From Isoetes taiwanensis (Eukaryota > Streptophyta > Lycopodiopsida > Isoetales > Isoetaceae): a DNA stretch of 64,000 nt. Within the stretch, counting starts at the first letter, position 1, and each line of letters opens with the position of its first letter. The stretch is from positions 6,060,563-6,124,562 of the forward strand of contig JAJEKV010000020.1 in NCBI GenBank assembly GCA_021234155.1, in the 5' to 3' direction. Positions 1 to 64,000 of this stretch are shown piece by piece. The notes under the pieces were generated by a model. It searched no databases. It saw only the letters and a list, made by a program, of their open reading frames with translations, and was not told where the DNA came from. Made by a program: the position numbers and the translations under genes.

Positions 1-1877
1 GGTGCAACGCTAGACAATGACAACAAAGAAAACAACATAAACATCAATAGCAAAGAACATAACCAAAGTACTCAAACCATCATAAACAAGCTCCGGGACA
101 ATGGGTAGCTCAGCCAGCCCACATACAGGCCCGATTAGCGGGATAACGCCACCCGCCTTACATTCCAAGCCCTGTAGCGAGGTGGTGGGGTGAACCTCGT
201 ATGCGCATACCCTCTCAGCCCACGTCTGGCACTGGAGGACCTCTTACCATGGAGTTTCACAAGAGTTGACTGACGTAGCAATCCCTGCCAGGAGAACTAA
301 CGCCCAGTGTCACAGAGCACAAGAACCACAGAGAATCACAGATGAACATGAGCATGCCGGAGCAACCTAGGCCACCGAACCTAGAAGCCCGACCCCGGAG
401 GTTCCAAGTACATAGTCAAATACCAAGACAACAGTGGAACAATGCAAAGACCATGACATGTGGGTTCATTAGAGAATTTACTATAATGTGCCTAGATCAT
501 ACTCTTAGCCCTTGTCGAGGTTGCCCATACAACCTAACCATGCCGAAGTAGCTAGATCGATGATGAAAACTATATTGACGACTCAAATGTTGATGTAGCG
601 TGCTCCAACCACCCTATAAGGTCGATGCAGTACTCACTTCACCATATTATTTACTTAAGGTTTCTTAGAGTTAAGTTTCATGATATGTAATTAAATTCAA
701 CCGTTCATAGAATACAAATGCTTATTACATGCCTTTGTCTATTGTATTTCCCCAAATCACTTGCAGCTCACCCAAACTTATTCTCTGAATGATCTGTGCT
801 TCATCCGGCTCCTTATATTTCCTATTTTTCTTTAACCACCAGCTTGTTAAATAACATAAGACAAAAAGTACCAAAACAACAACAAGAACAAACAAGTCAT
901 AAAAATAGCAAAGAGCAAACAAACGCAGACCCACTGTTGGGTCCGGCCTTCCAACCTGCACATGCATAGAGGAGTCTTTCTGGGCAACAACCGGCCTGAT
1001 TAGGCATGGCCAGGAACATCTAAGGCGAAATTGGCCAATCCAAAAGCTAAATCGAAGTGTTCGTGGTGGATTCAGGTCTGCTTGGGCGGTTACGCTCTTC
1101 TCCAAAAGGCATCGATTTCTCAGATTAAAGCCTTTCCCAGCCAAATCGGCACTCAAAATCCCCAATTCGGCTGTTTAGAAGCAATTTCGACCTGTTTTCT
1201 CATGAATCAGGTGGCCATTTGGTTTAATTCTGGCAGCTTTGGAAAGCTTCTGATTTCTCTAATTCACTGCTGCCCAAGGCAGATCGGCCTCTCTAAGTCT
1301 GAATCGGCCTTTTCCGATGCAATTCCCGCTTGATTTAGATATAGGATCCACTGTTTGCCAGCAAAGTTTCGGTGGAGCAAAGCCATTTCTGTACACCTCT
1401 GAGGCTTGGATGCAGCAACTCGACACCATTTCTCCTCTGTCAGCCTTTCTTCTCGCATTACAAATCAGCCCTCTTGAAATATAAATCAATTCTTTAACTG
1501 CCACACTATCTAATCGATCCAGGCTACAGGTATGTGATCAAGCTTTCCTCTCAGTAGGCATTTAACAAAAGCATGCATAAATAGATTTGTGGCAGCTTAT
1601 GCAGACATCAATTTGAATCACAAAATCCAAAACCCCACCTGAAAATTAGAGAGATCAATGTTGAATCTTCAAGCTCCGGATTCCACAGCTCTGATGCAAC
1701 TCCTCCAAAAAGCACGGCCTCTACTCCACGTCTCCAAAAAGCTTCTAAAATTCCTTTCTCAATTGCCTCACTAATTTATAAAGCTTTTGCTTATTTTTTA
1801 GTTCTGCATGCATGTTAAACATGTATATACGTACATGAGTACGTATACTGGCCCATCAAGTAGCCAGGACCGTTACA
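1..1877 (-). repeat. 3' LTR of the gag-only element (left-truncated)
   Basis: This is a near-identical copy of 3699-4777 plus 24142-24944. On the minus strand it begins TGTAACGG at 1877; its last ~437 bp lie outside the window. The open frames inside it, including the one at 342-551 that recurs at 4043-4252, are simply LTR sequence present twice. Confidence 0.85.
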
Positions 1878-1896
1878 GTCTCTCCTTCAAAAATTT
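1878..1896 (-). other. Polypurine tract of the gag-only element
   Basis: On the minus strand this reads as a purine-rich run ending GAAGGAGAGAC directly against the LTR start TGTAACGG. This is the expected position of the plus-strand primer. Confidence 0.5.
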
Positions 1897-1940
1897 AACC
1901 CATGTCCTCATGGGTCGATCTTAGGAACTATCATGCTTAC

Positions 1941-3155
1941 CTAGAATATAGTAACAATGGGAAGGAAAATAGACAACTGCTTTAAGCTATTACAAACCTT
2001 ACCTGGGATTCGCACTATAGAAGCTTCCTGAGCACCATCACGTGGAGCTTCTATGGCATAGATAATCGTTTGGTATCGCGGAAGGTCTATTATTGTGGCA
2101 GCTCTAGCTTCACCACTTTGTGGCCTTCGCTCAATAGTCCTATTATCTGTATCCGATTTTCCTTCCGGTTGACGCTCCCTTTGATTCCATCGAGGCTCTC
2201 CACGGCCTCTACCTCGTCCAACATTTGGATTGGGATTAAATCTCCCTCCTCCCATACTACCAAGTGGGCAATTACTCCTTGAGTGTCCAATTTCTCTACA
2301 ACGGAAACAACGCCTCTCTTCAAGGCACCGTTGTCTTTCCTCATCAGTGAGTGGCGATAACAACTTGCTTCCAGTCTGGATACTACTTGCCCAATTCTTG
2401 TTATTACTTTGAACTTCCACAGATTGACTAGCATATGGCTCTTCTCTAAATGATCATCTCCTATGAATTCTCAACTGGCCAAGAGGAAGATGCTTGTCTC
2501 TTCCTTTGAGTATCCACTGCAACTTTTCTGCCAGATCTGCTTCCCGATTTTTGGCAATTCTTACTACTTCCTCCAGATCCGTATATGCCACTCCAGACAT
2601 GGTACTTTTGATATCAACATGGAGTCCTTTCACAAATCTGGCACACATCTTAGCTTTATCAAGAATAGGACAATGTGGTTGCAATCTTCTAAACTTTTCA
2701 TTGTATTCTGCCACGGTCCCTGTTTGTGTCAAATCTAAGAACTCATTCATCTTATCAACTTTATATCCTGGAGGTGTAAAATGTCCCTCAAAGGCCTTTT
2801 TGAACTCTTTCCATGTTGCTTGGCCAGGCCTCTTATTCATGTCAGTTAGGCAAGTCTCCCACCAGACTCTTGCAAAACCTCCTAACATTGCCTGAGCCAG
2901 AAGAGCTTTTACGGAATCTTGTGCCTTGATCAAATCAAAATAGAACTCCACTCCACGGAGCCAAGCATCAGCATCATCTCCTGTTGTGTTTTCTCCTGTA
3001 AAAACTTCCCTTTTGGTGTCCTTTAACACCTTTTCAATTGCTTTCTCAGCTTCGGTCTTTTGCTGTGACACGCTTTGCTGCAGAGATTGCTGAATAGCTT
3101 GCAGGATATTAGTTACATCTTGAGCTCCATCTCCTCCTGCACCACCAGCATCCAT
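1941..3155 (-). CDS. gag: Gag polyprotein (capsid plus one zinc knuckle), one internal TGA
   Basis: One reading frame of about 404 codons runs from ATG at 3155 to a stop at 1941, broken by a single TGA at 2454-2456. Residues ~50-215 match the retrotransposon gag/capsid family: a DADAWLRGVEFYFD segment, RVWWETCL, TWKEFKKAFEGHF and VAEYNEKFRRL. After the stop the same frame contains a CCHC knuckle, CFRCREIGHSRSNC, for RNA binding. The frame then ends without protease or polymerase, so the product would be a stand-alone structural protein that packages its own RNA. The TGA lies in an Arg-rich context and may be a former CGA. Read-through cannot be excluded. Confidence 0.8.
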
Positions 3156-3246
3156 GATCTCCTACTACTCTGCAATTAGACAATAGGAGCATTAACAAAC
3201 CACTTCAAGAACATGAATCATTTTCAAATTCCCTCTAAATCAACTT

Positions 3247-3259
3247 GGCTCTGATACCA
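3247..3259 (-). other. Primer binding site (initiator Met tRNA)
   Basis: The minus strand reads TGGTATCAGAGCC two bases inside the LTR end (…GTCACA). This is the usual plant primer site complementary to the 3' end of initiator tRNA-Met. Confidence 0.85.
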
Positions 3260-3261
3260 AC

Positions 3262-4777
3262 TGTGACGAGCCTGCCGAGTTGACCCTCCTGGCAACTCGG
3301 GATCTTGTCAATACTTGAGGTTAGATCAAGGTTGATATGAAAACTTAAACCAACTATGTCGGTGAAGAATTTAATCTTCCAATAGATAATTGAAAATGAT
3401 TCTCTTTATGTATATAACTAATATCCAACCATTGTAATATAGTTAAAAAAAAATACATCCATAATGCATTTATTCAAAAACCAAAGCTAAGATTCAGCTT
3501 CTAGAAACTCCAACTCAGCCACGATCCTGAACAGTACCACTGCCACTGGCCCGAGCACCACCTTGCTCAATCACTGCATGCACTCAAAGGGGTTAGTCCT
3601 CGTGACTAAGTGGGGATCCCATAGCTGCCTCTGCATGCATAAAACATCTTGAAAGTCTTGGACAACAACATAAACAACTCAAAGACACAAGAACCTCTGG
3701 TGCAACGCTAGACAATGACAACAAAGAAAACAACATAAACATCAATAGCAAAGAACATAACCAAAGTACTCAAACCATCATAAACAAGCTCCGGGACAAT
3801 GGGTAGCTCAGCCAGCCCACATATAGGCCCCGTTAGCAGAGGATAACGCTCAGCCAGCTTACATTCCAAGCCCTGTAGCGAGGTGGTGGGGTGAACCTCG
3901 TATGCGCATACCCTCTCAGCCCACGTCTGGCACTGGAGGACCTCTTACCATGGGGTTTCACAAGAGTTGACTGACGTAGCAATCCCTGCCAGGAGAACTA
4001 ACGCCCAGTGTCACAGAGCACAAGAACCACAGAGAATCACAGATGAACATGAGCATGCCGGAGCAACCTAGGCCACCGAACCTAGAAGCCCGACCCCGGA
4101 GGTTCCAAGTACATAGTCAAATACCAAGACAACAGTGGAACAATGCAAAGACCATGACATGTGGGTTCATTAGAGAATTTACTATAATGTGCCTAGATCA
4201 TACTCTTAGCCCTTGTCGAGGTTGCCCATACAACCTAACCATGCCGAAGTAGCTAGATCGATGATGAAAACCATATTGACAACTCAAATGTTGATGTAGT
4301 GTGCTCCAACCACCCTATAAGGTCGATGCAGTACTCACTTCACCATATTATTTACTTAAGTTTTCTTAGAGTTAAGTTTCATGATATGTAATTAAATTCA
4401 ACCGTTCATAGAATACAAATGCTTATTACATGCCTTTGTCTATTGTATTTCCCCAAATCACTTGCAGCTCACCCAAACTTATTCTCTGAATGATCTGTGC
4501 TTCATCCGGCTCCTTATATTTCCTATTTTCCTTTAACCACCAGCTTGTTAAATAACATAAGACAAAAAGTACAAAAACAACAACAAGAACAAACAAGTCA
4601 TAAAAATAGCAAAGAGCAAACAAACGCAGACCCACTGTTGGGTCCGGCCTTCCAACCTGCACATGCATAGAGGAGTCTTTCTGGGCAACAACCGGCCTGA
4701 TTAGGCATGGCCAGGAACATCTAAGGCCAAATCGGCCAATCCAAAAGCTAAATCGAAGTGTTCGTGGTGGATTCAGG
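3262..4777 (-). repeat. 5' LTR of the gag-only element, first part
   Basis: The LTR boundary at 3262 abuts the primer site. The sequence matches the left LTR (1-1076) from 3699 onward. It stops at 4777, where the nested chromovirus begins; the rest of this LTR is at 24142-24944. Confidence 0.85.
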
Positions 4778-6410
4778 TGTGACATTCCAGGGGAATATAC
4801 GCTATGAATACGTATATTCCTGGACCCGTCACTATACAAGTCTATCTTCATAGCCTTGTATACCATAGATTGTGGCACTAGGGGGGCATGACTAAGTTAT
4901 TCATATAACTTAGCCAACCTTAGGTTAAGACCATTTTCCACGTGGCCTTAACCTATTGGGCAACTGCCACACGAGACTCACCCGATTGGTGCCACGTGGC
5001 ATCCTAGGTGGACCTAACTTATATAGGCTGGAACCCTAACCCTAGGCCTCTTTCCAGCCCTAGCACCCAGAGACTCACCTACTCGTTCGAAACCCCGTTT
5101 CGAACATCGTTTGCTGCGGCATAGACTGGTGCAGCAGCCCCAGCAGGGTAGACTCGTTCTTGGAGCAAGAGCAGCATCACGTGAGTCGAAGACCATGGAG
5201 GCACACGGATCTGGAGGGAGAGCATCAGGAGCAGGTATGTAGGGTAGTAGTTGTGATAGCTCATCTGGAATTAGCATTCCAGATGTGCTAGTATATTGTA
5301 TCTAGAGTAGAGCCATCCTAGAACCCGTATTCAACATCTTGAACCCTAATCAATGAACCCTAACCCTTAGTTAGGTTGTATGATTAGGTTAAGATGTTCT
5401 TCTTATGATTATTCTCATGATATGATGATTATGTGATGATGGTTGATCATGTTTGCTCCTCTTGTATTGGGAAGGGGGGTAGAGACCTAGGGCCATATGT
5501 AGTATGCTCCTAGAGTAGATCCCTTAGTTCCTATTAGTTGCGGCCTGTGCATAGGAGCCCACCCAGGCTATCGAGGCTATGATATGACTCAGCACCACAT
5601 AACGGGGCTAGAGGGAATGTGGAGGGAGGATCCCCGGCCGGGGTGGGAGGGGGGATCCCATAGTGGGCTAGGCCTATGGTCGGTCACCGTGTGGGCCGAG
5701 CATGGGTCCGGCACACCTCTGGGGCAATGGTGTCGCCGCCTCGAGAAAGCCGCAAGTGTTGGCTTGGCTCTCGTTTTGGGGGTTAAGTCGGGTACGAATG
5801 GGTGTGTCGCCACGATTCTCTAGCCGCCCACGGAACCTCTAGACCCTGGGAAGGGGAGATGCAACCCTTCCTGCCTCATCGGACGGGGAGATGCAACACG
5901 GAGTAGTCCCGGATGGGTGATGCCACGAGATTGCGTATCCAGGAAGGCTAGAGTCATGCCGAGCTGATTTAGCCCATCCGCAAAGTATGCAATGGGAGGG
6001 GCGGATGGAGTGGTCAACCCTAGCCATTGTCTATAGCCAGCCCCGCCATTGTTATGACTCGGTCCGCTCTACCTTGAGGCCTAGCTATCAATCACCCTCC
6101 TTATGAGTGGAGCCATGGGTAGGAGCTCTTATATTTTATGGCATAGGATTATCTTCTTTGCGGTTGTGGATATGTGATGGACTACCCTTCGAGGTAGTAT
6201 GTTGTATTGTTATTGCTAGTTCGACGTTGTTTATGCTTCCTTTGTGATAGGAGCCCATAGGGGAAGGGCGCCAAGACACCTTTCAGTGTCCCCGCCCGCA
6301 CTAGGATCTCTCGAGTGGGTTAGGCGGAGGGCCCATGCGGTTGATGGACCGGATGGGGATTTCTCGCCGAGTGTACGGCGGGCACCGTATATTTAGCAGG
6401 GAGCATCACA
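4778..6410 (+). repeat. 5' LTR of the degenerate chromovirus
   Basis: It matches 22513-24136 over its whole length. An inverted repeat lies at its start (GGAATATAC … GTATATTCC, about 4791-4820). It also holds a conserved block, CTTGTATTGGGAAGGGG (5461-), that is shared with the LTRs of both H3 elements. It ends …GCATCACA at 6410. Confidence 0.9.
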
Positions 6411-6411
6411 A

Positions 6412-6423
6412 TGGTATCAGAGC
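6412..6423 (+). other. Primer binding site (initiator Met tRNA)
   Basis: TGGTATCAGAGC starts two bases after the LTR end. Confidence 0.9.
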
Positions 6424-7243
6424 AATGTTCTTGGTTGACCAAGAGCTAGCACTGACCATATCCCTGAATAGGTAGACTAACTGGCCTAGCTATGGAATGG
6501 AATAAGAATTCCAGTCTTGAACCGCGAAATGTGGGAGAAGTTTTTTCCCCATTAGCAGGGTCGTAATTAGATTAAGTATAGTCTAAGTGGTAGAAATAAT
6601 ATAGTAAAAAAAAACCTTCTAGTAAATTTGAGCTCAAGACCAACAAGTAGACTTCATCGACTTATGATATCAAGAGCCCTAAAGGATGAGACTGGATATA
6701 CCTCCTCGGAAGGGAAATCATCATAGGTATCCAGGCCATAGTAGTATCAGATTTGGACTTCAAGCAAACATGCTTGACTAAGGAGGTACTACAAACCAGC
6801 AAGGGTGGGCTTCTCAGGAATAGGAATATGGCAAACTGCAACAAACTTCTTCCTCATCAGCCCCGATACTTCAGAGCAGCTGCATCAATCTCGATAGCAC
6901 CATCTCAAGATCACGACAATCTTCTACCTTACAGATTGGAGGTCAAGCACCATCAAAAAGAGGCATCATGAGGGACCAAATACCAGAATTATTAATTGAT
7001 CAGTCGAGATTAGTCCTTGTAGATGGATGCAAATAAACTTCTCTCAGCAAGAGAAGTTGCACAGTTAGGAGTGGTAAAGCACTCGACATTGTCTTTAGCC
7101 TTATAACAGCAGCATGTGGCCGCCAGGATGAAGAATCAATCGACAAGCTCAACACAACAATAGCAATTCAGGAGTTGGAAGAATCATCCTCGAATCTCGT
7201 AACCTCCAAGGCAGATGAGCGACATGAAAGATTTTAGAATGTG
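6424..7243 (+). other. Leader and decayed internal region, no recognisable gene
   Basis: The first ~90 bp match the leader of the element at 37458 onward (the run TTCTTGGTTGACCAAGA and following). After that I find no frame resembling histone H3, ORF2 or gag. The open frames here are short and lack family motifs. The segment ends at the insertion point of the Tat-like element. Confidence 0.6.
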
Positions 7244-7828
7244 TGTTTGGGGTCTGGGTTCGGGAACTCCTGGAAGACAGCCCTCTGTGAGGACCCGTGG
7301 ATCTAACAGGAGAGTCCGGGGGACTATGTCACGCGGGATTTGCAAGAAGAGAACAAGAAGAAGAAAACAGAACAAATGAGAGGAAAATGATAAGCTTCCT
7401 TGATATCAATGATGAACATACATGAGCTCTCGCAATAGAGAGAAAAACTGAAAGGAGACAAGACTCAAAACTCATCTAGAACTCATGTGCGAGCTCTAGT
7501 CATATATATAGTACAATGGCATTTGGCCCAATATAGACACTCGGTCGATCTCGGTGCCCGACTCACGGAAGGAGGCCTGATTTGCGAGGAATGTGGGCGG
7601 TGCCTCTTGAAGTGCCTAGAATCATGCTTGTGGCCGACGACGGGCGGGACGGGCCGTCATTTGTCCGAGGCGCCCTCTTAGGCGGAGGTTTTGGCCGCGT
7701 GGTCTGGCTGCTTGGTCTTCTCACGAGCCTTTGACGGGGCTGACCCGTGGTCGACCGGGAGGATCCTTGAGCTTGACCTGGTCTGTCAGATGCATGAATA
7801 GTCCTGCACTGTGAGGCATAGACTAACA
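7244..7828 (-). repeat. 3' LTR of the Tat-like element
   Basis: It matches 17722-18303 with small indels. A G-rich polypurine tract lies directly outside it (7829-7838; minus strand GGTGGGGGGG). Confidence 0.9.
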
Positions 7829-8996
7829 CCCCCCCACCAAAAGCGACACTTTCGAGTGAAGAAAAAGGAGGAAGTGTTTTCGAGGGGAAGCCATCGTGCG
7901 AAAGTGATCCTCACGGGAGTGAGGACGGGCACCATTATGGTAATGGCCAATGAGATCCCCGGGCGTGTTTGAAGAGCGGGAGGAGTGTTGTGGCCAAGGG
8001 CAGGATCTCGCATCAATAAGAAAGCGAGATCGCACCATGTCTTCAAGGGCGCGATGGGCGTCTGAAGAAATGAACTGACATTCCATGAGGAGGCAGGTCT
8101 GGAGGCCGAAGGCACTGACACTGGCATTCGGATTGCAGTGAAAAATGGGACGCTGCCGATTTAAGGAGCTGAGCAAGATGCATTTGAGAGCAGCACAAAA
8201 ACCTGCTTGAAGATGGACTGAAGGATCAGGTGAGGTGGTGGCATTCTGCAAGAAGGTGTCAAGACCATGAAGCGCATCCGCCGGCCGTTGCCAACCACGC
8301 TCATTAGCAATATAGATCCAATTCGTGGTGGTATCAAGAGTGGCACCTTCTTCCCAATGTGAGCGGCGAACAAAACGTGGATCCCACCGGAGATCCGTCG
8401 AGATCTGAGGTGGAGTCCATCCGGCATGACCATCCATGACCTTGGTCCAAAAGGGGAGGCGCCAATCAGAAGTCAGGAACCTGGGGCGTGGAGGTACTCC
8501 CAGGGAAGCATAGGGAGAAGGAACCATGCCCGTGGGCGTGGGTTGCTGAGCTTGCTCCCTGAATGCACTGACAAGATCCGGATCAAGAGCTTGACACCAA
8601 CGATCCCAAAGAGGAGCAGAGAGTTGAGAGTTGACAGGAGGGCTATCCCATCCTGCGAGGTGCTGCATATAAACTTGTGCATAGGGAAGATCCTCGGGAT
8701 GTCCCAGATTCTTCCTTATCTGTTGCAGCGCTTCCGCTTGCCAGAGAGGTAAATGATTGGCAAGCTTCGGGCATGTACTCGATGAAGAGTGTGGGTCCGA
8801 GCATGATCAGCAAGATATGGATTGTTATCCCGAAGCAACCATTGCACGCTGGGGTCACCTCGAAAAAGCGGGCGTGGCCCATCTCCGAAGTTTTCCCTGT
8901 GTATCACCCGGATAGAAATCATGAAATATGTAAGCCATGGGCTGAACAACTCAAGGTGATAAAGTCCGGATCGCACGACAAAGTGTATGAGATCAA
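7823..8996 (-). pseudogene. C-terminal part of the Tat-like element's extra protein
   Basis: This continues the frame that stops at 9028. A TGA separates the two, and the same frame reopens from 9015 to 8716. A one-base shift near 8740 then leads into the frame 8668-7823. The joined product of the extra gene would be close to 980 residues. This part is rich in Trp and Pro and has no family motif I recognise. Its last codons reach the LTR edge. Confidence 0.45.
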
Positions 8997-9027
8997 AGAC
9001 CAAAGGGCACAGCATAACCCTTTGTCT

Positions 9028-10770
9028 TCAATGGAGAGTTTCGCCAAACCAAGAAAATCGGCAGTTGTTTCGGGGAATATCCACAGGTCCATCTGCCGCA
9101 TGCCACTTCAAAAGGAAGAGGTGGCGGCGAGCAACCACATAATCGTGATAGCAGGAAGGAACTGGGAAGTCAAAAGGCATTCTGTTTATAATGGCGTTAT
9201 GGCCGTCAAGTTTTGCTTGAGCCTCATCGCCAGATCGAATAGCTTTTTGCGCAATTTGTTGTTCAAGGTCACGGATCCGGTTGTCCTTTTCTAGCAAAGC
9301 AGCGTGATTGGTCCGCGGACCCTTTTCGAGAAGTGTTGACTCCGGGAGGAGGATTGCCCCGAGTATTGATTTAAGCACGGCAATCTCCGCGTCATCAAGA
9401 ATCTTCTGTTTCTGCACCTTTGTAAGCTGATCTTGAAGAGAGGTGAGCTGAGAGGTCTGTGTAGAAAGCTGAGCCGTCAAGGAGGCAATTTGAGCGTCTC
9501 GCTCTGTAAGGTTTTGAACTTGAGTGCGGTAATTGTTACAAAGCTCGGAGTACAAGGCGTTGAGCTTAGCAATATCGTCGTCCTTGGCACCCAGGAGAGT
9601 GTCTTTGGACTTGTTGTGCTCCAATAAAGTCTGAATTTCTGATTGAAGCTGAGCCTGTTGATCTGCAAGTTGGCTGACCTGATCCTGTGCACTTTTGAGA
9701 TCTGTATGAGCCTGTAAGAGAGCTCCGTGCTTGTCTTGAAGTTTGGCCTCCAAGGTTGCAACTTGGGCAGTGGCCGCTTGAAGGTCCCGGTGTACCGCAT
9801 CAGAGGCTTCTAGTGCCATTTGAACCCCGTTCATAAGAGCGTCTTGGAATTCTTGTAACTTTAGAACAGCAGCTTGAGCATCCTGCTGATACTGATACAA
9901 CAGCTGACGAGGGTGTTGTGGTGGTGGAGCTAGCTGTTGCCTGGTTTGTGATGTTTGGGAGATATGGTGTGAACTGGACGGTGTAGCTGAGGAGGAGACA
10001 GTGACATGGGAGTGCGGATTTTGGACATGACCAGTGGAAGGAGGGCGTGAAGTGCCATCTCGGTTAGTCTGGGGAAGGGACTGCTGAGTGGAATTTTGAG
10101 AATTTTGTGGTGTGGGAGGAAAGTAATGACGGATGAGGGCTTGAAGGTGGCCTCCCACAGAAACTTCAGAAATGGAAGTGGCAACCCGAAGGCGGTCCAC
10201 TTCTTGGAGAAGACGGTAGAACATCAATTGGGGCCAATCAATGTGGTGGTTGGAGTGTGTAGCAGTGAGTACCATATTATAGAAAGGCTTATTGATATGG
10301 GTGTTCTTGATAGAATACCCAAGGAACTTGCGCCACAGAAACTTAACAAAGGTTTCGTGAGGCTTGTCGATATTGGTCAGGCGATGCACATTGGCATGAT
10401 AAGGAGGTGCACCAAACTCTGTGACATCGATATCCTGTATGGCAGACCATGATAAACAAGGGGTTTGCAAGGGAATATGAAATACCTCAGAAATCAAATG
10501 TTGAGTCAGTGAAATGGTGGTGCCATCGACCACAGTGGTGTATCCATGCGGGCTGTTAACGATATTGGCGATGAACTGCTTCAGTTGGTCAGGATTTGGA
10601 GCCGGAAGTTCCATTTGAGAGAATTCGTAAAGCTTTTGGCGTTCAGCAACTTCTCGATTTGGGCCAACAAGAGCTTCACGGAAAGTGGACGTCAAGAAGG
10701 ATACAGACTCAAAAAGAGCCGGATCCTTGGGAGCAGTAGCTTGAAGTGTAGAAAATCTTGGTGCAGCCAT
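9028..10770 (-). CDS. Extra 3' ORF: plant-transposon-like domain plus long coiled coil
   Basis: I chose the ATG at 10770 (MAAPRFSTLQ…) because the upstream extension to 11058 is low-complexity. Residues ~30-230 form a globular region with SPHGYTTVVDG, FHIPLQTPCLSW and ETFVKFLWRKFLGYSI. It resembles the 'putative plant transposon protein' domain often found near plant retroelements (recognised by pattern only). Residues ~290-500 are a strong heptad-repeat coiled coil (ATLEAKLQDKHGALLQAHTD and following) that also suggests oligomerisation. It lies where Athila-type elements carry their env-like gene, yet I see no signal peptide or clear membrane anchor in this part. Its role is unknown. Confidence 0.65.
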   Translation of the reverse strand: MAAPRFSTLQATAPKDPALFESVSFLTSTFREALVGPNREVAERQKLYEFSQMELPAPNPDQLKQFIANIVNSPHGYTTVVDGTTISLTQHLISEVFHIPLQTPCLSWSAIQDIDVTEFGAPPYHANVHRLTNIDKPHETFVKFLWRKFLGYSIKNTHINKPFYNMVLTATHSNHHIDWPQLMFYRLLQEVDRLRVATSISEVSVGGHLQALIRHYFPPTPQNSQNSTQQSLPQTNRDGTSRPPSTGHVQNPHSHVTVSSSATPSSSHHISQTSQTRQQLAPPPQHPRQLLYQYQQDAQAAVLKLQEFQDALMNGVQMALEASDAVHRDLQAATAQVATLEAKLQDKHGALLQAHTDLKSAQDQVSQLADQQAQLQSEIQTLLEHNKSKDTLLGAKDDDIAKLNALYSELCNNYRTQVQNLTERDAQIASLTAQLSTQTSQLTSLQDQLTKVQKQKILDDAEIAVLKSILGAILLPESTLLEKGPRTNHAALLEKDNRIRDLEQQIAQKAIRSGDEAQAKLDGHNAIINRMPFDFPVPSCYHDYVVARRHLFLLKWHAADGPVDIPRNNCRFSWFGETLH

Positions 10771-11774
10771 GGTAAAGATTTGCAGAAAAGAACCGGGATT
10801 CAAAAGTGGTAGATGAAAGCCAAGAACGGAGGACGAAGGCGCAGAGGAACGAAAAGGTTTAGGGCGCACAACTGGAGGCGAAGAGGTATGATAAGGGTGA
10901 AACTGGAGCCGTTGATGGTGCCAGGTGTCGAAAGATGCCAAGGAGTGTATTGAGAGGAAAAATTTGGCTAAGTCCCCGAAGGACGTAAGGGAGAAGCAAT
11001 GAACGGTGAGGATGAGACGTGAGAGAAAGATCGGATGTGACAGGTGGCCAAAGGACACATATTAATTTTTGACGGGTATGAAAAGAAGCAATGGCATTTA
11101 ATGCTGGCAACTCGAAGTGGGATATCATTAAAACGAATGTGTCAGAGAGTACCCTGGCTAGATATGCGGCGGGAGAAAAGATTCTCAGTTTAGAAAGAGC
11201 CTTGCATTGCAAACACGTTGGCAAATTTCTGATTGGCCCACGTCGACTAGCAGTTCCTCGGTTGGCTATATAAGATGAACCGGGAGGGAAGCGAAGACAT
11301 CCGATGGGCTGAGCATGGCTGGCCGCCGGGTTTGAACGAAAAAGCGCACTATGCCCACCAATTGTCGAGTGGATCACCAGTAAAATGAATATGCTCGATC
11401 TTCGGCGCCGCCACAACCGTGGCGTCGCGAATGGATGGTTGGTGCTCCGGGATGGTGAACATCCCGACCCTATGACCAACGGGATGGAGGTGGTTCCCCG
11501 CACCTTATTTGGGACCCCGAAAGCGAGAACCTCTACCACCTCCCCCGCAGATACCTCGCCCCGAACCCGAGTAGAGGGTTTTTTCTTAGGTTTTTAGTAG
11601 ATAGGGCTCGAGCCCGTTTTTTTGTATATAGGGCGCGCCCATAGCGGAAATAGCCGGGTCAGGCCCGTGATTTTTTAAAAAATATCCACTATAATATAAT
11701 ATGCCGCCTTTCTAGTCACCGTCTGCGTGGTGTTTGCTTCTTGAACTCAGACCGCTGTTTGTTGATTGTAAACT
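10771..11774 (-). other. Spacer between integrase and the extra ORF
   Basis: About 1 kb with open frames but no motif. It may hold the 5' region or an intron for the downstream gene. I see no convincing minus-strand TATA box. Confidence 0.4.
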
Positions 11775-12062
11775 TTACGTGTGATGAAATGTTTTGAGGC
11801 GAAAACCATTAACCAATGTAGGTAATGGAGTGCCATCTAACTCGCTAGTTGGAAAATTTGGTCCGACCACTTGAACAATTTGATAAGGGCCAAGCCAACG
11901 AAACTTGAGTTTACCGGGAAAATTTTTGTACACGGAATCATAAAGAAGAACCAAATCGCCTTCTTTGAATGTTTTTGTCTTCGGACGTTTGTCATGTAAA
12001 GATTTTTGCAAGCTGTTGTCCATGAAGAACACGAATATAAGCATCCCTTGAAGTTCATCCAA
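11775..12062 (-). CDS. Integrase C-terminal segment
   Basis: The segment KTFKEGDLVLLYDSVYKNF, then KFRWLGPYQIVQVVG, is the basic C-terminal domain typical of gypsy integrases, with the GPY/F motif. It is in a different frame from the catalytic part at 12153-13466, so at least one frameshift separates them. No chromodomain follows. Confidence 0.75.
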   Translation of the reverse strand: MDELQGMLIFVFFMDNSLQKSLHDKRPKTKTFKEGDLVLLYDSVYKNFPGKLKFRWLGPYQIVQVVGPNFPTSELDGTPLPTLVNGFRLKTFHHT

Positions 12063-12152
12063 CTGTTTCTAATTGATAGACCCTTTCTTTGAGTCAAAGC
12101 AGGTGGATTATGAGCAGAGCTTGGTGAAAAGCGGAGTGTTGGAAGGATGTAT

Positions 12153-13466
12153 TCAAAACGGCATGAGAGCTTCCTGACCATAAACCAACTTGAAAGGAGT
12201 GTGACCTGTAGCAATTTTGAAACAAGTATTGTAGGCCCAAAGAAAAGTAGGAAGTTTTGTTTGCCAGTCAGTGCGTGAAGCATCACAAATTTTCTTGAGA
12301 ATGGTGACCAGAGTTTTGTTGGTGCTTTCTGCCAAACCATTACCTTGAGGATAGTAAGGTGTGCTCTTGTGATGATGTATCAGGAGATAATCCGTCAGCT
12401 CCTTGATAGTATGATTGATGAAATGGACACCACGATCACTGACCAGCTCCGTGGGGCAGCCGAATCGCGTGATGATTTGTTGATAAAGGACCCTGGCTGT
12501 GCTTGCTGCAGTGTTATCTGGAAGTGCGCAAGCTTCCGCCCATTTGTTAGCGTAGTCAGTGAGAACCAGAATGTAACGGGCACGGGTGTGCCGCGCAGGA
12601 GGATCTATGGGCCCCACAAAGTCCATTCCCCATTTGCTGAAGGGAAGTGGCGTGGCGACCGGCGTCAAGGGAAGAGCGTCACGGGCCGTGGGTCGTCCCA
12701 CCCGCTGGCAAGCATCACACGTGCGGGCGCGGGCGTGAGCGTCTTTGAAGAGCGTGGGCCAAAAATACCCAGCGAGAAGGATTTTGCGTGCCGTGGTGTC
12801 ACCGTGAAAATGACCACCACCTAGCCCTTGATGAGCTTCTTGAACAATATCTGGAACTTCATGAGGTAGAACACAGCGTCGAAGGATGGTATCCTTACCC
12901 TTTTTGTAGAGATGCCCTGCAACCATGGTGTAGTCACGGACCTCGCGGAGAAATTGATGTCGACGGGATTGCCGCTTGGCAGGAGAGAGCGTCGCGTCTT
13001 CTGGTGGAAGAGCACCTGTGAGGAGGTACTGCTGAAAATCATGGAACCAATGTGGTGTTGCCGTGACTAAAAAGAGCTGAGCATCAGGAAAGGCGTCTGA
13101 AACTCCAGTTGAGGGATCATCTGTGTGGATGCGTGAAAGATAATCCGGGACTACATGAGATTTGCTAGCCTTATGAACAATTTCAAAAGGGGCAAATTCT
13201 TGGAGAAGAAGGACCCAACGAGCAATGCGGCCCGTGGGCGTGGACTTGTTGATCAAATAAAGGAGTGCTTGGTGGTCCACAAAGAACTTGATTTGACTGC
13301 CCAAAAGGTAGTGACGGAAGCGTTGGACACGAGAAAATGAGACCCAAAGCTTCACGCCTGGTAGAGAATAGTTGCTTTCCAGCCAGAATTGAGTTTTCAC
13401 GCGCGATCGATTTGGTTTGTCGATTAATGCGATCATATTCTTGAGAAAGAACAGCTCCAATAGCAA
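12153..13466 (-). CDS. pol: RNase H (end) and integrase
   Basis: The N-terminal ~115 residues contain the RNase H end (FVDHQALLYLINK). A zinc-binding H-H-C-C segment follows (HQGLGGGHFHG … CDACQRVGR). The DDE core is visible as GMDFVGPID, ELVSDRGVHF and PQGNGLAESTNK, giving both Asp and the Glu. This enzyme inserts the cDNA into host DNA. The frame is open across the core and ends near VYGQEALMPF. Confidence 0.85.
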   Translation of the reverse strand: MLLELFFLKNMIALIDKPNRSRVKTQFWLESNYSLPGVKLWVSFSRVQRFRHYLLGSQIKFFVDHQALLYLINKSTPTGRIARWVLLLQEFAPFEIVHKASKSHVVPDYLSRIHTDDPSTGVSDAFPDAQLFLVTATPHWFHDFQQYLLTGALPPEDATLSPAKRQSRRHQFLREVRDYTMVAGHLYKKGKDTILRRCVLPHEVPDIVQEAHQGLGGGHFHGDTTARKILLAGYFWPTLFKDAHARARTCDACQRVGRPTARDALPLTPVATPLPFSKWGMDFVGPIDPPARHTRARYILVLTDYANKWAEACALPDNTAASTARVLYQQIITRFGCPTELVSDRGVHFINHTIKELTDYLLIHHHKSTPYYPQGNGLAESTNKTLVTILKKICDASRTDWQTKLPTFLWAYNTCFKIATGHTPFKLVYGQEALMPF

Positions 13467-13633
13467 ACGCCGGAGACATCTACATGAACATGAAAGGGCT
13501 TATCCCATTGAGGAGGAACAAGAACCAGGTTTTTCGAGTAAGCAAAAGCTTCAATTTGTTGGAAGCAAAGATCGCTCGGGAATTCCAAGCCCGGTGGATT
13601 AGTCACCCGTGAGTTTATGAATGGGATCCGCAA
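13183..13633 (-). pseudogene. RNase H N-terminal part in shifted frames
   Basis: Minus-strand frames at 13633-13433 and 13479-13183 show LVLVPPQWDKPFHVHVD and FAIGAVLSQEYD, the usual start of a gypsy RNase H. They overlap the integrase frame, so one or two frameshifts break the domain. Confidence 0.6.
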
Positions 13634-13639
13634 TGGCTG

Positions 13640-14308
13640 CTAGTCCGTGTATGAAGGTGGAGTAATAATTGACCTTACCCGGGAAAGAGCGTTATCTCCT
13701 TGATATTGGCCGGTGCTTGAGCTTTGAGCACACAACCGATTTTGGCGGGGATCGTGGTGATACACCGCTTTGCTGACAACATGGCCAACGAGAACTCCCG
13801 AGGTGACGCAAAAGGTGCATTTCTCAGGATTGAGACTAATGCCGGACTCATCACATTTCTGGAAGACGAGTTCCAACTTATCCAAGTGGTCAGCCATGGA
13901 ACTGTAGGCAAAGAAGTCATCTTGAAAAATTTGTAAGAAGGGATTCTCCTTCATAACATCATGAAAAACTGAGAGCATGATGCGTTGAAACGTTGATGGA
14001 GAGTTTGATAATCCAAAAGGAACCACCTTGTAGGCAAAAGTGCCCCACGGGGTGGTGAAAGTAGTCTTGAGCTGATCAGATTCTTTGATTGAGATCTGAT
14101 TGTAGCCAGAAAAACCATCCATGAAGGAGTACATCTCATGTCCAGCAACCTCTTCCAGAACCTGGTCTGTGAAGGGAAGTGGAAAGTGATCACGCTCAGT
14201 GGCCTGATTGAGTTTTCGGTAGTCCACACAGACGCGGATCTTACCATTGTGTTTGAGGGCAATGACGATGGGGCTCACCCATTCAGAATGTTTGACCTCA
14301 TAGATCAA
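13640..14308 (-). CDS. pol: Reverse transcriptase
   Basis: The RT motifs appear in order: CVDYRKLNQAT, YSFMDGFSGYNQI, FGLSNSPSTFQ, and the catalytic box IFQDDFFAYS with both Asp. The frame is the same as the upstream protease frame (14384-15688), separated by one TAG. It loses homology after VLVGHVVS, probably by a frameshift before RNase H. Confidence 0.85.
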   Translation of the reverse strand: MIYEVKHSEWVSPIVIALKHNGKIRVCVDYRKLNQATERDHFPLPFTDQVLEEVAGHEMYSFMDGFSGYNQISIKESDQLKTTFTTPWGTFAYKVVPFGLSNSPSTFQRIMLSVFHDVMKENPFLQIFQDDFFAYSSMADHLDKLELVFQKCDESGISLNPEKCTFCVTSGVLVGHVVSKAVYHHDPRQNRLCAQSSSTGQYQGDNALSRVRSIITPPSYTD

Positions 14309-14383
14309 ACCTGCAGCAAGGAGTTTGTCAATTTCCGCCTTGACGCGATCACGGTAATTAGGGTTGAGCCGGTACTGTCGTTG

Positions 14384-15688
14384 CTAAACTGGTCGTGTAT
14401 CAGATTTGGTAGGAATGGTGAGTTCCCCCAAGCTTTTGTTGATTCCCCGAAGATCTCTGTAGCTCCAGGCGAAGATGTGTTTGAATTTTTTGAACAGCTT
14501 GACGGCCCTGTTACGATAAGGGGCTGGAAGATTTGCAGCAATGCGGACAGGTTGATTGTTTCCCACGTCCACGATCTCAACTTCAGGAGTCTGAATATGA
14601 GGTATCACTTCTGTGTCCTCGACAATATGAGCAGGCGGTTGAAGCATGACAGGATGCGTGGCATTCTGCGTGGTGAAAAAGAGAGGTTGTTGAGTTTCAT
14701 CCAGCAGAGGTTGCTTCATGACAGCGTGGACATCAACAGGTGTTGCAGGAGGTTCCGCATCTGAAAAATGATCAACACGTTGGATTCTATTGCACGGAGC
14801 CAGGTAAGGGTCAAGCAAGGCAGCCACAGCCTGGTCCTGATCAAGAGTCATTTCTCTCCAAGGATCAGCATATTCGAGGTAGGATGACAGAGGCAGACTC
14901 GCAGGTGGAGCCTGAACTTGATAAATATTTTGAGCTTCTTCAGAATCGGTGTCTGAGAGAGCGGGTTCCGCATGTTCAACAGAAATGATCCTGCCTGTTT
15001 CCAAGTCCATGGTGGCATTGAGGTGACCATCAGTGATGACTAACTGATCCGTAGTCCAGTAATGGATACTCTTGGCCTGGCGGAGAAAAGGTCTGCCGAC
15101 CAACATTTCATAGTCACCTGGATCTTCGCCAGCCTTCCAAACTCCAAATTCCATGGGGAATCGGAGATCACCTATGTTGATGTGAAGAAGAGGCGTGACG
15201 CCTTGAGGTCTGGTGATATGGCCATTGGCCAATTTGATGTCATATGGGGCACGAAAAAGTTGTTGGATGCCCATTTGTTTGCGGAGTTTATCCGTGATGA
15301 GATTGACTGCGCTACCCCCGTCAATTTGAACATGATTGACTTGTTGATTGCCCACCGTGGCATGGTGGGTATAGAGGTAGCAACAGCCCCAACTAGAACA
15401 GTCGGGAGTGGTAACTGGTCCTTGAGAGCAGGACAGAGTTTCAAAATGGTTGCCAAGCTTAAAGGAATCTTGATCTTGGCGAGCTCCTCTTGGAGTTCCG
15501 AGGCACATGAGAAAAAGGATCTCGCTGGTTCCACGGGTCTTTGGAGTGCGTGGTAATGAAGCAGCAACTGCTTTGAGTAAGTCAACCTCAGCAGCAATAT
15601 TGGGATATGTCTGAGAGCGTGGAGGTTGAGATGTGGAAGGTGTATCGTGGCGTTGTTGAGCTCTGGTGGTGGCATGAACATTTGCCAA
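14384..15688 (-). CDS. pol: Aspartic protease and linker
   Basis: The protease active site reads VQIDGGSAVNLIT, followed by the flap-side segment LLHINIGDLRFPMEFGV and YEMLVGRPFL. The frame overlaps the end of gag in another register, so expression would need a frameshift or reflects decay. It ends at a TAG whose downstream codons (14383-14309) keep RT-like coding into the next frame. Confidence 0.75.
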   Translation of the reverse strand: MANVHATTRAQQRHDTPSTSQPPRSQTYPNIAAEVDLLKAVAASLPRTPKTRGTSEILFLMCLGTPRGARQDQDSFKLGNHFETLSCSQGPVTTPDCSSWGCCYLYTHHATVGNQQVNHVQIDGGSAVNLITDKLRKQMGIQQLFRAPYDIKLANGHITRPQGVTPLLHINIGDLRFPMEFGVWKAGEDPGDYEMLVGRPFLRQAKSIHYWTTDQLVITDGHLNATMDLETGRIISVEHAEPALSDTDSEEAQNIYQVQAPPASLPLSSYLEYADPWREMTLDQDQAVAALLDPYLAPCNRIQRVDHFSDAEPPATPVDVHAVMKQPLLDETQQPLFFTTQNATHPVMLQPPAHIVEDTEVIPHIQTPEVEIVDVGNNQPVRIAANLPAPYRNRAVKLFKKFKHIFAWSYRDLRGINKSLGELTIPTKSDTRPV

Positions 15689-17667
15689 TGTGCGCCTTGG
15701 CCAGCTTGCATGAGGTTCAAAATGCTTTGGCGAACTTTTGGCATGACATTTGGCATGAGTTTCTCCAAGTCAGGTGCAAAGTGAACCTTTTTTTCGTCCT
15801 CATGAGGAATGGTGTCAACTACAAAGGCAGGTTGCGTGCCATTTGGAATAAGGGTCAAGGGACGTGATGCCCTTGTCTGGCGTGAAACCAAACCAACCCA
15901 ATTTGTTGGCTGGACTGGAGGATTAAGTGCCTGAAAAATTTCCTCCTGTGCTTGTTGATCCAGCTGAGGTTGATTTGCTGGAGCTGGTTGATAGCGTGAT
16001 TGCTGAGGCGCTCTTGGTGGCTTCTTAAGAACTGGTCGCGGGCCTTGTTTGCCATTAGCAATCCAGAGTTGGTAAGCCGTGAGGCGGACCGATGTGGTCT
16101 GATTAGTGCCAGGAAGCTGTACCTGAACTTGTGGAAGTTGAGGACATGCCGTGGTGGTGTGACCCCATTCTTGACAGTGATAACACTGAGCTTTAGAAGG
16201 ATCAAAAGGAGGACGTGGGTTGGGTCCCCGTTGTTGCTCCTGTTGCTGATAGAGTTGAGTTGGTTGCACCTGAAGTGGTGGCTGCTGATAGTGCGATTGT
16301 TGCTGAGGTGTGGTTTGCACTTGATAAACCAGTTTGTTGCGGAAAGGTGTGGGATGAGTGCGAGTGCACTCTTCCGTGGCATGATTGCACATGTTGCATC
16401 TCTTGCAATGAGGCGGGCCATTGGTGGAGTTGCACTCATTTGCCAAGTGGCCTTGGTATTTGCAAATATGGCACCAGATCTGACTGCGCTGTGGATTGGT
16501 GTGTTGAGGCTGGACAGCCGTCTGTGGAACCATGACAGGTGGAATGAAAGGGAGCTCTTGAAGAGCCACGCCACGGGAGGAGACATTGACTGAGTGATTG
16601 ACAAGGTCGATAGCCTGCTCTAAAGTCTTGGGACGCAGGTATTCAGTCATTAGTCGAATAGCTGGAGGAAGTCCTTGGAGAAACCAGACCAGAATCTGGC
16701 TCTGTGTTGGGTACTCCTTGAGCTTACTGAGCAGAATGTGAAGTCGATCCGCAAAATCCCTGGCAGACTCCGTGGGCTCTTGTTGAAGTTCATTGAGTTG
16801 CTTGAGATGAAGTTGATCATCATCCGTGGTTCCATAATGAGAAAGAAAAGCAGTTTTCATTTCGGACCAGTCTTGTTTCCAATGGCTTTTGTTGGACATG
16901 AGCCATTGATGAGGAGAGCCACGCAGAGTGGTGGAAAAGATGTGGAATTTCAGTTGAGGTTGCGCATGACCATTTAGGACAGCTAGAGCCTCAAATTCTT
17001 CCATGTGGGCCTGAGCACTTTGGTCTAAGGGTTTGCCTTTCGTGTTGCCAAAGGTGGGATAAGTCAGTTTCAGAGTCAGAAAGGTAGATGTGAAAGTGCT
17101 GGGCTGAACAGGAACAGTGTAGTGAGGATATTGAGGTTGAGTTGGAGGTGGCATGGTGCCTGAAGGACCCTGATGAAGTGGTGACTGTGGTTGAGGAAGT
17201 GAAGGTGCCTGAGCATTGGTTTTGAGATCTGTAAGGTTGTAAACAGGAAGTGTAGTGGGAAAGGTATGGAAAGGAAATTCCTGGGTAGGCGCAAAAGAGA
17301 CTTGTGGGTATCCCTGCCCACCCGGGGGAGATGATGGTTGTGAAGGAAGAGGCGTATGGCCTGAAGAGTGATGGATGTAAGTGTGTTCAGGGGTATGAAA
17401 GTAAGGTTGAGAAGGTTGAGCCTGATAGGGCTCCTGATAGTGATGAGGTGACTGAGGTTGTGAGCAATGTTTGCATGCTTGGGGCGGGAACGGGGACGCA
17501 GACAGACACAGGGGGGTGGGTGGCCGACCGAGCCCTAGACCGAAGATGGCCTCCCTCAATGTCATAAGCAGATCCATACATGTCGCGAACGGTTCCCCGA
17601 CGCCGATGACGCCAAAGCGTGATGTCGCCTCGAGAAAGGAGTTCTTCTCGGGCGGAAGTTTCGGCAT
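15172..17667 (-). CDS. gag: Gag with three CCHC zinc knuckles
   Basis: The N-terminal ~190 residues are Pro/Gln/His-rich. The capsid-like core lies at ~225-360, with GSPHQWLMSNKSHWKQDW, ESARDFADRLHILLSKL and WFLQGLPPAIRLMT. Three knuckles follow: CHICKYQGHLANEC, CKRCNMCNHATEEC and CYHCQEWGHTTTAC. Gag normally ends with one or two knuckles; three is more than usual. Beyond about 15690 this frame overlaps the protease frame and is probably not coding. Confidence 0.8.
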   Translation of the reverse strand: MPKLPPEKNSFLEATSRFGVIGVGEPFATCMDLLMTLREAIFGLGLGRPPTPLCLSASPFPPQACKHCSQPQSPHHYQEPYQAQPSQPYFHTPEHTYIHHSSGHTPLPSQPSSPPGGQGYPQVSFAPTQEFPFHTFPTTLPVYNLTDLKTNAQAPSLPQPQSPLHQGPSGTMPPPTQPQYPHYTVPVQPSTFTSTFLTLKLTYPTFGNTKGKPLDQSAQAHMEEFEALAVLNGHAQPQLKFHIFSTTLRGSPHQWLMSNKSHWKQDWSEMKTAFLSHYGTTDDDQLHLKQLNELQQEPTESARDFADRLHILLSKLKEYPTQSQILVWFLQGLPPAIRLMTEYLRPKTLEQAIDLVNHSVNVSSRGVALQELPFIPPVMVPQTAVQPQHTNPQRSQIWCHICKYQGHLANECNSTNGPPHCKRCNMCNHATEECTRTHPTPFRNKLVYQVQTTPQQQSHYQQPPLQVQPTQLYQQQEQQRGPNPRPPFDPSKAQCYHCQEWGHTTTACPQLPQVQVQLPGTNQTTSVRLTAYQLWIANGKQGPRPVLKKPPRAPQQSRYQPAPANQPQLDQQAQEEIFQALNPPVQPTNWVGLVSRQTRASRPLTLIPNGTQPAFVVDTIPHEDEKKVHFAPDLEKLMPNVMPKVRQSILNLMQAGQGAHWQMFMPPPELNNATIHLPHLNLHALRHIPILLLRLTYSKQLLLHYHALQRPVEPARSFFSCASELQEELAKIKIPLSLATILKLCPALKDQLPLPTVLVGAVATSIPTMPRWAINKSIMFKLTGVAQSISSRINSANKWASNNFFVPHMTSNWPMAISPDLKASRLFFTST

Positions 17668-17721
17668 GCATACATGGCTTATGTAAGAAAGTAGGATTGA
17701 ATCAGACCGGCAGCGGCATGG

Positions 17722-18303
17722 TGTTTGGGGTCCGGGTTGGGGAACTCTGGAAGACAGCCCTCCGGAGGACCCGTGGATCTAACGGGGAGAGTCCAGGGGG
17801 ACTATGTCACGCGGGATTTGCAAGAAGAGAACAAGAAGAAGAAAACAGAACAAATGAGAGGAAAATGATAAGCTTCCTTGATATCAATGATGAACATACA
17901 TGAGCTCTCGCAATAGAGAGAAAAACTGAAAGGAGACAAGACTCAAAACTCATCTAGAACTCATGTGCGAGCTCTAGTCATATATATATAGTACAATGGC
18001 CTTTGGCCCAATATAGACACTCTGACTGATCTCGGTGCCGACTCCTGGAAGGAGGCCTGATTTGCAGGAATGTGGGCGGTGCCTCTTGAAGTGCCTAGAA
18101 TCATGCTGACGCTGACGCGGGCGGTGACGGGCCGTCATTTGTCTGAGCGGCGCCTCTTAGGCGGAGGTTTTGGCTGCGTGGTCTGCTGCTTGGTCTTCTG
18201 CTGAGCCTTTGACGGCTGACCCGTGGCTGAATGAGGATCCTTGAGCTTGACCTGGTCTGTCGTATGCATGAATAGTCCTGTACCAGGAGGCACAGGACTA
18301 ACA
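17722..18303 (-). repeat. 5' LTR of the Tat-like element
   Basis: It matches 7244-7828. The sequence just inside it (17721 downward, minus strand) contains GCCGCTGCCGG, a weak resemblance to the Asp-tRNA primer site used by Athila/Tat elements. Confidence 0.9.
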
Positions 18304-19433
18304 ATGTGAAGAACATTATCTTCAAGCTCTTGGGATGCGACACCGAGCGTTATGTTATCTACATCAGCAAGTCCACTAAGAGGGATAATGTTAATGAAGG
18401 TAGTCAGCATCAACATTAAGGATGAGCAGAGTCAGAATATGTGCATTAAAAGAAAGCAGGGCACTTGAATGATCATGCAACAACTCCAAGGATACCAGAT
18501 TCTTTTCAACAAATTATGGATCATCGCCTTGCTACTCCAGTGACTAACGACTACACCAACTTTAAGCAAGCTAGAGGACCTATCAGATAGTTGAGTTTCT
18601 TAGAATTATGGGTGATAGCATCCATGATGGGATGGGGACGAAATTTCGAGTAGATTTTTTTTTTTTTTTGTCTTTTCCTTTAGAAAGATGGACCCAAGAA
18701 TGGAGCAAAGCTTCAAGTATTGGGAAGAAAATGTATGGAGTACAATAATTGTATACATTGCTGGCAGATATCCAACATATTGGAACCTCTTCGTGAGCTT
18801 GATCACCTCGCTAAGAAGGATTCAATAATAGGATAACCGTCGACCATGTATATGACGAGTACTTCCGCAGCATAAGGAATAATCCGACCAAATGAAGGGA
18901 AGCAATCTAATAAGTCCGGCCAACTTCTTAGATGGCATCAACTCAAAGGTGGGGCTATTTCAAGAGGGTAATAATTAAGAAAGGGTAGATCCTAGAGTAT
19001 AGATTAGATCTAAAACAAGAATAATTATCTAATCATATAGTTTTCTATGTGTGCCCAAAAGTAATGTCATGCCGACTAACTTGTGGCCATAGGATTTATG
19101 TAAGTAGTTCTTTAACTTGTAATTTTGCACCTCCTAGATGACGGACATCTTTAAGAGCAAGACTCTTAAGTCTAAATCTAGGCCAGTAATTAAGCCAAGG
19201 CCAAGTAATTAGCAGCACCAACGGAACAAGAGTCAAGTTCGACATCAACCTAGAGCGAAGCAAAGTAGAGCATCGGCACCAACTTATGTACATTGGCAAT
19301 TATGACCTCACAATAAGCATGCAATATTAAAGCTGGCTAAAGCAATAATTGATTATTATAAGCAAGAGATACTTATTCCAGCACCAAAGGGCAAGTACCT
19401 TATAATTTAAGTTAAGTAATTCCAATCGTGCAA
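18304..19433 (+). other. Decayed gag/protease remnant of the nested chromovirus
   Basis: No intact frame is seen. It occupies the position just before the conserved protease-RT linker that starts at 19434, so it should derive from gag and protease. I see no clear zinc knuckle or DTGS motif. Confidence 0.4.
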
Positions 19434-21640
19434 CGCATGTCAGTAAGGCAATTACTTAAGGGCATCATGAGGAATGAGGTCATACACAAGCTACAAGTTG
19501 TCGACCCCGACCGCAAGAGTAAGAAGGAAGATGCTACTTCGAAACAGCTGCCTTGGGCAATTTCTAAGTTAATTAAGAAGTCCCATGATATATCCTTTGA
19601 TGAAATTTGAGAGCTTTTGCTCTATAGAAGCATAGAGACCGAAATCACTCTTGCACCGGAGGCAGAGCCGATCAACAAGGCTCTTTATAGAATCAGCACT
19701 TCCGAGCTAGCAGAGCTCAAGAAGCGGTTGTAGGAGTTGATCGACTTGGGGATCCTTTCGGCCAAGATGGAAGTCTAAAGGTGTATATCAACCATGGGCA
19801 GCTCAACAAGCAACGACATAATGGATCAGCCCCAAAAAGCAGGATTCTTCTACAAAATCGACTTAAGCTCGGGCAATCAGCAAATAAGGATGAAGGGGGA
19901 AGATCATTATAAGACTCCTTCAGAACTTGGTATGGGCACTATCACTTCACAATGATGCCCTTGAGTCTATAGAATGCTCCACCAACTCGTATGCATTTGA
20001 GGACGACATCTTCGAAGATTCCTTGGATGATTTCTTCATCAATTCTCTTCGACGACATCGTGATCTACAGCAAATCAATGGAAGAGCATGCAGCCGTGGA
20101 GATGTTAAGACGTCGCCACTCATTGGCAAGCTTTTGAAGCAGCAATTTGCAATGCCATCTCCACTTCGGCAAGAAGATAGAAGAAGCCATCTTCCCCAAC
20201 ATGGAGTTCAAGCACATGATGGGCTAGTCCTTACAAGAGTGCAAGAACGGATTAAGAAAGAGAAACCTTCAAATATTTTAAAAAGGAAGGTAATATTTAA
20301 TATCAAAGAACAACTATACTCAAAGCATAAGGAGTAAGAAAAATTTTCCAGGACACGCATCCCTATTTCCGGCCATGCAAAATTTATAAAGGCCTACTTC
20401 AAGATTAGAAGTAGCTACGTCTGGCCAGGTATGAAGAACAGATAATCAGACATAGCCAAGAATGTGTCAGTGGAGCCAGCGGACAAGGACGCAACAATTT
20501 TGAATTCCATGAGTTTTGGAACCTTGGGCAGTGCCACACGCCAAGTGGGAAGTCGTCAGCATGGTTTTCATAGCAGGCCTTCGAAGGCCAACAAGAAGCT
20601 TGAAGCCTTGATGGTTGTGGTACATAGTTATCAAAAGGGCACATAATTGCCATGCCACACCATAGACACCGCCTGGGATCTAGCCGTGTGGTCTACATAA
20701 GAGTTCTTTTAGGCTGCATGGAAAATACAGGTCGATCATCACCAAAAGAGATCCGAAGTTTTTTTAGCGACGTTTAGCAGGACTTCTTCAACACGAGCTG
20801 CACCAACTTGTTGATGAGTTTTGCTTATCATTCGCAGTCAATCGGCAAAGGGACCGCACCAACACAATTTTGGAGAGCACATTGAGAAACTATGATTGGA
20901 ACAAGTAATCCAAAGGGGCCGATTACATCCACCTGATCAATTACGTACAATAATATGAAGCAAGAGTCATCGAAGATGCCTCCTCCATGATCAGCTACAG
21001 TTATCAATGCTTGACCCTAGTCATGTGGCATAATCTAGTGCCCAAGGTGGAAGTTTCTCAACAACGACAGCATATATGCGGTAGCTTTTGGTAGAAGTGT
21101 GGGAGTATCTTCAACAGCATGGGCATATCTGAAGAGTCAAGCGGATAGAGGTAAAACTCCTTGGGAGTTGTTTTGTTGTGGCAGATAAAGTTGGCTCAAG
21201 TAAAGGTTAAGCAAGGGAAGCTTCGCATCGGCAATTGTAAGAAGCTCGCCCCTAGGTGGACCGGTCCGTTCACGATCTTGGAGAAGAGTGGGCTCTCAAG
21301 CCTACAAGTTGGATCTCTTGGCCACCTTAAGGTCTTCCATGTGAGTTTATTGAAAAGGCACGATCCTAAGCCTGAGGAGGTTTTGGATACTCCAACTTTG
21401 TTGGAAATGACGGAGGATCAAGTTGAAATAGTGCCTGAGTTCCTTCTTGATAAGTCATTCAAGAGGACTAGGTGATCTAAATTCCTCCAGGATTTGGTCA
21501 AGTGGAAGCACTTGCCCGTGGAAGACACGATCTGGGTATCGAAGCAGGACTTGGAGAAGCAATACCCAGAGTCTATGAAGGAGTTTGATGGGCGAGTCGT
21601 CTCCGAACTAATCGATGTCGACTTGCCAGGAGGTTAGCTT
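19434..21640 (+). pseudogene. pol: Decayed chromovirus pol (RT, integrase, chromodomain)
   Basis: The pieces line up with the pol of the element at 42673-46482. They are the linker MSVRQLLKGIMRNEV, an RT start ELAELKKRL, the RT motif FYKIDLSSGNQQIR, integrase zinc-finger sequence FKIRSSYVWPGM, the GPF segment RWTGPFTILEKSG, and a chromodomain-like end DLVKWKHLPVEDTIWV. The RT catalytic box and most of RNase H are absent or unreadable between about 19990 and 20340. Many stops and shifts show it is dead. Confidence 0.8.
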
Positions 21641-21719
21641 AGTATGTTTCTTAGTTAGCCTTAAGTTCTGGCTCATGTATTCTAGTTAGTAGAGTGCATG
21701 TGCCAGAATCTTGGAACGT

Positions 21720-22060
21720 GTGGGCGATGATGGGATATGCCTTTAAGGCATTCTCTAGGCCAACACGCACCAAGAGGTGCGCATGACCATTAGGGTCATG
21801 TGAGTGAGGAATGAGGCATGGTGGGCGATGATGAGACATCGATCGGATGCTCTCTATGCCGCGATGCGGGGGACGCACACCTGGCCGTAGGAGGGTCATG
21901 GTGAAGGTGAAAGTGATCATGCACGATGATGGGATCGTGAGACGTTCCCTAGCTTAAAACCCTTGGGGCATGATGCACTGGGGTGTACTCGATCTGGGGG
22001 GATCGTGTACAAGGTAGCACTTGATCATGGGCGATGATAGGATTATCTTAAATGGTCCTT
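21720..22060 (+). repeat. 3'-UTR tandem motif, ~100-bp period
   Basis: The motif GGGCGATGATGGGA or a variant occurs near 21721, 21822, 21923 and 22029. The same four-copy arrangement appears in the related element at 46564-46890. Confidence 0.6.
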
Positions 22061-22475
22061 AAGCTCAAATCCTTATGGGGCCATGATCGAGTGCAAGGTA
22101 GTAGGGTAACCTTGAGCTAGTAGTTCGGCTCAAGGAGGTAGGTAAGGGGGGTGGTCCCCTAAAACCACAAATTTATTAATTAAACTAATGTAATGTGCTC
22201 CTTGTGCAGGCAAGTTAGAGGTGGGCATCGAGGAGGGCGACATTTACGAGAGGATAGGGGGAGCCATAATTTAGATTATGAACCCTAATAACTCTTATAG
22301 TAATATTTCCTAATTATTATAAGAAGTAACTTGTTAAGGTTGTATAATTTTGTATAAGTACAAATATAGCCTAAATTTTGACAATTAACTTTTAATAGGA
22401 AGTTGACCGTTTAAATTGAATTAAAGAGTATGTTATGTTGTTTTGCAGGCATAAGGTACGTTAGTCACCTTAGCG

Positions 22476-22512
22476 CAATGCTGAGGACAGCATTGTCCTA
22501 AGGGGGGGAGAA
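22476..22512 (+). other. Hairpin plus polypurine tract before the 3' LTR
   Basis: CAATGCTGaggaCAGCATTG forms a perfect 8-bp stem with a four-base loop (22476-22495). The purine run AAGGGGGGGAGAA follows and abuts the LTR at 22513. The same design recurs in both H3 elements. Confidence 0.7.
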
Positions 22513-24136
22513 TGTGACGTTCCAGGGGAATATACACTATGAATACGTATATTCCTAGACCCGTCACTATACAAGTCTATCTTCATAGCCTTGTATACCA
22601 TAGATTGTGGCACTAGGGGGGCATGACTAAGTTATTCATATAACTTAGCCAACCTTAGGTTAAGACCATTTTCCACGTGGCCTTAACCTATTGGGCAACT
22701 GCCACACGAGACTCACCCGATTGGTGCCACGTGGCATCCTAGGTGGACCTAACTTATATAGGCTGGAACCCTAACCCTAGGCCTCTTTCCAGCCCTAGCA
22801 CCCAGAGACTCACCTACTCGTTCGAAACCCCGTTTCGAACATCGTTTGTTGTGGCATAGACTGGTGCAGCAGCCCCAGCAGGGTAGACTCGTTCTTGGAG
22901 CAAGAGCAGCATCACGTGAGTCAAAGACCATGGAGGCACACGGATCTGGAGGGAGAGCATCAGGAGCAGATATGTAGGGTAGTAGTTGTGATAGCTCATC
23001 TGGAATTAGCATTCCAGATGTGCTAGTATCTTGTATCTAGAGTAGAGCCATCCTAGAACCCGTATTCAACATCTTGAACCCTAATCAATGAACCCTAACC
23101 CTTAGTTAGGTTGTATGATTAGGTTAAGATGTTCTTCTTATGATTATTCTCATGATATGATGATTATGTGATGATGGTTGATCATGTTTGCTCCTCTTGT
23201 ATTGGGAAGGGGGGTAGAGACCTAGGGCCATATGTAGTATGCTCCTAGAGTAGATCCCTTAGTTCCTATTAGTTGCGGCCTGTGCATAGGAGCCCACCAG
23301 GCTATCGAGGCTATGATATGACTCAGCACCACATAACGGGGCTAGAGGGAATGTGGAGGGAGGGGCTTGGGGGGGATCCCATAGTGGGCTAGGCCTATGG
23401 TCGGTCACCGTGTGGGCGAGCATGGTCCCACACCTCTGGGGCAATGGTGTCGCCCGCCTCGAGAGCCGCAAGTGTTGGCTTGGCTCTCGTTTTTGGGGGT
23501 TAAGTCGGGTGCGAATCGTGTGTCGCCCACGATTCTCTAGCCGCCCACGGAACCTCTAGACCCTGGAAAGGGGAGATGCAACCCTTCCTGCCTCATCGGA
23601 CCAGGGAGATGCAACCTGGAGTAGTCCCGATGGGTGATGCCACGGGATTGCGTATCCGGAAGGCTAGAGTCATGCCAGAGCCTGATTTAGCCCATCTGCA
23701 AAGTATGCACAGGAGGGGCGGATGGAGTGGTCAACCCTAGCCATTGTCTATAGCCAGCCCCGCCATTGTTATGACTCGGTCTGCTCTACCTTGAGGCCTA
23801 GCCAGTCAGTCACCCTCCTTATGAGTCGGAGCCATGGGTAGGAGCTCTTATATTTTATGGCATAGGATTATCTTCTTTGCAGTTGTGGATATGTGATGGA
23901 CTACCCTTCGAGGTAGTATGTTGTATTGTTATTGCTAGTTCTGACGTTGTTTATGCTTCCGCTGTGATAGGAGCCCATAGGGGAAGGGCGCGCAAGACAC
24001 CTTCGTGTCCCCTGCCCGCACTAGGATTCTCTCAAAGTGCGGGTTAGATGGAGGGCCCATGCGGTTGATGGACCGGATGGGGGATTTCCTGCCGAGTGTA
24101 CGGCCGGGCGCCGTATATTTAGCAGGGAGCGTCACA
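22513..24136 (+). repeat. 3' LTR of the degenerate chromovirus
   Basis: It matches 4778-6410. It begins TGTGACGTTCC and ends GCGTCACA. Confidence 0.9.
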
Positions 24137-24141
24137 TTAGG

Positions 24142-24944
24142 TCTGCTTGGGCGGTTACGCTCTTCTCCAAAAGGCATCGATTTCTCAGATTAAAGCCTTT
24201 CCCAGCCAAATCAGCACTCAAAATCCCCAATTCGGCTGTTTAGAAGCAATTTCGACCTGTTTTCTCATGAATCAGGTGGCCATTTGGTTTAATTCTGGCA
24301 GCTTTGGAAAGCTTCTGATTTCTCTAATTTACTGCTGCCCAAGGCAGATCGACCCCTCTAAGTCTGAATCGGCCTTTTCTGATGCAATTCCCGCTTGATT
24401 TAGATATAGGATCCACTGTTTGCCAGCAAAGTTTCGGTGGAGCAAAGCCATTTCTGTACACCTCTGAGGCCTGGATGCAGCAACTCGACACCATTTCTCC
24501 TCTGTCAGCCTTTCTTCTCGCATTACAAATCAGCCCTCTTGAAATATTTCTTTAACTGCCACACTTATGCCTCTATCTAATCGATCCAGGCTACAGGTAT
24601 GTGAACAAGCTTTCCTCTCAGTAGGCATTTAACAAAAGCATGCAGAAATAGATTTGTGGCAGCTTATGCAGACATCAATTTGAATCACAAAATCCAAAAC
24701 CCCACCTGAAAATTAGAGAGATCAATGTTGAATCTTCAAGCTCCGGATTCCACAGCTCTGATGCAACTCTTCCAAAAAGCACGGCCTCTACTCCACGTCT
24801 CCAAAAAGCTTCTAAAATTTCTTTCTCAATTGCCTCACTAATTTATAAAGCTTTTGCTTATTTTTTAGTTCTGCATGCATGTTAAACATGTATATACGTA
24901 GATGAGTACGTATACTGGCCCATCAAGTAGCCAGGACCGTTACA
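24142..24944 (-). repeat. 5' LTR of the gag-only element, second part
   Basis: It resumes exactly where 4777 stops, matching 1077-1877 of the left LTR, and ends CCGTTACA at 24944. Confidence 0.85.
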
Positions 24945-26632
24945 GAGAACTTATCAAACCACTAAACGTCCTGCAGTTGACCATGTAGAAACCCAAGTGT
25001 TTTGTCGTTCGCACAGTACAAAGGCTCCGGAATGGAGATTCGACTTCACCGTTTCGTTTGGAATGGCAAAATTACCCTAAGGACCAAGTTACACGGTCAT
25101 TTTTTGCAACGAAAGAAACACGAACCCTCTACATGGCAGTATTCCATATCTACCTCTTAGGCTAATTGACTACGAACTTGTTGGACATGAGCTACTTTGG
25201 TGCTTCTTGGAGAAGGGGTGGTCTTCTACACAAGAAACTTAGTCTCCAGAGTAATGTCGACATTTTGAGTCCATTGGCAGAGTCATTTTGGTTGCCCGTC
25301 CGTGGCCAGGGGCCTTAAGGAGAGGACCTTTGGGTCGAACTGCTTCTGGAAGGTTTAAGGGCCCGTCTTCTGGCGTCAACACCCTCCCTCTACGTGATGA
25401 CGTTGGGCAAGACCCTGGACGAATCTGACTAGGATATGGCCTCCGAAACGTAAACCCTGTGTGTTGCTAGGTTATTGAAGGGTTTACGTTATGGAGGTCG
25501 AGCTTTAGTCCGTTGCACTTGGGACATGGTTGAGAACATGAAGCAATAGGAACTGATGGAATGGTTTTTGGAGTTATCCTCCTCCCAGTGTGGCAATTAG
25601 AGCCTTTTGCAGTAGCAAAATTGTTTGGGATCATTCGGGATGGCCAATAGATCCAAACTCTGTTATTTCAGTTGCCATGGCTCCGCATGTGTGTTTAGCA
25701 AAGGCGCACCTAGCTATCCAAGAAAACGACAACGTTTTGGCCTCCGAAACGTAAACCTTGTGTGTTGTTAGGTTATTGTAGGGTTTACATTCCGGAGGCC
25801 AAAACGTGGTCGTTTTCTTGGATAGCTAGGTGCACCTTTGCTAAACACACATGGGGAGTCATAGCAACTGAAATAATAGAGTTTGGATCTATTGGCCATC
25901 CCGAATGATCCCAAATAATTTTGCTACTGCAAAAGGTGCTCTTGACTTCTAATTGCCACACTGGGAGGAAGATAAATCCAAATCCCATTCCCTCAGTTCT
26001 TATTGCTTCACATTTTCAACTGCAACTTCTCGACCATGTCCCAAGTGCAACCGACTAAAACTCGACCTCCATAACGCAAACCTTTCAATAACCTAGCAAC
26101 ACACAGAGTTTACATTTCGGAGGTCGTATCCTAGTTAGATTCAACCAGGATCTTGCACAATGTCATCACGTAGAGGGAGGGTGTTGATGCCAGAAGAGGA
26201 CCCTTAAAACCTTTCAGAAGCAGTTCGCTCCAAAGGTCCTGTCCCGAAGGCCCCTGGCCACGGACGGGCAACTCTCCCACTCCAAAACTGTGAACTGACT
26301 CTGCCAATGGACTCAAAATGTCAATTTTACCCAGGGGACCAAGTTTCGTGGGCAGAAGACCACCCCTTCTCCAAGAAGCACCAAAGTAGATCATGTCCAA
26401 CACGTTCGTAGTCAATTGGCCTAGGAGATGGCTGCAGAATACCGCTATGTAGAGGGTTCGTGTTTCTTTCGTTGCCAAAAATGACCATGTAACTTGGTCC
26501 CTAAGGTAATTTCACCATTCCGGACGACATGGCGAAGTCGAATCTCCATTCCAAAGCCTTTGTACTGCCCAAACGACAAAACACTTGGTTTTCTACGCGG
26601 TCAACCCGTAGGACGCTTCGTGGTTTGATCTC
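24945..26632. repeat. Large inverted repeat (~1.7 kb fold-back)
   Basis: Left arm 24945-~25765 is the reverse complement of right arm ~25775-26632 with scattered differences. For example, GTCGTTCGCACAGTACAAAG near 25002 pairs with CTTTGTACTGCCCAAACGAC near 26559. The centre near 25770 is itself a 60-bp hairpin (CCTCCGAAACGTAAACC … GGTTTACATTCCGGAGG type). Relatives of that hairpin sit in each arm at ~25440-25500 and ~26065-26128. The right arm continues as unpaired sequence beyond 26632. The left partner would have been displaced by the LTR element. I do not recognise a source gene in it. Confidence 0.8.
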
Positions 26633-28531
26633 CCAGACGGATCTTGGATTTTTTTGAGCCTGATCGAAGCAGGTTACTTGAATGATGGATTCAATGATCG
26701 GATTGGAAAATTGAGCTCCCGGAGGGGGGAGAATTGGCATTTGCCCTCCCAGAGGAGCGCTGATGGGAAAAGGCTGCCTCGACAACCTTTCTGAGGTCCA
26801 TCTCCTGGGGTCTGGCCTCTCCCCTCTGGTGAGAAAGCTGCACAAAGTCCTGGCCTGATTCGATTTGGGGAAGGGTGTCAACGCTTTAAGTTCTCCAAGA
26901 TCCCTCTATTTTATCCCTTGCCAAACTCCTCTACAAAAATTTCAAAGGTTATCATATTTTGGTGAGAGACTCGTCTAGAGGAGGAAAACCGGCCGATAGA
27001 TAGGCATATCTTTCATCACAGCAGTGTACAAACATTTTGAAAAATATCTAAAGGGCTAGTCGACCACACCAATTTGGTCGGACTACCCACTAATAATAAT
27101 AAAGGGGACCTGCCATAGGAACAACCCAAGCCCCTTTAAGATGGCGTAAAAATAAGAAAGTCAAATAGGAGGCAACGTGCGAAAGTTTATCACCGGGATG
27201 AAAAACCCCGCCCTTCCGGGTTTTCGAGGAAAACCCTAATGATAAACCTTCGTCCGATGGCTCCAAATAAAAAGCCCGGGCCATCAAAGTGGAGATCGTT
27301 GATGAAAAAGTCGAGGAAGCACAAGATGGAGGTCGCAAATAAGACGAATCCTCTCGAACCCAACATGAGAGCCATAAGAAAGAAACAAATGGCCATGATC
27401 ACCTGAAAAACTTAAGGTAAAAAGAAAACGAACAAAATGCATTAGACATTAGAATAGAATAGGAGGAAAGTAACTCAAAAAAGTTCGAGTTCCCCACAGT
27501 TGGACGAGATGGCCTGAAAAAAACAACATAAGAAAAAGCACGTAACTCAAAAATATAAGCCATCACGCCGGCTCGGCGAAGCCCCTCACGGAGGCTGGTC
27601 CATAACAAATCACAATCCTTCAATAATAGAAGGGGCTGGTCACGCGAGCCACGCGATATAACATCATATAGCAAAACAACATAACCTCTCAAATACAGAG
27701 GGTCTATACATGCATGCCACACGAGAATTTACCAATACTTCACGGGTAAAAAAGGGCTGGTCACGCGAGCCACGCGATGTATAATCACATATGAAAAAGC
27801 ATGAAGGTAAATAAGTTAGGGTGGGTAGGGAGGGAACTAAGACAAAAAGAGACTGCTGTGAGAAGACGCCGATAAGGAAAGAAAAAAGCCCAAATGACAT
27901 ATAAATAGCCTCGTCTCTCCCCAAAATGGTGATCCGATGGTGTCGAATCGCATGCATTTTGGTGAGAGACTCGTCTAGAGGAGGAAAACCGGCCGATCAA
28001 AAGAGAACTTCCATTTCGAAGCCCATGATCAATATTGAAACACAAGAAAGAGGGCTTATGACAAATAGACAAGGTGGATATATATCGGAAAAAAAGTTGA
28101 GCACGTTAAGAAGAAGAGGAAATTGCAAGCAAGACTAAGTGTGACGTGTTATTAGGAAATAAAAACACTTAACAAGTAGTCAAATAACACAGACAATAGA
28201 CCAAATCCTGAATGCACCCATAACAAATACAACAATAACCCCAATACTCAACAAAAACAATATGTTTGGAAAGTCTCATTGCTAGAGAACAAATAGGCAT
28301 AAAAATGGTATGATAGAGGAATTGACGGGCATAAGCAACAAGGGCAAAAACAATTTTCAAATGTGCTATCACGGATATTGACAAAAGATAAAAGATATCA
28401 AGTTATGACAAAAGACGAGAGTGAAAAGGAGACAATATACGATGACAAAATAAGTGAAAGCATAACCATAATTTAAAAACCGCACACCGTATGAAGGGAG
28501 TATACGTTATTAAATGTGAAAAACAAAATAT
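26633..28531. other. Unassigned repetitive DNA
   Basis: No gene is recognised. The minus frame 26501-26881 is open for 126 residues but has no motif. A 42-bp direct repeat (ATTTTGGTGAGAGACTCGTC…) occurs at 26956-26998 and 27956-27998. A shorter tandem motif, GGGCTGGTCACGCGAGCCAC, occurs at 27630 and 27754. Confidence 0.5.
27834..27958 (+). repeat. Dispersed ~125-bp repeat, copy 1
   Basis: Nearly identical to 29435-29561. It contains CATATAAATAGCC, a TATA-like box, so it may be a fragment of a promoter or LTR. Confidence 0.7.
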
Positions 28532-28602
28532 GCCAACACGTGAATTCGAACTCCTAACCACAAGTTGAAAACCTCACATCCTAACCACTAGGCCAACATC
28601 CA
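28532..28602 (-). other. tRNA-Glu-like relic (possible SINE head)
   Basis: On the minus strand, TTGGCCTAGTGGTTAGGAT fits a tRNA D-arm and A box, GTTCGAATTC fits the T-loop and B box, and a TTC triplet sits in the anticodon position. The acceptor and T stems do not pair well, so it is not an intact tRNA gene. It could be a tRNA pseudogene or the head of a tRNA-derived SINE. Confidence 0.45.
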
Positions 28603-29434
28603 TTACGAAATTAAATTAATAAAGCTTCTTTATTAGTGTTGCGGAATGCAGAAACTACACCCTATAACCTGCGCAAGCTAAAATAGAAAGAGCGCAAGCG
28701 AAAATAGAAAGAGAAGGATGCCGTCTAACAGAACGGCATGCCGGATGATGGCAGAGGGATCAGAGATGAATAAATATGGCTGTAAGAAGGAAGCATCAGT
28801 CCAGAAGGTAGAAGGCAGGGCAACCCATACTCATAAGACAACAGAAAAACAGACGGATCACGCCAAGTGACAGTAAGAAGAGTAGACCCACAGATATGGT
28901 AAAGCTATAGGAAACAAAGGAGATTTGAAGGGATGAGCTGACCAAACGATGTGAGAGGGAAAATTCGGATTGGGGATCAGATTTACAGTAATACAAAAGA
29001 ATAGTAGCTGCAAGATTTTCTATTGATGCTATCGAAAAAGTCTATGCTTAGGAAAAAAAGAATCGTTGTAGATCAAGAAGCAATCTATGCTTGGCACAAT
29101 TGACGTGAAATAATCCGAAAATGCCAGAAGAAAATCGATGCATAAGAGGAAGCCATCCATGCTATGCTCTGCTATGCCAAAACCGATATACATCCATGCT
29201 ATACTACATGAAAATCGGAAGTGCACAAATCCAAATCACAGAAAAAAGGAAGTGCACAAATCCAAATCACAGAAAAAAGAATATGAAAATCACAAAACCG
29301 TTGCCGAAAGCCAAATACCAATAATTCAAAATTTATCTATGTGCCAGATAAGAATAAGCGCTATCGCTAGCACCACGAAGAGACATAGCACCAAGAAGAG
29401 ACAAGTACGTTGATGAACATAGTGAATTCAAGAC
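28603..29434. other. No gene seen; short tandem duplication
   Basis: AT-rich DNA without a recognisable frame. Within it, a 31-bp unit (AAGTGCACAAATCCAAATCA…) is repeated twice at about 29217-29278. Confidence 0.5.
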
Positions 29435-29561
29435 AAAACTAAGACAAAAAGAGACTGCTGTGAGAAGACGCCGATAAGAAAAGAAAAAAGCCCAAATGAC
29501 ATATAAATAGCCCCGTCTCTCCCCAAAATGGCGATCCGACGGTGTCGAATCGCATGCATTT
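29435..29561 (+). repeat. Dispersed ~125-bp repeat, copy 2
   Basis: Second copy of 27834-27958, with a few substitutions. Confidence 0.7.
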
Positions 29562-29702
29562 CTTGCATAAAGTCCTAGTCATCATATCCATGTCACCATC
29601 ATCTAGCCATGTCACCTAAAATTTGCGAACATCACTCAATGAAAAGACCAAAGATGGACATCTTTTCATTTTTGGCCTAGTCAAAAGTTGACCTTGCTTA
29701 CT

Positions 29703-32252
29703 TGGCATGCCATGTCACCACTTCGGATGCCTATGTGGCATGCCTGAGCCACCTTGGCATGTTGGAGCCTAGATGGCATGTTGGAGCCTGCGTGGCATGT
29801 TGGAGCCACCTTGGCATGTTTGAGCCTAGGTGGCATGTTTGAGCCACCTTGGCATGTTGGAGCCCACATGGCATTATGGAGTCCACGTGGCATGTTTGAG
29901 CCACCTTGGCATGTTGGAGCCTAGGTGGCATGTTGGAGCCTACCTTGGCATGTTTGAGCCACCTGGCATGTTTGAGCCACCTGGCATGTTTGAGCCTAGG
30001 TGGCATGTTGGAGCCACCTTGGCATGTTGGAGCCCACGTGGCATATTTGAGCCATCTTGGCAAGTTGAAGCATAGGTGGCATGTTGGAGCCCGCGTAGCA
30101 TGTTTGAGCACGTTGGAGCCTAGGTGCCCTGTTTGAGCCTAGGTGGCTTGTTGGAGCCACCTTCGCATGTGGGATCCACCTTGGCATGTTTGAGCCTAGG
30201 TGGCATGTTTGAACCACCTTTTCATGTTGGAGCCCACATGGCATGTTGGAGCCTATGTGGCATGTTGGAGCCTACGTGGCATGTTTGAGCCACCTTGGCA
30301 TGTTTGAGCACGTTGGAGCCTAGGTGGCATGTTTGCGCCACCTTGGCATGTTGGAGCCACCATGGCATCTTGGAGCCTAGGTGGCATGTTGGAGACCAGT
30401 GGCATGTTTGAGCCACCTTGGCATGTTAGAGCCTAGGTGGCATGTTGGAGCCCACGTGGCATATTTGAGCCACCTTGGCAAGTTGGAGCATAGGTGGCAT
30501 GTTGGAGCTCGCGTGGCATGTTTGAGCATGTTGGAGCCTAGGTGGCATGTTGGAGCCACCTTGACATTTTTGAGCCTAGGTGGCATGTTTGAGCCACCTT
30601 GGCATGTTGAAGCCTAGAAGGCACATTGGAGCCCACGTGGCATGTTTGACCTTGGCATGTTGGAGCCTAAGTGAGCCTGCATGGCATGTTTGAGCCTAGG
30701 TGGCATGTTTAAGCCACCTAGGAATGTTGGAGCCTAGGTGGCATGTTGGAGCCCACGTGGCATATTTGAGCCACCTTGGCAAGTTGGAGCATAGGTGGCA
30801 TGTTGGGCAGGTGTGGCATGTTTGAGCACGCGTTGGAGCCTAGGTGGAATGTTTGAGCCATTTTGTCATGTTGGAGCCTAGGTGGCATGTTGGAGCCACC
30901 TTGGCATGTTTGAGCCTAGGTGGCATGTTAGAGCCACCTTGGCATGTTGGAGCCTAGGTGGCATGTTGGAGCCAACGTGGCATGTTTGAGCCACCTTGGC
31001 ATGTTGGAGCCTAGGTGGCATGTTGAAGCCCATGTGGCATGTTTGAGCCACCTTGTCATGTTGTAGCCTAGGTGGCATGTTTGAGCCACCTTGGCATGTT
31101 GGAGCCTAGGTGGCATGTTGGAGCCCACGTGGCATGTTTGAGCCACCTTGGCATGTTTGAGCCTAGGTGGCATGTTAGGAGCCACGGTGGCATGGCATGT
31201 TGGAGCCTAGGTGGCATGTTTGAGCCAACTTGGCATATTTAAGCCTAGGTGGCATGTTGTGAGCCACCTTGGCATGTTGGAGCCTGGAGCCCACGTGGCA
31301 TGTTTGAGCCACCTTGGCATGTTGGAACCTAGGTGGCATGTTGGAGCCTAGGTGGCATGTTGGAGTCCACCTTGGCATGTTTGAGCCCCTGGCGTGTTTG
31401 AGCCTAGGTGACATGTTGGAGCCTAGGTGGCATGTTTGAGCCACCTTGGCATGTTTGAGCCTAGGTGGCATGTTGGAGCCACCTTGGCATGTTGGAGCCT
31501 AAGTGAGCCTGCATGGCATGTTTGAGCCACCTAGGAATGTTGGAGCCTAGGTGGCATCTTGGAGCCCACGTGGCATATTTGAGCCACCTTGGCAAGTTGG
31601 AGCATAGGTGGCATGTTGGAGCCCGCGTGCCATGTTTGAGCACGTTGGAGCCTAGGTGGCATGTTTGAGCCATTTTGTCATGTTGGAGCCTAAGTGGCAT
31701 GTTAAAGCCACCTTGGCATGTTGGAGCCCCGTGGCATGTTAGAGCCACCTTGGCATGTTGGAGCCCACGTGGCATGTTGGAGCCCACGTGGCATGTTTGA
31801 GCCACCTTGGCATGTTGGAGCCTAGGTGGCATGTTGAAGCCCATGTGGCATGTTTGAGCCACCTTGTCATGTTGGAGTCTAGGTGGCATGTTTGAGCCAC
31901 CTTGGCATGTTGGAGCCTAGGTGGCATGTTGGAGCCCACGTGGCATGTTTGAGCCACCTTGGCATGTTTGAGCCAACTTGGCATATTTAAGTCTAGGTGG
32001 CATGTTGTGAGCCACCTTGGCATGTTGGAGCCTAGGTGGCATGGTGGAGCCCACGTGACATGTTTGCGCCACGTTGGCATATTGGAGCCTGCATGGCATG
32101 TTAAAGCCCGCGTGGCATGTTGGAGCCACCTTGGCATGTTGGAGCCACCTTGGTGGCATGTTTGAGCCACCTTGTGTATGTTTGAGCCACCTTGGTGGCA
32201 TGTTTGAGCCACCTTGGCATGTTTGAGCCTAGGTGGCATGTTTGAGCCAAGT
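29703..32252. repeat. Minisatellite of 19-bp units
   Basis: About 2.5 kb of tandem units, mainly TGGCATGTTGGAGCCTAGG, TGGCATGTTTGAGCCACCT and TGGCATGTTGGAGCCCACG, with small indels. The unit has no stop in any frame on either strand and 19 is not a multiple of three. Translation therefore gives a 19-residue period over 57 bp, and many spurious open frames result. Confidence 0.9.
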
Positions 32253-32602
32253 GGACAGAAAATTTGTCCATTGCACATCCCTATGGCAGAAAAAGATATG
32301 TACACTCAAATGATAATATCTTGAGTGTTTTTTAACATTTCTGGCTGATATTTGAAATTATTATCAGGGAACTTGTAGGAACATGTGGAAAGAAATTTGG
32401 CTTGATTTGGAACTAAGGTGATGGAGCGAAATTGGATATATTTTTCTCTCAATGAACTGCAAGAAAAAACCAGCAAATAATTTTTTGAATCCTGATTTCT
32501 ATAAGGTTTTTGTTGTGTGTTTTCAACTCCTGCAAGTCTGAATGGGACCTGAGATCATGTGCATATGCTCAAAAAATGGATTTGAGGCATAAAAAAGCAA
32601 AA
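32253..32602. other. No feature seen
   Basis: AT-rich single-copy-looking DNA between the minisatellite and the microsatellite. Confidence 0.5.
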
Positions 32603-32642
32603 CTCTCTCTCTCTCTCCCTCTCCCTCTCCCTCTCCCTCTCC

Positions 32643-32690
<48 letters not shown>
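32603..32690. repeat. (CT)n(CA)n compound microsatellite, LINE 5' side
   Basis: CT/CCCTCT repeats run into CA repeats about 60 bp before the LINE start codon. A microsatellite of the same two motifs in the same order lies after the LINE 3' end at 49281-49391. Confidence 0.9.
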
Positions 32691-32692
<2 letters not shown>

Positions 32693-32745
32693 GGAAGAAT
32701 GGAAAAGTTCAGATCACGGGTTAGGAAATAGAGGCCATCAGGTTT

Positions 32746-33129
32746 ATGGCATGGAATGTCAACCAATTGAGCATGGCAAAGGTGTATTCGATGGGAGACG
32801 TTCTAGCATCAATAGATGTGGCTTTTTTCTTAGAAACATGGGAGCATGAGGAGTTTGGGTTGCCAGACATCCCAGAATTTTGTGTATTACACTCAGTATG
32901 GAATGAAAAGGGGTGGAGGAGGAGGGGATATGGCGGGATTGCATGCTATGTCAGACATGAGTTGAAGCACTTGGTAAGATTGGTTAGGTATACCAAACAA
33001 TATATTTGGGTGGAACTGGTAGGGAAGAATCGTAAGGTGTTTGTGGCCGGGTGTTATTTTCCCCCTTTGAAACAAAGTACTTATCAGATGTATAATTTGG
33101 ATATGGATGATCCGTTCGGATATTGCTAG
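32746..33129 (+). CDS. LINE endonuclease, N-terminal part
   Basis: Starts MAWNVNQLS, with the catalytic Asn, then FFLETWEHEE with the catalytic Glu and GYGGIACYVR. These are marks of the APE-type endonuclease that nicks target DNA for target-primed reverse transcription. The frame is lost near 33110, where the frame at 33107-35793 takes over, so one indel separates them. Only ~55 bp lie between the microsatellite and this ATG, so the 5' end is short or truncated. Confidence 0.8.
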   Translation: MAWNVNQLSMAKVYSMGDVLASIDVAFFLETWEHEEFGLPDIPEFCVLHSVWNEKGWRRRGYGGIACYVRHELKHLVRLVRYTKQYIWVELVGKNRKVFVAGCYFPPLKQSTYQMYNLDMDDPFGYC

Positions 33130-35793
33130 TTTTACACCAGCAGGAGATGTAGTGCTCATGGGTGATTTTAATGGGAGAACAGCAAAAAAACAAGCAGCAA
33201 TAACCAGTCCATATGGGGATCCTATCTGGATGGAGCAGCTAGATGAGGGAGAGATGGCTGACATAGGTTGGAATCGCACATCTTTAGATATGGAACAATG
33301 GCCTACCCCTATGGGAGCAGCATTGTTGAACATGTGTAGTGGATTGGATTTGCTCCTGTATAATGGGACGAGGAAGTTTCCTGAAACAGCAAAATGCACT
33401 TGCAGAGGTAAGAGTGTGGTAGATTACTTTATTGCAGCAGCACACTTTGTGGATGAGGTCGACTCCTTGAACATTTTAGATGAGAGAAGTGAATCTGATC
33501 ATGTGCCTGTAATTGCCTCAATAAAGGCATCGGGTATAGCTATGCAAGAGCAGGATCAGGGGGTTTCTCCATGGATATATTTAGTAGAAAGAAGGAAGGA
33601 GGCATATTTGAAATCATTTGAAAGGATGTGTGAAAAAGTAGCATGGCCTACAGGGGCTGAAGAGCTAAGTGCTCTGATTACTTCCATGGTTACTCAGGTA
33701 GCGCAGGAATGTTTTGTATCAGGACGTAGGAGGAAAGGTTTGCCGTGCAATGGGTGGTTCGATGAGGAGTGTAGGGAGAAGAGGAGGCAATACAAAAAGG
33801 TGGTGGGGGATGTCAGGGAGCAGCTAATTAAAGAGTTCAAGAGAATTGTGAAAGTAAAGAAAAGGGCATTTGTGAGAAGTAAACAGGAGAAGCTGGTTAA
33901 GGAGTTGATAGTCGATCCTTTTAAGTTTTGGAAGAAGCTTAAGCAAGGGAAGAGTAAGGTGGCACATTTGCGAGCTGATGGTTTGATTAATGAGGTGAAG
34001 AAATTATATCATGCAGATGGTTTGGGAGAGGATAGCCAACAAGGGGGGCATATTAAAATGGTGTTTTCGGTTGAAGACGTGCAGTGGGGGCTTGGTAAGA
34101 TTGCCAACAGGAAGGCGGGAGATTCTCTTGGACTAGTAGCGGAGCTTTTGAAGTGGGCGGGACCGCAAATGGTGGATGCGCTTACAAGAATGTTTAATGC
34201 GGTTACAGAGGGTTTCCCGTCAGCATGGCAAATTAATAGAGTGGTGCCGATATATAAAGCAGGAGACATTAGCGATCTTAACAACTACAGAATGGTCATG
34301 GTAAGTAATTTATTTGCTAAGCTGTATGCTACCATTGTTGAGCATAAGATTAGTGTTTGGGTAGAGGAGAAAAATGTTAGGGCTAAGGGGCAAGCAGGTT
34401 TTAGACCTCGAAAAGCTACCATAGATCATCTTGTTACTTTCAGGGCGATGATAGACGCTGTTAAGGGGACACGGAAACCATTATTTGCTGCATTTGTAGA
34501 TTGTACTAAGGCTTTTGATACAGTATGCAGGAAAAATCTCTGGATCAGTTTAGAAAGAGTAGGGGTGCCTGAAGAATATAGGGATGCGGTGAGACTGCTT
34601 TATGAAAAGGTTTTAGTTACACTTTCTACTCCGTTTGTTGAGGAGTGTGAGGAGGTAGTGGTTAGTAACATGGGGGTTAAGCAGGGATGTCCAATGTCGC
34701 CAACTCTTTTTGGTATATTCATTGATGAATTGGAAGAGTGGGTGGAGAAATATGGGGGGGAAGGGACAGGTATGGCAGGATATGTTATTCAGTTGCTTTT
34801 ATATGCGGATGACATTGTATTGATTGCCCGGAGCAAAGAGGGGATGCAAAAGCATTTAGATACGTTAGCCTCTTTTTGTGATGTGAAGGGGTTACAGGTG
34901 AACCTAAGCAAGACTAAAGTGGTGATTTTTGGGACGACCTTAGACAAAAACTATGCTTTCTCATACAAAGGAGAATCAGTGGATATCACTACATCCTATA
35001 AATATTTGGGGATTACAGTTGATAAGAATTTCAGGTGGAATCAAGCAGTAGAGCAGCGGGTAAATGGGGGGCTTAAGGCTATTTTTGCAATGCAAAGGAA
35101 ATGTGTGAAAGCTGACATATGGCAATTTGGTTTGAAGAGAATGTTATTCAAAGTGCTGGTACAAGCAGTGGTTCTTTATGGGTGTGAGGTATGGGGGCCG
35201 GGATTGTCGATGGAGTTATGGCAGAAAATTGAAAAGATCCTGAAGAAATTCTTGCATGCAGAGCTGGGGGTTAAGCTGCAGACGCCATATGAGATGATGT
35301 TAGCAGAATGTGGCATGTTGCCATTAGAGTGTGAAGCGTTGTGTCAGTTTTTGACATACTTGAGCAAAGTTGGGACATATGATGATTGCAGTTATCCTCG
35401 ATTGGCGATACAGGAAACTTTTGGTAAGGGATGGTATGCAGATGGCATGATATGGATGAAGAAATGGGGGATTGGTATTGAGGATTTGTGCCGGAATAAA
35501 GACAGGATCAGAGAATGGGTTAAAGAAGCAATAAACTACCGGGTATGGTCTAGTCCGGGTACAAAGATGAGGCATTACAGAGATAAAATGAATCCTGAGC
35601 TAAAGGAGATGAGTTATCTAAGTGACAATATATCGCTTAAGAAAAGACATATTATTTGTAGGATGAGATTGAGTGCCCATCACCTTAATGTGGAGGTAGG
35701 GAGATGGATGAGAATAGCGCATGAACACCGAGTATGTAGGGCGTGCGGAGCAAATGAGGTGGAAGACGAAGAGCATGTAATCTTGTGGTGTCC
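33107..35793 (+). CDS. LINE endonuclease end, reverse transcriptase, C-terminal zinc motif
   Basis: The endonuclease continues with VVLMGDFNGRT and ERSESDHVPVIA, the Asp-Asn and Asp-His pairs. The RT blocks follow: AFVDCTKAFDTV, GVKQGCPMSPTLFGIFIDEL and the catalytic LLLYADDIVLIA. Near the end CRACGANEVEDEEHVILWC gives the C…C…H…C motif usual in LINE ORF2 proteins. The open frame formally runs to 35869, but the last residues after 35793 are LTR sequence of the inserted element. Confidence 0.9.
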
Positions 35794-37444
35794 TATGACG
35801 TTCCAAGGGAATATACGCCATAAATACGTATATTCCTGGACCCGTCACCATACAAGTCTACCTAGGTAGCCTTGTATGCCTTGGATAAGTGGCAAGGGGT
35901 GCACATCTAAGTTAATTGTTTAACTTAGATAACCTTAGGATAAGGCTCATTTCCACATGGCCTTATCCTATTGGGCAACCGCCACACGGCCTTATCCTAG
36001 TGGTGCCACGTGGCATCCCAGGTGGACCCACACCTATATGAGCTCTAACCCTAACCCTAGACCCTTTTTCTCGACCTAGCACTGAACTCTCATCCACGTG
36101 CCCAAACCCCCGTTTGAAAGCACCGATTAAATCATAGCCTAGCACGGAGCAAAGAGCCCACGGAAGGTGTGTATGATCGTAGAGGGAGCAGGCCGAACCA
36201 CGCCTAGGAGCATGGAGACGCCGGGGAATGGGAGGAAGCGCTCGGAGGAGGTAGGTTGAGTAGAGTTCATGTTAGTTCATCCGGAAGTTAGCACTCGAGA
36301 TGGGTTAGTGATTCATTATCTAGAGTAGAGCCACCCTAGATCCTTTGTTGAACATCTTGAACCCTAATCAAGGAACTCTAACTATTAGTTAGCTATGTAT
36401 GATTAGGTTAAGATGTTCATATGATGTTGATGTTGATCATGACGTGATGTATGCGATATTGGTTGATCATGTTGCTCCTCTTGTATTGGGAAGGGGGTAG
36501 AGACCTAGGGCCATATGTAGTATGCTCCTAGTGTAGATCCCTTAGTTCCTATTAGTGGTGCGGCCTGTGCATAGGAACCCACTTAGGGCTATGGAGGCTA
36601 TGATGTGACTCAGCACCACATAACGGGCTAGAGGCAAGATGGAGGGTGGATCCTGCCGAAAGTGGGGGGGCCGGGGGATCCCATAGTGGGCTAGGCTTAT
36701 GGTGGGGTCACTTGCGTGTGGGCGAGCATGGGTCCGACACACCTCTGGGGCAATGGTGTCGCCCCGCCTCTCAAGAGTTGCAAGTGTCAGCTTGGCTCTT
36801 GTTTTGGGGGTTGGTCAGTGCGAATCGTGTGTTGCCACGACCAGAGCCGCCGTGGAGCCTCTAGACCCGGGGAAGGGGAGATGCAACCCTTCCTACCTCG
36901 TCGGACCAGGGAGATGCAACTTGGAGTAGTCCCGATGGGTGATGCCATGGGATTGCGTATCCGGAAGGTTAGAATCATGCCACAGCTTGATCTAGCCCAT
37001 CTGCAAAGTATGCACAGGAGGGGCGGATGGAGTGGTCAACCCTAGCCATTGTCTTACGCCAGCCCCGCCATTGTTATGACTCGGTCTGCTCTATCTTGAG
37101 GCCTATCCAGTCAGTCGCCTACCCTATGTGTCAGAGCCACGGGTAGGAGCTCTCATGTTTTATGGTATATGATTATGTTCTTTGCATCTATGGATATGCG
37201 GTTGAGCTACCCTTGGGGTAGCATATTGTATTGTATAGTATTGCTAGTTCTGACGTGTTTATGCTTCCGCTCTGATAGGAGCCCATAGGGGAAGGGCGCG
37301 CAAGACACCTTCGTGTCCCCTTCCCATGCTCCGGAGTTCCCCGAGTGCGGGATAGACGGAGGGCCTGTGCGGTTGTTGAGCCGGACGGGGGATTTCCTGC
37401 CGAGCGTACGGTCGAGCACCGTATGTTTAGCAGGGAGCGTCACA
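35794..37444 (+). repeat. 5' LTR of H3-element 1
   Basis: It matches 47319-48966 closely. The first bases read TATGACG against TGTGACG in the 3' copy, one mutation in the terminal dinucleotide. Inverted repeats lie near both ends: GGAATATAC … GTATATTCC, and TACGGTcgagcACCGTA at ~37409-37432. Confidence 0.95.
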
Positions 37445-37445
37445 A

Positions 37446-37457
37446 TGGTATCAGAGC
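37446..37457 (+). other. Primer binding site (initiator Met tRNA)
   Basis: TGGTATCAGAGC begins two bases after the LTR end. Confidence 0.95.
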
Positions 37458-37918
37458 GATGTTCTTGGTTGACCAAGAACTAGCACTGACCATAACTATG
37501 AAAGTAGTCTAACAGGCCTATAGGGGTGTGAAATAAAAAAATTTTCCACCATCGAACCTCGAAAATAGGGGAAAAAATTTTTTTCTCCTAGGTAGTGGGT
37601 CCAAAATTAGGTTAAGAAATGAATGAGTCAAATTCACCTTCTAGTAAAATTGGAGTGAAAATTATGCATCTGCATCAAATTTCACCTAAAATGGGTCGAA
37701 GAATCATGCCAATCGGAGACCTGGGTGAAAAATGGTGCAAATCCATAATTAATACTGCAAACTATTAGGAAATTTGAAATTCTAAAGGTATAATACGAAT
37801 TTTAGTATATGTATTAGAAATTAAACATATATTAATAATAAGGGTACTATGGTGTAATTAATAAGGGGGGCTAATAAGTAGGCCTATTTATGGTAGAAGA
37901 ATATTCCCAGGGACCCTC

Positions 37919-37929
37919 CTTTTTAAATA
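37919..37929 (+). promoter_or_regulatory. TATA-like box before the H3-like gene
   Basis: TTTTTAAATAC lies about 95 bp before the ATG at 38019 and is followed by a CT-rich leader, a layout typical of plant promoters. The other three accessory genes of the two H3 elements have a TATA box at the same distance. Confidence 0.5.
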
Positions 37930-38018
37930 CCCATGACACCTCATTTTCCCTCCAACCCTTTCCTCCACCATCTCTCTCTTGCTCAGCCTTACGTCACCCA
38001 TTTTCTAGACCGTCACGT

Positions 38019-39122
38019 ATGGCTCGCACCAAACAGACAGCTAGGAAGTTCGGCGAGCGACCCACGCTCTCGATGGCGCAGGTAGCAGCGGGACGCCATA
38101 CGAAGAAAATCCCGGAGCACCTTCGACCTAAGAAGGGGGAAGAGGAGTTTCCCTCCAGCAGTAGTGACGCAACCTACCACGATGCAGAGGAGGAGGCGCC
38201 CAGCAGCAGCAGCTCTTCGTCGGCGGGCACCCAGAGAATTGGCGAGTCCCGACATTTTGGGCCCCACTCGGACACGGAGGTAGAGGAGCAGGTTGAAGAG
38301 CAGGTTGAAGAGGCGGGCCCTTCAGTGCCGAAGAAGAAGGGCAAGGAGAAGGTTACTGAGTGGCCGGAAGAGAGGGCTGCGAGGAAGAAGAGAGAGCGTG
38401 AGCGGGAGCTAAGGGAGCAGTGAAAGGTTAAGAGAAGGAATGACAGCCTCACGGATCAAGCCGTTATTGAAGAACCTCGTCAGGAGGAGGAAGCAGAGGA
38501 GCAAGAAGAGGAGGTAGAAGCAGAAGAAGAGGAAGACGAACGCGCCGGGGAGCCCTCAAACCCCGACGCTAGACCACCTTACCCGAAGTGGCCCAAGCCA
38601 CCCAAGGTGGTCAAGAAGCATATGGCGGGCGAACCGCAATCGCCCTGAGGGAGGAGCCTCTTCGACGCCGCCTGGCATTCGATTCCAGAATACCTCTGTC
38701 GGTGGACGAGGTATAATGACTGGTATTGCCGCCAGAACGTCGACCGCTACGTGAAGGGGGGCTGCCCTAGCAAGAACCAGCCCAAGCCGTCGCCGCCACC
38801 ACCGGAGAAGCCGAAGAAGGTCCACCATGGGCCTAACTTGCCACATGCCCGTGTTTTTCGAGAGATTAGGCACTTCCAACAGTGCACTAATCTCCTGATT
38901 AGGAAGGCACCATTCGAGCGGCTCATGCGGAAGGTGATGCAGGAGTTCCTCACCGACTATAGGGTGACGTCGCTCACAACTAGGGTGTTGCAGGTAGCCG
39001 CTGAGGCCGAGCTCACCCAGTTGTTCGAAGAAGGGAACCTCTGCGCGATCCACGCGAAGAGGGTGACCCTGATGCCCAAGGACATATACTTGGCACGCCG
39101 TATCCGCAAGGAGTACCCTTGA
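38019..39122 (+). CDS. Histone H3-like protein of a retrotransposon (two internal TGA)
   Basis: One frame of 368 codons including the stop. I chose ATG 38019 because it gives [10 protein letters not shown], identical to the first ten codons of histone H3 (Met plus A1-K9). A linker of about 265 residues follows, with Ser-rich, basic and strongly acidic stretches. The C-terminal ~90 residues (from about 38845) are an H3 histone fold: [17 protein letters not shown] (alpha-1), [14 protein letters not shown] (alpha-2), [15 protein letters not shown] and LARRIR (loop 2, alpha-3). By hand, about 55 of 89 fold positions agree with canonical H3. His113 and Asp123, used for H3-H3 pairing, are kept, as are Lys115 and Arg116. 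Loop 1 has canonical length, so it is not CENH3-like. TGA codons at 38421 and 38646 break the frame; both could be former CGA. No stop or shift occurs inside the fold. Position 10 is Phe instead of Ser. Confidence 0.9.
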
Positions 39123-39328
39123 GGATACAATTTTGTGTAAATTAATGTAATTGCTAAGTTCCCCCCATAAATATAAAATTTTGTTGCAGACTGACCTTAA
39201 TTTTTGTATGAAAATGTGTTAAGTAGCTCAAAATTTACTTTAGTTTTGACCATTAAAATTGGAATGTTCAAAGAAAATTAATTAGTTAAATATTCTAGCT
39301 TAATTAGTTGAAAAATTAAAAAAATTGG

Positions 39329-39405
39329 CGAAACCGGGTCGCGTTGCGCAAAACCCCTCTGCGTTCGCAACGCAGAGCCATTCTGCGCAACGCCACCCGA
39401 TTTCG
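39329..39405 (+). repeat. Palindrome A1 between the H3-like gene and ORF2
   Basis: Outer arms CGAAACCGGGTCGCGTTGCG and its near-exact reverse complement (20 of 22 positions) enclose a second stem, CTGCGTTcgcAACGCAG. A related copy lies 200 bp downstream. Confidence 0.8.
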
Positions 39406-39530
39406 GCATTCTGTCATTAATTGATGTCCAATTTGAGTAATAAAAGTTGCTAGTTAGGTTAGAAGCATGCTAAAAAGTCATATTAGGATCTTGAAATTCC
39501 CCGAAACTCTTCATAGAAGTAGAATTGACC

Positions 39531-39607
39531 CGAAATCGGGTCGCATTGCGCGGATACCGCCTGCGTTCGCAACGCAGAGCCATTTTGCGCGACGTGACCC
39601 GGTTTCG
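39531..39607 (+). repeat. Palindrome A2 between the H3-like gene and ORF2
   Basis: It has the same design and inner stem as 39329-39405, with outer arms CGAAATCGGGTCGCATTGCG and GCGCGACGTGACCCGGTTTC. About 17 of 22 arm positions pair. Confidence 0.8.
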
Positions 39608-39780
39608 CCCAAATTTGCCAGATTGACCAATTTTCATCCAACAAACTCCCATGTAGTATTTCTTGCTTTGCTTTGCTTAGAATTGCACTTCATGGTAGCT
39701 TATTTGGACACCCATGGCCATAGATTTGAAGTCTTCCCCATCCAGAACCCTTGTGCACGGAACCCGAGGCACCCCTAGCC

Positions 39781-39789
39781 TATAAAAAG
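39781..39789 (+). promoter_or_regulatory. TATA box before ORF2
   Basis: CCTATAAAAAGGG lies about 115 bp before the ATG at 39899 and is followed by a pyrimidine-rich leader. This is a textbook plant core promoter inside a retrotransposon. Confidence 0.65.
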
Positions 39790-39898
39790 GGCCCTCATTT
39801 GTCATTTTCTCACCATCAGAACTGCTCTCAGCCCCTTTGGCGATTTTCTAGCCCTTTGCTCATTCCCGTCAGCCATTTTTCATAGCCATCTCTGCTCA

Positions 39899-41409
39899 AT
39901 GGCGCCATCAAGCTTTGTTAGATGGTCCAATGACTCCAATCACATCCGTGAAATCCCTGCTGAGCAAGCCTTTCATGTCTTTGATCATCTCTTTGATCTC
40001 CTTGCCACCTTGACCAGAACCCCCTACTACACTAACATCATTTGCCAATACGATCAGCACATTCTACCCTCGGAAGTTAGCTTGCCACCTAGGGGAGGAA
40101 AATGGGTTTCCTTAGACACTCTTACCCAAGCCATAGGCTGGGGATCCAGGGGCAAGAATAGGCTGTGGGATAGAACCAGAAACATGCCGAACTACATGAC
40201 CTGTAAGCATCATAGGCATAGGTACCTCTCAAACCAAGCAGCCTTAGCTTTGTTCATGCAGTACAGGGCAGTTAACCAACCAGGAGAGCCGTCAATTCAA
40301 CCATTGGATTTGGCACCTCTCAACACTCGGGCAGCACAGATAGGCATCCACGAGATCGAGACTGCAGCGTACGAACACTACGGCTCCACATCAGAAACAC
40401 CTGTGTTGCAGATTGAGCAAGATTATGAAGAGGAAGAGGAGGAGAACCCAAGTTGGGAGATGAGGGAGGCAAGAAGGATGGAGAGGCGTCTAGCTCGACA
40501 ACAGGAAGTACCAAGGCGGGACTTCGAGCCACCAGTAGGTATCACGGCCCTCACCCCGGTGATCATCGACGGCGAGGAGTACATATTCGCCACCGATATC
40601 CTCAACCTTCCCTATTGTCAAGAAGAGAGCCTCAGGATGGATGAGCTCCTAGGCCTAATGGCACAAGAGCAGGGCAGTGACTTCATCGACTACTCCTACC
40701 AAGAGATCCCAAGGGAGGTAGCCGAGCGACACTCCTACGCAGGGGAAACTATGTCGGACATCCAGGCGTACCAACAGATAAGGCAGATGTTTCAGCAACA
40801 GCAACCCGTCATTCCAGAAGAAGAATTCCAGGAGATCCAAAGTAGGTTGTACAAGCCGGGAAGAGGCCCAAGCTCAAGCCGACCAGTGCGCTCCGTGAGC
40901 ATGCGTGAGTCATCTAGCAGCATCAATCTGGAGAACGCAACAAGAATGTGGAGGGACCACGAAGATCTTACGGCAATAGATGTTTTCGGCGATGCAGCTC
41001 GGAGGAGGAGTACGGGAGCCACAGGGCCGAACTCAGGTACTATCTTCCGGCCCTTAGCCAAGGACAGATGATAGTCTTCCACAAGGAGTTCAGCCCAAGG
41101 GGTGAAGAATCCGTGGCGCTCCTCATAGCACTCACAGGCTTTGGACAACATGCCAAGATAGATTACAGAATGGACCATGTTATCCTCTTCAAAAGATCCG
41201 TAGCCCTTCATGCCCTCGACTTCGCAAGGGGCCACCTCAGAGATGCGCACTTGTCAGTAGTGGCGGCAACTGCACCAGAACTTCCGGCACCACAGATGGC
41301 AAGAGCATTGGAGGGAGGATCGGCGGCAAGAATCCTACAGAACATGGGCAAGGGCATAGGATTCAAGAATGTCAAGAACTTCTTCAAGTCTATGAAGCGA
41401 CAGCGCTGA
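39899..41409 (+). CDS. ORF2, conserved accessory protein of unknown function (two overlapping frames)
   Basis: The first frame runs 39899-41071 (390 residues, MAPSSFVRWSNDSN…) and has a globular N-terminal ~140 residues followed by an acidic, Gln/Arg-rich region. A second frame, open to 41409, carries ELRYYLPALSQGQMIVF, YRMDHVILFKRSVALHALDF and a basic end, FKNVKNFFKSMKRQR. Both parts have relatives in the same order in element 2 (57564-59120: MATEAFISWYS…, YYLPLLTEGRVIIF, VDHVILVKRKTALGIFDF). The pair therefore probably forms one protein, joined here by a frameshift or splicing event near 41000. I recognise no family. It has its own TATA box and sits just before gag. Confidence 0.65.
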
Positions 41410-41638
41410 TGGAAAAACTTGTTTTGTTAGTTAATTAAAGTGTATTGTAATTCTCTCTTCAGTATTATCATGTAATTCATCAAATGTACTTCTATATACT
41501 AATTAATGTCTTACCATGATCTTGACTTGTAAGTGGAATTTTCATATGATTTCTTTTGTACCTAACAACAATTCAATTTTAAGCAAGAACAATTAGTGTG
41601 TAACTTAAATAACAAGCATTGATGATTAACCCTTGCAG
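41410..41638 (+). other. Probable intron 3' part before gag
   Basis: AT-rich, with stops in all frames, ending in CCCTTGCAG at 41638. The coding sequence of gag is conserved right up to this AG, as in element 2 (57383). A donor CAG|GTACT at 41036 is in phase with the gag frame, but it is not conserved in element 2. Confidence 0.5.
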
Positions 41639-42672
41639 CAAGGAACACAGGCTCAGGTTCTCAAGGCCGACATCACCAGTGGATACCCAGAAACCTATTT
41701 GGACGTGATCAAGATGACAACAACGACGAAATGACACCGGAAGCAATCAACGCAAGGCTCGTCCAGATGAGGAACCAGATGCATCAGCTGATCCACTGGG
41801 CCACCCCATTGATGAATGCCCAAGAATATGCACCTGCTCCACCACCACCTCCACCGCTACCTCAGCAAGGCATCGAGGAAGGTCCACAGCCGGAAGGGCA
41901 GGACAATCAGGGGAATGTCAGAGACAGGAAGAGGAAAAGGAGAAACAGAAGGAGTCTAACACCACCTAGCTCCAGTTCATCAGACACTTCAGACAGTCAA
42001 GACAGTTCTAGCTCAGAAAGTGAGTCCGACACTCCACAGGTAAGAGCCAGGGCAAGGAAGGAAGATGAATATCAAAAGAAAGTTGACAGTGCTATGAGCA
42101 ATGTGTGGAAGACTAGGAAGTTGGGTCAGTTCTCAGGGAAGGACAGGTCAGGTATGGAGGCAGAAGCCTGGCTCGATGAGATGGAAGAGTTCGGCAACTC
42201 TTATGGCATGAAGGATAAGGATATAGGGAAAGTTGCTACAGCAAACTTGATAGGGGCAGCTAGAATCTGGTGGAAAGGCTATGCGAAGTCCAACAAGCTC
42301 AAAAGGAACAGTTGCAGATTCAAGACTTTCAGCAAGGCTTTTCGCAGACATTATGTGCCTAGGTCACATACTAGCAGGCAGATCCAGCAGTTCTACAGGT
42401 TAAACCAGGGTACATTGTCAGTAGCAAAGTATACAGAGGAATTTATGCGACTTAGACTCCATGTTCCTGGGGTGTCGGAAAGGCAAGCGGTTGAAACTTA
42501 TATTGAGGGATTGAACAGCAATATCAAGAGGCTAGTCCGAGCAATCAACCCTAAGTCAGTGGCAGAAGCCGAGGATAAAGCCATAAGTTTGGAAGAAGCT
42601 CCAGCAACGCCAGGAGAGAGACAGTCGGCCTTCAAAGGAAAGTCAACGGGGCAGTACCAAGGGCAACAATAG
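41639..42672 (+). CDS. gag: Gag (capsid domain)
   Basis: The open frame extends upstream of the first Met (41731) to the putative splice acceptor. The stretch …PRNLF…MTPE… is shared with element 2, so the real start lies upstream. Residues after ~130 form the retrotransposon gag domain: GMEAEAWLDEMEEF, AARIWWKGYAKSNK, FSKAFRRHYVPRSH and VAKYTEEFMRLRLHVPG. A Ser/Arg-rich low-complexity stretch precedes it. It is closed by TAG at 42670, after which the same frame continues into the zinc knuckle, so gag-pol is one frame with a single stop. That TAG could be a read-through stop or a decayed CAG. Confidence 0.85.
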
Positions 42673-43971
42673 AGTAAGCAATCAGCAACTACGCCATCAG
42701 GAGGTCAGCAGCAAGGAAGAGCTCAGGGTAAGAACTTTGGGGACCGTAAGCCGCAGAATGCATCAGGGGGCAGCGTGTTAAAGCGTATTCTAGACAGCCT
42801 GACGAAAGAGAAGAGACAGGAATGTATTGAGAAGAAGCTATGTTTCAGGTGCTTCCAGCTAGGGCACCGAACACATGATTGCCCATTCGTCATGCAGGCA
42901 GCGTTGGCAGAGCTTATGGATTGGGATTCACCAATAGAAGCGGATGAGGACGACGACCAGCATGAGGCCCAGGACTTCATAGATGGTGAGTGCCATATCT
43001 GTGCAAATATTGAGTCAGATGATATAGAAAATCAGTCGACAGTGATTGCGGCTGATGGAATCATAGATAGCAATCCATATGTAGTCCTCATAGACACAGG
43101 TAGCTCTCACAATTTCGCCTCTCCTAGGCTGGCTGCCCTAATGAAGAACAAAGTATTGAAGTCTAAGCCAAGGCCAGTTGCTATGGCAAACGGCGCCATT
43201 CGGCACACTAAGGGGAGGAGGATTACATTCGACATAGACCTTAGTGGAAGTAAGTGGCCGATGGGGGCAGAGGTCATGGAGATCGGAAGGTATGACCTTA
43301 TAGTAGGAATGGAGTTCCTAAAGCCAGTGAAAGCCATGATCGACTGCGACCGCAATGAAGTTGCCATGACAGCACCGGACGGCACCAAATTCATAGTGAG
43401 AGGTAAGAAGGCAGCTTCTTCTATGCAGTGTATTTCTTTGAAGCAGCTAAGGAAAAATATAGAAAGAAATAAGGTGGAGTACATTTTGAGATTAGAGGCA
43501 ATTGAGCCCAATAAACAGGATGGAAACGACCAAAAGGGGAAGCAGTTGCCCAAGCCAGTAGCAAGGCTTATTTCGGAATTCAAGGATGTATTTCCGGATG
43601 AATTCAAGGATGTATTTCCGGATGAAATCCGGCAGCTACAACCTTATAGGGGTGTGGAGTGTGAGATCACATTAGCACCAGATGCTAAGCCTACCAGCAA
43701 GGCACCATACAGGATGAGCATTCCGGAGTTGGTTGAGCTCAAGAAGCAACTCCAGGAATTGCTTAAGCTTGGTTTTATTAGAGCAAGTGTGTCTCCTTTT
43801 GGAGCACCTATACTCTTCGTGAAGAAGAAAGATGGCAGTTTAAGAATGTGCATAGACTATCGCCAGCTCAACAAGCAGACGGTAAAGAATAAGTATGCAT
43901 TGCCAAGGGCGGATGATTTGATGGACCAGCTCCAAGGAGCAAAGGTATTCTCCAAAATTGACTTAAGGTAA
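42673..43971 (+). CDS. pol: Zinc knuckle, aspartic protease, RT N-terminal half
   Basis: Same frame as gag. [14 protein letters not shown] (about 42841) is a CCHC knuckle. [15 protein letters not shown] (about 43080) is the protease active site with DTGS. The linker [17 protein letters not shown] and the RT start, up to [20 protein letters not shown], follow. The frame ends at TAA (43969), where element 2 has Ser in DLRSGYHQI. The repeated segment EFKDVFPD (about 43577-43625) is a local 24-bp duplication. Confidence 0.85.
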
Positions 43972-44874
43972 GGATACCACCAAATAAGGATTAAGGAGGA
44001 AGATATCCATAAGACCGCCTTCAGAACGCGGTATGGTAACTTTGAGTTTACAGTAATGCCCTTTGGATTGTCGAATGCTCCAGCAACCTTTATGCGCCTC
44101 ATGAACGACGTCTTCAGGGATTTTCTAGATGAGTTTGTCATTGTCTTCTTCGATGACATTCTAGTCTACAGCAAGTCCATTGAAGATCATAGTCAGCATT
44201 TGAGAAGGGTATTAGAAAAGTTAAGGCGGCATCGTTTGTATGGAAAGCTCTCCAAATGCCACTTTGCTACTGAAAGAGTGGAGTACTTGGGCCATGTCAT
44301 ATCGGCGGAAGAAATCTCCACCGACCCCGCAAAGATTGAGGCAGTAGTGGATTGGCCAGCTCCAAAGAATGTGGCGGAAGTAAGAAGCTTTCTAGGTCTG
44401 GCAGGTTATTACAGAAAGTTCGTGAAGGACTTCGCTAAGTGGGCGTCCCCTTTGACGGACCTCACCAAGAGTGTTAAGGTGAAAGATTGGAGAGCACATT
44501 GGTTAGAGAATGTTCAAGCTTCATTTGAAAAGCTTAAGGAGGCTTTAACAACAGCACCAGTGCTAGTTCTGCCAGATCTAGACAAGGATAAGATAGTAGC
44601 AACAGATGCAAGTAAGATAGCAACAGGAGGAGTCCTTATGCAAGAAGGAAGAGTAATAGCTTATGATTCCAAGAAGTTGAACGACACCGAGCAGCGCTAT
44701 CCAACCTATGATCAGGAACTTCTAGCTATCGTCAAAGCCCTTCGTATTTGGAGGCATTATTTGCTTGGGAGGAAGTTTCAGTTAGATACTGACCACCAGA
44801 GCCTCCAATACATCTTTACCCAACCACTCCTGAATCTAAGGCAAAGGTGGATGGAAATTCCTAGAAGAGTATGA
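43972..44874 (+). CDS. pol: RT catalytic half and RNase H
   Basis: This continues the same frame after the TAA. It shows [12 protein letters not shown], the catalytic [21 protein letters not shown], and RNase H with [12 protein letters not shown] and [11 protein letters not shown]. It is broken near 44860 by a one-base shift just after LNLRQRWME, where element 2 continues into [20 protein letters not shown]. Confidence 0.85.
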
Positions 44875-46482
44875 TTTCGAGATTGCTTATAAGCCAGGTA
44901 AGTTGAATGTGGTCGCCGATGCTCTTTCTAAAAGACCTCTTGAAACGAGAACACATTGTAATGCTATATCAACTCTTTCCAGTGGGTATGGCAAGAAAAT
45001 TGAGGAGACATTACCATCTGATGGTGATTTCAAGGAGGTATGGGAAAGCCTCTCCAGGGAGGCTAGAACAGATAAGGAACGAGAAGCCTTCAAGCATTAT
45101 AAGAAGGAAGGCAACTTGTTGTACCATAAAGATAAGTTGTGTGTGCCCGAATTGTCAGGTATAAGGAAGCTAATCCTTCATGACACACACAACAGCCCAA
45201 TAGCAGGGCATGCAGGTTTTATGAAGACCTACTTCAAGATTCGAAATAGCTACTTCTGGCCGGGAATGAAGAAGCATATAGCAAGGTATATTCGTGAGTG
45301 CCGGTTGTGTCAAGAAACCAAAGGCGGAGCAGCCAATTCCGGGAGCCTTGGAACCTCTAGCAAAAGGCGAAATGCGAGAAGTGGGAAGTGGTAAGTATGG
45401 ATTTTATCCACAGGACTTCCCAAGACTCTTCGAGGCAAGGATGCATTGATGGTCGTAGTAGACAAATTATCTAAGATGGTACATTTTGTGCCTTGTAGAA
45501 CTCTGAGACAAAGATTAGATCTTGCCAAGCTATTTGTGAAGGAGATTTTTAGGCTCCATGGCATGCCTCGGGAGATAATATCTGATAGAGATTCCAAGTT
45601 TATGAGTGCTTTTTGGCAGGACCTCTTCAGACCATTCAGGGCGAAGCTCTCCATGAGCACACTTATCATCCCCAAACGGATGGTCGACGGAGAGGGCCGA
45701 ATCGAATCTTGGAAGACATGCTCGGAAGCTTTGTGTGGAATAAGCAGTCCAAGTGGGATGAGTATATCCACTTGGTGGAATTCGCCTACAATAGTGCCAA
45801 GCAGGAGTCATCTCAGATGTCTCCTTTCATGGTAAATTACGGGTACCAGTGCTTAACCCCGGATACTTGGCACAATCCCATGTCAAAGGTTGAAGTGTCC
45901 CAGCAGATGCTAGGAGATATGCAGCAGTTGGTGGAAGAAGTGAGGGGTTACCTCCTAGCAGCAAGAAGTCGGCAGAAGAGTGTAGCCGACAAGCACAGGA
46001 CCGTATACAAGGTAGGCGATAGCGTGTGGTTGAAGATCAAGGTCAAGCAAGCTAAGCTTCGGATTGGGAGTTGCAAGAAGCTTGCCCCTAGGTGGGCTGG
46101 TCCGTTCAAGATTTTGGAGAGAGTGGGCTCCCAAGCCTACAAGTTGGATCTTCCGGCCCATCTCAAAGTTCACAATGTTTTCCACGTAAGTTTGTTAAAA
46201 AGGCACAATCCTAACCCTGAGGAGGTTTTGGATACTCCAACCTTGTTGGAAATGACGGAGGAGCAAGTGGAAATCGTGCCTGAGTTACTTCTTGATAAGT
46301 CATTCAAGAAGACTAGGAGGTCTCAGTTCCTCCAGTATTTGGTCAAGTGGAAGCACTTGCCCGTGGAAGACGCGACATGGGTATTGAAGCAGGATTTGGA
46401 GAAGCAATACCCAGAATTTATGAAGGAGTTTGATGGGCGAGTCGTTTCCGACTGGGTCGACCCCGACTCACCAGGAGGTTAG
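44875..46482 (+). pseudogene. pol: Integrase with C-terminal chromodomain, frameshifted
   Basis: The RNase H end and zinc finger (44903-45394) show [12 protein letters not shown]-like coding, [13 protein letters not shown] and CRLCQ. Frameshifts lie near 45320 and 45690. The catalytic parts are MDFI, EIISDRDSKFMSAFW and NRILEDML. The final frame to TAG 46482 has the GPY/F motif RWAGPFKILERVGSQAY and a chromodomain, FLQYLVKWKHLPVEDATWVL. Chromodomains in this position define chromoviruses and can direct integration into marked chromatin. Of the aromatic cage that binds methyl-lysine, only the Trp of VKWK is clearly kept. Confidence 0.85.
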
Positions 46483-46563
46483 CTTAGCATGTTCTTAGTT
46501 AGCCTCTAATTCTGGCAGATGTATTCTAGCTAGTGGAATACATAGGCCAGAACCTTGGAACAT

Positions 46564-46900
46564 GTGGGCGATGATGAGATAAGCCTTTAAGGCGTTCTCT
46601 AGGCCAACATGCACCAAGAGGTGCGCATGACCAATAGGGTCATGCGAGAGAGAGAGAGAGGAAAGGCATGGTGCGCGATGATGGGACATCGGTCGGATGT
46701 TCTCTATGCCACGATGTGGGGTTCGCAAACCTGGCCATAGGGGGGTCATGGTGAAGGTCAAAGTGATCATGTGCGATGATGGGATCGTGAGACGTTCCCT
46801 AGCTTAAAACCCTTGGGGCATGATGCACTAGGGGTACTCGGAACCGGGTAGCCGAGTACAAGGTAGCACTTGATCATGGGCGATGATGGGATCATCTTAA
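46564..46900 (+). repeat. 3'-UTR tandem motif, ~105-bp period
   Basis: The motif GGGCGATGATGGGA or a variant occurs near 46566, 46673, 46773 and 46879, matching the arrangement in the older element at 21720-22060. Confidence 0.6.
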
Positions 46901-47281
46901 ATGGTCCTTAAGCTCAATCCGAAAGGGCCATGATCGAGTGCAAGGTATTGGTAAGGGGGGTGGTCCCCTAAAACCACAAACTTATTAATTAAACTAACGT
47001 AATGTGCTCCATGTGCAGGCAAGTGAGAAGGAGCTTCGAGGTGGGGCGCATTACGAGAAGATGGGGGAACCATAATTTAGATTATGAACCCTAATAACTC
47101 TTATAATAATGTTTTGAATTATTGTAGGAAGTAACCTTGTTAAGGCTATATAATTTTGTATAAGTACAAATATAGCCTAAATTTTGACATTTAACTTTAA
47201 TAGGAAGTTGATCGTTTAAATTAAACTTAAGTGTATGATCTTATGTTGTTTTGCAGGATAGATAGGCTCGTCACCTTAGCG

Positions 47282-47318
47282 CAATGCTGAGGACAGCATT
47301 GTCCTAAGGGGGGGAGAA
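47282..47318 (+). other. Hairpin plus polypurine tract before the 3' LTR
   Basis: CAATGCTGaggaCAGCATTG (47282-47301) is followed by a purine run that abuts the LTR at 47319. Confidence 0.75.
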
Positions 47319-48966
47319 TGTGACGTTCAAAGGGAATATATGCCATAAATACGTATATTCCTAGACCCGTCACCATACAAGTCTACCTAGGTAGCCTTGT
47401 ATGCCTTGGATAAGTGGCAAGGGGTGCACATCTAAGTTAATTGTTTAACTTAGATAACCTTAGGATAAGGCCCATTTCCACATGGCCTTATCCTATTGGG
47501 CAAACGCCACACGGCCTTATCCTAGTGGTGCCACGTGGCATCCCAGGTGGACCCACACCTATATGAGCTCTAACCCTAACCCTAGACCCTTTTTCCTGAC
47601 CTAGCACCTGAACTCTCATCCACGTGCCCGAAACCCCGTTTCGAGCACCGTTCGTCATAGCCTAGCCTGGAGCAGCAGCCCCTGGAAGGTGTGTATGATC
47701 GTAGAGGGAGCAGGCCTTCGAACCACGTCTAGGAGCATGGAGACGCCAGGAATGGGAGGAAGCACTTTTGGAGGAGATAGGTTGAGTAGAGTTCATGTTA
47801 GTTCATCTGGAAGTTAGCACTCCAGATGGGTTAGTGATTCGTATCTAGAGTAGAGCCACCCTAGATCCTTTGTTGAACATCTTGAACCCTAATCAAGGAA
47901 CCCTAACTATTAGTTAGCTATGTATGATTAGGTTAAGATGTTCATATGATGTTGATGTTGATCATGACGTGATGTATGCGATATTGGTTGATCATGTTGC
48001 TCCTCTTGTATTGGGAAGGGGGGTAGAGATCTAGGGCCATATGTAGTATGCTCCTAGTGTAGATCCCTTAGTTCCTATTAGTTGCGGCCTGTGCATAGGA
48101 ACCCACCGGGCTATGGAGGCTATGATGTGACTCAGCACCACATAACGGGGCTAGAGGCAAGATGGAGGGTGGATCCCTGCCGAGTGGGGGCTTCAGGGGA
48201 TCCCATAGTGGGCTAGGCTTATGGTCGGTCACTTCGTGTGGGCCGAGCATGGGTCCGACACCTCCTGGGGCAATGGTGTCGCCCTGCCTCTCAAGAGTTG
48301 CAAGTATCAGCTTGGCTCTTGTTTTGGGGGGTTCAGTCGGGTACGAATCGTGTGTTGCCACGATTCTCTAGCCGCCCGTGGAGCCTCTAGACCTCGGGAA
48401 GGGGAGATGCAACCCTTCCTACCTCGTCGGACCAGGGAGATGCAACCTGGAGTAGTCCCGATGGGTGATGCCATGGGATTGCGTATCCGGAAGGTTAGAG
48501 TCATGCCACAGCTTGATCTAGCCCATCTGCAAAGTATGCACAGGAGGGGCGGATGGAGTGGTCAACCCTAGCCATTGTCTTACGCCAGCCCCGCCATTGT
48601 TATGACTCGGTCTGCTCTATCTTGAGGCCTATCCAGTCAGTCGCCTACCCTATGTGTCAGAGCCACGGGTAGGAGCTCTCATGTTTTATGGTATATGATT
48701 ATGTTCTTTGCATCTATGGATATGCGGTTGAGCTACCCTTGGGGTAGCATATTGTATTGTATAGTATTGCTAGTTCTGACATGTTTATGCTTCCGCTGTG
48801 ATAGGAGCCCATAAGGGAAGGGCGCGCAAGACACCTTCGTGTCCCCTTCCCTTATGAGTTCCCCGAGTGTGGGATAGACGGAGGGCCTGTGCGGTTGTTG
48901 AGCCGGACGGGGGATTTCCTGCCGAGCGTATGGTCGAGCACCGTATGTTTAGCAGGGAGCGTCACA
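47319..48966 (+). repeat. 3' LTR of H3-element 1
   Basis: It begins TGTGACGTTC and ends GCGTCACA. It matches the 5' LTR throughout. Confidence 0.95.
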
Positions 48967-49224
48967 TGTCCGGCATACCAAGCTATAAGAGACAGGTTTG
49001 GGATTAGAGGAGTAGACATTATTTCTTTTTTTCATCTGCCTTCAACTAGAGTTGCGAGTTTCTTGATCGATTTGTTACAAATGAGGGAAACAGTTATAAA
49101 AAAATCTAAAGATATTATTGATGATGAGGAAGAGAGAGAGCTTGATGACGAGACCCTTGATTTGGAGGGCTTGTCACATGAACATGTGTTTAATTTTGAA
49201 ACTGTTTTTGTAGACGTCTCATAG
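48967..49224 (+). CDS. LINE ORF C-terminus, beyond the insertion
   Basis: After one copy of the TGTCC duplication is removed, the frame resumes exactly at the Cys-Pro codons of WCP. It reads AYQAIRDRFGIRGVD and ends VFNFETVFVDVS at a TAG. This shows the LINE frame was intact here when the chromovirus landed. Confidence 0.85.
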   Translation, partial: CPAYQAIRDRFGIRGVDIISFFHLPSTRVASFLIDLLQMRETVIKKSKDIIDDEEERELDDETLDLEGLSHEHVFNFETVFVDVS

Positions 49225-49280
49225 ACCTGATGGTCTCTAAAAGACAGAATAATACACCACTTCACTTCACTTCACTTCCC

Positions 49281-50055
<775 letters not shown>

Positions 50056-50060
50056 ACCGT

Positions 50061-51721
50061 TGTGACGTCCCCTACTCGTATACGGTGCACTCACCGTATA
50101 CAAACAGGAGTTCATCCCCCATACCAGCTCCATGCTAATACAGGGCCCTCCACATGACACTGCAACCGTGTCGGGTTCCAGTGGGAAGAGTGGAAGGGTC
50201 ATTACACCGTCTTCCTCGGGGCCTACCTAGCTTTGCGGGCGTAAACATACATGTCGTTAGCACATACATCAACATCATATGACCATCACGAAGGATGGTC
50301 CTCCACATATCTGCATAGACAAAGATCAAGATCGCACATAGGAAATCCTACCCAAGGCTCGGACTCAAGGGATGACCGGACGCTTGGGTCTCTCAGAGTT
50401 CATTGCGCATGGAATTCATGGCAATGGATTTGGCTGGCATATGAACATGGCTTAGGGTTGTCCACTCCATCCGCCCCTCCTGTACGCACTTTGCAGAGTG
50501 GTCTGAAAAGTGTCGGGGCCTGACTGTAGCCCGCCGGATGCATAGCCAAGAGGGCTACTCCTGGGCTCATCTTCCCGCCCGATGGGGCGGTAGGGATCAC
50601 TCCCTCCAGATCTACATGCCGACTCAAGGTGGCTAGAGGGCCTTTGCCGTGATCGGGACTGAACCCACCGGAAGGTGAACACCACCCCACGGGTGTCGAG
50701 CCCATGCCTTGCCCCTTGACGCGGTGGCAAGCCATTGGACCTAGCCACAATGGTTCCCGGTAGGCCTTACACACCAGAGGAACCGTTCATGAGTCAGGAC
50801 ATGAACCTCCTTCTCAGCCAGTCTGGCCCCTTCACCCACATCCCGGTGTGGCTCTTGCGCACAGGCCGAATCTACAGTGTGCTAGAGAGGCTACTCTAGG
50901 AGCATCAACTACAAAGCTTTAGGTCTCTACCCCCCTTCCCAATACAAGGAGTTCATAGAGATACATCATCCATATACATCACAGAAGAACTAAAGAACAA
51001 GATCTAACCTACAACATAGAGTTAGGTTCTTTAGTTAGAATCTGCTATCTAGAGATCTGGATGGCCAATCTAATAGGCTAAACCTACTGATTCAATGACT
51101 AAATTAGGGTTTAGACTATCTAATTGGCCAAATACCTGATCCTTGAGGGGCTCCTCCTGACCTGAGCTCGACCATCCTGCTGAAACGCTCGAATCTAGAG
51201 AAACTAAGGATGCAACTCTCCTAGCCCGAGTCTGGGATGCGGTTTTGGCTGTTGAGGCAGCCAAAACAGAGTCCTGAAGCCCTAAAATCAAAAATTGGGC
51301 TAGTTAGGGTTTCCTACTCTATATAGACAAGGGAGTTGGCTAGGGTTTCCAATTATCCCCTTTTGGCATGTGGGATAATTGGAACATGGGCCCACTTGCC
51401 TTTAAGGGCTAGGTGGCCAAATGTGCACACATGGAAATGTGTGCCCACATTAATGTGTACCTTGGAAAAGGTGCACATTAATTGCACCTATGGGTGTGGC
51501 CCACTTGGCATGAAGTGTCCACTTGGAAATGTGTGCCCACATTAATGTGTACATTGGAAAATGTGCACATTAATAGTTGCACATATTTCTGGCAAGTTGC
51601 CCCCTAGGGCTACTCACCTGGCTACACGCTAGCGTACACGTCACCGGAGTGGGCGGTACGCGTGACGCAGGCAAAGCGGTATATACGCCCCGGGCGATAT
51701 CTTTGGCTTTGGAACGTCACA
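50061..51721 (-). repeat. 3' LTR of H3-element 2
   Basis: It matches 61782-63445. On the minus strand it starts TGTGACGTTCC and ends GACGTCACA. A perfect 10-bp inverted repeat, GTATACGGTGcactCACCGTATAC, lies at 50079-50102, corresponding to the TACGGT…ACCGTA repeat of element 1. The shared block CTTGTATTGGGAAGGGG (minus strand) is also present near 50935-50951. Confidence 0.95.
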
Positions 51722-51757
51722 TTCTCCCCACCTTGAATTGATGCTGTCCGCAGCATC
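51722..51757 (-). other. Polypurine tract plus hairpin before the 3' LTR
   Basis: The minus strand reads GATGCTGcggaCAGCATC (51757-51740), then the purine run AAGGTGGGGAGAA (51734-51722) against the LTR. Compared with element 1, the outer pair is G-C instead of A-T, so pairing is kept by a double change. Confidence 0.75.
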
Positions 51758-52574
51758 GTGGGTCTCCCCACCTTGGGATCAACCTGACCTGCAACAACTT
51801 GATACATACGATGGCTACTATAATTCCTACACATTTATTAAAATTACCTTAAGGTAATATTTTTATGACATTATCACATTGTTGTATTATACCATAACTT
51901 ATCAATTCACAACATTACTAACAGATTACTCCAAGATTCACTTAACATTACAATTAAGTTCATCAAAATTTAGAATTAACGTCCGAGGTACTCTTCATTC
52001 CTTGCAACACATTCCAACAAAATTTGTGTTGCAAGTCTTCGTAGCCCGACCTCCTTGCCCTCCGGAGCGCTCTACTGGCCTGCAGGTCGACACTACGTTA
52101 GTACCATTTAATTATTAAATAAAATTTTGGTTATATGGTGACCACCCCACCTATCTACATGGATGCATGGCTAATCTCCCGGCGTAGGAAGAGGGTGAAT
52201 CTTCCATTATGGCCGCGGAGACAGCGCCTATATGCCTATATGCCGCTCATGCCTACACCTCTAGTTGCCCAGCGTGGAGGATATCCTTCTCGCGTGGGGG
52301 GCGCGAAGGATAGATTCCTCCTATCAAAGCATATATGGGGCTAAAGGTGCTTTCCCTATCAATGCATTCCTTCATGACCTCCTTTCTCTCGAGGTCGTCT
52401 ACTTCCGTGGGACAGAAGTAGACTTTCTAATCTACCTTCCACTCTCCCAAACGGAAACGCGGTCATGCCTACATTGACATTACACCCGCGCCCTAGAGAT
52501 CACCGTAGTGGTCCCATCATCGGTAACAACGCATGCACCCATACTAAGCATAGGTTGCATGCGAGATTAATCTT
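51758..52574 (-). other. 3' untranslated region of H3-element 2
   Basis: No gene recognised between the chromodomain and the polypurine tract. One CCCATCATCG (minus CGATGATGGG) near 52507 recalls the tandem motif of the other elements. Confidence 0.5.
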
Positions 52575-53152
52575 ACTACACAAGAATTAACCTACACAAA
52601 TCGACATGCCCGAGCCGATTTCTTGAGGAGATGACCTTGCCGCCCCATTGCTCCATAAACCGTGGATCTTTGCTTTACTAAATCTTTCTTAAGTACCCAC
52701 GCCGCGTCTTCCACCGGTAAGTGTTTCCACTTGACCAAATACCGAGGAATTTCGATCTCCTCGTTTTCTTGAAAGCTTTATCAAGAATCAATTTCGAACT
52801 ATCTCCAAATGCTCCTCCGCCATTTCCAACAACGTTGGCGAATCCAAGACTTCATCCCGGATTTGGAGTATGCTTCTTCAACAAACTCACGTGGAAGACC
52901 TTATGAATCTTTAGGTGTCTTTGGCAAATCTAGCTTGTAGGATTGATTACCTACTCTCTTGACTATTCCGAAGGTCCAGCCCACCTTGGAGCAAGCTTCT
53001 TGCAATTGCCGATCCCGAAGCCACCGCTTCACCTTGATCTTGAGCCAAACATCATCTCCAACTTTGAACTCTCTTATCGTTCGATGCTTGTCTACGATAC
53101 TCTTCTCGACGACTTCTTTGCCGCTAGCGTGATAACCTCGAACTTCTTCCAC
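52575..53152 (-). pseudogene. pol: Integrase C-terminus and chromodomain, frameshifted
   Basis: The minus frame 53152-52901 shows IREFKVGDDVWLKIKVKRW and a GPF-like region (GWTFGIVKRVGNQSYKLDLP). Further on, with shifts, YLVKWKHLPVEDAAWVLKKD (about 52730-52670) is the chromodomain, nearly the same as in element 1. Confidence 0.75.
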
Positions 53153-54743
53153 GAAGCCGCGATATCGGCCAACATCTCGGCCGCGAAACTTCCACTTTTG
53201 ACACGGGGTTGTGCCAAGTATCCGAGTTAGGTAATCGATAGCCGTAATTGATCATAAACGGCGACATTTGGGATGATTCCTGCTTGGTGCTATTGTATGC
53301 AAACTCCACCAAGTGAATAAATTCTTCCCACATACTTTGCTTATTCCAGACATAGTTTCGTAGCATGTCCTCTAAAATCCTGTTGGTCCGCTCCGTCTGA
53401 GGATGATATGCCGTGCTCATGGATAGCTTCGTCTGGATTGTCGCAAAGAGGTCTTGCCAAAAGGCGCTCATGAACTTCGGATCCCTGTCGGAGATGATCT
53501 CCCTTGGCATGCCATGAAGCCTGAAGATCTCTTTGGTGAAGAGCTTTGCTGTATCCATAGCTGTATCTGTGGTCCTGCAAGGCACAAAATGTGCCATCTT
53601 AGACAACTTGTCGACCACTACCATCAAAGCATCCTTCCCTCTTGCTGTCCTTGGGAGTCCTGTGATGAAGTCCATGCTGATTACCTCCCATTTAGCGTTT
53701 GGCACCGCTAATGGCTCTAATGCCCCTGGAATTCGAAGCTGCTCCGCCTTTGTCTGCTGACATAGCTGGCATTCCTTGATGTAGCGAGCTATTTGCTTCT
53801 TCATTCCTGGCCAATAATAGCTGCTGCGCACCTTGAAATATGTTTTCATGAATCCCGCATGGCCAGCTATTGGGCTGTTGTGCGTGTCATGGAGGATCAA
53901 CTTCCTTACACCTGATGATTCGGGTACGCACAACTTGTTCTTATGGTATAACAGGTTGCCTTCCTTCTTATAATGCTTGAAGGCCTCCCGCTCTTTATCT
54001 GTTCTAGCCTCCTTAGAAAGGCTTGCCCATACTTCTCTGAAATCCACATCCGTTGGCAAGGACTCTTCAATCCTCTTACCAAAGTCGCTGGAGAGCGTCG
54101 AAATTGCATTGCAATGCACTCTAGTTGTCAGGGGATGCCTTGAAAGCGCATCTGCTACCACGTTGAGCTTCCCCGGCTTGTAGACTATATCAAAGTCATA
54201 TTCTTCGAGGAACTCCATCCATCTCCGCTGCCTCAGATTAAGGTGTGGTTGCGTGAATACATATTGGAGGCTCTGGTGGTCTGTATCCAACTGGAACTTC
54301 CTTCCCAAAAGGTAGTGCCTCCAAATTCTTAATGCCCTGACAACCGCAAGCAATTCCTGATCGTGCGTTGGGTAGCGCGTTTCGGCGTCGTTCATCTTCC
54401 TGGAATCATACGCTACCACGCGCTCTTCTTGCATAAGCACTGCACCTGTAGCTATCTTACTCGCGTCAGTCGCTACAAGCTTATCTTTTTCCGGGTCCGG
54501 CAGGGTTAAGACTGGGGCTGTTGTTAAAGCTTCCTTCAACAATTCAAACCCTGCTTGGGCTTTCTTGTGCCAATGCTCTGCCCAATCTTTCACTTTCTCC
54601 GCCCGCGTCAAGTCTGTTAGCGGGGCTGCTATCTTGGCAAAGTTCTTTACGAACTTCCTGTAGTACCCTGCTAGGCCGAGGAAACTTCTGACTTCATGCA
54701 CATTCTTCGGGCGCCGCCATCGAATCACCGCTTCAATCTTCAT
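53124..54743 (-). CDS. pol: RNase H and integrase
   Basis: An intact 539-residue frame. RNase [44 protein letters not shown]. Integrase zinc finger: [20 protein letters not shown] … CQLCQQ. Catalytic core: [31 protein letters not shown] and [12 protein letters not shown], with D, D and E all present. It is the best-preserved enzyme segment in the window and serves as a reference for the broken copy in element 1. Confidence 0.9.
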
Positions 54744-54770
54744 GGGTCCGTTGAGATGCCTTCGCCGAGA

Positions 54771-55223
54771 TCACATGACCAAGGTATTCCACCTTCTCGC
54801 AAGGCGGTGGCACTTCGACAACTTGGCGTACAACTGGTGTCTCTTCAACTTCTCCAGCACTCTTCTCAAGTGTTGTACGTGCTCTTCAAGGGATCTGCTA
54901 TACACCAAAATGTCATCAAAGAAAACAATCACAAAGGTGTCCAGGAACTCCCTGAAGATATCGTTCATGAGCCTCATGAATGTTGCGGGGGCATTTGATA
55001 AGCCGAAAGGCATTACCGTGAACTCATAATGCCCATACCGCGTTCTGAAGGCGGTCTTATGGATATCTTCTTCCTTTATCCTGATCTGATGATAACCTGA
55101 CCTTAAGTCGATTTTGGAGAAGATCTTTGCACCTTGAAGCTGATCCATCAAGTCGTCTGATCTTGGAAGCGCATATTTGTTCTTAATGGTGTGCTTGTTC
55201 AACTGCCTATAGTCTATGCACAT
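54771..55223 (-). CDS. pol: Reverse transcriptase catalytic part
   Basis: [53 protein letters not shown] and the catalytic [12 protein letters not shown] are all intact. The next frame (54743 down) follows after a shift near 54770. RT N-terminal sequence lies upstream in other frames. Confidence 0.9.
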
Positions 55224-56340
55224 CCTTAGACTGCCATCCTTCTTCTTAACAAAGAGAATGGGCGCCCAAATGGCGTAAACACTAGGTCTAATAAAACCTA
55301 GGTCAAGCGGCTCCCAAGAATCGCTTCTTTAGCTCCGACAATTCCTGCGTTGTCATTCTATATGGAGCCTTGCTCGTTGGCTTTGTTCCTGGCTCGAGTG
55401 CAATCTCGCACTCAACTCCCCTGTATGGAGGGAGCTGCTTGATCTCATCTGGAAAGAGATCATGGAATTCGCGGATCAGCTTAGCTACTTGCTTCGCAAC
55501 TTGTCGAGCACCTTGTCTTCTTTGGTTCCTTCCGATTCAGCTCGCTAATCTCAAGCTTGAAGATGTATGCCACTTGCTCACTCTTGATGCACTTGAACAG
55601 CCGTTTAGAAGACATACACGCGCATGATGGGGAACAACTTCCTTACTGTTATCTCAATGATCTTGCCGGGCGTTGGGAAGGTCACCTTCCGCTTCCACCG
55701 CCGATAATGGCCCCCGCCGCCCGAGGTACTCCATTCCTATGATCAAGTCATACTTGCCAATGCCCATTACCTGCCCCTATCCGATATTAATCCCCGGCAA
55801 GTCGATGTCGGTTAATTCTCTTGCCCGCCGCCCCGCCTTTATTGCACCACTTGCTAAGACAACGGGTCTTGGCTTTGACTTTAGCGGCTTCAACTTCAAC
55901 ATTTGAACCATTCGGGGGATGCAAAGTTATGGCTGCTTCCCGAGTCTATCAAGACTATGAAGGACTTGGCCTTGGCCTTCCCTACCGTGGAAATTACCTT
56001 ATCGGGCTCTCTCGCTTGCTCAGATCTATTGCGGCAAAGATATGACACTCACCCCAATGTAGTCGCTGGCCTCTTCGCCGCCGCCGCTCGGACCGGGGCA
56101 TCCCAATCTCCCAACTCCGCTAGAGCCGCACTCATGACGAGGGGCAGTTTGTCGTCCTATGGTTCTGGCCGGAAGCACTCGGGCACAGCTTGCTTTTCTA
56201 TGCATTCCCGCCTCTTTTCCTTGGGCATTGCCTCGCAAAAGGATCGCGACCGCTTTGGAGTAGTTTGACCCCTCCCGCTTGTCCTTGAAGGACACCCGCT
56301 TCTTCTCCGGCTTTGTTTCCCGGGTTCCCACCATATGGGG
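55224..56340 (-). pseudogene. pol: Zinc knuckle region, protease and RT start, heavily shifted
   Basis: The protease active site is readable as [18 protein letters not shown] near 55955-55900. Around it, many small shifts break the frame. The knuckle region before it (minus 56334-56026) is only partly readable. The unusual density of small indels in this GC-rich stretch may partly be consensus error. Confidence 0.65.
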
Positions 56341-57382
56341 TCTAGCCGGACTGGACTAGCTGCCCCGGGGCTATAGCTTCCCGTCGCCTTGCCTTTATCC
56401 CGAAATACCGGCCGCTTACGCCTGGCTATTCGGAGGTCCCCACCCCCGCAAGCTTATAGCCTTGGATTCCGCTTCGACATTGTCCCTAGGGTTTATTGCC
56501 CTCACAAGCTTATGGATCTCCTCATTCAGCCCCTCAATATAGCTTTCATCGCATGCTTCTCTCCCAACTTCGGTGACATACTGACCTTAGTCTCATGAAT
56601 TCCTCTCAGATATTTCGACTGATTTGTTGCCTTGCTGCAACCTGTAAAACCGGCCTTGCATCATCTTTGGACTTATGTTCCCTCGAACGTAATGGCGCTT
56701 TGAAGGCTTTAGCAAACTTTACGAACTTACAAGCATCCCCGCTTAAGCCATGTGCCTTTGCATAACCCTTCCACCAAATCCGGCGGCTCCTTTCAAGTTG
56801 GCTGTTGCAACTCTGCCTTTGTCCTTATCCTTCATGCCATAAGCATTTCGTGCTTTCGCTCATTTCGTCCAGCCCATGCCTCTGCTTCCAATCCCCGACT
56901 GTTCTCCCCGAGAACTGTTCGATTCGGGCCTTCCATACATTGCCGGTCGCGGAATCTACCTTCTTCTGGTAGTCGAGGCCCCGGTGTCTCTTTTGTCGTC
57001 CATCGGGGTATTCCTCCGCCTTCAGATCCATTGGATTTCTCGAAGCCTCGTTTCTTCCTCTTCCTGAGGTGAGTCCGAAGTCCGGAACTTGAGTCGGAAG
57101 ATTCCGGGCTGGAGGATCTCCTTCTCTTGCTCCTCTTCTTGTCTTTTCCTGCCCTCCGAGCTGATGCTTGCGGCAACTGAGCGTTGCCCACCGAACCCAC
57201 TCCTGCTTGCGCGGACAGTAATGCCTTTATCTGCTCCAGGTCCGTCCTCATCTGGGCTATCTCCTCCTCTGGGGTCATGGGTTCCATATCCTCAAATAGG
57301 TTCCTTGCCGGGGGTGGTCTGGGTGGGGTTTGCTCTTCTATAAGATCTCGCAGTTGTCGTTCCCCTGCGTTTAGGCCTCTAG
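56341..57382 (-). pseudogene. gag: Gag, frameshifted
   Basis: The first frame begins just after an AG acceptor at 57383 (…CATGCAG) and reads ARGLNAGERQLRDLIEEQ, then PARNLFEDMEPMTPEEE, matching the RNLF…MTPE start of element 1 gag. A Ser/Arg/Lys-rich stretch follows. QKKVDSATGNVWKAR at about 56985 begins the capsid domain in another frame. The rest is broken. Confidence 0.7.
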
Positions 57383-57563
57383 CTGCATGCACAAGCAATT
57401 CATGGTTATATGATTAGTTCCTTTGTTCTCTTGCATTGATTATGCTTGTTGGTATAATTGTGGGGCAAAATACATCAACAAAACATTTAAAGTGCAATAG
57501 GATTTATATTCATATATCATATAATATTTTAGATACAAAAAGTCTCCGGGATCAAGAGTCTGA
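57383..57563 (-). other. AT-rich spacer / probable intron end before gag
   Basis: Non-coding, ending in TGCATGCAG on the minus strand, at the same place as the spacer at 41410-41638 of element 1. Confidence 0.45.
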
Positions 57564-59120
57564 CTAGTCTTGAAATCGCCGGTAAGACGGGTTGTCCTCG
57601 AGAAACTTCTTTACTTGGGCTGTACCTACTGTACTTCCCAAGTTCCTGAGTATATCCCTTGCTGTTCCCCCTCGGATGGCGGATGCTAGCTCTTCCACCC
57701 GTCTATGGGAGGTATGAGCTGCCGTTACTGCCAACCTACCTTGTCGAAGGTGGGGTACTGCAAAGTCGAAGATGCCCAAGGCTGTTTTCCGCTTCACTAA
57801 AATGACATGGTCCACCTTTTCTGATAGGCGTGCGTGCATGCCAAATCCCTAGAAAGTGCTACCAAAGATCTCGCAGACGCCTTCCTCTCCCGTGGGCTGA
57901 AGCGGCCAGAAATATTATTACTCTACCCTCTGTTAGGAGCGGAAGGTAATATTTGAGTGTCGCCCGGCACTCCTCCACGTGCCCCTGAGGTGCCCCTGTG
58001 CCTTGATGCATACTGGTCTACGGGTACTTGAACTAATTCCTTGTAATCGTGGAAGAGCGTTCGTACACTTGTCAGGTTTGTGGCTCTCCCTTGGAATTTT
58101 GCTATCTGTTCTTGTGAGGAAGAAGACTCCCCTTGAAGTACTCTTGTTGTCTTCCCCCTTATTCCCATCTCAAGCCTCGGTGCTATAAACTCCTCCTCTC
58201 AGAGGGAAGTTCCTCCGACATCATACCTCCGAGATAGTGCCGTAAGCTTCAATGTCCGAGATGGTGTGTCCTGTGTAAGTGGTCGCCTCTCGTATTTTTG
58301 TACCGGAAAATCTTCCGTTTCTTGGTCGATGAAGTCTTCTAGATCCGGGCTGTTGCCGTAGGGAGGTGAAGGAGTTCATCGACGCGGTAGCCTCCGGCCC
58401 CCAAGCATTGGGGAGGTTTTGATGTCATTTAGCAGCAAGTATTCCCGTCCTTCGACTATGACCGGTGCTAGACTTGTTATTCCTGTACCCAATTGGTTGT
58501 GCAATCCTCTGGTGGGTGGTCCAAAAACCAAGCGGGTGATGTCTTGTTCCGCTTCCCCGGCGTTCCTCCTCCCGGGTCCACCTCTATGTCATCCTCGCTT
58601 CCCTGCTCGGAGTCTTCACTCTCTTGGATGCTTCTCGCTATGGTCTCTTCAGATTCAAGCCAGAGGCGCGTTCGGTCATTCCAAGGCCCAAGGGTGTGAC
58701 TTCTAGCGGCTGAATTGATGGTTCACCTATTACGGTTTTTCGCCCCTATATACTAGATATAGCGCTAAGGTCGTGGTTGTAGGAGAAGAAGACTTTGCCA
58801 TTGCTTGTTAGGGTCATGTAGGTTGGTAAGCGGTTGGTTCTTGTTCCTCAATGCCTTGGCAATATTGGGTACATGATTGAGGGTCGCTGTTTGCAATGCG
58901 GTCCTTGGTACAAAGTACCCTATGCATGGCGGTATCTTCGTAAGCTAGGGACAACTTTCTCTTGGAATTCCTCGCAGGACTTGGCCGGCAGAAAGGATTG
59001 GAGTTCGTGGTTCTTTGAAAGGTCAAATTCTTTTTGAAATACTTGGAATACTATATTGACATCTACTTCAGTGATGTGGGGGGAGGCGCTATACCAACTG
59101 ATGAAGGCTTCTGTAGCCAT
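57564..59120 (-). pseudogene. ORF2 of H3-element 2, frameshifted
   Basis: It starts MATEAFISWYSASPHITEVD at 59120, similar to MAPSSFVRWSNDSNHIREIP of element 1 ORF2. The middle is broken by several shifts. Recognisable later parts are KYYLPLLTEGRVIIF (about 57955-57910) and VDHVILVKRKTALGIFDF (57839 onward) through to a stop at 57564. Conservation of both ends in order shows it is the same gene. Function unknown. Confidence 0.65.
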
Positions 59121-59231
59121 GGCGAAGAGCGTGCTGCCGATGTCAAACGAAACTGGGAGCGCCTGACTAAGCTGAAAGATCGCCTCAATTGCGGGAGCAG
59201 TTCTGTGGTTGAGGTTTAGGGGTTATGCGGG

Positions 59232-59242
59232 GATATATATAG
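59232..59242 (-). promoter_or_regulatory. TATA box before ORF2
   Basis: The minus strand reads CCCTATATATATCC about 115 bp before the ATG at 59120. Confidence 0.55.
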
Positions 59243-59423
59243 GGAATTTATGCCCTAAAATTTTTAGGGTTTCTAAAACTCCTGACATTTGGGATGAGGC
59301 TAATGTTTCTTGGTTAATTTGAGGCTCGAAGTGGCTTGCCTATAGTCTTAGGGTTCTAATGCAACAAATTTTGGTCGATTTGGGTATGTCTAGCTCAAGT
59401 TATGAACTTGGGAAGTTCGGGCG

Positions 59424-59490
59424 GCTCTAAGAGTGCGCGGGAGGGGTGTTAGGTTGGGACCTAACTAGGCTCTGGCGCACTCTTGGAGTC
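59424..59490. repeat. Palindrome B1 (between the H3-like gene and ORF2)
   Basis: Outer stem CTCTAAGAGTGCGC / GCGCACTCTTGGAG and inner stem TTAGGT / ACCTAA. It is one of four copies in this element. Confidence 0.85.
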
Positions 59491-59632
59491 ACTGGTGAAA
59501 TTACTCCAATTGTTCCAAAACTAATACTGTGCCTAATGAATGTACATTCTTAAACAACTATATATTTTATTATTCAAAATTTTATACATCAGATATAATC
59601 CTGTTAGTTACAAAAAAATAATTTCCCTTCTA

Positions 59633-60833
59633 TTAGTCCCTCCGCTTGATGTACTTAGCCAGTCTCATATCCTTTGGCTGAAGGGTGACTCTTTTTCCAT
59701 GGAGAGTGCATGCTAATGAGTCTTCGAAGTGCTGCACAACCTCCATCTCTGCTGCTTCTTGTAAAGCGAGTAACATGTCGTTGGTTACTCGCTTGTTGGG
59801 GTCGAACTCCCACAAAATTTCTCGGACAAACCTCTGGAATGCTGCCCTCGGGATGAGGAATCCGTAGCTCCTTTGGAAGTGCTTGATTTCCCGCAAGGCT
59901 CTGGCAAAAGGGGAGTCTTGGGATCTCTTCATAGGCTTCTTGGGGGGTTCTGGTAGCTCTGGCGGGGGTTTGAGCTGGAATGCTTCCCGAGTTGGCTTCC
60001 CTCCTTCGACAGTTTTGACCCTGTTTGCTTCGTAGTAAGCTGCGTAGTCTTCGTGCATCTTCTTGTATATTTTGTAATCTGCTAATTCTTTCTTGTACCT
60101 CCTCTCTGGTCCTAAGGTGTACGAGTCTCGGGCGGTTTTGGTTGCTTTCTTGCCGGCTGCCTTCTCTGCATCTAGCTTCTTTGCTTCTTGCCATACCGAG
60201 AATGGTGGGGGCAACGGCGGGGGTAAGTTAATCTGTGTCTCAACTGTGCTTGGAGTTGGGATTGGCTCTTCCTCGCGGATTTCCTCTGTTTCAGGTTGAG
60301 GGTTAAGCTGCTGCTGTGAGGATTCTCCCGTTCCGAGAAGGGTTGCCTCCAAGAATGCTGCTATATCGACAGTCTCCTCCGACGAGGTTGGGGATTGTTC
60401 ACCTTCGGTTGGCTCGTTTATAGATCGCCCGACGGGTTCTTCTCTTCTTTTTCGGGGGTTCTTGAGTCATTACCCTTTTTCCTTTGGGGTCGGGGTCCTC
60501 TCTGTTCTTGGTTCTTTGTTCCCGCCATTGGTCGTCTTCTGGTTCTGCAACCTCCTCATCTGCTTCTGTTCTCGCTTTCTCCTCCTTCCTCTTGGCTCTT
60601 TCTTCTCTTCTTCTTGCCTTTTCCTCTTTCTTCTTGGCCTTTTCTTCTTTCCTCTTTGCCTTTTCTTCTTTCCTCCGCCTCCTCTCCAAATTCCTGTAAT
60701 ACCTAGGCCGCCTCTCCATGTCAGCCTTCAGTTTGTCGTCAGCATCTTTGAGCTTCTGTTCAGCTGCGAGCACTTGGGCGCTGGGCCTATCTTCCTTCTT
60801 TGGCTTGCGGGCGGTTTGTTTGGTCCTAGCCAT
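59633..60833 (-). CDS. Histone H3-like protein of a retrotransposon (one frameshift)
   Basis: ATG at 60833 gives [10 protein letters not shown], identical to the H3 tail, followed by Pro at position 10. Frame 60833-60399 then encodes a long Lys/Arg/Glu-rich segment (RRKEEKAKRKEEKAKKKEEK), probably a single charged helix. One shift, most likely in the C- and A-runs near 60455-60470, leads to the frame that ends at 59633. The C-terminal ~88 residues (from about 59905) are an H3 fold: ALREIKHFQRS, FQRFVREI, LLALQEAAEMEVVQHFED, CTLHGKRVTLQPKDMRLAKYI. By hand, about 41 of 87 positions agree with canonical H3. The equivalents of His113, Lys115, Arg116 and Asp123 are kept; Arg63 is replaced by Pro. 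Loop 1 has canonical H3 length. Total about 400 residues, three times a normal H3. Confidence 0.9.
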
Positions 60834-60941
60834 TGTAATGACAAATATTCCCGATTTGGAGCAGGGCGCCAAAAGATCGGCTAATGAGAAGGAGCTCGTG
60901 GAAGCACGGGAGAAACCTAAAAAATGAGCCTATGTCCCGTA

Positions 60942-60948
60942 ATTTATA
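60942..60948 (-). promoter_or_regulatory. TATA box before the H3-like gene
   Basis: The minus strand reads CCCTATAAATTACGG about 110 bp before the ATG at 60833. Confidence 0.6.
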
Positions 60949-61058
60949 GGGTTGGATTTTTAGGGTTTGGTCGATTTAATCTTCTGGTGGTTTTGTTGGC
61001 AAAAGTCTCCCTGTCTTGGGCGAAATTGGGGTCTTGTTTGGTGCTGCTTCTTCGAATG

Positions 61059-61125
61059 GCTCTAAGAGTGCGCGGGAGGGGTGTTAGGTTGGGACCTAAC
61101 TAGGCTCTGGCGCACTCTTGGAGTC
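61059..61125. repeat. Palindrome B2 (leader)
   Basis: Nearly identical to 59424-59490, about 110 bp upstream of the H3 TATA box. Confidence 0.85.
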
Positions 61126-61255
61126 GTCGGCCTTCTCTGCTCCAACACACCCAATTTACACAATTTACATGCTGTTACTCCCTAATTTAAGCATTTTAAG
61201 CAGGATCCTATCATTACTTTGACCCTTTTTATTAATTTACGTTTAATTTTAAGGG

Positions 61256-61354
61256 TCACTTTTGGGGATGACTCTAAGAGTGCGCGGGAGGGGTGTTAGG
61301 TTGGGACCTAACTATGCTCTGGCGCACTCTTGGAGTCGCTGTTCCAAAAGTGAC
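61256..61354. repeat. Palindrome B3 (leader), extended arms
   Basis: The common core is 61269-61337. Here the pairing extends further out with GTCACTTTTGG / CCAAAAGTGAC, a perfect 11-bp outer stem. Confidence 0.85.
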
Positions 61355-61484
61355 TTGTACTTAATGTTTTTCGATGTTTTAACATACAATTCTAGCTATT
61401 TCGAACTCTTTTGATCGGGATTTCATCTTTTATCTTACCATTTGGAGTTCCTAAGGTCAAGTTCTAGGGTTTATATGGGGTGAC

Positions 61485-61552
61485 GACTCTAAGAGTGCGC
61501 GAAAGGGCCATTAGGTCTGAACCTAACATGCTCCGGGCGCACTCTTGGAGTC
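61485..61552. repeat. Palindrome B4 (leader), diverged copy
   Basis: The stems are kept, but the loop reads TTAGGTctgaACCTAA instead of TTAGGTtgggACCTAA, and other unpaired bases also differ. Confidence 0.8.
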
Positions 61553-61768
61553 ATTGGCCAAAAGTGCTATTTCGATTGTTTATTCTATCCTACCTATGTT
61601 CTCTACTTATCTTAATCGTAGATAATTACTATCTCTACCCCGGGAGAAAAAATTTTTCCCGCTACTCGAGGTTTGTGCCTGGGCTTTTATCTCCAAGACT
61701 GAATGTCTAGATGAGTTAGTCCCTATAGGGTTTCGGTCAGTGCTCGATCCTGGTCTGCCAAGATCATA

Positions 61769-61780
61769 GCTCTGATACCA
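61769..61780 (-). other. Primer binding site (initiator Met tRNA)
   Basis: The minus strand reads TGGTATCAGAGC next to the LTR end at 61782. Confidence 0.95.
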
Positions 61781-61781
61781 C

Positions 61782-63445
61782 TGTGACGTCCCCTACTCGT
61801 ATACGGTGCACTCACCGTATACAAACAGGAGTTCATCCCCCATACCAGCTCCATGCTAATACAGGGCCCTCCACATGACACTGCAACCGTGTCGGGTTCC
61901 AGTGGGAAGAGTGGAAGGGTCATTGCACCGTCTTTCCTCGTGGCCTACCTAGCTGCGGAAGCGTAAACATACATGTCAGTAGCACATACATCAACATCAT
62001 ATGACCATCACGAAGGATGGTCCTCCACATATCTGCATAGACAAAGATCAGCACTGCACATAGGAAATCCTACCCAAGGCTCAGACTCAAGGGATGACTG
62101 ACGGCTTGGGTCTCCAGAGTTCATTGCAGACAGAATTCATGGCAATGGATTTGGCTGGCATATGAACATGGCTTAGGGTTGTCCACTCCATCCCCCTCAC
62201 ATGACGCACTTTTGCGAGTGGTCTGAAAAGTGTCGGGGCCTGACTGTAGCCCGCCGGATGCATAGCCAAGAGGGCTACTCCTGGGCTCATCTTCCCAGTT
62301 CCGATGGGGCAGGTAGGGATCACTCCCTCCAGAGATCTACATGCTGACTCAAGGTGGCTAGAGGGCCTTGCCCGTGATTCGACCGAACCCACCGGAAGGT
62401 GAACACCACCCCCGGGTGTCGAGCCCATGCCATGCCTTGCCCGCACGCAGTGGCAAGCCATTGGACCTAGCCACAATGGTTCCCGGTAGGCTTTACACAC
62501 CAGAGGAACCGTTCATGAGTCAGGACATGAACCTCCTTCTCAGCCAGTCTGGCCCCTTCACCCACATCCCGGTGTGGCTCTTGCAGACGTGCCTAAATCT
62601 ACAATTGTGCTAGAGAGGCTACTCTAGGAGCATCAACTACAAAGCTTTAGGTCTCTACCCCCCTTCCCAATACAAGGAGTTCATAGAGATACATCATCCA
62701 TATACATCACAGAAGAACTAAAGAACAAGATCTAACCTACAACATAGAGTTAGGTTCTTTAGTTAGAATCTGCTATCTAGAGATCTGGATGGCCAATCTA
62801 ATAGGCTAAACCTACTGATTCAATGACTAAAATAGGGTTTAGACTATCTAATTGGCCAAATACCTGATCCTTGAGGGGCTCCTCCTGACCTGAGCTCGAC
62901 CATCCTGCTGAAACGCTCGAATCTAGAGAAACTAAGGATGCAACTCTCCTAGTCCGAGTCTGGGATGCGGTTTTGGCTGTTGAGGCAGCCAAAACAGAGT
63001 CCTGAAGCCCTAAAATCGAAAATTGGGCTAGTTAGGGTTTCCTACTCTATATAGACAAGGGAGTTGGCTAGGGTTTCCAATTATCCCCTTTTGGCATGTG
63101 GGATAATTGGAACATGGGCCCACTTGCCTTTAAGGGCTAGGTGGCCAAATGTGCACACATGGAAATGTGTGCCCACATTAATGTGTACCTTGGAAAAGGT
63201 GCACATTAATTGCACCTATGGGTGTGGCCCACTTGGCATGAAGTGTCCACTTGGAAATGTGTGCCCACATTAATGTGTACATTGGAAAATGTGCACATTA
63301 ATAGTTGCACATATTTCTGGCAAGTTGCCCCCTAGGGCTACTCACCTGGCTACACGCTAGCGTACACGTCAGCTGGAGTGGCGTGTACGCGTGACGAGGC
63401 AGTACGGTATACGTCCTGGGGCGTATACTGTGCTGGAACGTCACA
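61782..63445 (-). repeat. 5' LTR of H3-element 2
   Basis: It matches 50061-51721. Differences are mostly clustered small indels. An inverted repeat near its minus-strand start, GTATACGccccaggaCGTATAC, parallels the one in element 1. Confidence 0.95.
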
Positions 63446-63772
63446 ACCGTTAGTTAGTAAAACCACACCTCCACAGATCTACATATAGGTTTTTTTGAAA
63501 TGTCTAAATAAAGAACATGTGGACCTAAGAAAACTATACTTTTCAACGGTGGACCAAAATTCGGGGTCATAGTGCATGGACGCATTCCGAGGAGCTGGAG
63601 CGAGTCAGGGATCAGGTAAATGGTCATTCTGTTGTGCAATCCCAACTTTTAGTCCGGCAATGAGCTGGTTTGGCATGTTAGTTCAGCCTTAGAGGCCTTA
63701 TAGATCCTGAGATCACAAGCTCTGACAAAAGAGCCTAACTATGGATGTTAAGTAAATAGATTAGATGTTATT
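63446..63772. other. Flank of H3-element 2, no gene seen
   Basis: It begins with the ACCGT duplication and continues the CCACACCTCC-rich flank seen before 50060. Confidence 0.6.
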
Positions 63773-64000
63773 CTACATTTCCACAAAAGTTCCCAAATTC
63801 TCCAACCCAAAAGTTGTAACCCAAATGTTCTCCACAAATTCTCTGTAATTGGAGCTATGCCAAATCTGAATCCCTTGGAATAGCACTTCTCTTTCAAAAT
63901 AAGGCGTGAGATCCTTGCCATTTCTAGGATTAGGCAACAATTCCCCTTCTGGAGTCATCAAGTAGAAAGCCCCACCTGGTACCCTCTTTATCAACCAGAA
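63773..64000 (-). pseudogene. Gypsy-type pol C-terminal fragment (window edge)
   Basis: The minus frame reads IKRVPGGAFYLMTPEGELLP, then NPRNGKDLTPYF. This is like the integrase C-terminal motif (GAY.L…G..LP.P.N…L..YF) of many plant gypsy elements. It runs off the window, so its element cannot be defined. Confidence 0.5.

Follow-up and report, generated by a model that had tools for sequence, protein, structure and literature searches.

The nearest working parallel to the gene described here is CpBV-H4, a bracovirus H4 that joins host nucleosomes and is reported to alter host gene expression via its N-terminal tail (PMC5423620). In both cases a single core histone is encoded by a genetic parasite; CpBV-H4, however, is an H4 of a wasp-borne DNA virus, whereas the present gene encodes an H3 of putative function and sits in a retrotransposon. 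Large DNA viruses, Marseilleviridae among them, likewise encode histones that are able to form nucleosomes (PMC9145170); these are joined doublets in which all four core histones have distant counterparts, in contrast to the lone H3 found here. Influenza NS1 also copies an H3 tail motif, in its case a short ARSK motif at the C-terminus (PMC10208167). Additional open reading frames beside gag-pol, comparable to the H3 gene and the further frame ORF2 treated below, are on record for plant LTR retrotransposons, and the word histone occurs zero times in the main text of that account (PMC7264820). Plant group II chromoviruses, whose chromodomains had been reported solely from plants as of 2012 (PMC3350952), have LTRs, primer site, gag-pol order and an incomplete-cage chromodomain in common with our element, which differs by two additional genes, H3 and ORF2, that separate the primer site from gag; the searched literature contained no element of this kind. 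The sequence-only reading had known of no histone in an LTR retrotransposon, and a full-text search of openly licensed PubMed Central found none among the papers listed; a word search of a review of viral histones (PMC9145170) returned neither retrovirus nor retrotransposon. The carrier at this locus is an LTR retrotransposon and not a DNA virus, so that retroelements join DNA viruses as captors of histone genes.

The window, that is, the whole stretch of Isoetes taiwanensis DNA that was analyzed, spans 64,000 nucleotides, and all positions given here refer to it. Its central element, E1, is flanked by a 5-base target duplication, TGTCC (35789-35793 and 48967-48971), and bounded by a 5' LTR (35794..37444, plus strand) and a 3' LTR (47319..48966, plus) that are 94.35% identical. 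The primer site TGGTATCAGAGC follows at 37446..37457 (plus) and is of the initiator tRNA-Met type. Gag lies at 41731..42672 (plus; Retrotrans_gag PF03732, E 1.1e-17) and pol at 42775..46482 (plus), the latter encoding protease, reverse transcriptase-RNase H, integrase and a terminal chromodomain (PF00385, E 2.1e-11) and being split into several frames in E1. With PF03732, PF19259, PF24626 and PF00385 all above cut-off, a Ty3-type gag and an integrase ending in a chromodomain are combined with the LTR pair, target duplication and primer site of a chromovirus (Ty3/gypsy), and the H3 gene does lie in a complete chromovirus, as had been proposed. The E1 chromodomain lacks the full aromatic cage of group I and resembles group II: W45 is present, and I and L replace Y24 and Y48 (read by eye).

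E1 thus encodes, within a retrotransposon, an H3 that bears the tip of the H3 tail. The H3-encoding frame at 38019..39122 (plus), whose coordinates proved correct, begins with the tail tip of 10 residues (38019..38048), continues in translation through a charged linker that includes a segment directly preceding the fold (38049..38840) and ends with the H3 fold and its stop (38841..39122). This layout of tail, linker and fold agrees with the sequence-only reading, as do the approximately 265 charged residues seen between tail tip and fold in the translated frame; the single frame that it assumed is nevertheless not open, as TGA codons interrupt it at 38421 and 38646. Likewise, the initiator Met and residues 1-9 are identical to H3, as had been stated for the N-terminus, but residue 10 is F where H3 has S. 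The proposed order of primer site, H3 and gag is right, except that ORF2 intervenes before gag from 39899 onward. A TATA-like box, TTTAAAT, is located 97 nt 5' of the H3 start (37922..37928, plus).

The assignment of the fold to H3 rests on several comparisons. Against PF00125 the E1 fold scores E 3.2e-30 and 105 bits, compared with a cut-off of 26.4, far beyond chance. A sequence search places the nearest solved chains at 104-108 bits, the top one being named "histone domain-containing protein" and the following ones H3.2, H3.1 and H3.3, and named chains among the 60 matches listed are H3 for the E1 fold as well as for that of a second element, E2. Structure prediction of the isolated E1 fold also returned nucleosomal H3 chains as top matches (E about 1e-6), although the model is weak, with a pLDDT of 62 and a TM of about 0.5. 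Identity to canonical H3 amounts to 62% for the E1 fold and 47% for the E2 fold, and the two folds are 46% identical to each other. The protein thus has the fold nearest to H3 and the N-terminal tail A1-K9 of H3; the remaining tail, S10-K36, and the H3 length of about 135 residues are absent, about 260-315 other residues preceding the fold. Influenza NS1, by comparison, is not known to have a histone fold. Centromeric H3 (CENH3) has a longer loop 1; the alignment to H3 is ungapped through loop 1 and the best matches are H3.1-H3.3, and an origin from CENH3 was rejected.

E2 is a second H3-bearing chromovirus of the window (50061..63445, minus strand), with LTRs at 61782-63445 and 50061-51721, a target duplication ACGGT, the same primer site TGGTATCAGAGC and the same gene order as E1, namely primer site, H3, ORF2, gag and pol. 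Its H3 tail, made of the same ten residues, and the first part of its linker lie at 60402..60833 (minus), followed, after a frame change near 60400, by the second part of the linker and the fold at 59633..60352 (minus; PF00125, E 5.4e-22). The H3 frames are therefore broken in both window elements. Comparison of the E1 and E2 tail codings shows 7 differences in 30 nucleotides, all synonymous, and in a simulation of seven random changes in codons 2-10 the peptide was kept in 3 of 400,000 trials. A third, related chromovirus, E3 (4778-24136; LTRs 4778-6410 and 22513-24136), yielded no H3 by tblastn within the window, its 5' internal part being decayed or lost.

To place these copies in their genomic context, the host assembly was searched (1,658,258,908 bases in 1,110 contigs). 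The exact 10-residue tail is encoded at 1,051 places, host genes included, and the reversed pattern at none. The E1 fold query gave 8,695 and the E2 fold query 7,943 first-look candidates, which are not confirmed copy numbers; 150 were scored for each, all of them significant. A core-histone family query similarly gave 8,705 first-look candidates, all 150 scored being above cut-off and the eight best being ordinary 136-residue H3 genes. As a control, canonical H4 was queried as a protein: 69 candidates came up, with 43 matches and 16 full-length genes among them. Of these two histones, H3 is amplified in this genome and H4 is not, and the genome perhaps holds thousands of element H3 gene copies. 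Among the best 150 E1-type matches listed, 45 frames reach at least 360 residues without a stop (hand count) and most are shorter than the whole gene. At least 47 E1-type folds are followed, at a distance of 1.5-2.6 kb and in the same orientation, by ORF2 (hand count, best 150 per query). The E1 reverse transcriptase query gave 30,936 candidates, 142 of which were scored, so that H3-less elements of the E1 kind may be common. Outside this genome, searches of viral contig and genome contig collections yielded no usable locus; five H3 proteins were matched in a protein database, none of the four examined having a matching linker or tail, and another protein search returned mostly fused or duplicated ordinary H3s among the best 120 of 2,125 matches (8,000 scored).

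Tail-type copies were sampled in three ways: from a list of about 100 places that encode the exact tail, presumed host genes being excluded (L029-L048), at about every seventh rank of the E1-fold matches (L049-L068), and mostly for long frames (L069-L076). The 36 exact retrotransposon tails (34 loci and two in the window) represent 31 different codings. Residue 10 in these tails is P in 13, V in 8, Y in 6, F in 5, A in 3 and R in one, and never S, tails continuing with STGG having been counted as host (n = 8, equal to the number of canonical genes in the set). With residue 10 variable and never S, the conserved part ends at K9. The tail could be located in 18 of the 20 E1-type folds sampled by rank, a less biased set; it is exact in eight and reads MARTKQTYRK in three, and MARTKQT is kept in 15. 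Relative to E1, codons 1-10 of this sample display 51 synonymous and 21 non-synonymous changes, compared with 48 and 66 in codons 11-20. Six of eight E2-like copies, assigned by fold and mostly chosen for long frames, have the exact tail somewhere in the locus, and the other two carry one change. Altered tails thus occur in some long-frame copies: MARTKQTYRK in a 361-aa frame and, in the two E2-like exceptions, a single-change tail at 394 aa and MARRKQTARK in a 456-aa frame. Both the boundary past K9 and A7Y, as a change that is tolerated, lend themselves to direct tests.

The clearest aligned block outside tail and fold is the segment directly preceding the fold, which is not H3-like in tail types. 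Within the fold, R69, R72, R83, C110, H113, K115, R116, T118, D123 and L126, which in nucleosomes point towards H4, DNA or the partner H3, are kept in all tail-type rows tabulated (E1 and E2, a set of nine and a set of three), while E2-type folds have P instead of R63 and Y instead of R129. D77E, considered as a derived residue common to E1 and E2, was dropped, as host H3 itself has E77; ten of the eleven such residues remain.

Tail tip and fold are under purifying selection. In four intact E1-type copies pN/pS is 0.076 for the tail, 0.185 for the linker and 0.059 for the fold, and the corresponding values in three intact E2-type copies are 0.060, 0.262 and 0.071. Relatives with a different N-terminal domain in place of the tail behave similarly: their folds have a median dN/dS of 0.038 (88 pairs with dS 0.05-1.5), and within the same dS range N-domain, linker and fold yield 0.094, 0.221 and 0.043 for type A (12 copies) and 0.096, 0.124 and 0.019 for type B (6 copies). 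All dN/dS and pN/pS sets favour intact copies, and L065, L069, L070 and L071 stand outside the pN/pS sets. Natural variants under selection amount to a free mutational scan of important H3 residues.

The relatives with an N-terminal domain were studied in 20 sister loci (L009-L028) picked from the 150 top-scoring matches because their open frames are long. All 20 encode a C-terminal H3 fold in proteins of up to 459 residues, and the H3 tail tip is present at the N-terminus of none of them. The domain in its place comprises about 190 residues, is novel and fused to H3, and evolves under purifying selection (dN/dS about 0.09); Pfam gave no match to it in the four tested. E1-family gag/pol pieces follow downstream in 18 of the 20 loci, the exact primer site is found in 13 and a detectable ORF2 in 12. 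Other copies, E2 among them, thus keep H3 at the position where the sequence-only reading expected it. The gene is an H3, it occupies a fixed place in its elements, and it is abundant.

In the fold phylogeny, E1, E2 and a third group, which make up the tail types, cluster as one clade with support 98/95. The split between all retrotransposon H3s on one side and host plus canonical H3 on the other is weakly supported (83/74), which is compatible with a single capture of all of them as well as with two. A first tree, with E1 and E2 as its only tail types, left their placement undecided and carried a long-branch warning; the trees used chosen rows, and L025 was left out of the first.

Upstream of the tail-type genes, 17 of the 18 located E1-type copies have a TWTAWAW box at -94 to -100, and 32 of 36 tail genes, versus 4 of 8 host H3 genes, have a TATA-like box between -118 and -90. 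TATAWA was found within 260 nt of the chosen H3 start in 2 of the 20 sister loci, both near -240. A promoter of its own for every H3 gene was rejected accordingly: it holds for most tail-type copies and fails for N-domain types. ORF2 occupies 39899..41409 (plus) as two overlapping frames in E1, with a TATA box 118 nt upstream; TATAWA is located 85-89 nt 5' of ORF2 in 8 of 11 apparent true starts listed. Judging from the TATA-like boxes of both genes, the tail-type H3 looks like a separate transcription unit. The E2 ORF2 (57566..59120, minus) is broken, and part of its C-terminal region is 44% identical to the E1 counterpart. ORF2 had no Pfam match above cut-off in the E1 copy of the window and four other copies, its protein database search retrieved no relative at E 0.01, and its structure model, at pLDDT 40, is useless. 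The host genome contains 6,992 first-look candidates (150 scored), some with frames of 540-590 aa. A programmed frame switch in E1 ORF2 was rejected, several other copies being single 547-aa frames.

Retroelements are silenced via modification of histone H3, and an element-borne H3 with just nine K4/K9-bearing residues, lacking S10 and the rest of the tail, would arm the parasite in this contest. The explanation that we prefer is that a lineage of LTR retrotransposons captured a host H3 gene, which would have become an element gene, equipped in the tail type with a TATA-like promoter of its own. Its product would pair with host H4, the likely partner because H4 is not amplified, enter nucleosomes, and display A1-K9 on the tip of an arm of ~270 residues. 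The H3 tail past K9, with S10, K14, K18, K23, K27 and K36, appears no longer recognisable in the element protein; such nucleosomes could engage K4/K9 readers and writers, and K27/K36 marks and an S10 switch would be impossible. The most likely benefit would be that element copies, above all new insertions, escape silencing. A standard nucleosome is not assured because of P63 and Y129 in the E2 type and the non-H3-like segment before the fold, and neither tail nor promoter can be needed by every relative, because N-domain types are devoid of the tail tip and mostly of TATAWA. The altered tails of some long-frame copies, the broken H3 frames of E1 and E2, the weak model of the isolated fold and the TATA-like boxes of half of the host H3 genes likewise speak against it. 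That an H3 variant made by the element joins host nucleosomes, presents K4 and K9 at the end of a long arm devoid of the later tail sites, and counters silencing is a proposal to which we would give a little short of an even chance. The broader proposal, a class of retrotransposons that sets its own chromatin state through its own histone variant, built into host nucleosomes and bearing either a counterfeit K4/K9 tail or a new N-terminal domain, is advanced slightly more tentatively.

The chromodomain in which the E1 integrase ends could also suggest a role in integration, element H3 linking the integrase complex to chromatin while a K4/K9 reader or the element's chromodomain holds tail or linker, and the fold lies in or near target nucleosomes. 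Such a tether would be in line with the conservation of the tail tip, which is higher than that of any other block apart from the fold, and the factor bound by plant group II chromodomains was given as still missing by 2012 (PMC3350952). With I and L at Y24 and Y48 (by eye), however, the E1 chromodomain is group II-like (PMC3350952), so that methyl-lysine reading by integrase is doubtful, and a chromodomain-end pol piece was already present in 3 of the 20 partial sister loci, all without the tail. We consider a tether unlikely.

A free H3-like protein might instead serve as a soluble decoy that titrates H3 chaperones and K4/K9 methyltransferases or demethylases, weakening silencing outside nucleosomes. 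Residues 1-9 of H3 are the substrate region of the K4/K9 enzymes, which speaks for such a decoy. The ARSK motif of influenza NS1 provides a precedent for tail mimicry (PMC10208167). A fold at pN/pS 0.06-0.07 with its nucleosome contacts kept would nevertheless be unneeded, unless a chaperone is the target, and we regard a decoy as improbable.

Condensation of element RNA or cDNA by the element H3 in a nucleosome-like manner inside particles has in its favour a basic fold, with a net charge of +3 to +7 in 12 copies, and the existence of viral histones forming nucleosome-like structures (PMC9145170). The linker, on the other hand, is about equally acidic and basic, the H3 gene is unfused to gag and seemingly transcribed separately, and the absence of amplification in the H4 search lowers the odds of self-contained packaging; we therefore think packaging very unlikely. 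That the gene is a captured passenger hitchhiking without function is barely credible: host-gene capture by plant LTR elements is known (PMC7264820) and most of the 150 listed E1-type frames fall short of the whole gene, but pN/pS and dN/dS are low across divergent copies, exact tails number 1,051 (host genes included), and the place beside ORF2 and gag is conserved.

Several further features were noted in and around these elements. Two long hairpins lie between H3 and ORF2 of E1 (39320..39615, plus; folding z-scores -8.1 and -7.3); they are nested and unrelated in sequence to the repeated hairpins of E2, located in the leader and after H3 (61055-61580 and 59430-59500, minus; z -8.1 for the whole unit and -3.7 for a cut unit). 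The gag frame seems to be extended 5' of its first ATG, with a shared RNLF, to a splice-acceptor-like AG in both E1 and E2 (about 41640-41731, plus, and 57390-57280, minus; by eye), the acceptor being putative. On contig C217 (120970-132589), three identical tail codings are spaced 5.8 kb apart, one of them E1-type (L046), possibly as a tandem array. E3 hosts a nested LTR element (7243-18303) whose genes are encoded on the minus strand, and an older element seems to carry E3 itself within its LTR. Finally, a 19-base unit is repeated in tandem over a long stretch at 29729-32250, and a LINE-like open reading frame of 920 aa (33107-35869, plus; type assigned by eye) ends just inside the E1 5' LTR.
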